From assembly GCF_014199525.1 (NCBI RefSeq), contig NZ_JACHNU010000005.1, positions 1 to 64,000 of the forward strand: a stretch of 64,000 nucleotides of DNA, in the 5' to 3' direction. The DNA is from Conexibacter arvalis. Lineage in GTDB: Bacteria > Actinomycetota > Thermoleophilia > Solirubrobacterales > Solirubrobacteraceae. The notes under the pieces were generated by a model, which was not told the DNA's origin, searched no databases, and saw nothing but the letters and a program-made list of their open reading frames with translations. Positions 1-64,000 of the stretch are shown piece by piece (the stretch's first letter is position 1; each line of letters opens with the position of its first letter). Made by a program: the position numbers and the translations under genes.

Positions 1-861
<861 letters not shown>

Positions 862-865
<4 letters not shown>

Positions 866-1485
866 CCGAGACCAGTCCGCTCGCCAAGCACGGCGGCGAC
901 GAGATCGACGTGCCGCACCGTCCCGGCGACAGGGGCAGTGCGGAGCCGAAGCGGCGCAAGCCGCGCGACAGAGCGCTCGTTGCGGTCTACACCGGGACGG
1001 GGAAGGGCAAGTCGACCGCCGCGTTCGGGATGCTGATGCGCTCGTGGGCGCGCGGGTACAGGTGCGGCGTCTTCCAGTTCGTGAAGTCGGGCAAGTGGAA
1101 GGTCGGCGAGGCGAGAGCCGCGGCGGCGCTCGGCGGGATCGACTGGGAGAAGATGGGCGACGGCTGGTCGTGGCTCTCCAGAGACCTCGACGAGTCGGCC
1201 GACCTCGCGCGCGCCGGCTGGGAGGGCGTGAAGCGGGCGATCGCGGAGGAGCGCTACGAGTTCCTGCTGCTCGACGAGATCACGTACCCGATCAAGTGGG
1301 GCTGGATCGACGTCGACGACGTCGTCGCGACGCTCCGCGACCGACCGGGCTTCCAGCACGTGATCGTCACCGGCCGCGACGCCGATCCGAAGCTGATCGA
1401 GCTGGCCGACCTCGTCAGCGAGGTCGTCAAGGTCAAGCATCCGATGGACCAGGGCATCCGCGCACAGCAGGGGATCGAGTGGTGA
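862..1485 (+). CDS. cobO: Cob(I)yrinic acid a,c-diamide adenosyltransferase
   Basis: This enzyme transfers the 5'-deoxyadenosyl group of ATP to the cobalt of cob(I)yrinic acid diamide in cytosolic adenosylcobalamin synthesis. The 207-residue product has the CobO/CobA P-loop TGTGKGKST (about residues 44-52), the GVFQFVKSGKW segment, and the Walker-B-like LLLDEITYPIKWGW. It ends with the family-typical QGIRAQQGIEW. The first 35 residues are a polar extension with no clear function. The start overlaps the preceding chelatase gene and its stop overlaps the next gene, so translation is probably coupled along the operon. Confidence 0.95.
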
Positions 1486-2926
1486 GCGCGGCCGGCGCGA
1501 GCCCACGGCGGGGCGCGGGCGCGGGGCCGGCGTGGGGCGATGCGTCGATGGCGCCGACGGTCCTCGTCATCCTCGACGGCGCGAGCGAGCCCGTGCGACC
1601 CGGCCTGCCGACCTGCCTCGAGCACGCGGCGACGCCGGCGCTCGACGCGCTCTGCGCCGAGGGCGTCGTCACGCGCGTGCGGACGGTCGCCCCCTGGCTC
1701 GCGCCCGGTTCGGAGAGCGCCATCCCCGCGCTCCTCGGCTGGATCCCGCCGGCCCCCGTCGACCGCGGGATGGTCGAGGCGGTCGCCTGGGAGATCCCGC
1801 TCGACGCGGGTTGCGGGGAGCGTGCCGCGGCGATCGTGGCGGGCGCGCCGACTGGCCGGGAGCGTGCTGCGGCAGGTGCGGCGGGTGGCGGGGAGCGGGC
1901 CGCGGCGGTCGCGGCGGGTGCGGCGGCTGGCGGCGAGCGTGCGTGCGCGAGGTCGGTGCGCGCGGCGGCCGGCGGGGAGCGTGCGCGGCCGGCTTCGGCG
2001 GTCGAGGCGCGCGGCGAGTGGGCGTGGCGGGTCGACGTGCGCGCGGAGGACGGCTCCCGCGCGGACGTCGGCGCCGTCCGCGCCGCGGTCGACACGCTCG
2101 ATTTCGCGCTGCCCGACCACCGCGTCGTGCCGCTCGCCGGCCACCGCCTGCTCGTCGTCGGCCGACCGCCGCTGCCGCCGCTCGACGGCGCGGCCGCACC
2201 GCACGCCGTCGCTGCGCGGACCGGGGAGGTTGCCGCGAGCGGGGGCGCCGCCGCCGCGAGCGAACCTGCGGCCGGCACGGGCGCCGTCGCCGGCAAGGCT
2301 GCGGAAGGTGCCCTTGCGGGCCGTCATGCCCTCGATGTCTGGCCGGAGGGCGTCGTGCCGCCGCGGCTGCTGGACGCGCGCACGGTCGTCGTCGCCGCGC
2401 GCGGCGCTGCGGCGGGCATCGCGCGGCTGATGGGCGCGCGAGTCGTCGTGCCCGACGGCGCGACCGGACGGCCCGGCAGCGACCTGGCCGCGAAGACGGC
2501 CGCCGCGCTCGACGCCCTCGCGGCCGGTGCGAAGCAGGTCGTCGTTCACGTCGGCGGTCCCGACGAGGCGGCGCACGAGCGCGACGCCGCAGCGAAGGTC
2601 GCTGCGATCGAGGCGGCCGACCGCGACGTGATCGCGCCGCTGCGCACGGCCGTCGCGTCGGCCGGCGGCACGCTGCGCATCTGTCCCGACCACGGCTGCG
2701 ACCCGGCCGACGGCCGCCACGATGCCGCGCCGGTGCCGCGCGTCGAGTGGACGGGCGGCTTGCTCGCGGAAGCCTCCGGGAGGCTCGACGGCATCGGCCG
2801 GGCACCCACCACGAGCGCAGGCGGCACCGTCGCGGATCGTGGCCACGCGAGGCCGACCCGCCTCACGGAGCGCGCGGTCGCGGGCCTGCCGATCGTCGAG
2901 CTGGAGCCGAGCGCGAGGGCGGCGGC

Positions 2927-2930
<4 letters not shown>
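1482..2930 (+). CDS. ApgM-like phosphatase/phosphomutase-family protein in cob operon
   Basis: This protein belongs to the alkaline-phosphatase superfamily, closest to archaeal-type cofactor-independent phosphoglycerate mutase (ApgM). Visible motifs are VLVILDG (first metal Asp), PGSESAIPALLGW (position of the nucleophile Ser), DEAAHERD with its following helix, and the C-terminal metal pair in CPDHG plus RHDAAPVP. Because it sits between cobO and cobB, it may be the alpha-ribazole-5'-phosphate phosphatase, but that is inference. A long Ala/Gly/Glu/Arg insert (about residues 110-185) interrupts the fold. GTG 1482 overlaps the cobO stop, as at the other junctions here. ATG 1548, which starts MAPTVLVILDG, is the main alternative. 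Confidence 0.72.
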
Positions 2931-4557
<1,627 letters not shown>

Positions 4558-4561
<4 letters not shown>

Positions 4562-6567
4562 CCGTCGTGCTCGTGCTCGGCGGCACGCGCTCCGGCAAGA
4601 GCGCGCGCGCCGAGGAACTGGCGGCCGCCACCGGCATGCCGGTCCGCTACGTCGCGACCGCCGACGGCGCCGACCCCTCGCTCGCCGATCGGATCGCCGA
4701 CCACGTCGCCCGCCGCCCGGCCGAGTGGACGACGGTCGAGGCCGGCGACGACCTCGCCGCCGCCGTCGAGCGGGCGGCCTGCTGCGCGGGCGCCGGAGGT
4801 GCGAGCGGCCCGAGTGCGGGCGGCGCGGGTGCGGGCGGCGCGGGTGCGGGCGGTGCTGGCGCGGGCGGCGCGCGCCGCGACGCCGTCGGGGCGCACGGCG
4901 ATCGGCGTGCGACGTGCGCCCCGTGCTGCCTGCTCGTCGACGGGCTCGGCCCCTGGATCGCGACCGCGCTGCATCGCGCCGGAGCGTTCGACGACGCCTC
5001 CGACGCGCGGCTCGCGGTCGCGCGCGACGAGGTGACCGGCCAGGTCAGACGCGTCGTCGAGGCGCTTCTCGTCCTCACGGCTGCGGGCGGCGCCGCGATC
5101 GTCGTGGCGGAGCAGGCGGGGGAGGGCGTGCTGCCGCCCGACCGGGCGTCGCGCGCCTGGCTCGACCTGCTCGGCACCGCCACCCAGCGGCTGGCGGAGA
5201 TCGCGGACCGCGTCGAGCTGATCGTCGCCGGCCGCCCGCTCGCGCTCGACGATGGCGGCGTTCGCGACCTGCGTCGATCTGCCTACCGCTCCGGTAGGCA
5301 GATTGACGCAGGTCTTGACTCCGACCGCGCCGCGCTGCGCAGCCGCGGCGACACCGCGGTCCGAGCGGGCGCCCCCGACGTCGCCGCGCTGCGCACGCAC
5401 GGCGAGACTGCCGTCCGAGTGGGCGACGTCGACCTCGCCGAGCTGCGCACGCACGGTGACACGGCCGTCCGGGCGGGCGACGCCGACCATGCCGTCAACG
5501 TCCGCGCGGAGGGACCGCCGGGATGGCTGCGCATCGCGATCGAGCGGGCGCTCGCGGAGGACGCGACCCGCTACCCGTCCGAGATCGCGGCATGCGACGC
5601 GCTCGCCGCGCTCCACGGTCGCGCACCCGACGAGGTCGTCCCCGCCAACGGTGCCGCGCAGGCGCTGTGGCTGCTGCCGGCGGCGCTCAGACCGCGTCTG
5701 GCGGCTGTCGTCCATCCCGGCTTCACCGAATCCGAGGCTGCGTTGCGAGCGCACGGCGTCGAAGTCGTGCGCGTCCTGCGCGATCCCGCGTGCGGCTTCG
5801 CGCTCGACCCGGCCGCGGTGCCGGAGGCGGCCGACCTCGTGATCGTCGGCAATCCGGCATCGCCGAGCGGGACGCTCGACCCGGCCGCCGCGCTGCTCGC
5901 GCTGCGTCGGCCCGGGCGAACCGTCGTCGTCGACGAGGCGTTCATCGACCTCGTCCCCGGCGAGCCCGGGTCGCTGGCGCGCGAGCGGCTCGACGACGTG
6001 ATCGTCGTGCGCAGCCTCACGAAGTCGCTCGCGATCCCCGGGCTGCGCGCCGGCTACGCGCTCGCTGCGCCGCCGCTGGCCGAGCGGCTGCGCGCCGTGC
6101 GGCCGCCATGGTCGGTCAACGCGCTCGCGCTGGCCGCGCTGGAGGCGGTCGCACGGCGACCCGAGCCGCTGGCCGAGCGCGCCGAGCTGACCCGCGTCGA
6201 GCAGGAGGACCTGCAGCGGCGGCTGGCGGAGATCGACGGCCTGCGCGCCTGGCCGAGCGTCGCCAACTACTGCCTCGTCGAGGTGGCCGACGGCGCGGCG
6301 GTCGCGACCGCGCTGCGCGCCCGCCGGATCGCCGTGCGCGAGGCGGCGAGCTTCCCCGGCCTCGACGCTCGTCACCTCCGGCTCACCGCCCGAGCCCCGG
6401 ACGAGAACGCCCGCCTCTGCGCCGCGCTTGCCGCGGCGGTTTCGGAGCTCGCCCCGCACGACGCGGCCGCAGCGGCTGGCGAGCGCGCGGCGGTGGGCGG
6501 CGCGGACCGGGAGCGTCCCGCCGCCGAGCGCTCGGCCGCGGACGCGCCGACGGAGGAAACCGCATGA
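4558..6567 (+). CDS. Fusion: CobU (cobinamide kinase/GTP transferase) - CobD-like decarboxylase
   Basis: The N-terminal half is CobU-like: P-loop GGTRSGKS (residues 8-15), YVATADG, the RIADHVARRP segment and VDGLGPWIA. It would phosphorylate adenosylcobinamide and attach GMP. The C-terminal half (from about residue 320) is a PLP-dependent CobD/HisC-type enzyme with NPASPSGT, VVDEAF and SLTKSLAIPGLRAGY (Schiff-base Lys489). It probably makes (R)-1-amino-2-propanol phosphate from threonine phosphate. A Gly/Ala repeat interrupts the CobU part. A 49-nt palindrome and three 18-residue repeats form the junction. 669 aa. The fusion is seen directly, the decarboxylase assignment follows from gene context. 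Confidence 0.88.
5266..5314. repeat. 49-nt palindrome 1, inside the cobU-cobD fusion gene
   Basis: The arms are 23 nt (5266-5288 and 5292-5314) around the loop CTC, with 22 of 23 pairs complementary and the odd one a G-T. It begins GACCTGCGTCGATC and ends GACGCAGGTC. It lies in frame exactly between the two enzyme domains and is followed by a 54-bp tandem repeat. It has the same length and geometry as five other palindromes in the window. Confidence 0.93.
5332..5493 (+). repeat. 54-bp tandem repeat, 3 copies, in cobU-cobD linker
   Basis: Three in-frame 54-bp units (5332-5385, 5386-5439, 5440-5493) encode 18 residues each, of the pattern ALRTHGETAVRVGDVDLA. They diverge more between copies than the cobB repeat does and carry charged residues rather than only Gly/Ala. 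They start 17 nt after palindrome 1. Confidence 0.9.
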
Positions 6568-7244
6568 GCGCGCTGCGAGTCACGACGGCGCCGGGGACGC
6601 TGCTGGTCGACTTCGGCCAGCCGCGCCGGGTGCTCTCCTCGGCCGTGCTCGGCGGCGGGATCGGCGTCGCGCACGGTTGGCTCAACGCGACCGTCCCGAC
6701 CGACTACGACCGGCTCGACCCCCACGCCGACCTGGCCGAGCGGGCTGCGGCGCTCGGATTCGCGCGGCCGCTGGTCGGGATGCTGACGGCGGTCGACGTC
6801 GCCCGCTGCGAGCGCGCGCGGCGCGGCGTCGCGACCGCCTTCGCGACGGTCGGCGTCGGCCATGCGCTTGCGGCCGCGGGCACGAGACCGCGGGTCGTGC
6901 CGGCGATCGGGACGATCAACCTGCTCGTCGTCGTCGACGCGCCGCTCGATGACGCCGCGCTCGCCGGGGCCGCGCAGACGGCGATCGAGGCGAAGGTACA
7001 GGCGCTCGCCGCCGCCGCGATCCCCGCGAGAAACGCCGACTGCCACGCGACCGGCACCGCCACCGACGCCTTCTGCATCGCCGCGCTGCCGGGCTCGACC
7101 GTCCCCTTCGCCGGCCCGGCGACGAGCGTCGGCGCCGACCTCGCCCAGGCGGTCCACGCCGCCGTGCTCGCCGGCGCCCGCGCCGACCGCGCCGACTTCG
7201 GCCCCCTGTACGAGACCGGCGCCGCAGGGGAGGCGCCGCGATGA
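6564..7244 (+). CDS. cbiZ: Adenosylcobinamide amidohydrolase
   Basis: CbiZ removes the aminopropanol side chain from adenosylcobinamide, so that salvaged pseudo-cobalamins can be rebuilt through cobyric acid. The 226-residue product has the family segments VGMLTAVDV, GTINLLVVVDAPL and a C-terminal ADCHATGTATDAFCIA motif. It overlaps the previous stop by ATGA and is followed directly by cobL. Its presence in a complete de novo operon suggests that the organism also remodels corrinoids taken from outside. Confidence 0.9.
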   Translation: MSALRVTTAPGTLLVDFGQPRRVLSSAVLGGGIGVAHGWLNATVPTDYDRLDPHADLAERAAALGFARPLVGMLTAVDVARCERARRGVATAFATVGVGHALAAAGTRPRVVPAIGTINLLVVVDAPLDDAALAGAAQTAIEAKVQALAAAAIPARNADCHATGTATDAFCIAALPGSTVPFAGPATSVGADLAQAVHAAVLAGARADRADFGPLYETGAAGEAPR

Positions 7245-8719
7245 GCGCGCCGGCTCGTCTGACCGTCGTCGGGATCGGCGCCGATGGGATCGCCGGGGTC
7301 GGCGAGGAGGCACGCGCGGCGCTGGCGGCGGCTCCGCTCGTCGTCGGCTCGGCCCGCCAGCTCGACCTGCTGCCGGCCGACGCCACCTCACCGACCGCGA
7401 CCCGGCTCGCCTGGCCCTCGCCGCTGGAGCCGCTGCTCGACGCGCTCGCCGCCGGCGAGCACGGCGACGCCGCGATCCTCGCGAGCGGCGATCCGATGCT
7501 GCACGGCATCGGCGCCAGTCTCGCCCGGCGGGGCGTGCGGCCGGCCGCCGTCGCAGCCGGTGCGGCCGCGGACGCCACGCCGCCGCCCGCCACCGCCCCG
7601 GCAACCGCCCGGGCCGCCGCCGTCGCTCCGAGCGCCGCGCCCGCCGCCCGCGCGGCCGCCGACGCGCGGCGCGCGCCCGCCATCCTCCACGCGATCCCAC
7701 ATCCGTCCGCGTTCGCGCTCGCGTGCGCGCGGCTGGGGTGGGCGGCGGCTGAGGTCGAGCTGATCTCGGCGGTCGCGCGCGACCCCGCGCAGATCGCCCG
7801 TGCGCTGCAGCCCGGGCGCCGCCTGCTCGTCTACGCGACCGGAACGCACGGCGCCGCCGCCGTCGCCGGCCTCCTGACCGAGCACGGGTTCGGCGCCAGC
7901 CGCCTCGTCGTGCTGGAGCGGCTCGGCGACCCGGAGCGCGAGCGGCTCCACGACACGACCGCCCGCGCCTGGGGCGACCGCGAGGCCGACCCGCTCCACG
8001 CGGTCGCGGTCGAGCCGCGCGCCGACGACCCCGCCGCGCACCGCCCGCTGCCGCCGACGGGCGAGCCGCGCGCGGACGAGCCCGCCGCCCACCGTCCGCT
8101 CCCGCCGCGTCCGCTCCCGCCGACGACGCCCGGCCTGCCCGACGACGCCTTCGACCACGACGGCCAGCTGACGAAGCGCCACGTCCGCGCCGTCACGCTC
8201 GCCGCGCTCGCGCCGCTGCCCGGCGAGCTGCTGTGGGACGTCGGCGCAGGCAGCGGCTCGATCGCGATCGAGTGGCTGCGCGCGACCGCCCCGCTCGCCG
8301 CCGCCCCCGGCCGGGCGATCGCGTTCGAGGCGAACGCCGAGCGCGCCGCCCGCATCGAGCGCAACGCCCGCGCCCTCGGCGTCCCGCAGCTGACGATCGT
8401 CCACGGCAGCGCGCCGGCCGCGTTCGCCGATCCGCTCGTCACCCACTGCGCCCCGGACGCGATCTTCGTCGGCGGCGGCGCCACCGTCCCGGGTCTGCTG
8501 GAGGAGGCGTGGCACGCGCTGCGACCTGGCGGCCGGATCGTCGTCAACGCCGTCACGCTCGAGAGCCAGGCGCGGCTGCTCCAGGCCCGCGCCGAGCACG
8601 GCGGCACGCTCGCGCAGATCGCGATCTCCCACGCGGGCGCCGTCGGCGGCTTCACCGCGTGGCGAGGCCAACTGCCCGTCGTCCAATGGGAGGCCCGCAA
8701 GGAGGACCCGACCCCATGA
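7241..8719 (+). CDS. cobL: Precorrin-6Y C5,15-methyltransferase (decarboxylating), CbiE-CbiT fusion
   Basis: This two-domain enzyme methylates C5 and C15 of the corrin precursor and decarboxylates the C12 acetate. The CbiE part (residues 1-265) has [21 protein letters not shown] and the [10 protein letters not shown] segment, with an Ala/Pro-rich insert near residues 105-145. The CbiT part (from about 300) starts with the usual [10 protein letters not shown] and has the SAM motif [15 protein letters not shown], then [13 protein letters not shown]. The domains are joined by an imperfect Pro-rich repeat (PAAHRPLPP twice). 492 aa, overlapping cbiZ and cobM by 4 nt each. Confidence 0.94.
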
Positions 8720-9480
8720 CCGTCCACTTCATCGGCGCCGGCCCCGGCGCGCCCGACCTGCTCACGCTCCGCGCCCAGCGGCTGATCGCCAGCAGCCCGG
8801 TCTGCCTCTACGCCGGCGCGCTCGTGCCGCCCGAGATCGTCGCCCACGCGCCGCGAGGCGCCCGCGTGGTCGACACGCAGCAGATGGAGCTGGACGAGAT
8901 CGTCGAGGAGTTCGCGAGCGCCCACGCCGCCGGTCATGACGTCGCGCGGCTCCACTCGGGCGACCTCTCGATCTACTCGGCGCTCGGCGAGCAGACCCGC
9001 CGCCTCGACGCGCTCGGGATCGACTGGGACATGACGCCCGGCGTCCCGGCCTTCGCGGCCAGCTCGGCGGCGCTGAGACGCGAGCTGACGCTGCCGGGCG
9101 TCGCGCAGTCGGTGATCCTCACGCGCTATCGCAGACGGGCCTCGGCGATGCCCGACGGCGAGGAGCTGGCCGGCCTCGCCGCCCACGGCAGCACGCTCGT
9201 CCTCCACCTCGGCGTGCAGGCGATGGAGGAGCTGGTGGCGGTCGTCGAGCCGCACTACGGCGCCGACTGCCCGGTCGCCGTCGTCGCGCGCGCGAGCTGG
9301 CCCGACGAGACGATCCTCCGCGGGACGCTCGCGACGATCGCCGCCCAGGTCGCCGAGGCGGGCATCAGACGGACGGCGACGATCGTCGTCGGGCCGGTCC
9401 TCGACGGCGCCGGCGGCGAGAGCTTCCTCTATTCGAAGGGCCGCTCGCGGCCGGGCACCGGGGAGAGCCTGCCGGCGTGA
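8716..9480 (+). CDS. cobM: Precorrin-4 C11-methyltransferase
   Basis: This SAM-dependent class III (tetrapyrrole) methyltransferase acts on C11 of precorrin-4. The 254-residue product starts [18 protein letters not shown], contains [16 protein letters not shown] and [10 protein letters not shown], and is uninterrupted by repeats, unlike most neighbours. ATG 8716 overlaps the cobL stop. It is the last gene of the plus-strand operon, and its 3' end overlaps the convergent cbiD by 52 bp. Confidence 0.95.
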
Positions 9481-10769
9481 GCGACGATCTCGCCCTCGCG
9501 GTCGACGACGAGCACCTCGGCCTCGACCGGCGCGTCGCCGAGCAGCTCGCGCACGACCCGCAGCGCCTCGTCGGCGACCCGCTGCGCCAGCGGCACCCCT
9601 GCGGCGCGTGCGAGCTGGAGCGCGTGCAGCGCGGTGTTGCCGTCGCGGATCGCGGCGGCCAGCGCCTCGTCGCCGCCGGCTTCGCGGGCCAGCCGCGCGA
9701 GCCGGTCGAGGTCGACCTGCGAGCGGGCCGAGTGGAGATCGAGATGGCCGGCGGCGAGCTTGGAGAGCTTCGCGAAGCCGCCCGCGAGCGTCAGCCGCGG
9801 CACCGGGTTGCGCGCGAGGTGCTTCAGCGTCGCGCCGGCGAAGTCGCCCATGTCGAGCAGCGCCGCGCCGGGGAGGTCGTACAACCGCTGCGCCGCGCGC
9901 TCGGAGGTGTCGCCGGTCGCGGCGATCGCGTGCCGCTGGCCGGTCGCGCGCGCGACGTCGATCCCGTGGCGGATCGACGCGATCCACGCCGAGCAGGAGT
10001 AGGGGACGACGACGCCGGTCGTGCCGAGGATCGACAGCCCGCCGACGATCCCCAGCCGCGGGTTCCACGTCTTCCTCGCCAGCTCCTCGCCGCCCTCGAT
10101 GCCGATCGTCACGACGACGTCGCCGGGGTCGCCGTGGGCCGCGGCCAGCTCGGCGACGACGCCGCGCATCAGTCTCCGCGGGACCGGGTTGATCGCCGGC
10201 TCGCCGGGCGGGAGCTGGAGGCCGGGCAGCGTGATCGTGCCGACGCCGGGGCCGGCCGCGAAGACGACGCCGGATCCCGGCTCGCCGCGCCGGACCGTCG
10301 CCAGCACAAGCGCGCCGTGGGTGACGTCGGGGTCGTCGCCGGCATCCTTGACGACGCCGGCGGTGGCGGTGACGAGGGCGTTGGCGCTGACGACCGCGCC
10401 GGCGCTGACGTCGGCGCCGGCGCTGGTGCGCCCGTCGCCGTCGCGGCCCTCCGCGGCGCGCTCACGGGGCGAGGGCGAGCCGGCGCTTGCGCGCTCGTCA
10501 CCGCCGCGGCTGTCGGCGGCGCGGTCGTGGGACACGGCCGGACTCGCGCCGCCGGCGGCCTCGATCCGCTCCACGGCGAGCGCGAAGGCCGGTTGCTGCC
10601 CGCCCGGCAGCGTGATCGTCACCGGGTCGGGGAAGGCGCCGGTCAGCAGCGCCGCGTAGGCGGCTTTCGTCGCCGCGGTCGCGCAGGCGCCCGTCGTCCA
10701 GCCCCGCCGCAGCGCGCTGCCGCGGCTTCCGTCGGTCGCGCGGTCGACCGGCTGAGCGCCGTCGCTCAT
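9429..10769 (-). CDS. cbiD: Cobalt-precorrin-5B C1-methyltransferase
   Basis: CbiD installs the C1 methyl group. Seen here: the N-terminal [17 protein letters not shown] motif, [25 protein letters not shown] and [15 protein letters not shown] 10769 is chosen (446 aa), since an upstream ATG at 10823 adds only Arg/Pro-rich sequence. A polar low-complexity insert lies near residues 75-115. CbiD is normally associated with the anaerobic route, yet the locus encodes CobG. It therefore probably replaces CobF, which was not found in the window. Confidence 0.92.
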
Positions 10770-10863
10770 CCGCTTGGCTCCACGGCGCGCCGGCGGTCGG
10801 CGGCGGGCGCGCGGCTGGGGCACCCGGCGGCGGGCCCGCCGGACGCCCGGCCGGTGCGGGAGG

Positions 10864-10998
10864 CGCGGTGCGGGCGGCCGGTGCGCGGGACGCGGTGCGG
10901 GCGGCCGGTGTCCGGGGCGCGGTGCGGGCGGCCGGTGTCCGGGGCGCGGTGCGGGCGGCCGGTGTCCGGGGCGCGGTGCGGGCGGCCGCTGCAGGAGG
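10864..10998 (+). repeat. 27-bp tandem repeat, 5 copies, upstream of cobK
   Basis: Five 27-bp units begin at 10864, 10891, 10918, 10945 and 10972, starting CGCGGTGCGGGCGGCCGGTG. The middle three are identical. The last unit has diverged at its 3' end into GCAGGAGG, which is the ribosome binding site of cobK. The cobK frame is open through the repeat (AVRAAGVRG units), so an N-terminally extended product cannot be fully excluded. Confidence 0.92.
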
Positions 10999-11005
10999 CG
11001 CGGCG

Positions 11006-11740
11006 ATGCGCGTCCTGATCCTTGGCGGGACCGGGGAGGCGCGGGAGCTGGCGGCGCTGCTGCATCGCGACAACGTAGCGGTGATCTCGTCGCTCGCCGG
11101 GCGCGTCGCGCGGCCGCGGCTGCCGGTGGGGGAGGTGCGGGTCGGCGGCTTCGGCGGGCCGGCGAAGCTGGCGGAGTGGCTGACGCGTGAGCGGATCGGC
11201 TGCGTCGTCGACGCGACCCATCCCTTCGCCGAGCGGATCTCGGCCAGCGTCGCGCAGGCGGCCGGCCGTGCCGGCGTCCCGCTGCTGCGGCTGGCGCGGC
11301 CGGGCTGGAGCGAGCGGCCGGGCGACCGCTGGATCTGGGCCGACGACCTCGACGCCGCCGCCGCGCAGATCCCGTCGCTCGGCTCGCGCGTGCTGCTGAC
11401 CACCGGTCGGCAGGGGCTGGCGGCGTTCGCGGACGGCGATGCCTTCTTCCTCGTCCGCTGCGTCGACCCGCCCGAGCCGCCGCTGCCGCGCGACCACGAG
11501 CTGCTGCTTGACCGCGGCCCCTACACGCTCGCGGGCGAGCTGGAGCTGATCGACCGCCACCGGCTCGACGTCGTCGTCACGAAGGACAGCGGCGGGAGGC
11601 TGACCGAGGCGAAGCTCGACGCCGCTCGCGCGCGCGACCTGCCGGTGATCGTCGTCCGCCGCCCGCCCTCCCCGGCCGGCGTGCAGGCAGTGGAGTCGGT
11701 CGCCGAGGCGCACGCCTGGGTGTTCGACGCCGCCGGCTGA
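11006..11740 (+). CDS. cobK: Precorrin-6A reductase
   Basis: This NADPH-dependent enzyme reduces precorrin-6A to precorrin-6B. The 244-residue product starts VLILGGTGEARELA and has DATHPFAERIS and LLTTGRQGL, all typical of CobK/CbiJ. ATG 11006 is preceded at good spacing by AGGAGG, which lies in the last copy of the 27-bp repeat. An open frame 46 codons further upstream is only repeat sequence. The gene stands alone on the plus strand between cbiD and the minus-strand operon. Confidence 0.93.
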   Translation: MRVLILGGTGEARELAALLHRDNVAVISSLAGRVARPRLPVGEVRVGGFGGPAKLAEWLTRERIGCVVDATHPFAERISASVAQAAGRAGVPLLRLARPGWSERPGDRWIWADDLDAAAAQIPSLGSRVLLTTGRQGLAAFADGDAFFLVRCVDPPEPPLPRDHELLLDRGPYTLAGELELIDRHRLDVVVTKDSGGRLTEAKLDAARARDLPVIVVRRPPSPAGVQAVESVAEAHAWVFDAAG

Positions 11741-11889
11741 GCGGTACCCGGTTGCTGCGGACGCCGGGCCGAGCGCGGCCGTTCCGCGCGCGTGGCGGGT
11801 CGCCGGGGCGGACGCTGGGCCGGGCGCCGGGCCGTGCGCGGCCGCTGCGGGCGCGGGGCCGGGCGCCGGGCCGCGGGCGAGCGCGCACC
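11741..11889. repeat. Degenerate GC repeat between cobK and cobI-cobJ
   Basis: This 149-bp convergent spacer is nearly pure G/C with degenerate repeated strings such as GCGCGGCCG and GCGCCGGGCCG. No gene, no T-rich terminator and no 49-nt palindrome is visible. It looks like another decayed minisatellite. Confidence 0.6.
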
Positions 11890-13710
11890 TCACTCCGGGT
11901 ACGTCCGCGGCGTGTAGACGCGCGCCGGGCCGGCGCCGTTGCCGTCGCCGAAGACGCGCGTCCGCGACGAGCCGACGATCAGCAGCGTGCGCATGTCGAC
12001 CGCCGCGGCGTCGAAGTCGCCGAGCGTCGCGATCGTCATCGTCTCGGTTGGCGCGCCGACCGCTCTCGCGACGACGACCGGCGTCTCCGGCGCGCGGTGC
12101 CGCAGCAGGATCGCCCGCGCTTCCTCCAGCTGCGTCGGCCGCGTCTTCGAGCGCGGGTTGTAGACGGCGAGCGCGAGATCGGCGACGCCGACCGCCTCCA
12201 GGCGGCGCTCGATCACCGACCACGGCTTGAGCACGTCCGACAGCGACAGGACGCAGAAGTCGTGGCCGAGCGGCGCGCCGGCCCGCGCCGCGGCCGCCTG
12301 CATCGCCGAGAGCCCCGGAACGATCCGCACGTCGACGTGCGCGAAGGCGTCGCCGCCGGCCTCGAGCTGCTCCATCACCGCGGCGGCCATCGCGAAGATG
12401 CCCGGGTCGCCGGAGGAGACGACCGCGACGCGCCCGCCGGCGGCCGCCAGCTCCAGGGCGTGGCGCGCGCGGTCGGCCTCGACGCGGTTGTCGCTCGCGT
12501 GGCGCTGCTGTCCGACCCGGGCCGGGACGCGGTCGACGTAGGTCTTGTACCCGACGAGATGCTCGGCCGCGGCCAGCTCGGCCCGCGCCTCCGGCGTGAG
12601 CCACCGCGGCCCGGCCGGTCCGAGACCGACGACGGCGACCGAGCCGGCTGCCGGCGCATCGCTCGGGTCGGCAGCCGCCGCCGGTACACCTGCGGTCACG
12701 CCGCTGGCGCCCGCCGTCGCACCACTGGCGCCCGCCGTCGCACCGCGCGCGCCCGCCGTCGCACCACTGGCGCCCGCCGTCGCACCACTGGCGCCGGCCG
12801 TCGCACCGGCGACGAGCCTGCCGGCCGCCACGCCCGGCTCGTCGGGTCTGTGGACCTGCGCCGTCGGCACGAGCACCAACGACATGTATGGGACTCTGCC
12901 GTCGACCGCGTGCAGCGCCTCGATCCGCTGCTCGGGCGCGCTCGCCCGCTCGACGTAGATGGCGCGGTCGGCGACCCCCGCCTCGTCGGCCGCGTCGCGC
13001 ACCTTCGGGAAGGTGCGGCCGAGCTTCATCACGACCGCCGCGTCGGCGCTCTGGAGCCGGTCAGCGAGCTGCTCGGGCGGAAGCGTGCCGGGGACGGCCA
13101 TGAAGACGTCGTCGCGCTTGACGAGCGGCGTCCCGGCGGCCGCCGCGGCGGCGCTGAAGGCGGTGACGGCCGGGATCACGGTGGTCTCGTAGCGAGGCGC
13201 GAGCCGCTCGTGGAAGTACATGTAGGAGCCGTAGAAGAACGGGTCGCCCTCGCACAGGATCGCGACGTCGCGCCCCGCGTCGAGATGGACGGCGAGCTCG
13301 GCGGCGGCCTCGTCGTAGAACTCGCGCAGCGCCGCTTCGTAGCCGCCCGGATGGGAGGTGAGCTCGGTGGTGACGGGGAATCTGAGCAGCACCTCGTCAT
13401 GGTCGGGCCGCAGGTACGGCGCCGCGATCCGACGCGCGACCGATCTGCCGTGGCGCGCGCTCGGGTAGGCGATCACGTCGGCGTCGTGGATCGCGCGCGT
13501 CGCCTTGAGCGTCAGCAGCTCAGGGTCGCCCGGACCGACGCCGACCCCGAAGAGCCGCCCTCGCGCCTTGGCCGCGCCGCCGTCCGTCGCGCCGCCTCCC
13601 TTGGCGCCGCTGCTCGCCGCGCCGCCGCCCGCCGCGCCGCCGCCGTCCGCCGCGCCGCCGCTGCCCGCCGCGCCGCCGACGTCACCCCGCGTCTCGCTCG
13701 CATCACCCAT
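11890..13710 (-). CDS. Fusion: precorrin-2 C20-methyltransferase - precorrin-3B C17-methyltransferase
   Basis: A CobI-CobJ fusion of 606 aa that methylates C20, then C17 with ring contraction. After a 50-residue Gly/Ala/Ser-rich head, the CobI domain has LFGVGVGPGDPELLTLKA and CEGDPFFYGSYMYFHERL. The CobJ domain (from about residue 345) has VVGLGPAGPRWLTPEA, LVGYKTYVD, SSGDPGIFAMA and YNPRSKTRP. The two are joined by a 7-residue tandem repeat. The gene starts 3 nt after the cobH stop and is the last gene of the riboswitch-led operon. CobI-CobJ fusions are known in actinobacteria. Confidence 0.94.
   Translation of the reverse strand: MGDASETRGDVGGAAGSGGAADGGGAAGGGAASSGAKGGGATDGGAAKARGRLFGVGVGPGDPELLTLKATRAIHDADVIAYPSARHGRSVARRIAAPYLRPDHDEVLLRFPVTTELTSHPGGYEAALREFYDEAAAELAVHLDAGRDVAILCEGDPFFYGSYMYFHERLAPRYETTVIPAVTAFSAAAAAAGTPLVKRDDVFMAVPGTLPPEQLADRLQSADAAVVMKLGRTFPKVRDAADEAGVADRAIYVERASAPEQRIEALHAVDGRVPYMSLVLVPTAQVHRPDEPGVAAGRLVAGATAGASGATAGASGATAGARGATAGASGATAGASGVTAGVPAAAADPSDAPAAGSVAVVGLGPAGPRWLTPEARAELAAAEHLVGYKTYVDRVPARVGQQRHASDNRVEADRARHALELAAAGGRVAVVSSGDPGIFAMAAAVMEQLEAGGDAFAHVDVRIVPGLSAMQAAAARAGAPLGHDFCVLSLSDVLKPWSVIERRLEAVGVADLALAVYNPRSKTRPTQLEEARAILLRHRAPETPVVVARAVGAPTETMTIATLGDFDAAAVDMRTLLIVGSSRTRVFGDGNGAGPARVYTPRTYPE
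12695..12799 (-). repeat. 21-bp tandem repeat, 5 copies, in cobI-cobJ linker
   Basis: Five 21-bp units (plus-strand form GTCGCACCACTGGCGCCCGC plus C) encode ATAGASG on the minus strand. They form the flexible link between the CobI and CobJ domains. A sixth, partial unit follows. Confidence 0.9.
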
Positions 13711-13713
13711 CGC

Positions 13714-14346
13714 CTACTCCTGCTCGCTCGCGAGCGCGTTGACGGCGCCGCAGGCGATCGCGCTCCCGCCGCGGCGGCCGTGGACGACGAGGTGCTCGAG
13801 GCGGCTCTCGTGCTCGGCGAGCGCGACCTTCGACTCGGCCGCCCCGACGAAGCCGACCGGCACGCCGATCACCGCGGCCGGCCGCGGCGCGCCGGCCTCG
13901 ACCAGCTCGAGCAGACGGAAGAGCGAGGTCGGGGCGTTGCCGATCACGACCAGCGACCCGGCGAGCCGCTCGCGCCACAGCTCCATCGCGGCGGCGCTGC
14001 GGGTCGTGCCGAGCTCCCGCGCCAGCTCCGGCACGCGCTCGTCGTTGAGCGTGCAGACGACCTCGTTGTCGGCCGGCAGCCGCTTCCGCGTGATCCCGGA
14101 GGCGACCATCATCGTGTCGCAGAGGATCGGCGCGCCGGCCCGCAGCGCGCCCTCGGCGGCGGCGCCGAAGCCGGCGGAGGCGGCGACGTCGGCACGCAGG
14201 TCGACCATCCCGCAGGAGTGGATCATCCGCACGACCGTCCGCGCGAGGATCGGGTCGAGCCCGTCGAGGTCGGCTTCTGCGCGGATGATCGCGAACGAGT
14301 TGCGGTAGATCTCCGCACCGTCGCGGATGTAGTCGGTCGTCGTCAT
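13714..14346 (-). CDS. cobH: Precorrin-8X methylmutase
   Basis: CobH moves the C11 methyl to C12, giving hydrogenobyrinic acid. The 210-residue product has the catalytic-His segment VRMIHSCGMVDL, GAPILCDTMMVASGI, VIGNAPTSLFRL and VIGVPVGFVGAAESK. It has no low-complexity insert. ATG 14346 overlaps the cobG stop (ATGA). Confidence 0.96.
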   Translation of the reverse strand: MTTTDYIRDGAEIYRNSFAIIRAEADLDGLDPILARTVVRMIHSCGMVDLRADVAASAGFGAAAEGALRAGAPILCDTMMVASGITRKRLPADNEVVCTLNDERVPELARELGTTRSAAAMELWRERLAGSLVVIGNAPTSLFRLLELVEAGAPRPAAVIGVPVGFVGAAESKVALAEHESRLEHLVVHGRRGGSAIACGAVNALASEQE

Positions 14347-16247
14347 GCGGCGGGTCTTTCGTTCGTGTCCGTGTCCAGCAGTTCGAGCGCGCGGGCGGCG
14401 TCGGCGGCGTCGCGCCAGCGACCTCCCGCGCGGAAGATCGTCAAGGTCGGCGATGGGCTCCCTGGCGACGGCTCGCGGCCACCGGCTCCGTCGTCGGCGA
14501 CGACGCCGATCGCGACGTCGCGCTTCATCCCGCATCTGCGCGGGCAGGCCGACCAATGCTCGGCCGGTGCGCCGGCCCGGCGTCTGGCGGCGCGCACCGC
14601 CGCGGCCCCCCGCACGTCGACGAGCGCCCGCCGGCAGGCCCCAAGGCCCGAGCAGGCCGTCAGCCCCTCCCAGCCCGAGCCGCTCTCGACGACCAGCCCG
14701 AGCCGCTCCAGCTCGCGCGCGGCGGCATCGGCCGTGTCGGGCGGCAGGTCGACGAGCGTCACCGTGCGGGCGGTCGAGAGCCGCAGCGCGGAGGCGATCC
14801 AGGTGCCGGCGGCGGGTTCGGCCGGGCAGGCGGACTCGCTGTCGTCTTGCGCGCCGGCGCGTGCGGGGGGAGCGGCGGCGCGGGCGGCTTCGCCGCCGAG
14901 CGGCGTCACGGCTTCCGCGGTCGGGGCGGTCTCCTGCAGCAGCGCCGCCAGCCCCAGCAGCTGCGCGCGGTCGAGCCGGCCCAGCGGCGCCAGCGCCGTC
15001 AGCGCGATCCGTCCGTCGGGCTGGACACGGCGGCCGGGGGCGAAGTCCGGTCGTTTGGGGTTCTCTACGACCCCCAAACGACCGGAGTTCACTGCGCCGC
15101 CGAGCGCAGCGGCCAGCCGCGCGGCACCGTCGGGCAGGTCGGCGACGTGCCACGCGGTCGGGTCGAGCTCGTCGCGGAGCGCGAGAAACCCCCGTGCCGC
15201 GTCGAGCAGCGTCGCAACCGCCGCGAGCGACGCCGGCGCGGCGTCGGGAATGGCGGCCACGGAGCCAGGCGCGGCGGCCGCGGAGCCAGACGCGGCGGTC
15301 GCGGAGCCCGGAGCGGCGGCCGCGGAGTCAGGCGCGGCGGCCGCGGAGCCAGACGCGGCGGCCGCGGAGCCCGGAGCGGCGGCCGCGGAGCCAGGCGCGG
15401 CGGCCGCGGAGCCAGGCACGGCGTGGGCGGCGCCGGGCGCGGAGCTGGCGCCAGCGGCGGAGCTTGTGGCGCCCGGAGCGGCGGGCAGGGAGGCGGCGGC
15501 CGGGACGGTCAGCGTCGTCGGCGTGCCGGCGAGGTGCAGGCGGAGTACGACGCTCGCGGGCACGGCGCGACCGGCGGGGCCGAGTCCGCCGGACGCGCCG
15601 GGCCCGCCAGCGCCGTCGAGATTCGACATCGCGGCATCCGCGACGTCCCGGTCCGCGGCCGCGCCGGCAAGGTCGCGGTCCGCCGCTTCGTCACGCGCGG
15701 GGGCGGGCTGGTGGCCGAGGGCGTCTCGCGCCTCGGCCACCAGCGCCACGTCGCTCGCCGCGATGTCCGTCAAGCCGGCGCCGTCGTCGAGCGCGAACAG
15801 GAAGCGGCCGGGCAGCGCGGCGAGCGCGGGGTCGGCGCAGAGGGCGGCGTCGAAGGCGGCGACGAGCGGGTCGGTGTCGAGCAGCGAGTCGGGATGACGT
15901 CCCGCGAGCGGACTCGCGAGCAGGTTGCGCACGCGGTCGTGGGCCGGCGAGGGAAGCAGCCCACCCGCGGCGAGCACGCGCGCCAGCCCGCCCGCCGCGC
16001 CCCCATCGCACGCCCCTTCGGGCAGCCCTCGCAGCTGGACGCTGCCGCGCGAGGTCAGCTCGGCGAGGCCGTTGCCGAGCGCGGCGCCGGCGGCGAGCGC
16101 GTCGAGCTGGTCGGCGCGCAGCAGGCCGCCCGGCACGCGCACGCGCGCCAGTCGGCCGTCACCGGCGTCGTGCGGGCGCAGCACGCCGGGGCAGCGGTCG
16201 GCCGCCGGACGCGCGGGTGCACCGCTCCGTCCCCGCCGCACGGTCAC
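14343..16247 (-). CDS. cobG: Precorrin-3B synthase (ferredoxin-like Fe-S enzyme)
   Basis: CobG is the O2-dependent monooxygenase that converts precorrin-3A to 3B and marks the aerobic route. Visible parts are the nitrite/sulfite-reductase half-domain near the N-terminus (RCPGVLRPHDAGDGRLARVR, then ELTSRGSVQLRGL) and the C-terminal Fe-S/siroheme ligands in TACSGLGACRRA and WSACPRRCGMK (CX5C and CX3C). An Ala/Pro tandem repeat and a 49-nt palindrome, read as NSGRLGVVENPKRPDF, lie inside the coding sequence. The product (634 aa) is far longer than the usual 350-450. GTG 16247 overlaps the cbtA stop. Confidence 0.9.
   Translation of the reverse strand: MTVRRGRSGAPARPAADRCPGVLRPHDAGDGRLARVRVPGGLLRADQLDALAAGAALGNGLAELTSRGSVQLRGLPEGACDGGAAGGLARVLAAGGLLPSPAHDRVRNLLASPLAGRHPDSLLDTDPLVAAFDAALCADPALAALPGRFLFALDDGAGLTDIAASDVALVAEARDALGHQPAPARDEAADRDLAGAAADRDVADAAMSNLDGAGGPGASGGLGPAGRAVPASVVLRLHLAGTPTTLTVPAAASLPAAPGATSSAAGASSAPGAAHAVPGSAAAAPGSAAAAPGSAAAASGSAAAAPDSAAAAPGSATAASGSAAAAPGSVAAIPDAAPASLAAVATLLDAARGFLALRDELDPTAWHVADLPDGAARLAAALGGAVNSGRLGVVENPKRPDFAPGRRVQPDGRIALTALAPLGRLDRAQLLGLAALLQETAPTAEAVTPLGGEAARAAAPPARAGAQDDSESACPAEPAAGTWIASALRLSTARTVTLVDLPPDTADAAARELERLGLVVESGSGWEGLTACSGLGACRRALVDVRGAAAVRAARRRAGAPAEHWSACPRRCGMKRDVAIGVVADDGAGGREPSPGSPSPTLTIFRAGGRWRDAADAARALELLDTDTNERPAA
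15042..15090. repeat. 49-nt palindrome 2, inside cobG
   Basis: The arms are 23 nt around the loop CTA, with 20 of 23 pairs complementary. The outer core TCCGGTCG/CGACCGGA and the inner TCTC.ACGACC positions align without gaps to palindrome 6, so these two form one sequence subfamily. It is translated in frame within CobG. Confidence 0.92.
15253..15420 (-). repeat. 21-bp tandem repeat, 8 copies, in cobG
   Basis: Eight 21-bp units encode PGSAAAA-like heptapeptides on the minus strand. They lie between the N-terminal ferredoxin-like half-domain and the remainder of CobG, in frame, with small variations between copies. Confidence 0.9.
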
Positions 16248-16987
16248 GCCCCCGCGCTCACCATCTCGCGGCGGACGGCGCGCGGCTCGAGGACGCGCTC
16301 GGCGAGCGCGCCGAAGCCGAGGCCGAGCGCCAGCCACAGCGTCGCGTTGAGGCCGATCGAGGCGAGCCGGAACTCCCACAGCAGGTCCGGCGGGAAGCCG
16401 CTCGGGGTCTCCTGGACGCCGGGCAGCAGCAGCTCGGCGACGGCGACCGCGAGCAGGAACACCGCGCCGGCGGCGATCGCGGCGGTCCAGGCGCCGAGCC
16501 GCGGCGACAACTGCCGCCACAGACGCCACGCCGCGATCAGCGACAGCACCGAGATCGCGATCATCGCGACGAACAGCAGCGTCCGTCTGTCGATCGTGTC
16601 GGGGTTGCCGACCGTCGGCGGGTTGGCCGGGTACTTCGTCGAAGGGACGAGCGTGATCGCGAGGAAGGCGGCGAGCCCCAGCAGCGCCGCCGTCGCCCGC
16701 GCGCCGAGCGCGCCGACGCGGCCGTACGCCCACGCGAAGACGATCGCGAACAGCGAGCCGAGCGCGACGCCCATCACGACGGTGCCGGTCAGCAGGCCGA
16801 TCGTGCTCTGGGTCGCGCGGCTGACGAGCTCGGGCTCGGCCGGCTCGCCGGCGGCCGCTGCCAGCGACTCCTCGAACGCGATCGCCTTGTCGATCTGCGG
16901 CTCGCCGAAGACGAGCGCGAACGCGAAGGCCGCGACGCCGGCGAGCGCGCCGGCGATCAGCCCCCGCACGAGCAGGGTGCGTGCCAT
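16244..16987 (-). CDS. cbtA: Cobalt transporter subunit CbtA
   Basis: An integral membrane protein (247 aa) with about six hydrophobic segments, a family repeatedly found under B12 riboswitches and predicted to import cobalt. The family-typical FGEPQIDKAIAFEE follows the first membrane segment, and PSTKYPANPPTVGNPDTI lies in the middle loop. It starts 10 nt after the cbtB stop and ends overlapping the cobG start. The cobalt role is known only by prediction for the family. Confidence 0.92.
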   Translation of the reverse strand: MARTLLVRGLIAGALAGVAAFAFALVFGEPQIDKAIAFEESLAAAAGEPAEPELVSRATQSTIGLLTGTVVMGVALGSLFAIVFAWAYGRVGALGARATAALLGLAAFLAITLVPSTKYPANPPTVGNPDTIDRRTLLFVAMIAISVLSLIAAWRLWRQLSPRLGAWTAAIAAGAVFLLAVAVAELLLPGVQETPSGFPPDLLWEFRLASIGLNATLWLALGLGFGALAERVLEPRAVRREMVSAGA

Positions 16988-16997
16988 CTCGGCCTCC

Positions 16998-17216
16998 TCA
17001 GTGGCAGGGGAAGCCGAGCAGGTGGCGGGCGTCGTGCACGAACTCGTGGACGCCGCTCCCGGAGACGAGCGAGAGGATCCCCTGCTCGCCGCCGACGAAG
17101 TAGACGAGCACGACCATCAGCACGCTGACCGCCAGCGCCCACGGCAGCAGCTCGCGCGGCGAGACGACCGGGGCCGGGAGCCGAGCGGAGCCACGCTCGG
17201 CGATGAGATCGGACAT
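16998..17216 (-). CDS. cbtB: Cobalt transporter subunit CbtB
   Basis: A 72-residue protein with one membrane segment (about residues 24-42) and the characteristic C-terminal metal-binding tail VHEFVHDARHLLGFPCH. ATG 17216 is preceded by AGGAGGT at 7 nt. That ribosome binding site lies in the 3' stem of the upstream cobalamin riboswitch. It is the first gene of the operon cbtB-cbtA-cobG-cobH-cobIJ. Confidence 0.95.
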   Translation of the reverse strand: MSDLIAERGSARLPAPVVSPRELLPWALAVSVLMVVLVYFVGGEQGILSLVSGSGVHEFVHDARHLLGFPCH

Positions 17217-17223
17217 CTGAAGT

Positions 17224-17360
17224 ACCTCCTCGGGATCACGCGTCCCGTCGTGGGTGGTCGCGTGACGGAGGAGTGTCTGGCTGACGGGCCCGCAGGCCCG
17301 ATCACAGTGGCGCGACCGCGCCGGTCTCTCACCGGCTTCCTCGCACCGCCACGCAGTGGA
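17224..17360 (-). ncRNA. Cobalamin riboswitch
   Basis: Read on the minus strand, this leader contains GGAAGCCGGTGAGAGACCGG, then the B12 box CGCCACTGTGA, then GTCAGCCAGACAC, in the order and spacing of the adenosylcobalamin riboswitch. Downstream, CTCCTCCGTCACGCG can pair with CGCGTGAxxxxGAGGAGG, which would hide the cbtB ribosome binding site. Control is therefore probably translational: B12 represses cobalt uptake and the corrin operon. The exact 5' edge is approximate. Confidence 0.93.
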
Positions 17361-17482
17361 GCGGCACTCTACCGGAGCGCGTGGCGGCGAGGCCCCCGTC
17401 GGGTGCGCCCGACCGACGCTGGCGCGCCGGCGCGCCCCGACCCGGGCGTGCCTGGCCGATGCGGGGCGGCGCGCGCCGGTCG

Positions 17483-17698
17483 CTACGGCACCGGGTCGGG
17501 CTCGGGCTCGACCTCGGGCGCCGGCGGCGGCTCGGGCTGCTCGGGCGCGGGCACCGGGTCACTCGGCACCGCCGGCTCCTTGGGGACCGCCGGGGTCGAC
17601 GGCTCGCCGGGAACCGGCACGGCCGGCTGGTCTGGCACCGCCGGGGTCGACGGCTCGGCGGGCTGGGGGACCTCCAGCAGGATGCCTGGCGCGCTCAT
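17483..17698 (-). CDS. Small proline-rich repeat protein
   Basis: A 71-residue protein of Pro/Glu/Ala/Val-rich repeats (EPSTPAVP and variants, then PEPPPAPEVEPEPDPVP), with no signal peptide or membrane segment. The ATG at 17698 overlaps the stop of the BON-domain gene (ATGA), so it is translated with it. No function is recognised. The coupling supports a real gene, but the composition is simple enough that confidence is limited. Confidence 0.6.
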   Translation of the reverse strand: MSAPGILLEVPQPAEPSTPAVPDQPAVPVPGEPSTPAVPKEPAVPSDPVPAPEQPEPPPAPEVEPEPDPVP

Positions 17699-18279
17699 GT
17701 CTTCGCCCCGTTCCCGTGGTGCGCCGCGGCCCGTGCCCGCACGTCGGCCGGGTCGCTCGGCGGCGCGTGGGGCGCCGGCTGGTCCGGGGTGTGCAGCAGG
17801 TTCTCGACCCGCTCGACCCCGTCGACCGCGGCCGCGGCCTCGCCCAGCGCGGCGATCTGGTCGGGCCGCTCGACGGTCCCGCGCAGCTCGACGACGTGCT
17901 CGTGCACGTTGACGTTGACCGACCCCTTCGGCGCGTCGGCCGGGCGGAAGATCTCGGTCTCGACCTTGCGCGCGAGCGTCACCTCGTCGTAGTCGCGCGG
18001 CGGCGAGGGGTGGACCGCCTGCTCGGCACGATGGGCGGCGCCGCGAACCGGGCCGACGGCATGCTCGGCGCGGCGGGCGGCGTTGCGCGCCGAGCGGCGT
18101 CCGAGCGCGAGCGTGCGGTCGCGCGCGGTGTGGCGGCGGCGCCGGCCCCGCTCGGGGTCGAGGAAGTACGCGAGCATGGCGCCGGTCGCGCCGGCGGCGA
18201 TCAGGCTGCCGCCGCGACGGGCCTGCCAGCGGCCCTCCGGTCTCCGGCGGCGGATCTCGATCGGCATGGTCAGCTGCAT
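17695..18279 (-). CDS. BON-domain protein with N-terminal membrane/YtxH-like segment
   Basis: The 194-residue protein starts with a short basic region and a hydrophobic Gly/Ala segment ending LAYFLDPERGRRRR, a motif common in stress-associated membrane proteins of high-GC bacteria. The BON domain lies near residues 95-160 (LARKVETEIFR, then VNVHEHVVELRGTV and VDGVERVENLLHTP). BON domains usually bind membranes or lipids. AGGAGGG precedes ATG 18279 at 7 nt. The substrate is not known. Confidence 0.82.
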   Translation of the reverse strand: MQLTMPIEIRRRRPEGRWQARRGGSLIAAGATGAMLAYFLDPERGRRRRHTARDRTLALGRRSARNAARRAEHAVGPVRGAAHRAEQAVHPSPPRDYDEVTLARKVETEIFRPADAPKGSVNVNVHEHVVELRGTVERPDQIAALGEAAAAVDGVERVENLLHTPDQPAPHAPPSDPADVRARAAAHHGNGAKT

Positions 18280-18378
18280 CGTGGGTCCCTCCTGCGTCGG
18301 TGGGCGGGAGTGCCTTTGACATGCCCGCAGCGCGTCGGCGAAAACCCCGTTCGCACCGCGCTCTCGCCATGCGCCAGC

Positions 18379-19020
18379 TCAGCCGTCGAGCACCGCCGCC
18401 ACCCGCGCGAGGTCGGCGACGAAGGCGTCGTAGGCGGCGCGCCGCGCCGGCTCGTCGGGGGCACGCAGGATCGAGGAGGGATGGACGGTGACGCTCACGT
18501 CCTCGGCGAGCGGCGAGTCGAGCGGCCGGCCGCGGTCTCTCGTCACGCGCACGGCGGAGCCGAGCAGGCCCTGCGCGGCGACCGCGCCCATGCAGACGAG
18601 CACGCGCGGTCTGACGACGGCGAGCTCGGCGTCGAGCCACGGACGGCAGGCGGCGATCTGGAACGCCTCGGGCCGCTGGTGGATCCGCCGCTTGCCGCGC
18701 TGTCTGTAGCGGAAGTGCTTGACCGCGTTGGTGAGGTAGACGCGCTCGCGCGCGATCCCGGCGTCGGCGAGCGCGCGGTCGAGCAGGTGGCCGGCGGGCC
18801 CGACGAACGGGGCGCCCTCGACGTCCTCTCTGTCGCCCGGCTGCTCGCCGACGAGCACGACCTCGGCGCGCGCCGGGCCGTCGCCGAAGACGGCCTGCGT
18901 CGCGCCGGCCCACAGGTCGCAGGCGCGGCACTCCTGCACGGCCGAGCGCATGCGCGGCAGCGTCGGCCGCTCGGGGACCGGCGCGGGCGGGGCGGTCGCG
19001 CTGCGGGTCGCGGGCGCCAT
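18379..19020 (-). CDS. UdgX-type uracil-DNA glycosylase (covalent uracil binding)
   Basis: A family 4-like uracil-DNA glycosylase of 213 aa with Fe-S cysteines (CRACDLW and further), GEQPGDREDVEGAPFVGPAG, AVKHFRY and VTVHPSSILR. The loop GKRRIHQRP carries the KRRIH signature of mycobacterial UdgX. In that enzyme the His attacks the abasic sugar and leaves the protein covalently bound to DNA at the uracil site. This subclass is therefore preferred over ordinary UDG4. It is a single-gene unit upstream of palindrome 3. Confidence 0.9.
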   Translation of the reverse strand: MAPATRSATAPPAPVPERPTLPRMRSAVQECRACDLWAGATQAVFGDGPARAEVVLVGEQPGDREDVEGAPFVGPAGHLLDRALADAGIARERVYLTNAVKHFRYRQRGKRRIHQRPEAFQIAACRPWLDAELAVVRPRVLVCMGAVAAQGLLGSAVRVTRDRGRPLDSPLAEDVSVTVHPSSILRAPDEPARRAAYDAFVADLARVAAVLDG

Positions 19021-19068
19021 GGCCGCCCGCTACCCGCCGGCCGCCCGCCGAAACGCGCCGCCGCCGAA

Positions 19069-19117
19069 GACCTCTGTCGTCCGATGCACGCTGAGCGTGC
19101 ACTGGATGACAGAGGTC
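19069..19117. repeat. 49-nt palindrome 3, between udgX and SDR genes
   Basis: The arms are 23 nt around TGA, with 20 of 23 pairs complementary. It begins GACCTCTGTCGTCC and ends GGATGACAGAGGTC, almost the same ends as palindrome 5. It lies between divergently transcribed genes, so a transcription-terminator role is unlikely. Confidence 0.93.
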
Positions 19118-19189
19118 CGCGGCCGGGAGGGCGGGGCCGGCGAACTGGCCGCGCGGCCAGGACCGGCGCCGGCGGCCGCGGGCGGGCAC

Positions 19190-19195
19190 TAGGGT
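19190..19195 (+). promoter_or_regulatory. Candidate -10 element (TAGGGT) of SDR gene
   Basis: TAGGGT ends 8 nt before ATG 19204, and no Shine-Dalgarno sequence lies between. This fits a leaderless or near-leaderless transcript. No good -35 is visible. Confidence 0.4.
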
Positions 19196-19203
19196 GCTGC
19201 GGC

Positions 19204-20070
19204 ATGAGCGAGCTGAACCTGGCCGGACGGACGATCTTCATCTCGGGCGCGAGCCGCGGGATCGGGCTGGCGATCGCGCTGCGCGCCGCCCGCGACGGCG
19301 CCAACGTCGCGCTGATCGCGAAGACGGCCGAGCCGCATCCGAAGCTGGAGGGGACCGTCTACACCGCGGCCGAGCAGATCGAGGCGGCCGGCGGCAGCGC
19401 GCTCCCGATCGTCGGCGACATCCGCGACGAGGCGCAGGTCGAGGCGGCCGTCGCCCAGACGGTCGAGCGCTTCGGCGGGATCGACGTCTGCGTCAACAAC
19501 GCCAGCGCGATCAACCTCGCCGGGATCGAGCAGCTGGAGATGAAGCGCTACGACCTGATGCAGGACATCAACGTGCGCGGCACCTTCGCGGTCTCCAAGG
19601 CATGCGTCCCGCACCTCGAGCAGGGGACCAACCCGCACATCCTCACGCTCTCGCCGCCGATCGACCTCGACCCGAGATGGCTGGCGCCGCACACCGCCTA
19701 CACGATCGCCAAGTACGGCATGACGCTCGTCGCGCTCGGGCTGGCGCAGGAGCTGCGCGAGGCCGGCGTCGCCTCCAACGCGCTGTGGCCGCGGACGCTC
19801 GTCGCGACCGCCGCGGTCCAGAACCTGCTCGGCGGCGACGAGGCGATGCGCCGCGCCCGCACCCCCGACGTCTACGCCGACGCCGCCTACCACGTGCTGA
19901 CGCGCCCGAGCCGCGAGCTGACCGGCCAGGCGCTGCTGTGCGAGGACGTGCTCGTCGCGGCCGGGATCACCGACCTGACGAGATACGCCCACGCCGGCGC
20001 CGACGCCGAGCTGGCCGTCGACCTGTTCGTCGACCGGGCCGACCCGCCGGGCATCGCGCAGGAGGCGTAG
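19204..20070 (+). CDS. Short-chain dehydrogenase/reductase, HSDL2-like
   Basis: A 288-residue Rossmann-fold oxidoreductase. It has the cofactor motif SGASRGIG, the VGDIRDEAQV strand, CVNNASAINL (Asn catalytic region), and the active-site YTIAKYG (YxxxK). The sequence order and the KTAEPHPKLEGTVYTAAEQI region resemble the hydroxysteroid-dehydrogenase-like 2 (HSDL2) group, without its sterol-carrier domain. The natural substrate cannot be deduced, though fatty-acyl or steroid-like compounds are possible. Confidence 0.85.
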   Translation: MSELNLAGRTIFISGASRGIGLAIALRAARDGANVALIAKTAEPHPKLEGTVYTAAEQIEAAGGSALPIVGDIRDEAQVEAAVAQTVERFGGIDVCVNNASAINLAGIEQLEMKRYDLMQDINVRGTFAVSKACVPHLEQGTNPHILTLSPPIDLDPRWLAPHTAYTIAKYGMTLVALGLAQELREAGVASNALWPRTLVATAAVQNLLGGDEAMRRARTPDVYADAAYHVLTRPSRELTGQALLCEDVLVAAGITDLTRYAHAGADAELAVDLFVDRADPPGIAQEA

Positions 20071-20103
20071 CCGACGGCGGGGCGCAGACGCCGGTCGCTG
20101 TCC

Positions 20104-20109
20104 TATGGT
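20104..20109 (+). promoter_or_regulatory. Candidate -10 element (TATGGT) of DNA ligase gene
   Basis: TATGGT ends exactly 6 nt before GTG 20116, which would place the transcription start on the start codon. There is no ribosome binding site. A leaderless mRNA is the simplest reading. Confidence 0.5.
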
Positions 20110-20115
20110 CGGGCT

Positions 20116-22155
20116 GTGACCGACTCCGCCCAGCAGCAGGCGACCGACCTCGCCGCCCAGATCGACCACCACCGCAAGCTGTACGCGCAAGGCGTCCCCG
20201 AGCTGGTCGACGCCGACTACGACGCGCTGGAGGAGCGGCTGCGGGAGCTGCTGGCGGCCAACCCGGACGTCGCGCTGGAGGACAACCCGCTCGAGCGGCC
20301 GTGGTCGCCGGAGCTCGTCGCCGGCCAGACGATCCGCCACAGCCGCCCGATGCTGTCGCTGGAGAAGGCGACGACGCCCGAGCAGCTGGAGGCGTTCGTC
20401 GCCCGCTTCCCCGGACAGGCCTTCCGCGTGACGCCCAAGCTCGACGGCATCAGCCTCGCGATCGCCTACAGAGACGGCGCGGTGGAGTACGTGGCGACGC
20501 GCGGCGACGGCCGCGACGGCGAGCGCGTGACCGAGAAGGCGCAGCTCGTCGTCTTCGGGCTGCCGGAGCGCCTGGAGGGTACGAGCGGGCGGATCGAGGT
20601 GCGCGGCGAGGCGGTGATGCTGCGCTCGACCTTCGACGCGTACAACGACACCCACCCCGACAGACCGCTCGTCAACCCGCGCAACGCCGCCGCGGGCACG
20701 CTCGTGCACAAGTCGCCGCAGGAGTGCGTCGCGAGAGGGCGGACGCTGCGCTTCTTCGCCTTCGACCTGTTCGAGGAGGACGGCAGCGCTCCGGCGGGCG
20801 CCGGCGAGGTCCCCGACGACCCGGCGGCACGGCTGCGCGCGCTCGGCTTCGACGTGCCGGACGTCTTCCCGGCCGCCGACGCCGACGAGCTGGCCAGGGC
20901 GATCGCGGAGATAGCGGAGCGGCGCTCCGGCTACGACTTCGACATCGACGGCGCCGTCGTGCGGCTCGCCTCCCGCCGCGCCTTCGAGGCGGCCGGCGCG
21001 ACCGCCGCCGCCCCGCGCGGCGCGCTCGCGTGGAAGTACCCGGCCGAGGAGCGGATGACGAGACTGCTCGACGTCACCTGGCCGGTCGGCAAGATCGGCC
21101 GCGTCGTGCCGCGCGCGCAGGTCGAGCCGGTCTTCGTCGGCGGCACGACGGTCACGTACGCCTCGCTGCACAACCCGCGGCTGGTGCGCGAGCGCGACAT
21201 CCGCGTCGGCGACACGGTGCGGATCATGCGCCGCGGCGACGTGATCCCGTTCATCGCCGGCTCGGTGCCGGAGAGACGGACGGGGGAGGAGCGCGAGATC
21301 GTGCTGCCGACCGACTGCCCGTCGTGCGGGACCGCGCTGGTCGTGCGCGGGACCGGCGAGGAGCTGTGGTGCGAGAACCTCCAGTGCCCGGCGCAGGCGG
21401 TGCGGCGGCTGATCCACTGGTCCTCGCGCCACGCCGCCGACATGGAGGGGGTCGGCACGACCTGGATCGAGAAGCTCGCCGACGACGGGGTGCTGGAGCG
21501 GCCCTCCGACTTCTACGGGCTGACGGTCGAGCAGCTGATGGCCTACGAGCGGATGGGCGAGACCTCCTCGGCGGCGATGGTCGCCTCGATCGACCGTTCG
21601 CGCGGCCTCGGGCTGCGGCGGGCGCTGATCGGGCTCGCGATCCCGATGGCCTCCGAGGGCGTCGCGAAGCGGCTCTGCCTCGCCGGCTTCGAGCGGATCG
21701 AGGAGATCATGGCGCTCGACGCCGAGCAGCTGGAGGCGATTCGCGACATCGGCCCGAAGGTCGCGGCCTCGCTGGTCGCCTACTTCTCGCGACCGGAGGT
21801 GCGTGACGAGATCGCCGCGCTGCGGGCCGCCGGCGTCGACCTCGACGTGCGCGACGAGGACCGGCCGATCGAGGTCGCCGACGCCGCCGAGACGCCGCTG
21901 AAGGGCGCCACGGTCGTCGTCACCGGCGCCTTCAGCGATCCCGACTCCGGCCAGAAGGTCCCGCGCCCGGCCGTCGTGCGGCTGCTGGAGCAGGCCGGCG
22001 CGACCTCGGCCTCGTCGGTCAGCAGATCGACGACCTACCTGATCGCCGGCGCCGACGTCGGCGCCTCCAAGACCGACAAGGCGGCGAGACTCGGCGTCGA
22101 GGTCGTCGACCAGGCGCAGGCGTGGGCGTGGCTGGCCGAGGCGGGAGTGCGCTGA
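20116..22155 (+). CDS. ligA: NAD-dependent DNA ligase
   Basis: The product (679 aa) has the LigA order: N-terminal Ia-like region with ADYDALEERL, the adenylation motif TPKLDGIS (catalytic Lys of KxDG), NPRNAAAGTL, the OB-fold VGKIGRVVPRAQVEPVFVGG, and a zinc finger CPSCG...CENLQCPAQ. Helix-hairpin-helix repeats and a C-terminal BRCT domain ending near residue 678 follow. It seals DNA nicks using NAD. Several usually fixed residues differ (for example TPKLDG where EPKIDG is common), so it may be a divergent second copy rather than the main replication ligase. Confidence 0.93.
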   Translation: MTDSAQQQATDLAAQIDHHRKLYAQGVPELVDADYDALEERLRELLAANPDVALEDNPLERPWSPELVAGQTIRHSRPMLSLEKATTPEQLEAFVARFPGQAFRVTPKLDGISLAIAYRDGAVEYVATRGDGRDGERVTEKAQLVVFGLPERLEGTSGRIEVRGEAVMLRSTFDAYNDTHPDRPLVNPRNAAAGTLVHKSPQECVARGRTLRFFAFDLFEEDGSAPAGAGEVPDDPAARLRALGFDVPDVFPAADADELARAIAEIAERRSGYDFDIDGAVVRLASRRAFEAAGATAAAPRGALAWKYPAEERMTRLLDVTWPVGKIGRVVPRAQVEPVFVGGTTVTYASLHNPRLVRERDIRVGDTVRIMRRGDVIPFIAGSVPERRTGEEREIVLPTDCPSCGTALVVRGTGEELWCENLQCPAQAVRRLIHWSSRHAADMEGVGTTWIEKLADDGVLERPSDFYGLTVEQLMAYERMGETSSAAMVASIDRSRGLGLRRALIGLAIPMASEGVAKRLCLAGFERIEEIMALDAEQLEAIRDIGPKVAASLVAYFSRPEVRDEIAALRAAGVDLDVRDEDRPIEVADAAETPLKGATVVVTGAFSDPDSGQKVPRPAVVRLLEQAGATSASSVSRSTTYLIAGADVGASKTDKAARLGVEVVDQAQAWAWLAEAGVR

Positions 22156-22162
22156 GTCGTCG

Positions 22163-22753
22163 CTACGCGCCCTCGCGCAGGCCCGCCAGCAGCAGCCGCA
22201 GGTAGCGCTCGGGCTCGCGGCGCGTGCCGGGGGCGGAGGCGGCGCCGAGCATGCGGATCGCGATCAGCAGGTCCTCGGCGTCGAGCGTCCGCTCGAGCGT
22301 GCCGGCGGCGTGCGCTCGCGCGACGACGGGCGCGACGATCTCGAGCATCCGCTCGCGCATCCGCTCCCTGATCTCCGGGGAGGGCGGATGCTGCGCGAGC
22401 GCCTCGACGAGGCCGCGGTTCTGCTGCAGCTGGGCGAGCGCGGCGCGCAGGAAGCGCTCGAGCACGAGCGCGTCGTCGCCGGCGGCGAGCGCCGCGTCGC
22501 GGGCCTCGCCGAGCTGGTCGAGCAGCCCCGAGCTGACGGCGACGACGAGGTCGCCCTTCGTCGGGAAGTGGCGGTAGAGCGTCGCGATCCCGACCCGGGC
22601 GCGGCGGGCGATCTCGTCGACGCCGACCTGCAGGCCCTCGTCGCGGAAGGCTGCGGCGGCGGTCTCGATCAGCAGCGCGCGGTTGCGCAGCGCATCCCGG
22701 CGCGGCGCGCGGCCGGGCGCGGCGGCGCTGGCTCTCGGTCGCGCGGCGGGCAT
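22163..22753 (-). CDS. TetR family transcriptional regulator
   Basis: A 196-residue regulator with an N-terminal HTH: LLIETAAAAFRDEGLQVGVD, then IARRARVGIATLYRHFPTKGDL. The C-terminal helical domain binds an unknown ligand. Its stop lies 7 nt from the convergent ligA stop. ATG 22753 has a -10-like TATCGT 7 nt upstream. No target gene is obvious nearby. Confidence 0.92.
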   Translation of the reverse strand: MPAARPRASAAAPGRAPRRDALRNRALLIETAAAAFRDEGLQVGVDEIARRARVGIATLYRHFPTKGDLVVAVSSGLLDQLGEARDAALAAGDDALVLERFLRAALAQLQQNRGLVEALAQHPPSPEIRERMRERMLEIVAPVVARAHAAGTLERTLDAEDLLIAIRMLGAASAPGTRREPERYLRLLLAGLREGA

Positions 22754-22760
22754 CGGCTCC

Positions 22761-22766
22761 ACGATA
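22761..22766 (-). promoter_or_regulatory. Candidate -10 element (TATCGT) of TetR gene
   Basis: On the minus strand TATCGT ends 7 nt before ATG 22753 with no ribosome binding site between. A weak dyad (CAACC...GGTTG, near 22778-22797) just upstream could be an autorepression site. Confidence 0.4.
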
Positions 22767-22878
22767 CCGGAGGGCAACCTTCGTTTTGCGGTTGGCCGCG
22801 TCCGCCCGACCGCCACCGCTACCGGGTCGCGAGTCGGCGTCGTGGCAGGAGTCGGCGGTCGCCGGACCCGGACGGCGA

Positions 22879-23565
22879 TCAGCCCGGCGCGGCGAGCCGG
22901 TGCAGCGGGGCGCGGCCGCGCTTGCCGGCCGGCTCGAGCAGCTCGGCGAGCCGCAGGCAGTAGACGACCCGCTGCGCCAGCAGCGTCGGGCAGCCGGCGA
23001 GCGCTCTCAGCTCCCTCGTCGTGAACGGCTCGTCCGGCAGCGGCGGCAGCAGGCCGAGCAGGTCGGCCGGCTCGCGCAGCTCCACTCGCGAGGCGATCCC
23101 CGTCAGGCGCCGCTGGCCGGGATCCTTCGTGCGGCGCCGGACGCGCACCGGCTCGGGCCCGCGCACGTGGTCCTCGCGCGTCAGCACGACCTCCAGCGTC
23201 AGGTTGGGGTGGGCGAGCAGCGACGGGAACGTGACGAGCTTGTCGAACAGGTCCAGGGCGGTCGCGCGGCGCGGGGAGCGGCGCGCGCTGAGCACCTCGC
23301 CGTCGGCGTCGACGCGCACGATCCGGCGCTCGGCCGCGACAGGATGGACGATCCGCATGCGGTGGTCGTCGAGCAGCGCGTCGAGCTTCGGCCCGAGCGG
23401 GCCGAAGCCGCCGGTCTGGATCTCGACCAGCTCGCCGTCGGCGCGCACGAGGTCGATCACGAAGCGGCCGACCGGCACCTCGACGCGGTCGCCGGGGCGC
23501 GCGAGCGCATCCTTGACGGCGGCGTGCAGCGGCCCCTCGCGGAGCACTCCGATCCCGGACGACAT
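22879..23565 (-). CDS. Uncharacterised protein, possible PD-(D/E)XK-like fold
   Basis: A 228-residue protein not assigned to a function. The N-terminal half has VGRFVIDLVRADGELVEIQT, an Asp...Glu-x-Gln arrangement reminiscent of restriction-endonuclease-like folds, followed by KLDALLDDHRMRIVHPVA. The C-terminal part (PFTTRELRALAGCPTLLAQRVVYCL) looks like a winged helix. It could be a DNA-acting enzyme or regulator, but the active-site Lys of a nuclease is not evident. Similar proteins exist as unnamed families in other bacteria, from memory. It starts a minus-strand pair with the DUF2237 gene 15 nt away. Confidence 0.65.
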   Translation of the reverse strand: MSSGIGVLREGPLHAAVKDALARPGDRVEVPVGRFVIDLVRADGELVEIQTGGFGPLGPKLDALLDDHRMRIVHPVAAERRIVRVDADGEVLSARRSPRRATALDLFDKLVTFPSLLAHPNLTLEVVLTREDHVRGPEPVRVRRRTKDPGQRRLTGIASRVELREPADLLGLLPPLPDEPFTTRELRALAGCPTLLAQRVVYCLRLAELLEPAGKRGRAPLHRLAAPG

Positions 23566-23580
23566 CGACGCGGCCGGCGG

Positions 23581-23973
23581 CTACTCGATCAGCGAGCCTG
23601 GGTCGGCCGGCACGTCGACGGCGTGCTCGCGCAGCGCCTCCAGCGGCACGATCTCCAGCGCCTTCTCGTGCGTCGAGGCGAGCACGACGAAGGCGGCGGC
23701 GCCGTCGGCGTGCGCGCGCAGCCAGTTGGCGGCGGTGACGCACCAGCGGTCGCCCGGGACGAGGCCGGGGAAGTCGTACTCGGGCGCCGGCGTCGTGAGG
23801 TCGTTGCCGATGCCGCGCTGGTGCGCGAGGAACTCCGCGGTGACGACCGCGCAGATCGTGTGGCTGCCGCGGTCGGCCGGTCCGGTGTGGCAGCAGCCGT
23901 CGCGGAAGAAGCCGGTGACCGGGTCGGTGCCGCAGGGCTCCAGCTCGCCGCCCAGCACGTTGCGCTCGCTCAT
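23581..23973 (-). CDS. DUF2237 family protein
   Basis: A 130-residue protein with the complete DUF2237 signature: NVLGGELEPCGTDPVTGFFR at the N-terminus, CCHTGPADRGSHTICA, then FLAHQRGIGNDLTTPAPEY and PGDRWCVTAANW near the end. The conserved Cys and His residues suggest metal or ligand binding, but the family has no known function. Confidence 0.92.
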   Translation of the reverse strand: MSERNVLGGELEPCGTDPVTGFFRDGCCHTGPADRGSHTICAVVTAEFLAHQRGIGNDLTTPAPEYDFPGLVPGDRWCVTAANWLRAHADGAAAFVVLASTHEKALEIVPLEALREHAVDVPADPGSLIE

Positions 23974-23979
23974 GGACGC

Positions 23980-23985
23980 AGTATC
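23980..23985 (-). promoter_or_regulatory. Candidate -10 element (GATACT) of DUF2237 gene
   Basis: GATACT on the minus strand ends 6 nt before ATG 23973, the spacing expected for a leaderless transcript. Confidence 0.45.
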
Positions 23986-24041
23986 TCCGCGACGGCGGCG
24001 GCACGACACGTCGCGCAGCCGCGCCCGCGCGCCGGGCGCCC

Positions 24042-24072
24042 TTGACTTCAAGTCCGCTTGAAGGTGCATGAT
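24042..24072 (+). promoter_or_regulatory. MerR-type promoter with palindromic operator
   Basis: A -35 TTGACT (24042-24047) and a -10 CATGAT (24067-24072) are separated by 19 bp. The spacer region holds the perfect dyad CTTCAAG-TCCG-CTTGAAG (24046-24063). Overlong 19-bp spacers with a central palindrome are the hallmark of promoters activated by MerR-family regulators. No MerR gene is visible in the window. It would drive the DUF5519 gene at 24109. Confidence 0.65.
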
Positions 24073-24108
24073 CGCGCTCCGACCGCTTCCGAGGAACGGA
24101 GACCAGCG

Positions 24109-24456
24109 ATGACGACGACCACCGAGACCGACGCCAGAGCCCGCATCACCGCCGCCGTGACGGCCTGGCCGGGCGTCACGACCGCCGGCCCCGGCGAGCG
24201 GGGCGAGTTCTCGTTCATGCTCGGCCGCCGCGAGATCGGCCACCTGCACGGCAGTCGCGTCGCGCACTTCGCCTTCCAGCGCGAGCTGGGCGCCGAGCTG
24301 CGGGCACAGGGCCGGGTCGTGCCGCACCCGATCACCGACTCGCCGAGCCTCGGCGCCCGCCCGATCGCCGGCGCCGAGGACGAGCGCGAGGTGATCGAGC
24401 TGCTGCGGCTCAACTACGAGCGGATCGTCGCCCGCTACGGCCTGCCGCGGGAGTGA
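24109..24456 (+). CDS. DUF5519 (luciferase-domain-like) family protein
   Basis: A 115-residue protein resembling the DUF5519 family, with GEFSFMLGRREIGHLHGSRVAHFAF and a C-terminal VIELLRLNYERI helix. The conserved GHLHG-type motif is present. The family's function is unknown, and the luciferase name is historical. ATG 24109 follows a weak AGGAACGGAG ribosome binding site. An in-frame ATG at 24058... adds residues that overlap the predicted promoter, so it is rejected. Confidence 0.85.
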   Translation: MTTTTETDARARITAAVTAWPGVTTAGPGERGEFSFMLGRREIGHLHGSRVAHFAFQRELGAELRAQGRVVPHPITDSPSLGARPIAGAEDEREVIELLRLNYERIVARYGLPRE

Positions 24457-24466
24457 TCGAGCCGGT

Positions 24467-24507
24467 TCGGCCCCGCCGCGGCGCGCTCGCGACCGCGGCG
24501 GGGCCGA
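24467..24507. terminator. Strong hairpin after DUF5519 gene
   Basis: Perfect 15-bp arms (24467-24481 and 24493-24507, TCGGCCCCGCCGCGG) with an 11-nt loop, placed 11 nt after the stop at 24456. There is no U-tract, as is common in high-GC actinobacteria. It probably ends the DUF5519 transcript. Confidence 0.65.
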
Positions 24508-24578
24508 CTGCCGTCGCGCCTCACCGCTAACCTGCTCTGCCGGCGGGGGCGCCACCATCAGGACAAGAAGGCGCGACG

Positions 24579-26291
24579 GTGTTTGCATTGCAGCGAAGGA
24601 TTCAAGGCCGTGGACGGGCGTCTGCCGCCCTGCTTCTGGCCGCGGCAGGCATCATGGCCGGCGGCGCGATCGCGGCTGCTCCGGCCGCGGCGGCGGGCGA
24701 TCAGAGATACGACGTGTGGTCGTGCCGCGACCCGCTCGGCGGTCCGATCGGCACGAGCGCGTGGACGGTCGGCGCGGTCGGCGCGGCGAGCGGCGACGTG
24801 CTCGTCAGAGACGACTGCGCCGGCGGCGGCGCGCTCGAGCTGGCGCTCGCGCCCGGCCGCTCGTTCGATGCCGGCGTGCGCGGGATGGCGTCGATCGTCC
24901 CGCCGGCCGGGGCGCATGTCGACGCCTGGCACGTCGACTACGTCGCCGAGACCGCCGCGAGCGGCTACGAGGCGGCGGTCGGCACGCGGAAGGGGACGGC
25001 CGTCCAGAACACGTGGGGCTGCCTCGCGACCGGTGCGCCGCCGTGCGCGCTCGGCACCGACGCCGAGCCGGAGAGAACCGGCGAGGGCGGCACCCCCGTG
25101 CTCCACGCGATCGACCTGTGGGCCGGCTGCGTCGCGGGCCCCTGCGCGCCGGCGTCGGCGCCCGCGCGGCTGCGCCTGCTCGGCTCGCGGATCCAGATCC
25201 ACGACCTCAGAGCGCCGGCCGCGCCGCAGCTGTCGGGGCCGGTCGTCGAGGAGCCGTCGGTCACCGGTCGCGCGACGCTCGTCGTCGAGAGCAGCGACGT
25301 CGGCGGCGGCGTCGCGGAGACGACCGTCTCGGTCGACGGCGGGCTGCCGCAGGTCAGCGCGTCGGCCGGCCCGGCCGGCACCTGCAGAGAGCCGTTCACC
25401 GTCCTGCAGCCCTGCCCGTCCTCGACGGCCCGCGCCTTCACGATCGACACGACCGCGCTCGAGAACGGCACCCACACCGTGGCGGGGACGGTCGTCGACG
25501 CCGCGCGCAACACGACGAGCTGGGGACCGGTCGCCTTCGAGGTGAAGCATCCGCCGAGAGATGGCGACAGAAGTGACGGCGACAGAAGAGACGGCGACGT
25601 CACGCCGCCGCCCGACCAGGAGCCGCCGGACACGACGCCGCCCGCCGGCAACGGGACGCCGGCGGTCAGATCCCCGCGCCTCAGACTGGCGCGCGCGCAT
25701 GTCGTCCGCAAGCCCGGCCGCGCCGCGAAGCTGACCGGCACGCTCCGCACCCGCGCCGGCCAGCCGATCGCGGGCGCCCGCCTGACCGTCGTCTCGCAGG
25801 CGCTGGGCGCGGTCGCGGCGAGACCGCGCAGGCTGCCGGCCGTCAAGACGACCGCCGCCGGCCGCTTCGCCGTCAAGGTCAAGGGGCGCGGCGCCGTGCG
25901 CGTCACCGTCTCCTTCGCGCCGCGCGCCGGCGCCGCCGACACGGTCAGGGCGGCCGCGACGATCCGCGATCGGGCGTCGCTGACGATCGCGCGCTCGAAG
26001 GCGAGGCTGCGCAGAAACCAGGCGGTCGTGCTGCGCGGGAGACTGCGCGGCGCTGGCGCGGCGGCGCGCGGCGCCGTCGTCGAGCTGCAGGCGATCGTCA
26101 GCGGCGAATGGCGGACCGTCGGGACGGTCCGCGCCGACCGGCGCGGCCGCTACGCGTGGAGATATCGCTTCGTCAGCGTGACTCGCGACACGATCTTCAC
26201 GTTCCGCTCGCTGGTGCGCAACACGCCGGGATGGCCGTGGCCGGAGCTGCGCTCCAGACGGCTGCACGTCCGCGTCGACGCGATCGACTGA
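24579..26291 (+). CDS. Secreted protein with Ig-like/carboxypeptidase-regulatory-like C-terminal domains
   Basis: A 570-residue exported protein. It has a signal peptide with a basic start and an Ala-rich hydrophobic core ending AAAPAAAAGD near residue 40. A Cys-containing N-terminal domain (YDVWSCRD, then CLATGAPPCALG) follows, then an Ig-like segment (TALENGTHTVAGTVVDAARN) and a charged linker with DGDRSDGDRRDGD. Two beta domains of the type LTGTLRTRAGQPIAGARLTV close the protein. Such architectures are frequent in soil Thermoleophilia, from memory. No enzyme motif is recognised. The start is GTG 24579. Confidence 0.7.
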   Translation: MFALQRRIQGRGRASAALLLAAAGIMAGGAIAAAPAAAAGDQRYDVWSCRDPLGGPIGTSAWTVGAVGAASGDVLVRDDCAGGGALELALAPGRSFDAGVRGMASIVPPAGAHVDAWHVDYVAETAASGYEAAVGTRKGTAVQNTWGCLATGAPPCALGTDAEPERTGEGGTPVLHAIDLWAGCVAGPCAPASAPARLRLLGSRIQIHDLRAPAAPQLSGPVVEEPSVTGRATLVVESSDVGGGVAETTVSVDGGLPQVSASAGPAGTCREPFTVLQPCPSSTARAFTIDTTALENGTHTVAGTVVDAARNTTSWGPVAFEVKHPPRDGDRSDGDRRDGDVTPPPDQEPPDTTPPAGNGTPAVRSPRLRLARAHVVRKPGRAAKLTGTLRTRAGQPIAGARLTVVSQALGAVAARPRRLPAVKTTAAGRFAVKVKGRGAVRVTVSFAPRAGAADTVRAAATIRDRASLTIARSKARLRRNQAVVLRGRLRGAGAAARGAVVELQAIVSGEWRTVGTVRADRRGRYAWRYRFVSVTRDTIFTFRSLVRNTPGWPWPELRSRRLHVRVDAID

Positions 26292-26365
26292 GCGGGGGGA
26301 GAGGCGCGCAGCGACGCGACGTGTCGGGAGAGGGACCGCCCGACCGGAGGCCTGGAGACAGACCG

Positions 26366-26956
26366 ATGTTGACCGCAACGAACCTGTTCGACGAGATCGA
26401 GGCACGCGACGAGCCCGCGCTCGCGCAGATGCTCGCCGACGCCGTCGCGCACGGCGCCGAGCTGACCGGCGATGCCGTGGCAGTAGAGCGCCGCCGCGGC
26501 AGCGACGCGCTGATGTGCGCCGCGGGCGAGCTGCTGCTCGAGGTCGCGCTGCTGGCGCAGGCATTGCAGAGCCAGGCGCCAAGGCTGGTGCGACCGCGCC
26601 ATCCGCACCTGGTCGAGTCGCTCGAGCTGCTGCGCGACACCAGCGGCGCCTCGGCGCGGCTGCTGTGGCATGCGCTGGAGGCGCGCGCCTTCCGCGGCGA
26701 GGAGCTCGAGGCGGAGCGGGGCGGCGCCGTCCGCGTCGCCGGCGCGGTCCTGCGCGACGGCTGCCACCCGCTCGGCCTGCCGCCGCGGCCGCCGGTCTCG
26801 ATCGCGCGCGCGGCGGCGTCGGAGCTGTTCCGCGCGATCGGCGCGATGCGCGAGGATGCGGTGATGGTCCCCGTCCACCTGAGCGCGTCGCTCGGCTACG
26901 TCGTCGCGCTGTACGCGCTCGCCGTCACGCTGCTGGAACGAGGCGAGCCGGCGTGA
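26366..26956 (+). CDS. Uncharacterised helical protein upstream of sigma/anti-sigma gene
   Basis: A 196-residue, mostly helical protein with no recognised family (MLTATNLFDEIEARDEPALA at the N-terminus, many Leu/Ala/Glu/Arg). It has no signal peptide or clear membrane segment. Its stop overlaps the GTG of the sigma/anti-sigma fusion (GTGA), so the two are co-expressed. It may be a partner of the sigma protein. Confidence 0.65.
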   Translation: MLTATNLFDEIEARDEPALAQMLADAVAHGAELTGDAVAVERRRGSDALMCAAGELLLEVALLAQALQSQAPRLVRPRHPHLVESLELLRDTSGASARLLWHALEARAFRGEELEAERGGAVRVAGAVLRDGCHPLGLPPRPPVSIARAAASELFRAIGAMREDAVMVPVHLSASLGYVVALYALAVTLLERGEPA

Positions 26957-28236
26957 CCGCCTTCGCGCTCCGCGGTCGTCGGACCGCCGCCGACGCGCTG
27001 CTGGAGCGCGAGTACGCCGAGCTGAAGCCGGAGATCGTCGCGACGGTCGCGGCCAAGCTCGCCGCCGCCAACGTGCGGCTCGACGCCGCCGATCTCGACG
27101 CCGCCTACAACCAGGCGTGGCACGCGCTGCACACGAAGCTGGCCGACGGCGAGGCGGTCGACAACCACAAGGGCCTGCTCGTCTCGATCGCCCACCGGCG
27201 CGCGCTCGACGAGCATCGCGCGATCCATCCCAGCCGCCGCGCCGATCCCGAGCAGCTCGACGAGCTGAGCGGCGAGCCCGACGTCGACCAGCGGCTCGAC
27301 GACGAGATGCGGCTGCGGCAGTTCATCGCCGGGCTGCGCGAGCGGCTCGACCGGCGCGAGCTGCAGGCGGCGGCGCTCTGCTACGTCTACGAGTACTCCC
27401 GTCCGGAGGCCGCGAGGCTGATCGGCGTCGCGCCGAAGCGGATGGAGAAGATCATGGACGCGGTCTCGCGCAAGCTCGCGCCCGTGATCGGGGAGATCAG
27501 AGCCGGCGCCTGGTGCGAGGAGCACCATTCGCTCGTGAAGGCGTACGCGCTCGGCCTGCTCGACGAGGAGGGGGAGCGCTACGCGTTGGCGCGCGACCAC
27601 CTCGCCGAGTGCTCCTCCTGCCGCCGCAGCGTGCTGCGCGTGCGCGGGATCGCGGCGATCGCGCCGCCGGTCCCGCTTGCGCTCGGCGCCATCGCGCTGC
27701 TCGGCGCGGGGGCGGGCGCGGCGGGCGTCGGCGCTCGCGGCGAGGGCGCCGCCGCCGGCAAGGAGGGCGGCCACAGCTTCCTGTCGGAGCCGAGAACGAA
27801 GCTCGCGGTCGCCGCGTCGGTCGCGGTCGCCGCGCTGATAGCGCTCATGCTGTCGCTGGGCGGCGGCGGCGAGGAGGAGCGGCCTTCGAGAGCCGGCGGC
27901 GAGACGACGCCGGCGGTCGACGCCCGCCAGCAGGCCGCCGCCGACGCGCGCGTGAGAGCGGCGCGGCAGGCGAGATCGAACGCCGCCGCCCGCGCCGCCC
28001 GCCGCGAGCGAGCGGCCGCCGCCCGGCGCAGAGCGGCGCGCGAGCGCCGCGCCGCCGCGGCCCGCAGGGCGGCGCTCGCCCGCGCGAACGCGACGCCGGC
28101 GCCGCCGCCGCCGCCCGCACCGGCGCCGCAGCCGGCGCCGGCCCCCGCGCCGCAGCCCGCCCCGACCCCCGCGCAGACACCGCCCCCCGAGCCACCGCCG
28201 GTCCGCGACGGCGCCGAGGAATTCGAGCTGCGCTGA
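26953..28236 (+). CDS. ECF-like sigma factor fused to zinc-finger transmembrane anti-sigma domain
   Basis: A 427-residue protein. The sigma-70 region 2-like part is DAAYNQAWHALHTKL with NHKGLLVSIAHRRALDEHR. The region 4-like HTH is LDRRELQAAALCYVYEYSRP with EAARLIGVAPKRMEKI. Next comes a zinc anti-sigma motif, HLAECSSCRR (HxxxCxxC, near residues 215-225). Two hydrophobic segments (about 234-260 and 283-298) and an Arg/Ala- then Pro-rich tail ending EEFELR follow. A membrane-bound, self-inhibited sigma factor is suggested. The giant secreted protein downstream is a plausible target. The domain calls are confident, the regulon is inferred. Confidence 0.78.
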   Translation: MTAFALRGRRTAADALLEREYAELKPEIVATVAAKLAAANVRLDAADLDAAYNQAWHALHTKLADGEAVDNHKGLLVSIAHRRALDEHRAIHPSRRADPEQLDELSGEPDVDQRLDDEMRLRQFIAGLRERLDRRELQAAALCYVYEYSRPEAARLIGVAPKRMEKIMDAVSRKLAPVIGEIRAGAWCEEHHSLVKAYALGLLDEEGERYALARDHLAECSSCRRSVLRVRGIAAIAPPVPLALGAIALLGAGAGAAGVGARGEGAAAGKEGGHSFLSEPRTKLAVAASVAVAALIALMLSLGGGGEEERPSRAGGETTPAVDARQQAAADARVRAARQARSNAAARAARRERAAAARRRAARERRAAAARRAALARANATPAPPPPPAPAPQPAPAPAPQPAPTPAQTPPPEPPPVRDGAEEFELR

Positions 28237-28258
28237 GCGCCGGAACCGATGAGCGTCT

Positions 28259-28277
28259 ACGCGCCAAGTTGGCGCGT
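28259..28277. other. Small perfect palindrome downstream of sigma/anti-sigma gene
   Basis: ACGCGCCAA-G-TTGGCGCGT, 9-bp arms with a one-base centre, 23 nt after the sigma/anti-sigma stop. It may be an operator for the giant gene or part of a terminator. The rest of the 268-bp spacer to 28504 shows no recognised riboswitch or promoter. Confidence 0.45.
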
Positions 28278-28504
28278 CGGCGCGTCAGTTCGCGCACCTG
28301 ACCCTTCAGCTCCTCGCCGAGTCAGCCGATCCCAGCCAAGGCGGTGCGACCAGGCACCGCGGTGCACGCACGCAGCGCCCTTGGCGCGCCGGCGTTCGCC
28401 GTCCCTCGCTCCGCATCGAGAAACACGGAGGAGGGAACGGCGGGGCGTCGCGCGACGGATGGGCGGCAGTGGCTCCCCATCCCCGACAAAAGGTGCTCAA
28501 ACCG

Positions 28505-31500
28505 ATGCACGCATCCGTGCGCTTCCGCGCGCTCGCGGCCACGCTCGGCCTCCTGCTCAGCCTCGCCGGGCTGCTCACCCTCGGCGCGCCGGCTCATGCC
28601 GCCGGCACGCCCAACCTGAGCGCGACGATCGACTCGACGAGAGTCCTCCATGGTGAAACGGTCCCCGTCCGCTTCACCGTGTCGAATCCCGCCGGTCAGC
28701 CGTACGGTTACAACTTGAGCTACCGGGTCGTGCTGCCCGAAGGCGTGACCTACAGGGGCGGCGGCCCGGTCGCGCCGACGCAGATCGCCGGGCCGGGGAG
28801 AGGGGAGACGACGCTGATCTTCCGCAACGTCTCCGACCTGTCGAGAAACGCGACGAACGTGCTCGCCTTCGAGGTCGACTACGACCCCGGCGTCTACGAC
28901 GTCGGCGACAGATTCGACGTCACCGCCGAGGCGTTCGCCAACAGCGACCCGCGCCACGTGCCGAGATTCGACGGCGGCGGCGCGCCGGTCGGCCCGGCCG
29001 CCGACAGCTACACCGGCTGGACGGCCCCGCTGACGGGCACGACGACGATCAACGCGATCGAGGTCGAGAAGGACGAGCCCTCCTGGGAGGGCGAGATCCT
29101 GCGCGGCGTCCACGACCACCAGACCGTCTACACCGTCACGGTCCGCAACAACGAGATCAGACCGACGACCGGCGTCGACCTCGTCGACTACCTGCCGGCC
29201 GGCCTCGAGTTCCTCGGCTGCGGCGGCGCCGGCGTCGACAACAGCAGCGCCGAGGAGTACCCCGGCGCCGGCGAGATCGACGTCGAGTCGCTCGCCGGCT
29301 GCGTCGCGCCGCTGACGGTCGAGACGGTCGACGTCGACCCCGACGGCGCCGGCCCCCTGCCGAGAGCCGTCTACACCAAGGTCACCTGGGACGCCGGCAC
29401 GCTCGCGCCCGGCGCCGAGCGCAGATTCCGCTACCGCGCCGCGATCCCGATCCGCGAGAACACGATGGACTGGGGCGGCGCCGCGCCGGCGATCGACGGC
29501 GCGCAGGCGGTCAACCTCGACAACAACAACGGCCCCGAGACGCGCGACGAGCAGGAGCTGACCAACTACGCGACCGCGAGCGGCGACTACGACGGCCGCG
29601 TGTCGGTCACCGACGGCTTCCACCTGACCCGCACCGCCGAGGACTGGGTCGTCCACAAGGAGGGCTCGACCGACCAGCTGGCCCAGGGCGGCCTGACGAC
29701 GTGGACGCTCACCTTCGAGACCTCCGAGTACCGCTCGGTCAGAGACGCGACCGTCACCGACACGGTCCCCAACGGCCTCTGCCCGCTCGGCGCGATCAAC
29801 CACACGACCGAGAACTCCGCCGACGACGACGAGTGCGACCCGGTGCCGGGCGAGCTGCCGACGGCGCCGTACACCGACGTTACCGAGAACTCCGACGGCA
29901 CCTTCACGGTCACGTGGGACGCCGACGACTTCCCCGAGCTGGCGCAGACCGGCGTCAGCGACCGCTTCACGCTCAGATTCACGACGCGGACGCGCGCCAA
30001 CTGGCAGAGAGACTTCGAGCCGACGACGCCGATCCTGACGCGCGACACGATCGAGAACAGAGTCAGAACGGAGGGCGTCGCGGTCGTCCGCTGCATCGAC
30101 CCGACCAACTGCGATCCCTCCGGCACCGAGATCGTCCACGACGACGGCTACGGCACCGGCACGACGCTGCCCGACGAGAGCAGCGCCGGCCAGGTCGCCG
30201 AGCGTCCCGTGATCGAGAAGCGCGTCGCCGAGTCGGGCACCCAGTGCACGACCGCGACGTACGTGACGACGGTGCCGGTCTACCACCCGGGCGACCGCGT
30301 CTGCTGGAAGCTGCACGTCACCTTCCCGGTCGGCGTCGACACCTCGCCGCAGGCGATTCGCGACTTCCTGCCGCCGGGCGCGACCTTCGAGGCCGGCCAG
30401 GAGGGTCCGCTCAACAGACCGAACGGCCTCAACGACGTGAACGCGACCTTCCACGGCGCCGACGCCGCGAACGGCCTGCTCGCCTGGACGGTCGACAGCG
30501 GCACCGTGCCGACCGGCAGACGGGTCTTCGAGCGCTGGTTCTCGACGATCGTCGAGCCGGCTGGGCCGAACGCCGTCAACGGCGAGGTGCTCGGCAACCT
30601 GATGAAGTTCGCCTCCGAGAACACCGCCGGCGTCTCCGAGCCCCTGCGCGATGCGCGCGACATCAGACTGGTGACGCCGGTGGTCGATCTCGTCAAGGGC
30701 GTGCAGTCGATCGAGCGCTCCGGCAGAGGGACCGTCGGAGGCCCGTTCCCGGCGGACACCGACCACAGAGTCGTGCAGGCGCTCGACAGAGTCACCTACC
30801 GGCTCGACGTCACCAACAGCGGCGGCCAGGACGCCGAGAACGTCACCGTCTGGGACGTGCTGCCGAGCGACTACGACTGCACGCTGCCCGGCGTCACCGA
30901 CTTCTCCCACGGCGGCATCTGCCTCGACGGCGGCGCGGACCCCGACCGGATCGTCTGGACCCTTCCGACGCTCGCCAGAGGCGCCACGACGACGCTCACC
31001 TACACCGCCGTCGTGCCGCACGACATCGGCCCCGCCCGCCAGCTCCACAACAGAGCCGGCGTCACGGCCTACTCGGGCCGCACGAACCTCGACGGCGACT
31101 ACTGGTACTACCCGGCCGACAACATCGACCCGGACAACGCGCCGAGAGCGAACGCGCCGGCCGCCGACGACCCGAGCGACGTCTACACCAACGACGCCGC
31201 GATCTCCAAGAGCGCCACGACCTCGGTCGCGGAGACCGGCAACGCCAGAGCCGGCCAGGCGACGATCGGCGAGGAGATCACCTACACGGTCAGAGTGACG
31301 ATCCCGGCCGGCACGACGCTCGGCTCCAACGCCGTCGTGACCGACCTGCTCGACAGCGCGACGCGCCAGCCGTACGTCAGCGACTCGGCGAGCGCGACGC
31401 TCGACGGCGCTCCGCTGCCGGCCGGCTTCACGCTCGACGACAGCGGCGCGACACCGGTCGTCAGATTCCCCGACGGCTTCAGAGTCGCTCCCGGCGACAG

Positions 31501-34500
31501 AGACGCCGTGCTCGAGATCAGCTTCAGAACGCTGGTCGCCGACGTCGCGGCCAACGCCCGCGGCACGACGCAGCTGTCGAACACGGCGACGCTGAGATGG
31601 ACCGACCCGGACGCCGGGAACCGCACGAGAACGACTCCGGCGGTCAGAACGACGATCGTCGAGCCGCGGCTGTCGCAGAGCAAGAGCGACGACAGAAACC
31701 CCGACCGCGTCATCCCCGGCGAGATCGTCGCGTACACGGTCAGAACCTCGAACGCCTCCGGCACCGGTCTCTCGACCGCCCATCAGGTCGTCGTCACCGA
31801 CGTCGTGCCGAGAGGCCTCACCCCGGTCGGCTCCGACGGCAGAGCGCTCGGCGACGGCGATGCCGTGCCCGAGACGCCGGGCGCCGTCTGGGATGAGACG
31901 ACGAGAACGATCACGTACACGATCGCCAGCCTCGCCCCGGGCGCCAGCAGCGAGCTGAGATACCGCGCCCGGGTCGACGACCCGGCGATCGGCGGCGCCG
32001 AGCTGACCAACAGAGCGGCGGCGCGGACGCAGAGCCTTCCCGACACGGCGCCGGGCAGACGGACGACCGGCGCCGACTACGCGGCCAGCTCGCAGGACAC
32101 GGTCCGCATCCAGGGCGCCCTGGTGGCCAAGTCGGTCACGCCGACGACCGCGACCATCGGCGAGCAGGTCAGATACGAGCTGCGCGTCTCGATACCGGCG
32201 AACATCGCGCTCTACGACGTGACGGTGACGGACCTGCTGCCGCAGCAGATCGCCTTCGACGACTACGTCGAGGAGAGATGCCTCAGCGGCTGCGACACCT
32301 ACGCCGGGGTCCAGACCTACGACGCGGTCGCCAGAGGCGACGGCACGACGACGATCGCCTGGGACCTCGGCGACATCATCGACCCGCTCGAGCAGCCGCG
32401 CGAGGTCCTGCTGACCTACACCGGCCACGTGAAGGAGAGCGACGGCGCCGGCGACGAGATCGTCGCGGGCGACACAGCGGTCAACGTCGCGACCGTCGGC
32501 TCCAACCGCAGCGACAGAGGCGGCTTCGATCCGACCAGAATCCCGACGACGTTCGAGGACCGCTCGCCTGAGACGAGAGCGACCGTCACGGTGATCGAGC
32601 CGAGACTGTCGATCGACAAGCAGGTGCAGGTCGGCTCCGGCAGCTTCTCCGACGGCCCGGCGACCGCCCACGCCGACGACACGCTCACCTACCAGCTGGT
32701 GGTGAGAAACAGCGGCGGCTCGCCGGCCCACGACGTCACCGTCACCGATCGGCCCGACGTCGAGCTGACCGACGTGACGCCGATCGCACAGGCCGGTGTC
32801 AGCGTGACGAAGGAGTGGAGCGCGGCCGACCGCGAGATCAGATGGCTGATCGACGGCCCGATCCCGGCGAACGGGAGCCGGACGCTCAGATACACGGCGA
32901 GATTCGTCGCCGCCGACCAGCTCGGCGACGGGCAGGCGGCCGACAACACCGCCGCGATCCCGAGCTACTTCGGCATCGCCAGAAGCGAGCGCGACGACCA
33001 CCCGGAGGTCGACTATCGCGACTACGACGACGGCGGCAGCGACGACGTGCGCGTGCTGCTCGACTTCCCGACGCTCGAGCTGACCAAGACGACCGGCCTC
33101 GGCGCCGGGCCGTCCTACCCGGAGACCGGGAACGCCGAGGTCGGCCAGGCCTACCCGTGGCGCGTCGTGGTCAGAAACACCTCCGCGACCGCGGCGGCGA
33201 GAGCGGTCGTCGTGACCGACACCCTGCCGGCGAACTGGTCGTACGCGACCGGCTCGTCCAGCGGCGCGGCCGAGCCCGAGGTGACGAGAAACGCGTCGGG
33301 CGACAGACTCGAGTGGACGATCGACTCGCTGGCGCCGAGCGCCACGGTGGCGATCGCCTACAGCGCGGTTCCGTCGCCGGCGGCCGCTGACCAGACCGGC
33401 GGCCTCGACCCGGCCGCGCACGTCAACACCGCGCTCGTCAGCTCCGCGAGAGACGAGGCCGGCAACAGCGGCAACGCCGACGGCCCGTACGGGACGCCGG
33501 AGGACGACGCGAGCGCGACGCTGCGGGTGCCCGAGCTGACGATCGCCAAGACGCCCAAGGGCGGCGCGGCGGTCGCGGGCACCGCGTCGAGCTTCGCGAT
33601 CGCGGTCAGAAACGACGGCGAGGTCTCCGCCCGCAACGTGGAGATCGCCGACGTGCTGCCGGCCGGGCTGAGATACGAGGACGACAGCGCGACCTCCGTC
33701 CCGGCGGGCGCCATCACCGAGAGATCGGTCGATCCCGGACCCGGCGCGGGCGAGACGACGATCGTCTGGCACGTCGACGAGCTGGCGGCCGGCGCGACGA
33801 CGACGATCACCCTCCCGGTGACCGTCGACGCCGACGTGCCCGACGGCACGACGCTGACGAACAGAGCGTCGGCGAGATCGGACGAGAAGCCCGGCCCGGT
33901 CGAGGACACCGGCAGCCTCGACGTGGCAGCCGAGACCGACCTCTCGATCGTCAAGAGCGGCGATGACAGATACGTGCCGGGCGAGGGCTACGAGTGGAGA
34001 CTCCGCGTCCGCAACCTCGGCCCCTCCGACGCGCAGGACGTCGTCGTGACCGACCCGCTGCCGGCCGGGACGAGCTTCGTCTCGGCCGACGGCGGCTGCA
34101 CGCATGCCGCGGGCACGGTCAGATGCGAGATCGGCACCGCGCCGGTCGGCTACGACAGAACGTTCACGCTGAGAGTCGCGGTCGACGAGGACGCGACCGG
34201 TCCGCTCGAGAACACCGCGACGGTCGCGACCACCACGACCGACACCGACCCCGACAACGACAGATCGACCCATGGGCCGACGGCCGACCCGCTCGCCGAC
34301 GTGACCGTCGAGAAGACGGCGGAGCCGAGCGCGATCGCGAGATTCGGCCAGACCGTCTTCACGCTGACGGTCCGCAACGTCGGCCCGTCGGTCGCGCGCG
34401 ACGTCGAGCTGGAGGACGCGCTGCCGGCCGGCCTCGGCTTCGTCGCGGTCGACGACAACCGCTGCACCGAGGCGGCGGGGACGATCGGCTGCGCCTTCGG

Positions 34501-36181
34501 CGACCTGCCGGTCGACGCCCCGATCGTCGTCCGCATCACCGCCACCGGCGAGCTGGAGGGCGCGTGGACGAACACGGCGACGGTCACGACGACGACGCCG
34601 CAGCCTCCGGGCGGCGGCGAGCCCGACAGCGACGACGCGATCGTGAACGTCGGCCCGGTCGCCGAGCTGGGGATCGTCAAGTCCGGCCCGGCGACGGTCG
34701 CCGCCGGCGGTGAGATCACCTGGCGGCTGGAGGTGACCAACAACGGGCCCGACCCGGCCACCGGCGTCACCGTGACCGACGCGCTGCCGGCCGGCACGAC
34801 GTTCGTCGCGGCGAGCGCCGGCTGCGCCGAGGCCGGCGGGACGGTCACCTGCGCGGTCGGCGATCTCGCCGTCGGCGAGAGCGCGGCGCTGGAGATCACC
34901 GCGACCGCGCCGATCGCGCTCGCCTCGACGACGGTAGTCAACACGGCCGCGGTCAGAGGCGATCAGATCGACGAGGATCCGTCCAACGACCGCGACGAGG
35001 CGATCACCGAGATCGGCCCGTCGACCGACCTGGCGATCGTCAAGCAGGGCCCGGCCGAGGTCGCGGCGGGCGGCACGGCCGCCTGGACGCTCGTCGTCAC
35101 CAACCACGGCCCGAGCACGGCGACCGGCGTCGTCGTCGCCGACGCGCTGCCGGCCGGCGTGACGTTCGGCTCGGCGACCCCGACCCAGGGCGCCGCCTGC
35201 ACGGCCGTCGGCCAGCAGGTGACGTGCCCGATCGGGACGCTCGCCGCCGGCGCGAGCGCGCAGGTCCAGGTGACCGGCGCGGTCGACGCCGCGCTGGAGG
35301 GCCAGACGCTCGTCAACGTCGCCGCGGTGACCGGCGAGCAGCCCGACCCGAACCCGGGCAACGACAGAAGCGAGCTGCCGACGCGCGTCGGGCCGCCGGA
35401 TGCGGGCAACTACGATCTCGCGCTCGACAAGCGGCTCGCGCCGGACGCGAGACCGGCGCTCGGCGCCACCTTCGGCTACGAGCTGGCGGTGACGAACGCC
35501 GGCCCGGCGAAGGGCGAGGCGGTGACGGTGACCGACACCGTGCCGAAGGCGCTGAAGGTGCGCTCGGCGAACGTGCCGGGCGGCAGCTGCTCCGTCAGAG
35601 GCCAGCTCGTCAGATGCGCGCTCGGCACGGTCGCGGCCGGTGAGACGCGGACGGTCGCGCTGCGCGTGACCGCGCTCGCTGCCGGCACGGTCCGCAACAC
35701 CGCTACGGTCGCCGCGCAGGTGGCCGACCGCGATCCGGCCAACGACCGCTCGACCGCCACGGTGCGGATCGCGGCGCCGAGAGCGGCGCTGCGCCTGCAG
35801 AAGCGCGTGGTCGGGAGAGCGAGCGTCAGACGCGGGGCGGTCGTCCGCTACCGCATCAGAGCGACGAACGCGAGCCGCAACGCGGCGGCTGGCGTGGTCG
35901 TCTGCGATCGGCTCCCGCGCGGCCTCGCGGTCCGCTCGAAGGGCGGCGGCAGACTGCGCCGCGGCAACCTCTGCTGGACGGTCGGGATGCTGCCGGGCAG
36001 AGCGTCGCGGACGTTCACGTTCAGCGCGCGCGTGCTGTCGGACGCGAGCGGCGTGCGGATCGCGAACGTCGCGACGGTGACCGCCTCCAACGCGCCGCGC
36101 CGCAGAGCGCGGGCCGTCGTGCGGATCAGCGACGGCGGCATCCTGCCGGGCTTCGCGAGAGGCGGCGGCGTGACCGGGTAG
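28505..36181 (+). CDS. Giant secreted DUF11-repeat surface protein
   Basis: A 2,558-residue protein with a signal peptide (RALAATLGLLLSLAGLLTLG, cleavage near APAHA-AG) and about 16 DUF11 (TIGR01451-type) beta-sandwich repeats. The repeats are recognised by recurring VTDxLPxG strands such as VTDALPAGTTFVAA and VADALPAGVTFGSA, each followed by a Cys-containing or LAPG segment. The last 130 residues are Arg-rich and end GGILPGFARGGGVTG. No sortase motif or membrane anchor is clear. It is probably a cell-surface or matrix adhesin. ATG 28505 is preferred over 28469 because it starts the signal peptide. AGA supplies a large share of its Arg codons. Confidence 0.9.
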   Translation: MHASVRFRALAATLGLLLSLAGLLTLGAPAHAAGTPNLSATIDSTRVLHGETVPVRFTVSNPAGQPYGYNLSYRVVLPEGVTYRGGGPVAPTQIAGPGRGETTLIFRNVSDLSRNATNVLAFEVDYDPGVYDVGDRFDVTAEAFANSDPRHVPRFDGGGAPVGPAADSYTGWTAPLTGTTTINAIEVEKDEPSWEGEILRGVHDHQTVYTVTVRNNEIRPTTGVDLVDYLPAGLEFLGCGGAGVDNSSAEEYPGAGEIDVESLAGCVAPLTVETVDVDPDGAGPLPRAVYTKVTWDAGTLAPGAERRFRYRAAIPIRENTMDWGGAAPAIDGAQAVNLDNNNGPETRDEQELTNYATASGDYDGRVSVTDGFHLTRTAEDWVVHKEGSTDQLAQGGLTTWTLTFETSEYRSVRDATVTDTVPNGLCPLGAINHTTENSADDDECDPVPGELPTAPYTDVTENSDGTFTVTWDADDFPELAQTGVSDRFTLRFTTRTRANWQRDFEPTTPILTRDTIENRVRTEGVAVVRCIDPTNCDPSGTEIVHDDGYGTGTTLPDESSAGQVAERPVIEKRVAESGTQCTTATYVTTVPVYHPGDRVCWKLHVTFPVGVDTSPQAIRDFLPPGATFEAGQEGPLNRPNGLNDVNATFHGADAANGLLAWTVDSGTVPTGRRVFERWFSTIVEPAGPNAVNGEVLGNLMKFASENTAGVSEPLRDARDIRLVTPVVDLVKGVQSIERSGRGTVGGPFPADTDHRVVQALDRVTYRLDVTNSGGQDAENVTVWDVLPSDYDCTLPGVTDFSHGGICLDGGADPDRIVWTLPTLARGATTTLTYTAVVPHDIGPARQLHNRAGVTAYSGRTNLDGDYWYYPADNIDPDNAPRANAPAADDPSDVYTNDAAISKSATTSVAETGNARAGQATIGEEITYTVRVTIPAGTTLGSNAVVTDLLDSATRQPYVSDSASATLDGAPLPAGFTLDDSGATPVVRFPDGFRVAPGDRDAVLEISFRTLVADVAANARGTTQLSNTATLRWTDPDAGNRTRTTPAVRTTIVEPRLSQSKSDDRNPDRVIPGEIVAYTVRTSNASGTGLSTAHQVVVTDVVPRGLTPVGSDGRALGDGDAVPETPGAVWDETTRTITYTIASLAPGASSELRYRARVDDPAIGGAELTNRAAARTQSLPDTAPGRRTTGADYAASSQDTVRIQGALVAKSVTPTTATIGEQVRYELRVSIPANIALYDVTVTDLLPQQIAFDDYVEERCLSGCDTYAGVQTYDAVARGDGTTTIAWDLGDIIDPLEQPREVLLTYTGHVKESDGAGDEIVAGDTAVNVATVGSNRSDRGGFDPTRIPTTFEDRSPETRATVTVIEPRLSIDKQVQVGSGSFSDGPATAHADDTLTYQLVVRNSGGSPAHDVTVTDRPDVELTDVTPIAQAGVSVTKEWSAADREIRWLIDGPIPANGSRTLRYTARFVAADQLGDGQAADNTAAIPSYFGIARSERDDHPEVDYRDYDDGGSDDVRVLLDFPTLELTKTTGLGAGPSYPETGNAEVGQAYPWRVVVRNTSATAAARAVVVTDTLPANWSYATGSSSGAAEPEVTRNASGDRLEWTIDSLAPSATVAIAYSAVPSPAAADQTGGLDPAAHVNTALVSSARDEAGNSGNADGPYGTPEDDASATLRVPELTIAKTPKGGAAVAGTASSFAIAVRNDGEVSARNVEIADVLPAGLRYEDDSATSVPAGAITERSVDPGPGAGETTIVWHVDELAAGATTTITLPVTVDADVPDGTTLTNRASARSDEKPGPVEDTGSLDVAAETDLSIVKSGDDRYVPGEGYEWRLRVRNLGPSDAQDVVVTDPLPAGTSFVSADGGCTHAAGTVRCEIGTAPVGYDRTFTLRVAVDEDATGPLENTATVATTTTDTDPDNDRSTHGPTADPLADVTVEKTAEPSAIARFGQTVFTLTVRNVGPSVARDVELEDALPAGLGFVAVDDNRCTEAAGTIGCAFGDLPVDAPIVVRITATGELEGAWTNTATVTTTTPQPPGGGEPDSDDAIVNVGPVAELGIVKSGPATVAAGGEITWRLEVTNNGPDPATGVTVTDALPAGTTFVAASAGCAEAGGTVTCAVGDLAVGESAALEITATAPIALASTTVVNTAAVRGDQIDEDPSNDRDEAITEIGPSTDLAIVKQGPAEVAAGGTAAWTLVVTNHGPSTATGVVVADALPAGVTFGSATPTQGAACTAVGQQVTCPIGTLAAGASAQVQVTGAVDAALEGQTLVNVAAVTGEQPDPNPGNDRSELPTRVGPPDAGNYDLALDKRLAPDARPALGATFGYELAVTNAGPAKGEAVTVTDTVPKALKVRSANVPGGSCSVRGQLVRCALGTVAAGETRTVALRVTALAAGTVRNTATVAAQVADRDPANDRSTATVRIAAPRAALRLQKRVVGRASVRRGAVVRYRIRATNASRNAAAGVVVCDRLPRGLAVRSKGGGRLRRGNLCWTVGMLPGRASRTFTFSARVLSDASGVRIANVATVTASNAPRRRARAVVRISDGGILPGFARGGGVTG

Positions 36182-36295
36182 GCGGGCGACGCGCGCCGGC
36201 AAGGTGTTGTGGCGACCCTCGGTCGGCGCGCCCGCCCCGCCCGCCCGCCAGCGTCGGGCCGTGACCGATACGGCCCGGCGCCGGCGGGCCGACCC

Positions 36296-36344
36296 GATGA
36301 GGTGCGATCTCTGGTCGCTGAGCGACCGGAAATCGCACCTCATC
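36296..36344. repeat. 49-nt palindrome 4, after the DUF11 gene
   Basis: The arms are 23 nt around TGA, with 21 of 23 pairs complementary, and both mismatches are transitions. It starts GATGAGGTGCGATC and ends ATCGCACCTCATC. It sits 115 nt after the giant gene and 60 nt before the next start, where it could also act as a terminator. Confidence 0.92.
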
Positions 36345-36356
36345 GCGGTCGGAACC

Positions 36357-36395
36357 TTGATTGGTTGATTGCGCACGCAACGAACCTGCTACCGT
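36357..36395 (+). promoter_or_regulatory. Candidate promoter of the flavin monooxygenase-like gene
   Basis: Two TTGATT copies (36357-36362, 36365-36370) precede TACCGT (36390-36395), with 19 bp from the second copy. ATG 36404 follows 8 nt later with no ribosome binding site. TTGCG-CA-CGCAA (36369-36380) forms a short dyad between the elements. Confidence 0.4.
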
Positions 36396-36403
36396 GAGCG
36401 ATC

Positions 36404-37447
36404 ATGGAACTCGGACTCGCCACCTTCGCCGACCTCGCCGCCGGCATCTCACCGCAGGAGCGGATGCGCAACCTGATCGAGGAAGCGCGGCTGGCCGACC
36501 AGCTCGGCCTCGACGTCTTCGCGATCGGCGAGCACCACCGCCCCGACTTCGCGGTCTCCGCGCCGGCCGTCGCACTCGGCGCCGCGGCCGTCGCGACGGA
36601 GCGGATCCGTCTCTCCAGCGCCGTCACCGTGCTCAGCTCCGACGACCCGGTGCGCGTCTTCCAGCAGTTCGCCGAGGTCGACCTGCTGTCGGGCGGCCGC
36701 GCCGAGATCATGGCCGGCCGCGGCTCGTTCATCGAGTCGTTCCCGCTGTTCGGCTACGACCTCGACGACTACGACGAGCTCTACGACGAGAAGCTCAGAC
36801 TGCTGCTCGCGATCCGCGACGGCGAGCGCGTCACCTGGCAGGGGCGCCACCGCGCCCCGCTCCAGGAGGCCGGCGTCTGGCCGCGTCCGGTCCAGGACCC
36901 GCTCCCGGTCTGGGTCGCCGTCGGCGGCTCGCCGGAGTCGGTCGTGCGCGCCGGGACGCTCGGGCTGCCGCTGACGATCGCGATCATCGGCGGGCTGCCG
37001 GAGCGGTTCGCGCCGCTCGTCGAGCTCTACCGCGAGGCGTGGGCGGCCGCCGGACACGACCCGGCCGAGGCGCGCGTCGCGATCAACACCCACGCGTTCG
37101 TGGGGGAGACGCTGAAGGAGGCCGACGACGCCTTCGCCGTCCCGTACCTGCGGATGATGAACCGGATCGGCAGAGAGCGCGGCTGGCCGCCGTCCGGCCG
37201 CCAGCAGTACGAGGCGATGCGCTCGCCGCGCGCCGCGCTGGCCGTCGGCGAGCCGGAGGCGGTCGCCGAGAAGATCCTGATGGAGCACACGCTCTTCGAC
37301 AACGATCGCTACATCGGCCAGATGAGCGTCGGCGCCGTCGAGCACAAGGACGTGCTGCGCTCGATGGAGCTGTTCGGCACCAAGGTCGCGCCGCTTGTCC
37401 GCGCCGAGGTCGCCCGCCGCGAGGCGAGCGCGGCGAGCCCGGCCTGA
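36404..37447 (+). CDS. LLM class flavin-dependent oxidoreductase (luciferase-like)
   Basis: A 347-residue TIM-barrel FMN enzyme of the bacterial luciferase-like group. It has EEARLADQLGLDVFAIGEHH, IRLSSAVTVLSSDDPVRV, then DLLSGGRAEIMAGRGSFIES and PVWVAVGGSPESVVRAG. It resembles the single-subunit family with a C-terminal VGEPEAVAEKIL segment. It should use reduced flavin and O2 on an unknown substrate. It is monocistronic. Confidence 0.92.
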   Translation: MELGLATFADLAAGISPQERMRNLIEEARLADQLGLDVFAIGEHHRPDFAVSAPAVALGAAAVATERIRLSSAVTVLSSDDPVRVFQQFAEVDLLSGGRAEIMAGRGSFIESFPLFGYDLDDYDELYDEKLRLLLAIRDGERVTWQGRHRAPLQEAGVWPRPVQDPLPVWVAVGGSPESVVRAGTLGLPLTIAIIGGLPERFAPLVELYREAWAAAGHDPAEARVAINTHAFVGETLKEADDAFAVPYLRMMNRIGRERGWPPSGRQQYEAMRSPRAALAVGEPEAVAEKILMEHTLFDNDRYIGQMSVGAVEHKDVLRSMELFGTKVAPLVRAEVARREASAASPA

Positions 37448-37650
37448 GCGGCGGTCGGCCGCGGCCTCGCCGGCTTGCGCGAGCCCCGGCCGCGGGCGGT
37501 GGCGCCGGCAGCGGCGAGCCCGGCCGCGGCCGGTCGCGAGCGACATTGAGCGGGCCCGGCTCGCGAGCGGCGCGCTCGTCGCGCAGGACTTCCGTCCAGT
37601 TCCGGCCAGGCGCGATTGAAGCCGGCCGGCGCGGTCGTCATGATCGGCGC

Positions 37651-38511
37651 GTGCAATCGCTTCGACTCGACCGGCGCGGCCTGCTGCAGGCGGGCGCCGC
37701 CGGCGCCGCCGCCGTCACCGTCGCGGGCGGCTGGCAGCTGACGGAGGGCGTCGCGCTCGCGGCGCCGCTGCCCGACCACCTCCGCCGCGCGACCTGGAGC
37801 AACCTCGCCGACGGCGCCTTCGAGCTGCTCGCCGGAGACCGCGCGCTGCCGCTGCGGCTGACGCGGGTCGCCGACCTGCCGGTCGCCGCGTCGATCCCGG
37901 CGCTGCGCGGCCACGACGGCGCCTTCCTGCTGACCTTCGACGGCCCCGCGGGGATCGAGGGCGGCCTCCACCGGCTGCGCCATGCGCAGCTCGGCGAGCT
38001 CGAGCTGTTCGTCGCGCCGGTCGCGAGGGAGGCGGCGACGCGCAGCTACGAGGCGGTCGTCGACCGCACGATCCGGATCGCCGGGATCAACGAGGAGCCG
38101 GTCGTCGTCGACCCGGCGCGCGTCGTCCAGCCGTCCGGCGGCCCGAGCCCCGCGGCCGTCGCGGCGTCCGGCGCGCCCGTGGCGGGGCGCCGCCCGGTCG
38201 CGCCCCGGCGCCCGCGCGTGACCCGCGCCGCCGTCAGACGCGGGACCGCCCGCCGCGTCGCGGTCGCGGAGCTGCGGCTCGCCGACGCCGGCGCGGTCGT
38301 CGCCGCGAGCGCGGCGCTGCGCCGCGACGGCAGGCTGGTCGCGCGCGCGACGGCGAGACCGCGCTCCGGCCCCGGCGGCCGCCGCCTGCGGCTGCGCTTC
38401 GCGGCGCGCAGAGGGCGGACGCTCGCCCGCGGCCGTCATCAGCTGACGGTGACGCTGGTCGCCCGCGACGGCACGCGCACGACCATCCGCCGGACGGTGA
38501 CCGTCGCGTGA
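37651..38511 (+). CDS. DUF6916 domain protein with Tat-like signal
   Basis: A 286-residue protein that starts with a Tat-like signal LDRRGLLQAGAAGAAAVTVA. A DUF6916-type domain follows (residues 40-145, with FELLAGDRALPLRLTRV, LTFDGPAGIEGGLHRLRHAQ and LELFVAPV). The tail is an Arg/Ala-rich beta domain (about 185-286). It starts at GTG 37651, and its stop overlaps the next DUF6916 gene. It faces the collar-protein genes, suggesting a shared extracytoplasmic role. The family function is unknown. Confidence 0.75.
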   Translation: MQSLRLDRRGLLQAGAAGAAAVTVAGGWQLTEGVALAAPLPDHLRRATWSNLADGAFELLAGDRALPLRLTRVADLPVAASIPALRGHDGAFLLTFDGPAGIEGGLHRLRHAQLGELELFVAPVAREAATRSYEAVVDRTIRIAGINEEPVVVDPARVVQPSGGPSPAAVAASGAPVAGRRPVAPRRPRVTRAAVRRGTARRVAVAELRLADAGAVVAASAALRRDGRLVARATARPRSGPGGRRLRLRFAARRGRTLARGRHQLTVTLVARDGTRTTIRRTVTVA

Positions 38512-38816
38512 TCGAGCACGACCTCGCGCAGCTGAGCGCCGAGCTGTTCGCGCCGCATGTCGGCGAGCCGTTCGCCGTGCGGGCGGAGGGGCAGATCGAG
38601 CTCACGCTGGTGCTGACCGAGGCGTGCACGCTGCGCGACGCCGCCTCCGGCGAGCGCCGCGCACCGTTCTCGCTGGCTTTCAGAGGCCCGGAGGCTCCGC
38701 TGCTGGCGCAGCAGATCGTGCCGCTCGAGCACCCGGTGCTCGGTCGGCTCGACCTCTTCCTGGTGCCGCTCGGCGTCGACGCCGACGGCGCTCGCTACGA
38801 GGCCGTCTTCACCTGA
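38508..38816 (+). CDS. DUF6916 family protein
   Basis: This 102-residue protein consists only of the DUF6916-type domain: LAPHVGEPF-like start, APFSLAFRGPEAPLLAQQIV, HPVLGRLDLFLVPLGVD and YEAVFT. It aligns along its full length with the core of the preceding, Tat-exported protein, so the pair probably arose by duplication. It has no signal peptide. GTG 38508 overlaps the upstream stop. Confidence 0.75.
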   Translation: MIEHDLAQLSAELFAPHVGEPFAVRAEGQIELTLVLTEACTLRDAASGERRAPFSLAFRGPEAPLLAQQIVPLEHPVLGRLDLFLVPLGVDADGARYEAVFT

Positions 38817-38918
38817 GCGACGGGCGCGGCGCGGTCGCGGGCGCCGGCGCGGGCCCGCGCGCGTACGGCGCGGGGCCTGCGCGGCGAGCATGCGGCGCGT
38901 GGCCCGGGATGCGCGCGG

Positions 38919-39425
38919 TCAGCTCGCGGCGCCGTGGCCGCCCGGCCGTCGCTCCCAGCGCTGGTAGACGCCCTCGTCGGCGACCGGCGTGAAGCCGAGC
39001 CGCGCGTAGAGCCGCTGCGCGGGGTTGGTGCGCTCGACGTGGATCGTCGCCGGCACCCCGCGCGCCTCGGCCTCGGCGAGCACCGGCTCCAGCAGCCGCT
39101 TCCCGATCCCGGCGCCGCGGAAGGCCGGCATCAGCGCGACGTCGACGATCCGCGTCTCCCGCTCCCAGCGGCCGACGAGCAGCCGCCCGGCCGGCACGCC
39201 GTCGACCAGCACCAGCTCGAAGGTCGTGTCGCGGTAGTGCGCGTAGTGGCGGCTCTGGGCGTCGAACTGCTGCGCGAGGAAGGCGGCCTTCTGCTCCGGC
39301 GTGAACGGCACAGGCGCCAGCTCGTGCTCGCGGGTGCTGGCGTAGAGCGCGAGCAGGAATGGCTGATCTGCCGGCTCGATCGGCCGCAGCGCGATCTCCG
39401 CCCGCCGGCCGCCGGTCGCTACCAC
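38919..39425 (-). CDS. GNAT family N-acetyltransferase
   Basis: A 168-residue acetyltransferase with IALRPIEPADQPFLLALYAS at the N-terminus, the acetyl-CoA motif FRGAGIGKRLL, and NPAQRLYARLGFTPV near the end. GTG 39425 overlaps the stop of the third collar gene (GTGGTAG), making it the last gene of the collar operon. It may modify a product of the same operon, but the substrate is unknown. Confidence 0.85.
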   Translation of the reverse strand: MVATGGRRAEIALRPIEPADQPFLLALYASTREHELAPVPFTPEQKAAFLAQQFDAQSRHYAHYRDTTFELVLVDGVPAGRLLVGRWERETRIVDVALMPAFRGAGIGKRLLEPVLAEAEARGVPATIHVERTNPAQRLYARLGFTPVADEGVYQRWERRPGGHGAAS

Positions 39426-39961
39426 CGCTGCGGGAAGACGCCCTGGAGCGCGATGCAGAATCTGAACGCGAGCGAGGGCGGGCGGTTGTTGTGCGGCCAG
39501 GTGCCGCCGGCCGGCGCCAGCGCCTGCGGCGACAGCGGGACGAGGCTGCCGCTCGTGTTCGACTGGTAGGCGTTGCCGGCGGTCGAGCGCGCCAGCGCGC
39601 GGTCGGACGCTGGCCCCTGCAGATCGGCGGGGACCGTGGCGGCGGCCGCCGCCGCGTGGTCGTGGGCGGGGATCTCGCTCTCCAGCAGCGTGACCGTCGC
39701 GCTGCCGAGGCGCTCGCCGCGCTCCGCCGTCGGAGCGCCTGGCGCCGGGTTGCCCGCTGAGTTGACGCCGATCGCCGCCGCACCGCGCAGGTCGGGCAGC
39801 GCGAAGGTGCTCTTCCCGTCGCCGCCGTAGTCGGTTCCGAGCAGGGAGAAGAGCGCCGTGTTCTGCGCGATCGGCATCTCCTGGCCGTCGCACGCGGCCC
39901 AGCCGCTGGGGGCGTAGTTGAAGCCGAAGACGCGGATCTCGGCGAGGAATGGATCGGTCAT
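39419..39961 (-). CDS. Phage-tail-collar (microcystin-dependent-like) protein 3
   Basis: A 180-residue tail-collar-domain protein with FLAEIRVFGFNYAPSGWAAC, DGQEMPIAQNTALFSLLGT, YGGDGKSTFALPDLRGAAAI and a C-terminal RFCIALQGVFP. The family includes phage tail fibres and the MdpB-like proteins of bacteria. It overlaps the preceding gene by 4 nt (ATGA). No other phage structural gene is present nearby. Confidence 0.9.
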   Translation of the reverse strand: MTDPFLAEIRVFGFNYAPSGWAACDGQEMPIAQNTALFSLLGTDYGGDGKSTFALPDLRGAAAIGVNSAGNPAPGAPTAERGERLGSATVTLLESEIPAHDHAAAAAATVPADLQGPASDRALARSTAGNAYQSNTSGSLVPLSPQALAPAGGTWPHNNRPPSLAFRFCIALQGVFPQRW

Positions 39962-40473
39962 GCCTGGGAGGGGAACTCGCCGTAGAGGGAGATGACGTAG
40001 CTGACGGCCGTGCTCGGACCCATGTTGTCGTGCGGCTGCGAGCCGCCGGCCGGCGCGACGGCGTTGGCCGGCAGCGGCGTGTCGGGCGTCTCGCGCACGT
40101 ACGGCGCGAGCGCCGGCGGGCTGGCGAGCAGCCGGCCGTCGGGGCCGTCGGCGACGCCGCCGCCTCTCGCCGCCATCAGCAGGTGCTGATGCTGCGGGAT
40201 CTGCGCGACCGTCAGGGTGATCTGGTCGACCCCGCCCGCCTCGCCGAGCGCGTAGGGCTGCAAGAGCGCGGTGCCCGAGCTCATGTGGATGGGGACGCGT
40301 CCGCGCAGGTCGGGCAGCCGGAAGGTCTCCTCGCCGTCGCCGCCGTAGGTCGTGCCGATCGCGATGAAGAGCGACTCGTACTCTGCGATCGGGAGCAGCT
40401 GGCCGTCGCAGAATCTCCAGCCGTTCGGCTCGAAGTTGCCGGCGAACATGCGGATCTCACCGATGTATGGCAT
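39958..40473 (-). CDS. Phage-tail-collar (microcystin-dependent-like) protein 2
   Basis: A 171-residue paralogue: YIGEIRMFAGNFEPNGWRFC, DGQLLPIAEYESLFIAIGTT, YGGDGEETFRLPDLRGRVPI, ending SYVISLYGEFPSQA. It is the middle gene of three and starts 3 nt after the stop of the first. The shared GxIR...GW...CDGQ...LxxxLGTxYGGDG...LPDLRGR order is intact. Confidence 0.92.
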   Translation of the reverse strand: MPYIGEIRMFAGNFEPNGWRFCDGQLLPIAEYESLFIAIGTTYGGDGEETFRLPDLRGRVPIHMSSGTALLQPYALGEAGGVDQITLTVAQIPQHQHLLMAARGGGVADGPDGRLLASPPALAPYVRETPDTPLPANAVAPAGGSQPHDNMGPSTAVSYVISLYGEFPSQA

Positions 40474-40476
40474 CGC

Positions 40477-40971
40477 TCAGTTCTGGCTGGGGAAGATGCC
40501 CGCGAGCGCGATGCACCAGTTGAGCGTCAGGTAGGGCTGCCGGTTCTCGTGCGGGAGCGTGCCGCCGCGGCCGGAGATCGTGGCAGGGTGGAGCGCCGTC
40601 GTCGGCGATCCTTCGCGGTAGAGGTTGGCGGCGGCAGCGAGCAGCCCCGGGGTCGACTGGTTGGCCGGCGCCGCCGAGGCGCGCATCGCGTGCGTGTGCT
40701 CGGGCAGCTCGCCGATCGTCAGGGTGTGGAACTCCGCGCCCATGGCCTGTCCCCGGAAGACGCCGTCGCCGACGTGGATCGGGACGCGTCCGCGCAGGTC
40801 GGGCAGGTTGAAGGTCGTCTGGGCGTTGCCGCCATAGGTCACGCCGAGCAGCGCGTACAGCGCCTGGTTCTGGTTGATCTGCAGCGTCTGGCCGTTGCAG
40901 AGCGCCCAGCCTCTCGGCGGGAAGGCAAAGCTCATCAGGCGCAGTTCGCCGAGGAAGGGAGTGTCGGACAT
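40477..40971 (-). CDS. Phage-tail-collar (microcystin-dependent-like) protein 1
   Basis: A 164-residue paralogue, first in the operon: FLGELRLMSFAFPPRGWALC, NGQTLQINQNQALYALLGVT, YGGNAQTTFNLPDLRGRVPI, ending NWCIALAGIFPSQN. ATG 40971 is chosen, since an upstream frame to 41202 has no collar homology and overlaps the divergent regulatory region. It is transcribed divergently from the giant cadherin-like gene 201 bp away. Confidence 0.92.
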   Translation of the reverse strand: MSDTPFLGELRLMSFAFPPRGWALCNGQTLQINQNQALYALLGVTYGGNAQTTFNLPDLRGRVPIHVGDGVFRGQAMGAEFHTLTIGELPEHTHAMRASAAPANQSTPGLLAAAANLYREGSPTTALHPATISGRGGTLPHENRQPYLTLNWCIALAGIFPSQN

Positions 40972-41096
40972 CGCGTGACGGGGGACGGGAGGTCGGCGCA
41001 GCCTAGCGGGTGGGGCGGCGGCCGGCGCGGGAATCGGCCGATCCGGGCTGGCGCGGTGGAACATCCGTCCGCGACCTCTGGCGCAGCCGTCCGCGA

Positions 41097-41121
41097 GCGC
41101 CGATATATACCCTTTCGGCGC
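41097..41121. promoter_or_regulatory. AT-rich hairpin in divergent promoter region
   Basis: The arms GCGCCGA/TCGGCGC enclose the loop TATATACCCTT, the most AT-rich spot in the 201-bp gap between the collar operon and the giant gene. TATATA could act as a -10 on either strand. No clear -35 is seen. Confidence 0.4.
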
Positions 41122-41172
41122 GTCGCCGCTCGGCGAGCGCTGATCGGTCGCCGCCTCCGAACGGACTCGCCT

Positions 41173-44100
41173 GTGCTCTGCAACCCCGCCGTCGCGCGCC
41201 ACGCCTCGCTCGCGCGCCTCTCCTGCGCGCTCGTCGCGCTCGCCTGCGTCGCCGCCGCCGCGCCCGCGGCCGCCGCGGCGAGCGATCGCGCGCGGGAAGG
41301 CGCGCCGGTCGCGTCGGCGGCGGCTGCCGCGACGAGCGGCGCCGCGCGTGGCGGCGGGCCGGTCGCGTCAGGGGCGGCGGCCGCGCGCACGACCCGCGCC
41401 GCGGCGCAGCGAGCGGCGCTGCGCGCGCTGAGAGCGGGGCGCGGGAAGGCGCCGCTGATCGTCTTTCGCGGCGGCACGCCGTTGAAGCCGGGGACGCGGA
41501 TCGCCTCCGCCGGGCTCGAGCGGCTCCCGCGCGCGCTCGCGCGCGGATCCCGGACGCGGGCGAAGCTGCTGGACGCCGCCGCGGTTCAGGTCGTCAGGGC
41601 GCCGCGGGTGGCGCGCGTCGGCGCCGAGCCGGCGTGGTTCTTCTACGCCGACGAGGCGCCGTTCCAGGCCTACCAGCACCGCGGCCGCGTCGTGCTCGTC
41701 GGCGTCCGCAGCGGACGCGTGACGGTCTCCAGACGGTTCTCGTGGCCGCCGCTGCTGAACGGCCGGATGCCGTGGTTCCTGCGCAGCCATGCGGGCTACC
41801 GCGACCCGCGCGCCCACGCCTTCACGCGCCTGTGGCGGCCGCAGCGGCCGCAGACGACGGCGCGGTCGAGGGGCCTCGCCGCGAGCGCGAGCGGCCCGCT
41901 CGGCGCCGTCGCGCCGCCCCTGCTGGGCCCGCTCGCCGGGGCGGCCGGCGCGACGACCGTCCCGACCGCCGCGCAGCGCCGCGTCGCCGGCGCGCTCGCC
42001 GACGAGGGCGCCTGCGCGATCCGCGTCGGCGACACGCTCGGCAACTTCTTCGACGCCAGCTCCTTCGACCGCACGCGCGCGCTGCTCGGCGGCTTCTTCA
42101 ACGAGCTGGCCGGCGCCGACGGCCGCTTCGTCAGCGTCCGCTACCGCGTCGCGACCGGCACGACGCTGCGGCGCTACGTCGAGCGGCTGATCGCGCGGCG
42201 CGGCTGCGGCGAGCTGCTGCTGTACGTCGCCGGCGGCGGCTACCTGCGCGGCGAGCCGGCGATCAGCGTCGGCGTGAAGGGCCGGCGGGACGGCAGGGTC
42301 GAGCAGCAGGTCGTGACCGCCGCGAGCCTGCGCGCGCTGATCGCCGCCAACCCCGGAGCCCGCTTCCATCTGCTGCTCGACGCGCCCGGCTCCGGCGGCT
42401 TCCTGCGCCGGCTCGACGACCTGCCCAACCTGAAGCTGTTCCTCTCCTCGTCGCGGGCCGGCGAGACGAGCTTCGCCGCGCTGCCGACGCTCGTCGCGAT
42501 CGACGGGACGCGGCTGCGCAACGGCTACAACGCCGACGGCCTGCTCGAGTTCTCCAACCGCGGCCTGCAGGGCCTGCGCTGCTTCCGCGACGACGCGGCC
42601 GAGGTCGACGCCGCGCTCGCCGCCCGCGCGCGCGGGCTGGCGCCGTCGTTCCTGGCGTGGATGCTGCGCCGCGCCTACGCGCTCTGCGGCGAGGGCAGCC
42701 TCGTCGAGGCGATCGGCGACGCGCCGCGCCCGTTGCTGGAGACGCCCGGCTACACGGTCGTCCCGCCGGCGCAGCTGCCGTCCGCGCCGCAGCCGGGAAC
42801 GCCGCCGCCGCCGAAGCCGCCGCTCCCGATCGATCCGCCGCCGCCCGGCCCGGCGAACGCCGCCCCGACGGCCGCGCCGGTCTCCGTCGAGACCGAGGAG
42901 GACACGACGGTCGCCGTCGCGCTCGCCGGCGCCGACCCCGACGGCGACCCGCTCACGTACACGACCGCTGCGCACGTGCCCGGCGGCGCGGTCACCGGTG
43001 AGGGCGCGCAGCGGACCTTCACGCCGGCTGCCGACTTCAACGGGATCGCGACCTTCGACTACACCGTCTCCGACGGCCGCGGCGGCAGCGCGACGGCGAC
43101 CGTCACCGTGACCGTCACGCCGGTCGACGACCCGCCTGTCGTCGACCCCGGCGCCGGCGCCGCGCGGTACACGGACAGCGACCCGCCGGTCGTCGTCGCC
43201 CCGGCGCTGACCGTCGCCGACGTCGACGACGAGCAGCTCGACCGCGCGACGGTGACGATCGCGGACGGCTACGAGCCCGGCGGCGACCGCCTCTCATTCA
43301 CGGACCAGAACGGGATCGCGGGCGACTGGGACGCCGCCGCCGCGACGCTGACGCTGAGCGGCGCCGCGTCGCTCGCCGCCTACCAGGCGGCGCTGCGCAC
43401 GGTCGCCTTCGACACGCCGCTGGCCGTCCCGTCGGAGGCTCCCCGCACGCTGCGCTTCGTCGTCGAGGGCGGCGGCGCCGCGTCGGCGCCGGCGACGCGC
43501 GGCCTGGAGGTCGACCGCCGCCATCCGCCGGTGCTCGGCGGCGCCGCCGTCGACGCGGCCTACACCGAGGGCGATCCGGCCGTCGCCGTCGCGCCGTGGC
43601 TGACGGTCTCCGACGCCGACAGCGCGACGCTCGCCTCGGCGACCGTCGCCCTCGCCGGAGCCGGTCACTTCCCGGCCGAGGACGAGCTGGTCTTCGACGC
43701 CCAGGCCGGCATCACCGGCAGCTTCGACGCCGCTGCCGGCGTGCTGGAGCTGACCGGGTCCGCCTCCGTCGCCGCGTGGCAGGCGGCGCTGCGGTCGGTC
43801 CGCTACCGCAACCTCAGCGAGGACCCGACGACGACCGACCGGGCGATCCGCTTCCGCGTCAGCGACGGCGAGGTCTGGAGCGACGAGCTGCTCGTCGGAG
43901 TGGGGGTGACCGCGGTCGACACGCCGCCCCGCCTGAGAGCCGGCGGCGGTGCGCCGACCTACGCCGAGGGCGACGCCGGCGTCGTCGTCGACCCGGCCGT
44001 CGAGGTCGTCGACCCCGACAGCGCGCAGCTGACCGGCGCGACGGTCGCGATCGGCGACGGCTACGACGCCGCCGGCGACGAGCTGCTGTTCGACGACCAG

Positions 44101-47100
44101 CGCGGGATCGCCGGGAGCTGGGACGGCGCCAGCGGGACGCTGGCGCTGACCGGATCGGCCTCGGTCGCCGACTACCAGGCGGCGCTGCGCACCGTGCGCT
44201 TCCGCAGCACGAGCGCGAACCCCGCGCCCGGCGCCCGCACCGTCTCGTTCACGGCCGCCGACGCGACCGGAAGCGGGACGCCCGTGACGACGACCGTCGC
44301 GTTCGACCTGCTCGACGACGCGCCGGTCGTGACGACCAGCGGCGGCGCCACCGTCTGGAGCGGCGGCGACGTCGCCGTCGACGGCGGCCTGACCGTCGCC
44401 GACCCTGACGACGTCCAGCTGACCGGCGCGACCGTCCGGATCGCCGCCGGCTACGTGGCGAGCGCCGACGCGCTCGTCTTCGCCGACCAGAGCGGCATCA
44501 GCGGCAGCTGGGACGCGCTCACCGGCACGCTGACGCTGACCGGCGCGGCCTCGCTCGCCCACTGGCAGACGGCGCTGCGCTCGGTCGCCTACCGCCACTC
44601 CGGGGCGCTGCTGGACAGCAGCGCCCGCACGGTCTCGTTCACGGTCGAGAACGCGCGCAGCTCGGCAGCGGCGACGAAGTCGATCACGTTCGGGGACGCG
44701 CCGGAGGTGACGTTGCCGGGCGGTGGGCTCTCCTACACCGAGAACGACACCGCGACGCCTGTCGACGCGACCCTGACCGTGACCGACGCCGACAGCGCGA
44801 GGCTGACGAGCGCCGCCGTGACGATCGAGGCCGGCCACGCGCCCGGCGAGGACGTGCTGTCGGCCGACGCCGGCGCCACGTCGATCGCGGTCGACTTCGA
44901 CGCCGCCGCCGGCGCGCTGGAGCTGACCGGCGAGGCGGCGGTCGCCGACTACCAGCAGGTGCTGCGGACGGTCGCCTACCGCAACACGAGCGATGACCCG
45001 TCGACCGCGGCGCGAACGCTTCGCTTCACCGCGAGCGACGGCCAGCTGACCGGCGCCGCGACGACGACGGTGACGGTCACCGCCGTCAACGACCCGCCGG
45101 CGCTGACGACCAGCGACGGCAGCGCCTCCTACGTCGAGGACGACATGACCGGCGTCGCCGTCGATCCCGGCCTGACGATCGCCGACCCCGACAGCGCGCT
45201 GCTGACGGGCGGGACGGTCGAGATCGTCGGCGGGTTCGCCGCCGGTGAGGACCAGCTGGCGTTCATCAACCAGAACGGCATCACCGGCATCTGGTCGGCC
45301 GCGACGGGGACGCTGTCGCTCACCGGCGAGGCGACCGTCGACCAATGGCGCGACGCGCTGCGCTCGATCCGCTACCTGAACGCCGACACGATCGACCCGT
45401 CGACCGCGCCCCGCACCGTCTCCTTCCAGGTCTCCGACGGCAGCGACGCGAGCGCCGTGAGAACCCGCCAGGTGACCGTCACGGCCGTCAACGACGCGCC
45501 GCAGATCGCCTCCGGCGCGACGCTCGCCTACACCGAGAACGACCCCGCGACCGCGATCGACTCGGCGCTCACGCTGACCGACGGCGACAGCCCGACGCTG
45601 AGCGGCGCGACGGTGACGATCGGCGCCGGCCACGCCGCCGCCGAGGACGAGCTCGGCTTCGTCGACCAGAACGGGATCGCCGGCGCCTTCGACAGAGCGA
45701 GCGGCAGACTGACGCTGAGCGGCACGGCGAGCGTCGCCGACTACCGCGCCGCGCTGCGCTCGGTCACCTACGCCAACGTTTCCGAGGACCCGTCGGAGAC
45801 GGCGCGCACGGTGACGTTCACGGTCGACGACGGCGGCGCCGTCGACGCGACGGCGAGCGCGACGGCGACGATCACGGTGGCGAAGGTCAACGACGCGCCG
45901 ATCGTGCCCGACGCGAGCGCGAGCGCGGTCGGCAACACGCCGCTGTACTCCGGCACCACGGCGCCGGCCGGACTGCCGGCGACGACGGCGACCGGCGCCG
46001 CGGCCAACGTGCTGACCGGCGCCTCCGACGTCGACGGCCCCGGCCCGCTGCGCGTCGACGTCGCCGCCTCGCAGGCGACCGGCGACAGAGGCGGCGCGGT
46101 CGCCTGGAACGCCGACGGCAGCTACACCTACCGCCCCGCCGCCGGCGTCACCGGCAGCGAGCGGATCGAGTTCGTCGTGACCGACCAGGGCAGCCCGGCC
46201 GCCACGACGACCGCGACGTTGACGGTGACGATCGAGAAGCGCGTCTTCTACGTCGACAACGCGGCGCCGGCAGGCGGCGACGGCCGCGCCGAGATGCCGT
46301 TCACCACGCTCGCCGCGGCCGACACGGCCGCCGACGCGGCCGCCGACACGATCTACGTGTTCCACGGCGACGGCAGCGCGAACGGGCTCGGCGGCGGCGT
46401 CGCGCTGCTCGCCGGCCAGCGGCTGCTGGGCGAGTCCGAGACGCTGACGGTCGACGGCGCCGAGCTGCTCGCGGGCACGCCCGGCGCCCGCCCGCAGCTG
46501 ACCGGCACCGTCACGCTCGCCTCCGGCAACGTCGTCGCCGGCCTCGCGATCCGCGCGACCGCCGCCGGCGCCCGCGCGATCGGCGGCACCGCCTCGGCCG
46601 TCGGCGGCACGCTGCGCGATCTGGCGATCAGAAGCGACGACGGCAGCGGCCTCGTGCTCGACGGGACGAGCGGGACGTGGACCGTCGATAGCGTCGCGGT
46701 CACGGCCCGAGGCGGGACCGGCATCGCGCTGCTCGGCGCCGGAGCCGTCGACTTCCGCGGGACCAACTCCGTGACGGTCGAGGCGGGCGCCGGGCTCGCC
46801 TTCGGCGGCACGCGGACCAGCGGCGCGATCGGCTCGGTCGCGGTCACCACCGCCGGCGCCGAGACCGGGATCTCCGTCACCGACGGGAGCGGCTCGCTGT
46901 CGATCCCGTCGCTCGCGATCCAGACCGGCGGCGTCGGCCTCTCGCTGGCCAGCTCCGAGGGGCTGGAGGTCGGCGGTCCGACGTCGACCGTCTCCGCCGG
47001 CGGCACGGCGGTCGTGACGGCCTCGACGCGAGCGCTGAGCAGCCCGCCGCGGATCGAGCTGGCGAGCGCGAGCTCCTCCGGCGGCAGCCACGGCCTCCGT

Positions 47101-48660
47101 CTGGCCGGCCTCGGCGCGACCGGCTCGTTCAGAGCGGCCGGCGGCGCGCTCTCCGGCCACATCGTCTCCGAGCTGACCGTCGACGGCGGCGCCGGCACCG
47201 TCGAGTACGGCGGCACGATCGGCGACGGCAGCGGCCTCAGCGCCGAGGTGCTCAACCGCACCGGCGGCGCCGTCACCCTCAGTGGCTCCGTCACCGACGG
47301 CGCGGACGCGGGCGGCGGCATCGTGCTGAGCGGCAGCAGCGGCGGCACGACGACCTTCACCAGCGACGTGGCGCTCTCGACCGGCGCCGGCGCGGCGATC
47401 AGGTTCACCGCCGGGGGCGGTCATGCGCTCGCCCTCACCGGCGGCAACCTCGGCGTCGCGACGACCACCGGCGCCGGTCTCGAGGCGACCGGCAGCGGCG
47501 GCACCGTCACCGTCACCGGCGCCAACAACCGAATCGCCTCGAACGGCGGCGGCACCGCGGTGCGGATCGCCGGAGCGACGATCGGCGCCGACGGCGTCAC
47601 CCTGCGCTCCGTCACGCAGACCGGCGGGACGAACGCGATCGTCGTCGACGGAGCGGGCACGGCCGGTGCGTTCAGCGTCACCGGGGCCGGCGGCGACGGC
47701 AGCGGCGGCGTGATCCAGGACACGACCGGCGCGGCCGTCCTGCTGCACGACGTCAGCGCGCAGCTGAGATCGCTGTCGATCCTGCGCGCCGGCGACGACG
47801 GCATCCGCTACTCGGCCGACGGCGGCGCCCGGAGCGTGACGGTCGACGGCGTCACCGTCAGCGACAGCGCGGGCGATCACGTCCAGCTGACGAGCGGGCC
47901 GGCGTCGAACGCGACCGTGACCGCGACGGTGTCGCTGGCGAAGGTCGCCAACGCGGTCGGAGGCGGCGGCCACGGCGGCGGGCTCACCGTCAACCCGGGC
48001 GGGACCGGCAGCTGGGACGTCACGCTCTCCGACAACATGATCACCGGCGCCGCGGGCGAGGCGATCACGATCGACACGCCCGGCTCGCTGACCGACTCGC
48101 AGGCGGTCACCATCCGTGCCCGCCTGCTGGGCAACAGCATCGGCGCCGCGGCGATCGCCGGATCCGGCGCCTGGAGCGGCAACGGCGTCGGGATCCGCTC
48201 CAACGGCGACGCGACGGTGCGGGTCCGCCTCGAAGGCAACACGATCCGCCGCTACGCGACGGCGGGGATCGCGCTGATCCAGAACGACGGCAGAGGCGCG
48301 CTGCACGCGACGGTGGTCGGCAACACGCTCGCCAACCCGGACGGCGGCGGCCAGCCGGTCGACGGCATCACCGCCGTCGCGGGCGGTGCCGCCGCCGACG
48401 ACGGCGGCACCCTCTGCGTGGCGCTCGGGCAGCCGCCGGCCAACCAGCTCGACGGCGCGACCGCCGCGGGCGGCTACGGGATCTGGCTGCGCCAGCGCGA
48501 CCAGAGCACGATCCAGCTGCCCGGCTACAGCGGCACGCCGCGCGACACGACCGCCATCCTGAGCTACCTGAACGCCATCCAGCCGGGCACGAACCAGGCG
48601 CAGCACGTCCCGACCGGCGGCGGCTACGTCAACGCGGCCGGGGGCTGCCTGCAGCCGTAG
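41173..48660 (+). CDS. Giant secreted protein: degenerate caspase-like domain, cadherin-like repeats, beta-helix
   Basis: A 2,495-residue protein. The signal peptide is LARLSCALVALACVAAAA with an Ala-rich cleavage site. Residues about 275-460 resemble a caspase-like fold (LLLYVAGGGY, LRALIAANPGARFHLLLDAP, FLSSSRAGETSFAALP), but Gly355 and Pro405 occupy the catalytic His and Cys positions. Then come a Pro-rich linker, one tandem-95/cadherin-like domain (560-655), seven about 120-residue repeats marked by LTGxASVADYQAALRTVRF (656-1575), an Ig/VCBS-like domain, and a Gly/Thr-rich parallel beta-helix to the end. It is probably surface-exposed. GTG 41173 is the best start but not certain. Confidence 0.82.
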   Translation: MLCNPAVARHASLARLSCALVALACVAAAAPAAAAASDRAREGAPVASAAAAATSGAARGGGPVASGAAAARTTRAAAQRAALRALRAGRGKAPLIVFRGGTPLKPGTRIASAGLERLPRALARGSRTRAKLLDAAAVQVVRAPRVARVGAEPAWFFYADEAPFQAYQHRGRVVLVGVRSGRVTVSRRFSWPPLLNGRMPWFLRSHAGYRDPRAHAFTRLWRPQRPQTTARSRGLAASASGPLGAVAPPLLGPLAGAAGATTVPTAAQRRVAGALADEGACAIRVGDTLGNFFDASSFDRTRALLGGFFNELAGADGRFVSVRYRVATGTTLRRYVERLIARRGCGELLLYVAGGGYLRGEPAISVGVKGRRDGRVEQQVVTAASLRALIAANPGARFHLLLDAPGSGGFLRRLDDLPNLKLFLSSSRAGETSFAALPTLVAIDGTRLRNGYNADGLLEFSNRGLQGLRCFRDDAAEVDAALAARARGLAPSFLAWMLRRAYALCGEGSLVEAIGDAPRPLLETPGYTVVPPAQLPSAPQPGTPPPPKPPLPIDPPPPGPANAAPTAAPVSVETEEDTTVAVALAGADPDGDPLTYTTAAHVPGGAVTGEGAQRTFTPAADFNGIATFDYTVSDGRGGSATATVTVTVTPVDDPPVVDPGAGAARYTDSDPPVVVAPALTVADVDDEQLDRATVTIADGYEPGGDRLSFTDQNGIAGDWDAAAATLTLSGAASLAAYQAALRTVAFDTPLAVPSEAPRTLRFVVEGGGAASAPATRGLEVDRRHPPVLGGAAVDAAYTEGDPAVAVAPWLTVSDADSATLASATVALAGAGHFPAEDELVFDAQAGITGSFDAAAGVLELTGSASVAAWQAALRSVRYRNLSEDPTTTDRAIRFRVSDGEVWSDELLVGVGVTAVDTPPRLRAGGGAPTYAEGDAGVVVDPAVEVVDPDSAQLTGATVAIGDGYDAAGDELLFDDQRGIAGSWDGASGTLALTGSASVADYQAALRTVRFRSTSANPAPGARTVSFTAADATGSGTPVTTTVAFDLLDDAPVVTTSGGATVWSGGDVAVDGGLTVADPDDVQLTGATVRIAAGYVASADALVFADQSGISGSWDALTGTLTLTGAASLAHWQTALRSVAYRHSGALLDSSARTVSFTVENARSSAAATKSITFGDAPEVTLPGGGLSYTENDTATPVDATLTVTDADSARLTSAAVTIEAGHAPGEDVLSADAGATSIAVDFDAAAGALELTGEAAVADYQQVLRTVAYRNTSDDPSTAARTLRFTASDGQLTGAATTTVTVTAVNDPPALTTSDGSASYVEDDMTGVAVDPGLTIADPDSALLTGGTVEIVGGFAAGEDQLAFINQNGITGIWSAATGTLSLTGEATVDQWRDALRSIRYLNADTIDPSTAPRTVSFQVSDGSDASAVRTRQVTVTAVNDAPQIASGATLAYTENDPATAIDSALTLTDGDSPTLSGATVTIGAGHAAAEDELGFVDQNGIAGAFDRASGRLTLSGTASVADYRAALRSVTYANVSEDPSETARTVTFTVDDGGAVDATASATATITVAKVNDAPIVPDASASAVGNTPLYSGTTAPAGLPATTATGAAANVLTGASDVDGPGPLRVDVAASQATGDRGGAVAWNADGSYTYRPAAGVTGSERIEFVVTDQGSPAATTTATLTVTIEKRVFYVDNAAPAGGDGRAEMPFTTLAAADTAADAAADTIYVFHGDGSANGLGGGVALLAGQRLLGESETLTVDGAELLAGTPGARPQLTGTVTLASGNVVAGLAIRATAAGARAIGGTASAVGGTLRDLAIRSDDGSGLVLDGTSGTWTVDSVAVTARGGTGIALLGAGAVDFRGTNSVTVEAGAGLAFGGTRTSGAIGSVAVTTAGAETGISVTDGSGSLSIPSLAIQTGGVGLSLASSEGLEVGGPTSTVSAGGTAVVTASTRALSSPPRIELASASSSGGSHGLRLAGLGATGSFRAAGGALSGHIVSELTVDGGAGTVEYGGTIGDGSGLSAEVLNRTGGAVTLSGSVTDGADAGGGIVLSGSSGGTTTFTSDVALSTGAGAAIRFTAGGGHALALTGGNLGVATTTGAGLEATGSGGTVTVTGANNRIASNGGGTAVRIAGATIGADGVTLRSVTQTGGTNAIVVDGAGTAGAFSVTGAGGDGSGGVIQDTTGAAVLLHDVSAQLRSLSILRAGDDGIRYSADGGARSVTVDGVTVSDSAGDHVQLTSGPASNATVTATVSLAKVANAVGGGGHGGGLTVNPGGTGSWDVTLSDNMITGAAGEAITIDTPGSLTDSQAVTIRARLLGNSIGAAAIAGSGAWSGNGVGIRSNGDATVRVRLEGNTIRRYATAGIALIQNDGRGALHATVVGNTLANPDGGGQPVDGITAVAGGAAADDGGTLCVALGQPPANQLDGATAAGGYGIWLRQRDQSTIQLPGYSGTPRDTTAILSYLNAIQPGTNQAQHVPTGGGYVNAAGGCLQP

Positions 48661-48684
48661 CCGGCCTCGCGCCGGCCGCGCCGC

Positions 48685-50184
48685 TCACGTGCGCGGGGAG
48701 GCCGCGCCGCGCGCCGCCGCGGTCGCCGCGCGCCGCCGCCCGACCCGCGGCCGTCCGCTCAGCAGCGGCAGCGCGACCGCCCCGGCGACGAGCGCGAGCG
48801 CGGCCGAGATCGCGAAGGCGAGGCCGATCCCGCCGGCGAGCGCCTCGGCCGCGCTCGCGCCGCCGTCGCGCAGCGCGTCGGAGCGGGAGGCCGAGGCGGT
48901 CGCCAGCACCGCCAGCCCGATCGCGCCGCCGATCTGCTGGGTCGTGTTCGCCAGGCCGGAGGCGAGGCCGGCGTCGGCGGTCGGCGCGTTCGCCATCGCG
49001 AGCGTCGAGAGCGCCGGCATCAGCAGCCCGCCGCCGATCCCCAGCGGCAGCAGGGCCGGGAAGACGTCGAGCCAGTAGCTGCCGTCGGCCGGGGCGCGCT
49101 GCAGCCACAGCAGGCCGGCGGCGATCAGCAGCAGCCCCGGCAGCGCCGTCGCCTTCGGGCCGATCCGCGCCATCAGCCGCGCGGTGAAGCCGAGCGACGT
49201 GGCGCCGATCGCGAGCGCGATCGGGACCATCGCGAAGCCGACCTGCAGCGGCGAGAGGCCGAGCACGAGCTGGAGCTGGAGCGCGAGCATGAACTGCATC
49301 CCGAACATGCCGGCGATGGCCAGCGCCTGGACGAGATTGGCGGCCGCGAGGTCGGGGACCCGCAGCAGCCGCAGCGGCATCAGCGGGTGGGCGGCGCGCG
49401 TCTCGCGCAGCAGGAAGAGGCCGAGCAGCGCGAGCGCGAGCGGACCGAGCAGCAGCGTGCGGGCGGTGCCGAAGCCGTGCTCGCCGGCCGCGACGATCGC
49501 GTAGATCCCGAGCATCTGCGCGGCGACGATCAGGAGCGCGCCCGGCACGTCGGCGCCGGCACGCAGACCGAGCGGCTCGTCGCGCTCGAGCACGCGCGCG
49601 GCGACCGCGATCGTCACCAGCCCGATCGGGAGGTTGACGAAGAAGATCCAGTGCCACGAGAGCGCGTCGACGAGCAGGCCGCCGGCGACCAGCCCGAGCG
49701 AGGCGCCGGCCGAGCCGACGAAGGCGTAGATCGCGATCGCGCGCCCGCGCTCGCGCGCCGTGGGGAAGAGCGCGACGATCATGCCGAGGATCACCGAGGA
49801 GGCGAACGCGCCGCCGACGCCCTGCACGAAGCGGGCGGCGATCAGCGTCTCCTGGCTGCGGGCCAGCCCGCACAGCAGCGACGCGAGCAGGAACAGCCAC
49901 AGCCCTCCGAGGAAGACGCGCTTGCGGCCGAGCAGGTCGCCGACGCGGCCGGCGAGCAGCAGCAGGCCGCCGAACGCGATCAGGTAGCCGTTGACGAGCC
50001 AGGCGAGGCCCGCCTGCGAGAAGTCGAGCTCCTGCTGGATCGATGCCTGCGCGACGGAGACGATCGTCGTGTCGAGCACGATCATCAGGAAGCCGGCGCA
50101 GAGGGCGATCAGCGCGGTCCAGCGGGTTCGCGGCGCGGCGGCGGCCGGCCGCGGGATGTCGGATGCGACGACGGGTTCGGTCAT
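48685..50184 (-). CDS. MFS drug efflux transporter, DHA2 (14-TM, EmrB/QacA) family
   Basis: A 499-residue proton antiporter with about 14 membrane segments. The DHA2 signature VLDTTIVSVAQASI in TM1 and motif A GRVGDLLGRKRV are present, and motif C-like GPLVGG-type glycines occur in GASLGLVAGG. It lies directly downstream of a MarR gene on the same strand, a classic regulator-pump pair. The exported compound is unknown. Confidence 0.93.
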   Translation of the reverse strand: MTEPVVASDIPRPAAAAPRTRWTALIALCAGFLMIVLDTTIVSVAQASIQQELDFSQAGLAWLVNGYLIAFGGLLLLAGRVGDLLGRKRVFLGGLWLFLLASLLCGLARSQETLIAARFVQGVGGAFASSVILGMIVALFPTARERGRAIAIYAFVGSAGASLGLVAGGLLVDALSWHWIFFVNLPIGLVTIAVAARVLERDEPLGLRAGADVPGALLIVAAQMLGIYAIVAAGEHGFGTARTLLLGPLALALLGLFLLRETRAAHPLMPLRLLRVPDLAAANLVQALAIAGMFGMQFMLALQLQLVLGLSPLQVGFAMVPIALAIGATSLGFTARLMARIGPKATALPGLLLIAAGLLWLQRAPADGSYWLDVFPALLPLGIGGGLLMPALSTLAMANAPTADAGLASGLANTTQQIGGAIGLAVLATASASRSDALRDGGASAAEALAGGIGLAFAISAALALVAGAVALPLLSGRPRVGRRRAATAAARGAASPRT

Positions 50185-50191
50185 GAAAGCG

Positions 50192-50223
50192 ACCGTACCA
50201 GATCGTCTTGTACAAAACTATCT
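50192..50223 (-). promoter_or_regulatory. Promoter/MarR operator of the MFS gene
   Basis: A 24-bp imperfect palindrome (50200-50223, AGATCGTCTTGTACAAAACT plus ATCT, 10 of 12 pairs) lies just upstream of a minus-strand TACGGT (50192-50197). That element ends 7 nt before ATG 50184. The position next to the -10 suits repression by the adjacent MarR protein. Confidence 0.6.
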
Positions 50224-50232
50224 TGCGCGGAT

Positions 50233-50751
50233 CTATCTGCCGCGCCGCGCGCGCCGTCTGACCGGCTGCGTCGTCGCCGCCGGCTCGGCCAGACGGCCGC
50301 CGACGAGCGTCGCGAGCGCGTCGAGGAAGGTCTCGCGGTCGCTCGCCGGGAGCGTCGAGAGCACGTCCTCGTGGACCAGGTGGATGATCGCGTCGGCCTC
50401 GCGCAGCTTTCTGCGGCCGGCAGGCGTCAGCTCGATCACGCGCGCGCGGCGGTCGGTCGGGGAGGGGCGGCGCTCCGCGAGGCCGGCCTGCTCCAGCTCG
50501 TCAACGGTCACGACCATCGTCGTTTTGTCGAGGCCGACCGCTCTGACGAGGTCGCTCTGGGTGCGGCCGCCGTCGGCGGCGGCGATCAGCACCTGGTGGG
50601 TGCGGGGGGACAGACCGATCCGCTCCAGCTGCGCCATCAGCTCGGTCGTCAGCGTGAAGCTCGCGCGCGACAGCAGCCAGCAGAGGTTGGTGCTCAGCGG
50701 CTCCGCTTCGCGCGTCGCCGCGGCGGCGTCTGAGACGGCTTTCGTGGCCAT
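50233..50751 (-). CDS. MarR family transcriptional regulator
   Basis: A 172-residue winged-helix repressor with LSTNLCWLLSRASFTLTTEL at the dimer helix, GGRTQSDLVRAVGLDKTTMV as the HTH and RRPSPTDRRARVIELTPAGR as the wing. It probably controls itself and the MFS pump. The ligand is unknown. ATG 50751 has TACGCT 6 nt upstream and a palindrome over the promoter. Confidence 0.93.
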   Translation of the reverse strand: MATKAVSDAAAATREAEPLSTNLCWLLSRASFTLTTELMAQLERIGLSPRTHQVLIAAADGGRTQSDLVRAVGLDKTTMVVTVDELEQAGLAERRPSPTDRRARVIELTPAGRRKLREADAIIHLVHEDVLSTLPASDRETFLDALATLVGGRLAEPAATTQPVRRRARRGR

Positions 50752-50799
50752 CGCAGAAGCGTAGCGTTCGAGACCTTCTCGAACGGGACGATCTGCGGC
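50751..50799. promoter_or_regulatory. Palindromic operator/hairpin upstream of marR
   Basis: A perfect 9-bp dyad CGTTCGAGA-CCT-TCTCGAACG (50765-50785) lies beside the minus-strand -10 TACGCT (50758-50763), which ends 6 nt before marR. With one bulge, CGCAGA/TCTGCG pairing extends the stem to about 46 nt. It may be the autorepression site, or a decayed member of the 49-nt palindrome class. Confidence 0.55.
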
Positions 50800-50997
50800 G
50801 CGCCGCGTGCGGACGCCCCGCTCGTCGGGCGCCGCGCCCCCACGAACGGGGGGAATTCGGTCGGTTCGCGCGAAGAACCCGTGCAGTCGGGCCGAATCGG
50901 CGGGCGCCGACCGAGACGCGAGCCGCCCCGCCACGTAGGCTGGAGATGACGGCAGCACAGAGGCGCCGGCGTGACTGGCGGGAAAGGAGCGGAGCGG

Positions 50998-52011
50998 ATG
51001 CAGCTCGGCATGGTCGGACTGGGCCGGATGGGCGCGAACATGGTGCGCCGGCTGATGCGGGACGGCCACACCGCCGTCGCGTACGACCGCAACCAGGAGG
51101 CGGTCGCGCAGCTCGCCGGGGAGGGGGCGACCGGCGCCGCGACGCTGGAGGAGTTCGTCGCCAAGCTCGACACGCCGCGCAACGTCTGGCTGATGGTCCC
51201 GGCCGCGGTCGTCGACGCGACGCTCGCCGACCTCGTCCCGCTGCTCGACGCCGACGACACGATCGTCGACGGCGGCAACTCCTACTACCGCGACGACATC
51301 CGCCGCGCGAAGGAGGTCGCCGAGCGCGGCATCCACTACGTCGACGCCGGCACCAGCGGCGGCGTCTTCGGCCTCGAGCGCGGCTACTCGCTGATGGTCG
51401 GCGGCGACGACGCCGCCTTCAGACGGCTGGAGCCGGTCTTCGCCTCGCTCGCGCCCGGCGTCGAGGCGGCGCCGCGCACGCCCGGCAAGGCGGGTGAGCT
51501 GCACCCCGGCGAGGCCGGCTACCTCCACTGCGGCCCGGCCGGCGCCGGCCACTTCGTGAAGATGGTCCACAACGGGATCGAGTACGGGATGATGGCCGCC
51601 TACGCCGAGGGGCTGAACATCATCAAGAACGCCGACGTCGGCCTGCGCGAGCACGCGATAGACGCCGAGACGGCGCCGCTGACCGACCCCGAGGCCTACC
51701 AGTACAAGATCGACCTGTCGGCGGTCACCGAGGTGTGGCGGCGCGGCAGCGTCGTCGCCTCGTGGCTGCTCGACCTGACCGCGGCCGCGCTCGCCGAGGA
51801 CCCCGACCTCGACGGCTTCTCCGGCCGCGTCTCGGACTCCGGCGAGGGCCGCTGGACGGCGCTCGCGGCGGTCGAGGAGGGCGTGCCGGCGCCGGTGCTG
51901 ACGAACGCGCTCTACTCGCGCTTCGCCTCGCGCGAGCTCGACCTCTACGCCAACAAGGTCCAATCGGCGATGCGCGCCCAGTTCGGCGGCCACGCCGAGA
52001 AGAGAGCGTAG
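50998..52011 (+). CDS. gnd: 6-phosphogluconate dehydrogenase, decarboxylating (short form)
   Basis: This enzyme oxidises 6-phosphogluconate to ribulose 5-phosphate. The 337-residue product is the short GndA-like form: [56 protein letters not shown] and the catalytic [21 protein letters not shown] 50998 follows the ribosome binding site GAAAGGAGCGG. It is the first of four sugar-phosphate genes. Confidence 0.95.
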
Positions 52012-52016
52012 AGCCG

Positions 52017-53408
52017 ATGGCCGACTCCGCCCGCGAGCCCTGCGACGCGCTCGTCTTCTTCGGCGCGACCGGGGACCTCGCCTACAAGCAGATCTTCCCG
52101 GCGCTGCAGTCGATGATCCGCCACGGCAAGCTCGACGCGCCGGTGATCGGCGTCGCGAAGGCCGGCTGGACGCTGGAGGACCTGCGCAGACGGGCGCACG
52201 ACTCGCTCAGCGAGCACGGCGGCGTCGACGACGACGCCTTCGCGCAGCTGACCGCGCAGCTCCGCTACATCGACGGCGACTACGGCGACCCGGAGACGTT
52301 CGCGGCATTGCGCCGCGAGCTGGGGGAGGCGAGACGGCCGCTCCACTACCTCGCGATCCCGCCGTCGCTGTTCGGCACGGTCGTCGAGGCGCTCGGCTCC
52401 TCCGGCAGCGCCGACGGCGCTCGCGTCGTCGTCGAGAAGCCGTTCGGGCGCGATCTCGAATCGGCCCGCAGGCTGAACGCGACCCTGTCGTCGGTCTTCC
52501 CTGAGTCGCGGATCTTCCGCATCGACCACTACCTCGGCAAGGAGCCGGTCGAGAACCTCCTCTACTTCCGCTTCGCGAACGCCTTCCTGGAGCCGATCTG
52601 GAACCGCGACCACGTCCGCTCCGTCCAGATCACGATGGCCGAGTCGTTCGGCGTCGCCGGCCGCGGCGCCTTCTACGAGCAGGCCGGCGCGATCCGCGAC
52701 GTCGTCCAGAACCACATGCTGCAGGTGCTGGCGCTGCTGGCGATGGACCCGCCGAGCCCGAACGCCCGCGACGGGATCCGCAACGAGAAGGCGCGGCTGA
52801 TGGCCTCGATCCGGCCGCTGGCGCCCGCGGACGTCGTGCGCGGCCAGTTCGACGGCTACCGCGACGAGCCGGGCGTCGCCGCCGACTCGACCGTCGAGAC
52901 CTTCGCGGCCGTGAGGCTGGCCGTCGACAACTGGCGCTGGGCTGGCGTGCCGTTCCTGATCCGCGCCGGCAAGCGGCTGCCGGTCACCGCGACCGAGGTG
53001 CTCGTCACGCTCAACCACCCGGCGGCGACGATCTTCGACCGCGAGGCCGACACGGAGCGCAACCACGTGCGCTTCACGCTCAGCCCCGACGTCGAGCTCG
53101 CGCTCGGCGCGCGCGCGAAGCGGCCGGGCGAGGCGATGGTCGGCGAGGACGTGCAGCTCGTCGCGCAGCGCTTCGAGCCGCAGGCGCTGCCGCCCTACGA
53201 GCGGCTGCTCGGCGACGCGATGCGCGGCGACCAGACGCTGTTCGCGCGCGAGGACACGGTGGAAGCCGCGTGGAGGGTCGTCGGTGGCATCCTGGGAGAC
53301 ACGACCCCGCTGCACGTCTACGGACCGGGCACCTGGGGGCCGGCGGAGGCCGACCGCCTCCTGCCGCGCGACGACTGCTGGCACGAACCGAGAGGAACGA
53401 CACGATGA
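52017..53408 (+). CDS. zwf: Glucose-6-phosphate 1-dehydrogenase
   Basis: This enzyme makes 6-phosphogluconolactone and NAD(P)H. The 463-residue product has the cofactor motif [28 protein letters not shown], the active-site [10 protein letters not shown] and [16 protein letters not shown] 52017 lies 5 nt after the gnd stop, and the stop overlaps tal. A 6-phosphogluconolactonase gene is not present in this operon. Confidence 0.96.
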
Positions 53409-54480
53409 CCCCCACCAGAGCGCTGCACGACCTCGGCCAGAGCCTCTGGATCGACAACATCACGCGCGAGATGCTCGACGACGGCACGCTCGCCGCCCAC
53501 ATCGCCGAGCGCGACGTGACCGGGCTGACCTCCAACCCGACGATCTTCGACAACGCGATCGGCGGCGGCTCCGCCTACGACGAGGCGATCGCGGCCTCGG
53601 CGGCGGCCGGCAGAAGCGGGGAGGAGGCGTTCTTCGACCTCGCGCTCGACGACATCACGCGCGCCGCCGACCTCTTCCGCCCGATCCACGACAAGACCGC
53701 CGGCGTCGACGGCTTCGTCTCGCTGGAGGTCTCGCCGCTGCTGGCGCGCGACACCGCCGCGACGCTCGCGCAGGCGAAGGAGCTGCACGACCGCGGCGAC
53801 CGGCCCAACCTCTTCATCAAGATCCCCGGCACGCCCGAGGGCCTGCCCGCGATCGAGGAGGCGATCTTCGCCGGCGTCCCGGTCAACGTGACGCTGCTGT
53901 TCGACGCGAGGCAGTACCTCGCCGCCGCCGACGCCTACCTGAGAGGGATCGAGCGGCGCGTCGCGGCGGGGCTGAACCCGCACGTCGAGTCGGTCGCGTC
54001 GATCTTCATCAGCCGCTGGGACGTCGCGGTGAAGGACTCCGCGCCGGAGGGGATGAAGAACCGGCTCGGGATCGCGGTCGTGCAGCAGGCGTACGTCGCC
54101 TACCTCGAGCTGCTCGCCTCCGCGCGGATGCAGCGGCTGATGAACGAGGGCGCGCGGCCGCAGCGGGCACTGTGGGCGTCGACCGGGACGAAGGACCCGG
54201 AGGCCTCCGACACGCTCTACATCGAGGCGTTCGCCTCGCCGCTGACGGTCAACACGATGCCGGAGAAGACGCTGCTCGCCTTCGCCGACCACGGCAAGGT
54301 GGGGGAGCCGCTCGCGCGTGACGGCGGCGACTCCAAGGAGGTGCTGGCGGCGTTCGAGGCGGCCGGGACCTCCGTCGACGCGCTCGCCGATCGGCTCCAG
54401 GTCGAGGGCGCCGACGCCTTCGTCACGTCGTGGAGCAGCCTGCTGGAGCGGATCGCCGACAAGAGCAAGGCGCTGACCGC

Positions 54481-54484
<4 letters not shown>
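53405..54484 (+). CDS. tal: Transaldolase
   Basis: A 359-residue transaldolase with [30 protein letters not shown], the Schiff-base Lys in [19 protein letters not shown] and [11 protein letters not shown]. This longer actinobacterial form ([20 protein letters not shown], then NTMPEKTL) links the pentose phosphate pathway to glycolysis. It overlaps zwf (ATGA) and pgi (GTGA). Confidence 0.96.
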
Positions 54485-56115
<1,631 letters not shown>

Positions 56116-56141
56116 CCACTCGCGGCGGCCCGTCCGCTGAC

Positions 56142-56165
56142 CCGCCGCCGCGTCAGCGGCGGCGG
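56142..56165. terminator. Bidirectional hairpin between pgi and mazF
   Basis: CCGCCGCCGC-GTCA-GCGGCGGCGG: perfect 10-bp arms with a 4-nt loop, in the 87-bp space between two convergent genes. No U-tract. Confidence 0.65.
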
Positions 56166-56202
56166 CGGAGGGCGACGTCGATTCGCCGCGGTACCGCTGC
56201 CG

Positions 56203-56550
56203 TCAGCCGCGGCCGAGCACGACGTCGATCCCCGCCAGCACGAGGCGCAGGTCACCCGACGACAGCCGGCCGACGCGCTCCGACAGCAGCATGCGATCGA
56301 TGGTCGTGATCTGCGAGACGTTCGCGACCGAGTCCTGCGGCAGGCCGGTCCGCTCGGCCGGCAGCAGCACGTTGCCTGGCGCCGCCGCGAGACGGAGATC
56401 GCTGGTGAGCGGGACGACGACGGCCGTCGCGATGCGGCTCGCGTTGAACGGGTCGCCCTGCACGACGGCGACCGGCCGACGGAAGCCGGGCGCGGAGCCG
56501 ACCGGGTCGTCGAGCGACGCCCAGCAGACATCGCCCTGGCTGATCACCAT
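56203..56550 (-). CDS. mazF: MazF-type toxin (PemK family endoribonuclease)
   Basis: A 115-residue MazF/PemK-fold protein: QGDVCWASLDDPVGSAPGFR, RPVAVVQGDPFNASRIATAV, VVPLTSDLRLAAAPGNVLLP and VSQITTIDRMLLSERVG. The Arg of GFRRP and the Thr/Ser of the PLTSD strand fit the catalytic positions of the family. It should cut mRNA when free of its antitoxin. The start overlaps the antitoxin stop (ATGGTGA). Confidence 0.9.
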   Translation of the reverse strand: MVISQGDVCWASLDDPVGSAPGFRRPVAVVQGDPFNASRIATAVVVPLTSDLRLAAAPGNVLLPAERTGLPQDSVANVSQITTIDRMLLSERVGRLSSGDLRLVLAGIDVVLGRG

Positions 56551-56780
56551 TCGCTGTCGGAGAGCGTGCGGCGCGCCGCCTCGGCGCCGAACCGCTCGTG
56601 CTCGGCGGCGAGCTCGTCGGCGACCTCGTTCAAGGCGCGGGTGACGGCGCCGGGGTCGCGGCGCGCGACGTAGTCGGCCAGCGCCTCGCGGTAGACCTCG
56701 CTGCGGCTCTTGCCGAGCCTGTCCGCGAGCGCGTCGGCCTGATGGAAGAGATCGTCGGGGATCGACACGGCCGTCTTCAT
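56544..56780 (-). CDS. MazE-like ribbon-helix-helix antitoxin
   Basis: A 78-residue antitoxin. The N-terminal RHH fold is KTAVSIPDDLFHQADALADR with LGKSRSEVYREALADYV, and the acidic C-terminus that neutralises MazF is LNEVADELAAEHERFGAEA. ATG 56780 is chosen because the family begins MKTAVSIPDD and a -10 lies 6 nt upstream. The RHH domain should repress the operon. Confidence 0.9.
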   Translation of the reverse strand: MKTAVSIPDDLFHQADALADRLGKSRSEVYREALADYVARRDPGAVTRALNEVADELAAEHERFGAEAARRTLSDSEW

Positions 56781-56786
56781 CCCAAA

Positions 56787-56792
56787 GGTATA
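56787..56792 (-). promoter_or_regulatory. Candidate -10 element (TATACC) of mazEF
   Basis: On the minus strand TATACC (within GGTTATACC) ends 6 nt before ATG 56780. The spacing predicts a leaderless mazE transcript. Confidence 0.55.
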
Positions 56793-56814
56793 ACCGGGGC
56801 CCCGCCGCACCCGG

Positions 56815-56863
56815 GACCTTTGTCATCCAGCTGTTGGTGAGCAGCAGTTGGATGACAGAGGTC
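56815..56863. repeat. 49-nt palindrome 5, between mazE and the LuxR gene
   Basis: The arms are 23 nt around TGA, with 19 of 23 pairs complementary and three of the four mismatches transitions. The ends GACCTTTGTCATCC and GGATGACAGAGGTC match palindrome 3. It lies in the divergent 122-bp promoter region, 23 nt beyond the mazE -10. Confidence 0.92.
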
Positions 56864-56902
56864 TCCCGGCGGGGGTCGGAAATCGGCGATGATGCCGCGC
56901 CT

Positions 56903-59692
56903 ATGGCACGGACGCTGGTGGCACGGGGTGAGGAGGTCGCCGCGCTCGACGCGGCGCTGGCCGGCGCCGCGGCCGGCAGCGGGTCGCTGACGCTGGTCGA
57001 GGGGCCGGCGGGGATCGGCAAGAGCGCGCTGCTCGACCACGTGCGGGAGCGCGCCGCGGCGCAGGACGCGCTCGTGCTGGAGGCGCGCGCCAGCGAGCTC
57101 GACCGCGGCTTCGGCTTCGGCGTCGTGCTGCAGCTGTTCGACCCGCTGCTCGCGGCCGCGGGCCCGGAGCGGCGCGCGGCGCTGCTGTCGGGGGCGGCCG
57201 CGCACGCGGCGCTGGTGCTGGCGCCCGAGCGCGGCGATCGCGCCGACGAGGCCGGCTACGCCGTTCTCCACGGCCTCTACTGGCTGGTCGCCAACCTCGC
57301 CGAGGAGCGGCCGCTGGCGCTGCTCGTCGACGATCTGCACTGGGCCGACGTGCCGTCGCTGCGCTTCCTCGAGTACCTCGCACGGCGGCTCGACGGGCTG
57401 CGCGCGACCGTCGCCGGCGCGCTGCGCCCGCATGAGCCGGGCGCGCCCGCGGAGCTGCTGCGCGTGCTGGCGGGCGGCCCCGCGGCGCGCGTCCTGCGAC
57501 CGGCGCCGCTCGGCTCCGACGCCGCCGGCGAGCTGCTCGCCGACGCCCTCGGCAGCGCCCCCGACGCCGCCTTCCGCGACGCGGCGCTGGAGGCGACCGG
57601 CGGCAACCCGCTGCTGCTGTCGGTGCTCGCGCGCGAGGCCGACGCGCTCGGTCTCGCCGGCACCGCCGCCGACAGCGCCCGCGCCGCGGAGCTCGGCGCC
57701 GCCGGCGTCGCGCCCGCGATCGAGCGGCGGCTGCTCGCGCTCGGACCCGACGCGGTCGCGGTCGCGCGCGCGGCGGCGGTCGTCGGCGAGCGCGGCAGCA
57801 CGGCCGACGTCGGCGCGCTCGCCGGCCTCGACGCCGACGCCTGCCGCGCGGCGCTCGACCGGCTCGCGCTCGCCAGGGTCGTGCGCGAGGGCTTCGTCTT
57901 CGTCCACCCGCTCGTCAAGGCGGCGGTGCTGGAGGCGACCCCGCCGGTCGACCGGATGCGGCTCCACCGGCTCGCCGCGACGCGGCTGCGCGAGCGCGGC
58001 GCCCGCCCGGCGGAGACGGCGCTCCACTGGCTCGCCGCCGAGCCGGCCGCCGACGCCCAGGCGGTCGCCGATCTGCGCGCCGCCGCCGCGGCCGCGACCG
58101 CCGAGGGCGCCCCCGAGACGGCCGTCGACCTGCTCGCGCGGGCGCTCGCCGAGCCGCCTGCGCGCGAGCTGCGCCCGCGGGTCCTGCTGGAGCTGGGCGA
58201 GCTGGAGGCGCGCATGCAGCGGCCGACCGCGGCCGGTCGGCTGCGCGAGGCGCTCGACGGCGGGCTGGTCGGCGACGACGCCGCCCGCGCCCGCGCCTCG
58301 CTCGGCAACTACCTCGTCAACAACGATCCCGCCGCGGCGCTCGACGAGGTCGCGCGCGGACTCGACGAGGCGCGCGACCCGGCGCTGCGGCTGCGGCTGG
58401 AGGCGTTCGCGATCGAGGCGCTGATCTTCGTCGACGCCTTCGCGCCCGAGCGGGAGGCCCGCTTCGCCGCCGGCCGCGACGACCCCGACGCCTCGCCGGT
58501 GATGCTCGCCCACCTGGCCGTCGACGACGCCTGCGCCGGCCGCCCGCGCGCCGCGGTGCTCGAGCGGGCCGCGCGCGCCCATGCCGGCGGCGCGCTGCTG
58601 GAGCAGATCGGCCCGGCCAGCTCGACCTGGAACCTGACGACCCACGCCTTCCGCTTCGCCGAGGCGCCGGAGCCGTGCGCCGAGGTGCTGCGCGACGGCG
58701 AGCGGCTCGTGCGCGAGCGCGGCCTGCCGGTCAACCCGTTCATCGAGCATGCGTGGGCCTACTGGCATCGCGACTTCGGCTCGGTCGCGACGGGGGCGGC
58801 GCGCGCTCGGCTGGGGCTCGAGGCCGTCCGCGAGATGGGGGTCGAGCTGACGACGACGGCGATCGCCGCGATCGTCGCCGAGAACCTCGTCCACCTCGAC
58901 CGGCTCGACGAGGCGGCGGCCGAGATCGACGTCGACATGGGGGCGGCGAGAGACACGTACATCGAGCCGTTCGCGCTCACGACGCGCGGCTACGTCCGCT
59001 TCCTCCAGCGCCGCTTCGACGAGGCCGAGGCCGACCTGCGCCGCGTCGTCGCGCTCTGCGACGCGCGCGGCTGGCGCTCCCCGCACGCCGCGCTGCAGCG
59101 GCTGCGGCTCGCCGAGCTGCTGGCGGCGAAGGGCGAGCGCGCGGAGGCGCTGGCGCTGATGGACCACGACGTGCGGGTCGCGCGCGCGGCGGGGCTCGAC
59201 GGCGCGCTCGGCTCGGCGCTGCTCGTGCGCGCGCTCGCGCTGGAGGGCGACGACGCGATCGACGGGCTGCGCGAGGCGGTCGCGGTGCTCGAGCCGACGC
59301 CGTACCGGTTGGAGCTGGGCTGGGCGCTCCACGACCTCGGGGCGAGACTGCGCGTCCGCGGCGCCCGCCGCGACGCGCGCGAGCCGCTGCGGCGGGCGCT
59401 CGACCTCGCGGCCCGGACCGAGTCGACGCGGCTGGCGCGCCACGCCCGCGAGGAGCTGGAGGCGACCGGCGCGCAGCCGCGCCGCGAGCTGCTGTCCGGC
59501 GTCGAGGCGCTGACGCCGGCCGAGCGCCGCGTCGCCGAGCTGGCCGCCGAGGGCCTCACCAACCGCCAGATCGCCGAGTCGCTGTGGGTGACCCACAAGA
59601 CGGTCGAGATGCACCTCGGCCGCTCCTACGGCAAGCTCGGCATCCGCTCCCGCCGCCAGCTCGCCGGCGTGCTGCAGCCGGCGGCGGCGTAA
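56903..59692 (+). CDS. LuxR family regulator with AAA ATPase domain (LAL type)
   Basis: A 929-residue regulator of the MalT/LAL type. It has an N-terminal Walker A VEGPAGIGKSALL, Walker B LALLVDDLHWAD, a long TPR-like helical middle region, and a C-terminal LuxR HTH (LTPAERRVAELAAEGLTNRQ, then ESLWVTHKTVEMHLGRSYGK). It should activate genes in response to an unknown ligand and ATP. ATG 56903 is preferred over the in-frame ATG at 56834, which begins inside palindrome 5. Confidence 0.93.
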   Translation: MARTLVARGEEVAALDAALAGAAAGSGSLTLVEGPAGIGKSALLDHVRERAAAQDALVLEARASELDRGFGFGVVLQLFDPLLAAAGPERRAALLSGAAAHAALVLAPERGDRADEAGYAVLHGLYWLVANLAEERPLALLVDDLHWADVPSLRFLEYLARRLDGLRATVAGALRPHEPGAPAELLRVLAGGPAARVLRPAPLGSDAAGELLADALGSAPDAAFRDAALEATGGNPLLLSVLAREADALGLAGTAADSARAAELGAAGVAPAIERRLLALGPDAVAVARAAAVVGERGSTADVGALAGLDADACRAALDRLALARVVREGFVFVHPLVKAAVLEATPPVDRMRLHRLAATRLRERGARPAETALHWLAAEPAADAQAVADLRAAAAAATAEGAPETAVDLLARALAEPPARELRPRVLLELGELEARMQRPTAAGRLREALDGGLVGDDAARARASLGNYLVNNDPAAALDEVARGLDEARDPALRLRLEAFAIEALIFVDAFAPEREARFAAGRDDPDASPVMLAHLAVDDACAGRPRAAVLERAARAHAGGALLEQIGPASSTWNLTTHAFRFAEAPEPCAEVLRDGERLVRERGLPVNPFIEHAWAYWHRDFGSVATGAARARLGLEAVREMGVELTTTAIAAIVAENLVHLDRLDEAAAEIDVDMGAARDTYIEPFALTTRGYVRFLQRRFDEAEADLRRVVALCDARGWRSPHAALQRLRLAELLAAKGERAEALALMDHDVRVARAAGLDGALGSALLVRALALEGDDAIDGLREAVAVLEPTPYRLELGWALHDLGARLRVRGARRDAREPLRRALDLAARTESTRLARHAREELEATGAQPRRELLSGVEALTPAERRVAELAAEGLTNRQIAESLWVTHKTVEMHLGRSYGKLGIRSRRQLAGVLQPAAA

Positions 59693-59723
59693 CGCGGCCG
59701 CGGCCGCGGGTGCGCTCGGGCGC

Positions 59724-59836
59724 GTGGGCCGCCGGTCGCCTCGCCCGCGGCCGCGGCGCCGCTCGGGTGCCGTGGGCCGCCGGTCGTCTCGCCCGCGGCC
59801 GCGGCGCCGCTCGGGTGCCGTGGGCCGCCGGTCGCC
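59724..59836. repeat. 48-bp tandem repeat, about 2.4 copies, between LuxR and oxidase genes
   Basis: Two nearly identical 48-bp units (59724-59771 and 59772-59819), starting GTGGGCCGCCGGTCG, and a partial third (59820-59836). A minus-strand reading frame through it yields only repeated PRHPSGAAAAGE-like peptides and is not taken as a gene. Confidence 0.88.
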
Positions 59837-59870
59837 CCGCCAACCGAGTGATACAAACCGGCCGCGACTG

Positions 59871-59876
59871 TAACAT
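59871..59876 (+). promoter_or_regulatory. Candidate -10 element (TAACAT) of FAD oxidase gene
   Basis: TAACAT ends 6 nt before ATG 59883, the leaderless spacing. The region from 59850 onwards (GATACAAACC) is the only AT-rich patch after the GC repeat. Confidence 0.5.
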
Positions 59877-59882
59877 CGACCC

Positions 59883-61577
59883 ATGGTCGATTTCGCCGAC
59901 TTCACGCTCCCCGACGACCCCGCCGCCGCCTGGGCGGCGCCCGGCGCCGAGCCGCTCGTCAGCCCGCGCGTGCGAGCGCTGATCGCGCAGGTCTTCGGGA
60001 TCGACGGCGCGATCGACGGCGGCGATGCGGCCACGAAGCGCGCAGACGTCGTCGCGACTGGCGACGAGCGCGCCGCGAATGGCGGCGGCGCTGCCGCGGG
60101 CGGGGCGGCCCGGGACGGCGCGTCCGCTCTCCCGCCGAGCCCCCTCTCTTCGGCCGCTCATGCCGCCCTCGCGTCGGCGGTCGGGGCCGACCACGTCCGC
60201 ACCGACGACGCGGCTCGGGCGGCGCACGCGAACGGGATGTCGTACCTCGACCTGGTCCGGCGCGGCCGCGCCAGCGCGGCGGACGGTCCGCCGGCGCCGC
60301 CGGACGCGGTCGTCGAGCCGGCCGACGAGCGGCAGGTGGCGGCGGTGCTGGCGACGGCCTCCGAGCATGCGGTCGCGGTCGTCCCGTTCGGCGGCGGCAC
60401 GAGCGTCGTCGGCGGCGTCGCGCCCGAGCGCGGGCCGTTCGGGGCCGTCGTCGCACTCGACCTGCGCCGGCTCGACCGCCTCGTCGAGCTGGACGAGGTC
60501 TCCCGCACCGCGACGCTCCAAGCCGGCCTCACCGGTCCGCGCGCGGAGGCGCTGCTGGCCGCGCGCGGCTTCACGCTCGGCCATCTTCCGCAGAGCTTCG
60601 AGCGGGCGACGATCGGCGGCTACGCCGCGACCCGCTCGGCCGGCCAGCTGTCGACCGGCTGGGGCCGCTTCGACGCGCTCGTCGAGCGGCTGCGCGCGGT
60701 GACCCCGGCAGGGACGCTCTCGCTCGGGCGTGCGCCGGGCAGCGCCGCCGGGCCCGACCTGCGCCAGCTGCTGCTCGGCTCCGAGGGCGCCTTCGGCGTC
60801 ATCACCGAGGTCACCGTCCGGATCCGTCCGCTGCCGCAGGTCCGCCGCCACGAGGGCTGGCGGGTCGACTCGTTCGCCGCCGGGACCGCGCTGCTGCGGC
60901 GGCTGGCGCAGGACGGCCCGCGCCCCGATCTCGCGCGGCTCTCCGACGAGGCCGAGACCGCGCTCGGAGTCGCGACCGCCGGCGAGCAGGCGGGTGAGGG
61001 CTGTCTGCTGCTGGTCGGCTGGGAGGGGAGCGAGGCCGACGTCGCCGGCCGCGCGCTCGCGACGGCGGCGCTACTGCGCGAGGCCGGCGCCGTCCCGCTC
61101 GGCGAGGAGGCGGCGGCGTCGTGGCGCAGCGGTCGCTTCAGAGCGCCGCGCCTGCGCGACGAGCTGCTGCCGCTCGGCCTGGTCGTCGAGACGCTGGAGA
61201 CGGCGACCAGCTGGCGCGATCTCGAAGCGGTCCATGCAGCCGTCGGCGAGGCGCTGCGCGGCGCGCTCGCCGACGCGACGCCGCTGGTCGCCTGCCACAT
61301 CTCGCACCTCTACGCCGCCGGCGCGTCGCTCTACTTCTCGGTGATCGCCCGGCAGGATTCGGCCGACCCGGTCGGCCAATGGCGCGCCGCGAAGCGCGCG
61401 GCCGGCGACGCGATCGCCGCCGCCGGCGCCACGATCACCCACCACCACGCCGTCGGCGCCGACCACGCCCCCTGGCTGGCGGACGAGGTCGGCGAGCCGG
61501 GCGTCGCGCTGCTCCGCGCCGTCAAGTCCCACCTCGACCCGGCGGGCGTGATGAACCCGGGCAAGCTGCTGCCCTGA
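59883..61577 (+). CDS. FAD-linked oxidase, alkyl-DHAP-synthase-like
   Basis: A 564-residue flavoprotein. The FAD-binding PCMH domain has VVPFGGGTSVVGG, GHLPQSFERATIGGYAATRS and LLLGSEGAFGVITEVTVRIR. The C-terminal half has CHISHLYAAGASLYFSVIA, the HHH motif of ITHHHAVGADHAPWL and LDPAGVMNPGKLLP. This combination matches the alkyldihydroxyacetone-phosphate synthase-like branch rather than glycolate oxidase. It could take part in ether-lipid synthesis or oxidise a hydroxy acid. A polar low-complexity insert lies near residues 47-90. Confidence 0.88.
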   Translation: MVDFADFTLPDDPAAAWAAPGAEPLVSPRVRALIAQVFGIDGAIDGGDAATKRADVVATGDERAANGGGAAAGGAARDGASALPPSPLSSAAHAALASAVGADHVRTDDAARAAHANGMSYLDLVRRGRASAADGPPAPPDAVVEPADERQVAAVLATASEHAVAVVPFGGGTSVVGGVAPERGPFGAVVALDLRRLDRLVELDEVSRTATLQAGLTGPRAEALLAARGFTLGHLPQSFERATIGGYAATRSAGQLSTGWGRFDALVERLRAVTPAGTLSLGRAPGSAAGPDLRQLLLGSEGAFGVITEVTVRIRPLPQVRRHEGWRVDSFAAGTALLRRLAQDGPRPDLARLSDEAETALGVATAGEQAGEGCLLLVGWEGSEADVAGRALATAALLREAGAVPLGEEAAASWRSGRFRAPRLRDELLPLGLVVETLETATSWRDLEAVHAAVGEALRGALADATPLVACHISHLYAAGASLYFSVIARQDSADPVGQWRAAKRAAGDAIAAAGATITHHHAVGADHAPWLADEVGEPGVALLRAVKSHLDPAGVMNPGKLLP

Positions 61578-61635
61578 GCCGCGCCGCCGCGCCGCCGCGC
61601 CGCCCCGCCGCCGCCTGCGGGGGAGCGCCGACGCG

Positions 61636-61684
61636 ACGCTCCGGTCGCGTGAGGGTCTCCACGACCACCGGACGACCGGAGTGT
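61636..61684. repeat. 49-nt palindrome 6, between oxidase and TetR genes
   Basis: The core aligns without gaps to palindrome 2 (shared TCCGGTCG, TCTC.ACGACC, ACGACCGGAGT). The central stem is weaker (16 of 23 pairs), but the outer arms extend to 61631-61689 with 16 of 17 pairs. It lies in the 151-bp gap between two plus-strand genes. Confidence 0.85.
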
Positions 61685-61716
61685 CGCGTTGGCGCTCTCG
61701 CCCGCGCGCGGCCGTG

Positions 61717-61722
61717 TAGGGT
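61717..61722 (+). promoter_or_regulatory. Candidate -10 element (TAGGGT) of TetR gene
   Basis: TAGGGT ends 6 nt before ATG 61729 with no ribosome binding site, the leaderless arrangement. Confidence 0.45.
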
Positions 61723-61728
61723 CCCGGA

Positions 61729-62313
61729 ATGTCCACGGACGGGCGGATGGCGGCGGAGGCGCGGCGCGGCGTGCTGGTCGCGACGGCGCGCACGCTGTTC
61801 GCAGTCCACGGTTACGAGCGGCTGTCGATGGCCCAGCTCGCGCGAGCGGCCGGGATCTCGAAGCCGCTGCTCTACCACTACTTCCCGAGCAAGCAGGCGC
61901 TGTTCGCCGCCGCGCTCCAGCAGACGGCGGACGAGCTGGGCGCGGCGCTGCGGCCCGATCCGTCGCGGCCGCCGACCGACCAGCTCGCCGCCGGGCTGCT
62001 CTCACTGCTCGAGTGGGTCGACGCCAACCAGGCGCAGGCGGCCGCGCTGCTGCGCAGCCTCGCGGTCGTCGAGGTCGCCGAGCTGGTCGCGGAGGCGCGC
62101 GGCGCGATCGCCCTGCGGATCCTCGACGGCCTTGGACCGGACGGCGGCAGCGACCGCGCGGCCGTCCAGCTCGCCGTCCACGCCTGGCTGCGCACGGTGG
62201 AGGGCGCCTGCCTCGCGTGGGTCGAGCGCGGCCTCTCCGTCACGCCCGCCGAGCTGCAGGGAGTCCTGCTCGGCTCGCTCGGCGGCTCGCTGATGGGCGC
62301 CGGCCAGCGCTGA
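61729..62313 (+). CDS. TetR family transcriptional regulator
   Basis: A 194-residue regulator. The HTH is LVATARTLFAVHGYERLSMA with LARAAGISKPLLYHYFPSKQ, followed by a typical ligand domain (SLLEWVDANQAQAAALLRSL). It lies just downstream of the FAD oxidase and may control it, though the genes are separated by palindrome 6. Confidence 0.93.
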   Translation: MSTDGRMAAEARRGVLVATARTLFAVHGYERLSMAQLARAAGISKPLLYHYFPSKQALFAAALQQTADELGAALRPDPSRPPTDQLAAGLLSLLEWVDANQAQAAALLRSLAVVEVAELVAEARGAIALRILDGLGPDGGSDRAAVQLAVHAWLRTVEGACLAWVERGLSVTPAELQGVLLGSLGGSLMGAGQR

Positions 62314-62580
62314 GCCGCGCCGCGCCCGCGCCGCCCGCGCCCGCGCGCCGCCCGCGCCCGCGCGCCGCCCGCGCCCGCGCGCCGCCCGCGCGCAGCCCGC
62401 GCCCGCGCGCCGCCCGCGCCGCACGCCGCCCGCGCCCGTGCGCCGGTCTTGTACCGCGCCCACGCGCCGCCCGCGCGCCGCCCGCGCCCGCGCACCGCCC
62501 GCGCTCCGCTCCGGCGCCGCGCCCGAGCCCCGAGCCCGCGCGCCGCCTCCCGACACCCCGCGCCCACGCGCCAACATGAG
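62314..62580. repeat. Low-complexity CG repeat after TetR gene
   Basis: About 240 bp of irregular CGCGCGCCGCCCGCGCC-like repeats, nearly free of A and T. No gene is supported: reading frames give only Ala/Arg/Pro peptides. It fills most of the 390-bp gap before the GH106 gene. Confidence 0.85.
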
Positions 62581-62586
62581 CGGTTG

Positions 62587-62638
62587 TGATCGAAAAGGAT
62601 CGTGCATGGTTGACTTCGATCAAGGGCGTTCATAGAGT
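62587..62638 (+). promoter_or_regulatory. Sigma-70-like promoter with inverted-repeat operator before GH106 gene
   Basis: -35 TTGACT (62610-62615) and -10 TAGAGT (62633-62638) are separated by 17 bp. The inverted repeat TGATCGAA (62587-62594) / TTCGATCA (62615-62622) flanks the -35, suggesting a carbohydrate-type repressor or activator site. The gene has a leader with ribosome binding site GAGGAGAGA before ATG 62704. Confidence 0.6.
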
Positions 62639-62703
62639 CGCTCACGTTCAGATCGCGGGGTCGGGGTACGTCCCCGCGAGGTCGTTCACGAGGAGAGACA
62701 CGG

Positions 62704-64000
62704 ATGAGTGATCCCCGCACGCCCAGCGTCGGCGAGCTGTCGCGTCGACGGCTGCTCCAGCTCGGCGCCGTCGCCGCCGGAGCCGGAGCGCTCGCCTCCG
62801 CCGAGGGCGCCGCCGCGCAGGGCAAGGGCAACGGCCTCGGTCAGGGCGGCAGGGCCGGCGGCGGTGGGAACGTCCCGGGCATCGGCCGTTTCGCCGCGCC
62901 CGACCGCGCGGTCCAGCCGAGGTTCCGCTGGTGGTGGCCGCACGGCATGGTCGACCACGCCGAGATCGCGCGCGAGATCGACCAGATCGCCGACGCCGGC
63001 TTCGGCGGCGTCGAGATCGCCGACGTCCACCACTCCGTCAAGACGCCGCTCGACCCGGCCGGGACCGGCTGGGGGACGCCGACGTGGGTCGCCGCGGTCG
63101 AGGTCGCGCTGAAGCAGGCCCGCAAGCGCGGCGTGATCGTCGACATGACGCTCGGCCCGAGCTGGCCGGCCTCGACGCCGACGATCACCCCCGACAGCGA
63201 CGCCGCCGTCAAGGAGGTCGCGCACGGCCTGCAGCCGCTCGCGGCGGGGACGACCTACGACGGCGCCGTCCCCGAGCCGGTCGTCGCGCCCCACGGCGCC
63301 GCCACGCGCAAGCAGCTGCTGCGCGTCGAGGCCGCCCAGGTGATGGCCGGCAGAGAGACGACGAGACGGCCGATCGGCATCGTCCGCGACAGCCTCGTCG
63401 ACCTGACCGACACGGTCCGCGACGGCCGCATCGCCTTCACCGCCCCCGCCGCCGGCACGCAGTGGGTGCTGATCTCCTACTGGGAGCGCGGCTCGGGCCA
63501 GCAGCCGGAGGGCGGCCCGCACACCGAGCCCGAGTCGTACGTGATCGACCACTTCAGCGCCGCCGGTACGCAGACGATGATCGACTTCTGCGAGCGGACG
63601 CTGCTGACACGCGAGGTCCGCAGGCTGCTGCGCGACGTCGGCGGCACCATCTTCGAGGACTCGATCGAGATGGAGACCGACGCGACGCTGTGGACGCCGC
63701 GGATGGCGCAGGAGTTCGCCGCCTTCAAGGGCTATGAGCTGATGCCGGTGCTGGCCGCCGTCGTCGAGCAGGACGAGAAGTACGTCTTCGACTTCGACGA
63801 CGCGACCCACGGCCGCATCCGCACCGACTACAACGACACGCTCTCGCAGCTGTACATCGACAACCACCTGCTGAAGCTGCAGCGGTGGGCGCGCGGCTTC
63901 GGCATGGGGCTGCGGATGCAGCCCTACGGCCTCGAGACCGACGCGGTGACGAAGGCGGCGCTGCTCGACGTCCCCGAGGGCGAGTCGCTCGGCTTCAAGA
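62704..64000 (+). CDS. GH106-type alpha-L-rhamnosidase-like glycosidase (3' partial)
   Basis: Only the first 432 codons lie in the window. A Tat signal (SRRRLLQLGAVAAGAGALAS) is followed by RFRWWWPHGMVDHAEIAREI and DQIADAGFGGVEIADVHH, the start typical of the GH106/rhamnosidase-like family. Further on FEDSIEMETDATLWTPRMAQ is seen, with acidic residues at positions expected near the active site. It probably releases rhamnose or a related sugar from plant or microbial polysaccharides outside the membrane. The substrate is inferred from the family. Confidence 0.83.
   Translation, partial: MSDPRTPSVGELSRRRLLQLGAVAAGAGALASAEGAAAQGKGNGLGQGGRAGGGGNVPGIGRFAAPDRAVQPRFRWWWPHGMVDHAEIAREIDQIADAGFGGVEIADVHHSVKTPLDPAGTGWGTPTWVAAVEVALKQARKRGVIVDMTLGPSWPASTPTITPDSDAAVKEVAHGLQPLAAGTTYDGAVPEPVVAPHGAATRKQLLRVEAAQVMAGRETTRRPIGIVRDSLVDLTDTVRDGRIAFTAPAAGTQWVLISYWERGSGQQPEGGPHTEPESYVIDHFSAAGTQTMIDFCERTLLTREVRRLLRDVGGTIFEDSIEMETDATLWTPRMAQEFAAFKGYELMPVLAAVVEQDEKYVFDFDDATHGRIRTDYNDTLSQLYIDNHLLKLQRWARGFGMGLRMQPYGLETDAVTKAALLDVPEGESLGFK

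What the first reader, a model, noticed from the sequence alone, without database searches (positions are those of the whole stretch)
42010..42530. Caspase-like domain with both catalytic residues lost
The order LLLYVAGGGY ... RALIAANPGARFHLLLDAPGSG ... FLSSSRAGETSF follows the caspase fold pattern (YxSGHG ... DACxSG ... SS.A.E.S). Gly355 stands where the His is expected and Pro405 where the Cys is expected. The strand order and length are kept, so the domain may now bind rather than cut, or serve as a secretion or assembly module.
Basis: partly seen in the sequence, partly recalled or inferred. Interest (0 to 1): 0.6.

Follow-up and report, generated by a model that had tools for sequence, protein, structure and literature searches.

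The report
Dead legumain/caspase-like domain on giant adhesin
A giant secreted surface protein of a soil actinobacterium carries, near its start, a protein-cutting domain of the legumain/caspase kind whose two catalytic residues were lost in an ancestor but whose fold has been kept, so it probably now holds or assembles the protein instead of cutting.

Summary
A secreted ~2,495-aa protein (41173-48660, +) has at residues ~268-515 a clan CD (legumain C13/caspase C14-like) domain with Gly355 at the His position and Pro405 at the Cys position. Seventeen homologues in Solirubrobacteraceae and one other Thermoleophilia family lack both residues: Cys->Pro in 17/17, His->Gly/Ala/Arg/Ser. Five shorter relatives keep His and Cys (GHG...CxSG), and one passes Pfam's Peptidase_C13 cut-off. 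A profile built only from dyad-keepers finds the window domain (E 7e-14). An AlphaFold model puts Gly355 and Pro405 just after strands 3 and 4, where clan CD has its dyad; its nearest solved folds are caspases and legumain (modest scores). On an unrooted tree the loss is one event. The domain evolves under constraint, and no genome searched held both forms.

The gene sits beside three phage-tail-collar genes, a GNAT and DUF6916 genes, a module found across phyla next to giant surface proteins that often carry a lineage-specific export or anchoring domain. I infer that the dead domain fills that place: a non-catalytic docking or assembly module. Homology and loss are well supported; this role is inference. 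Pseudo-caspases are known; this is a new, extracellular, C13-like variant.

The parts
41173..48660 (+). giant secreted repeat protein (~2,495 aa) that carries the finding; GTG start followed by a signal peptide
   Evidence: open frame; signal-peptide-like start read from sequence; homologues of 2,175-3,998 aa
41386..41838 (+). conserved N-terminal domain (residues ~72-222; W-F-Y-x-D ... HPGRVVLVG..TG.V ... WPPL..G..P.FL ... Y), no Pfam family; shared with the dyad-keeping relatives
   Evidence: alignments; no Pfam match
41974..42717 (+). degenerate clan CD (legumain C13/caspase C14-like) domain, residues ~268-515
42235..42237 (+). Gly355 at the catalytic His position (G/S/R/A in 17 inactive homologues, His in 5 short relatives)
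42385..42387 (+). Pro405 at the catalytic Cys position (Pro in 17/17 inactive homologues, Cys in 5 short relatives)
42013..42015 (+). Cys281, invariant in active and inactive forms; possible disulfide with Cys345 across strands 1 and 3
   Evidence: strand positions from the model; the disulfide is inference
42205..42207 (+). Cys345, invariant partner candidate
42781..42855 (+). proline-rich linker between the domain and the repeats
   Evidence: sequence
42856..46131 (+). cadherin-like / Big_9 repeat region
   Evidence: Pfam PF17963, PF17892, PF17803
48178..48657 (+). conserved C-terminal tail (LPGYxG...C.QP), shared with collar-linked giants of Deinococcus
   Evidence: hmmsearch E 1e-15 to 1e-20
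40477..40971 (-). phage tail collar domain protein, copy 3, divergent from the giant
   Evidence: PF07484, 96.5 bits
39958..40473 (-). phage tail collar domain protein, copy 2
   Evidence: PF07484, 98 bits
39419..39961 (-). phage tail collar domain protein, copy 1
   Evidence: PF07484, 93.2 bits
38919..39458 (-). GNAT acetyltransferase of the module
   Evidence: PF00583, 50.1 bits
38508..38816 (+). DUF6916 protein of the module
   Evidence: PF21880, 104.1 bits
37501..38511 (+). frame holding a second, Tat-signal-like DUF6916 protein (exact start not settled)
   Evidence: PF21880, 61.3 bits

Best explanation
Residues ~268-515 descend from a secreted, active clan CD cysteine peptidase (legumain C13/caspase C14-like) that already carried the same N-terminal domain. 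In the Thermoleophilia lineage that includes the long, repeat-bearing forms beside the tail-collar module, both catalytic residues were lost (His->Gly and drifting, Cys->Pro and fixed) while the fold was kept. Shown by computation: homology, loss of the dyad, single split on the tree, constraint, module context. Inferred: the domain no longer cuts; with the N-terminal domain it works as a non-catalytic docking or assembly module that holds the giant fibre at the cell surface, in the place where relatives of the module in other phyla carry an export or anchoring domain. The Cys281-Cys345 pair probably staples the domain outside the cell.
For: Dyad-keeping relatives and alignment; Pfam C13 for L015 and just under cut-off for L040; profile links in both directions; legumain and GPI transamidase lead the PDB sequence hits, weakly; model and Foldseek, with Gly355 after strand 3 and Pro405 after strand 4; tree 98/98 between forms; dN/dS 0.31-0.78; collar genes beside 11 of 14 long forms, the other three filling their contigs; end domains of giants in other phyla: IAT_beta, TPS, autotransporter, SLH; shared C-terminal tail with Deinococcus giants.
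Against: The docking role has no direct evidence; it rests on position and on the absence of another recognised anchor. Some collar-linked giants (Pontibrevibacter, Rhizobium) show no recognised anchor either, so an anchor is not obligatory. A few inactive forms are short and lack the repeats (L011 540 aa, L014/L024 ~700 aa), so loss is not strictly tied to the giant. The model rests on two sequences and Foldseek scores are modest. dS is unreliable at 75% GC.
Confidence: 0.55

Rival explanations
1. Pseudo-protease regulator: like c-FLIP with caspase-8, the domain pairs with an active relative in the same cell and controls it.
For: Known pseudo-caspases work this way (FLIP(L), PMC7586951, abstract); the best Foldseek hit is the caspase-8:c-FLIP complex.
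Against: The own genome has no other family member than the inactive paralogue, and no PF00656 or PF01650 match. None of the 13 genomes with inactive forms showed a dyad-keeper.
Confidence: 0.07
2. Ligand-binding module: the old substrate groove now recognises a peptide or glycan, e.g. on other cells or on the collar proteins.
For: Residues near the old site are strongly kept in inactive forms (D403, P405, N419, G367 invariant; Q379 88%), beyond what a mere spacer needs; collar genes are adjacent.
Against: No ligand is known; the same conservation could be structural.
Confidence: 0.25
3. Still catalytic through other residues.
For: Two invariant Cys and several invariant polar residues exist.
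Against: No His is conserved in the domain; the invariant Cys are equally kept in the dyad-bearing forms and lie at the starts of strands 1 and 3, away from the active-site ends of strands 3 and 4.
Confidence: 0.04
4. A relic on the way out, without function.
For: The His position drifts (G/S/R/A).
Against: 17 homologues with open frames, fixed Pro405 and D403, domain length kept, dN/dS below 1 in all pairs tested.
Confidence: 0.04
5. Not clan CD: another alpha/beta fold with chance resemblance.
For: The window domain alone reaches no Pfam peptidase cut-off; some non-caspase folds appear among Foldseek hits.
Against: Profile from dyad-keepers alone E 7.2e-14; L015 is Pfam C13; the mixed profile picks up a true C14 caspase, L082.
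Confidence: 0.05

Closest known systems
Peptidase family C13 (legumain, GPI transamidase), clan CD
   Same: Nearest curated family: L015 passes its cut-off; legumain and GPI transamidase lead PDB profile hits, weakly; His/Cys positions align.
   Different: Catalytic pair absent; fused to a bacterial N-terminal domain and cadherin-like repeats; window protein itself below the Pfam cut-off.
Prokaryotic caspase homologues and pseudo-orthocaspases (family C14; PMC6426788)
   Same: Same clan fold; natural loss of the His-Cys pair with the fold kept.
   Different: Pseudo-orthocaspases have Tyr/Ser in place of His/Cys; here Gly (or A/R/S) and Pro, in a secreted C13-like lineage outside the groups named in that paper's abstract.
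c-FLIP(L) and Raptor
   Same: Non-catalytic caspase-fold domains used for binding (own knowledge; FLIP(L) PMC7586951); both kinds appear among Foldseek hits.
   Different: Eukaryotic and intracellular; no active partner found here.
Collar-linked giant surface proteins of other phyla (Deinococcus, Aminobacter, Ruegeria, Paenibacillus, Comamonas)
   Same: Collar triplet and GNAT next door; Deinococcus giants share the C-terminal tail.
   Different: They carry a lipobox-like start, IAT_beta, TPS, autotransporter or SLH ends; none of those scanned showed a clan CD domain.

Membership tests
Clan CD peptidase fold | alpha/beta/alpha sheet with the dyad directly after strands 3 and 4 | tested here: met
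   Model strands 85-91 and 135-141; Gly355 = model residue 93, Pro405 = 143; caspases and legumain lead Foldseek, scores modest. The last core strand was not confidently modelled.
Clan CD peptidase fold | significant sequence relation to proven clan CD families | tested here: met
   Via dyad-keepers: E 7.2e-14 to the window; L015 passes Pfam C13. Direct match of the window to Pfam: none.
Active C13/C14 peptidase | catalytic His and Cys | tested here: not met
   Gly355 and Pro405; 17/17 homologues of the group lack both.
Active C13/C14 peptidase | proteolytic activity | not testable with these tools
   Needs purified protein.
Peptidase C14 (PF00656) | Pfam score above cut-off | tested here: not met
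   No match in the protein or genome.
Peptidase C13 (PF01650) | Pfam score above cut-off | tested here: not met
   Window: no match; relative L015: met.
Pseudo-orthocaspase (PMC6426788) | Tyr and Ser replace His and Cys in a p20 domain | tested here: not met
   Gly and Pro instead.
Collar-linked giant surface protein | adjacent triplet of PF07484 collar genes and GNAT | tested here: met
   39419-40971 and 38919-39458; collar genes conserved in relatives.
Collar-linked giant surface protein | C-terminal tail shared across phyla | tested here: met
   Deinococcus giants E 1e-15 to 1e-20; not seen in the other phyla tested apart from a weak Aminobacter match.

The most novel reading that the evidence does not exclude
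A clan CD protease was domesticated, by loss of its catalytic pair, into a surface-docking domain for giant fibres of a collar-gene module, taking the place that autotransporter barrels, TPS or S-layer domains hold in other phyla.
Probability: 0.3. Interest if true: 0.7.

Novelty: new variant of a known kind. Interest (0 to 1): 0.5.

Why it matters
Dead proteases that keep their fold are well known in eukaryotes and in photosynthetic bacteria. Here dyad-bearing and dyad-less forms of one secreted family survive within one bacterial class, with the change falling near the gain of a giant adhesin-like body. That makes it possible to test how a protease becomes a structural part. It also draws attention to a cross-phylum module (three collar proteins, GNAT, DUF6916, giant surface protein) whose purpose is unknown.

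Tried and rejected
Direct Pfam recognition of the window domain: none. Genome scan with a single protein: one relative, which appears to lie on the same contig as L010/L059. Viral contigs: no relative. DUF4347, remembered as a similar N-terminal domain of giant adhesins: absent from the own genome, but the search rang in no control, so no conclusion; no useful paper. Two-domain model: poor (pLDDT 46), so the N-terminal domain's fold stays unknown. Phylum-wide profile search: apart from one true caspase, nothing outside the class. Considered and rejected: active-partner regulator, alternative dyad, relic (see rivals). Weak hit L044 (G166) looks spurious. More family members were not handed to the structure predictor because its stated rule did not name loci from the genome search.

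Full report
The feature. The open frame at 39949-48660 contains a plausible gene starting at GTG 41173, followed by a signal peptide. It encodes ~2,495 residues: a conserved N-terminal domain (residues ~72-222), the domain in question (~268-515), a proline-rich linker, cadherin-like/Big_9 repeats and a conserved C-terminal tail. The window's genome is of the family Solirubrobacteraceae by inference: L026 is named as such, and its contig has the same length as G075:C429, a genome the tool places in the same family as the window.

The dyad. Among 20 aligned homologues, 17 have Pro at the Cys position, with Gly (10), Ala (4), Arg (2) or Ser (1) at the His position. These 17 come from 13 genomes. 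Three others, L016 (797 aa), L040 (615 aa) and L015 (425 aa), have GHG and CxSG. Two more dyad-keepers were found later: in G336 (L041/L071; AGHG...QSCFSG) and G053 (L091; AGHG...QACKSG). Those seen in full are short and share the N-terminal domain.

Is it clan CD? L015 passes the Pfam Peptidase_C13 cut-off and L040 falls just below it (22.4 against 22.8). BLASTP and hhalign join the window domain to L015 and L016. A profile made only of dyad-keepers finds the window domain at E 7.2e-14. The mixed profile, run over the phylum, reaches L082, a true Peptidase_C14, and among PDB sequences its leading hits are legumain and GPI transamidase, all weak. The inactive-only profile has no meaningful PDB hit. 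The model has the expected order of strands and helices, with Gly355 and Pro405 two residues after strands 3 and 4; caspases, legumain and Raptor lead Foldseek at E 4e-3 and weaker. The dyad at the ends of strands 3 and 4 is the clan CD arrangement (PMC4357240). Together this is strong for homology and moderate for the model itself.

Nature of the loss. In a maximum-likelihood tree the dyad-keepers lie on one side of a branch with support 98/98; the tree is unrooted, so direction is inferred from the universal dyad of the clan and from the wider spread of dyad-keepers over families (f1, f3, f5, f7) than of inactive forms (f1, f12). dN/dS is 0.31-0.78 in all domain pairs tested, with the caveat of extreme GC. 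Cys281 and Cys345 are invariant in both forms; no His is conserved in the domain.

Context. Three collar genes (PF07484) stand divergently next to the giant, with a GNAT and two DUF6916 genes beyond. Collar genes are beside 11 of 14 long homologues, including the second copy in this genome (L067), complete or cut by a contig or region end; the remaining three giants fill their contigs. None of the four dyad-keepers with longer flanks has collar genes nearby. On plasmids of other phyla the triplet recurs, usually with a GNAT and a giant protein. Those giants carry IAT_beta (Aminobacter), TPS (Comamonas), autotransporter barrels (Ruegeria, Phyllobacterium, Sinorhizobium) or SLH (Paenibacillus); Deinococcus giants begin with a lipobox-like motif. 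Pontibrevibacter and Rhizobium giants showed no such domain. The Deinococcus giants share the C-terminal tail of the window protein.

Mechanism. The giant in this lineage has no recognised anchor at its C-terminus, and its N-terminal pair of domains sits at an end, where others carry the export or anchoring part. The simplest reading is that the dead domain is a docking or assembly module; ligand binding by the old groove is the main rival. Regulation of an active partner is unlikely, since none was found in this genome.

Novelty. Pseudo-caspases and pseudo-orthocaspases are known (PMC6426788, PMC7586951). A secreted C13-like one on a giant collar-linked surface protein was not found in the papers searched, which is a limited search. 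I call it a new variant of a known kind.

Noticed in passing
window 37501-48660; own second copy L067 (G000:C3): Cross-phylum module: three tandem tail-collar genes, GNAT, DUF6916 and a giant repeat surface protein; collar triplets with a giant also seen in Deinococcota, Proteobacteria and Paenibacillus. No paper in the library mentions DUF6916.
   Followed up: partly
window 48178-48657: The C-terminal tail of the giant is shared with collar-linked giants of Deinococcus, so the two ends of the protein have different histories.
   Followed up: partly
window 41386-41838: Conserved N-terminal domain without a Pfam family, before the clan CD domain in active and inactive forms; could be a former propeptide (guess).
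   Followed up: partly
window 28469-36181: Second giant protein (2,570 aa) made of many DUF11 repeats, with a 2,684-codon open frame on the opposite strand, probably an effect of high GC.
   Followed up: no
window 47177-47269: tRNA-Leu called on the minus strand inside the giant gene; no Rfam support, probably false.
   Followed up: yes
L084:22295-22804 (Tateyamaria omphalii plasmid): A separate small 'caspase family protein' lies about 8 kb from a collar triplet.
   Followed up: no
L064 (G105:C125): Two tandem ~700-aa inactive homologues on one short contig, shorter than the giants.
   Followed up: no
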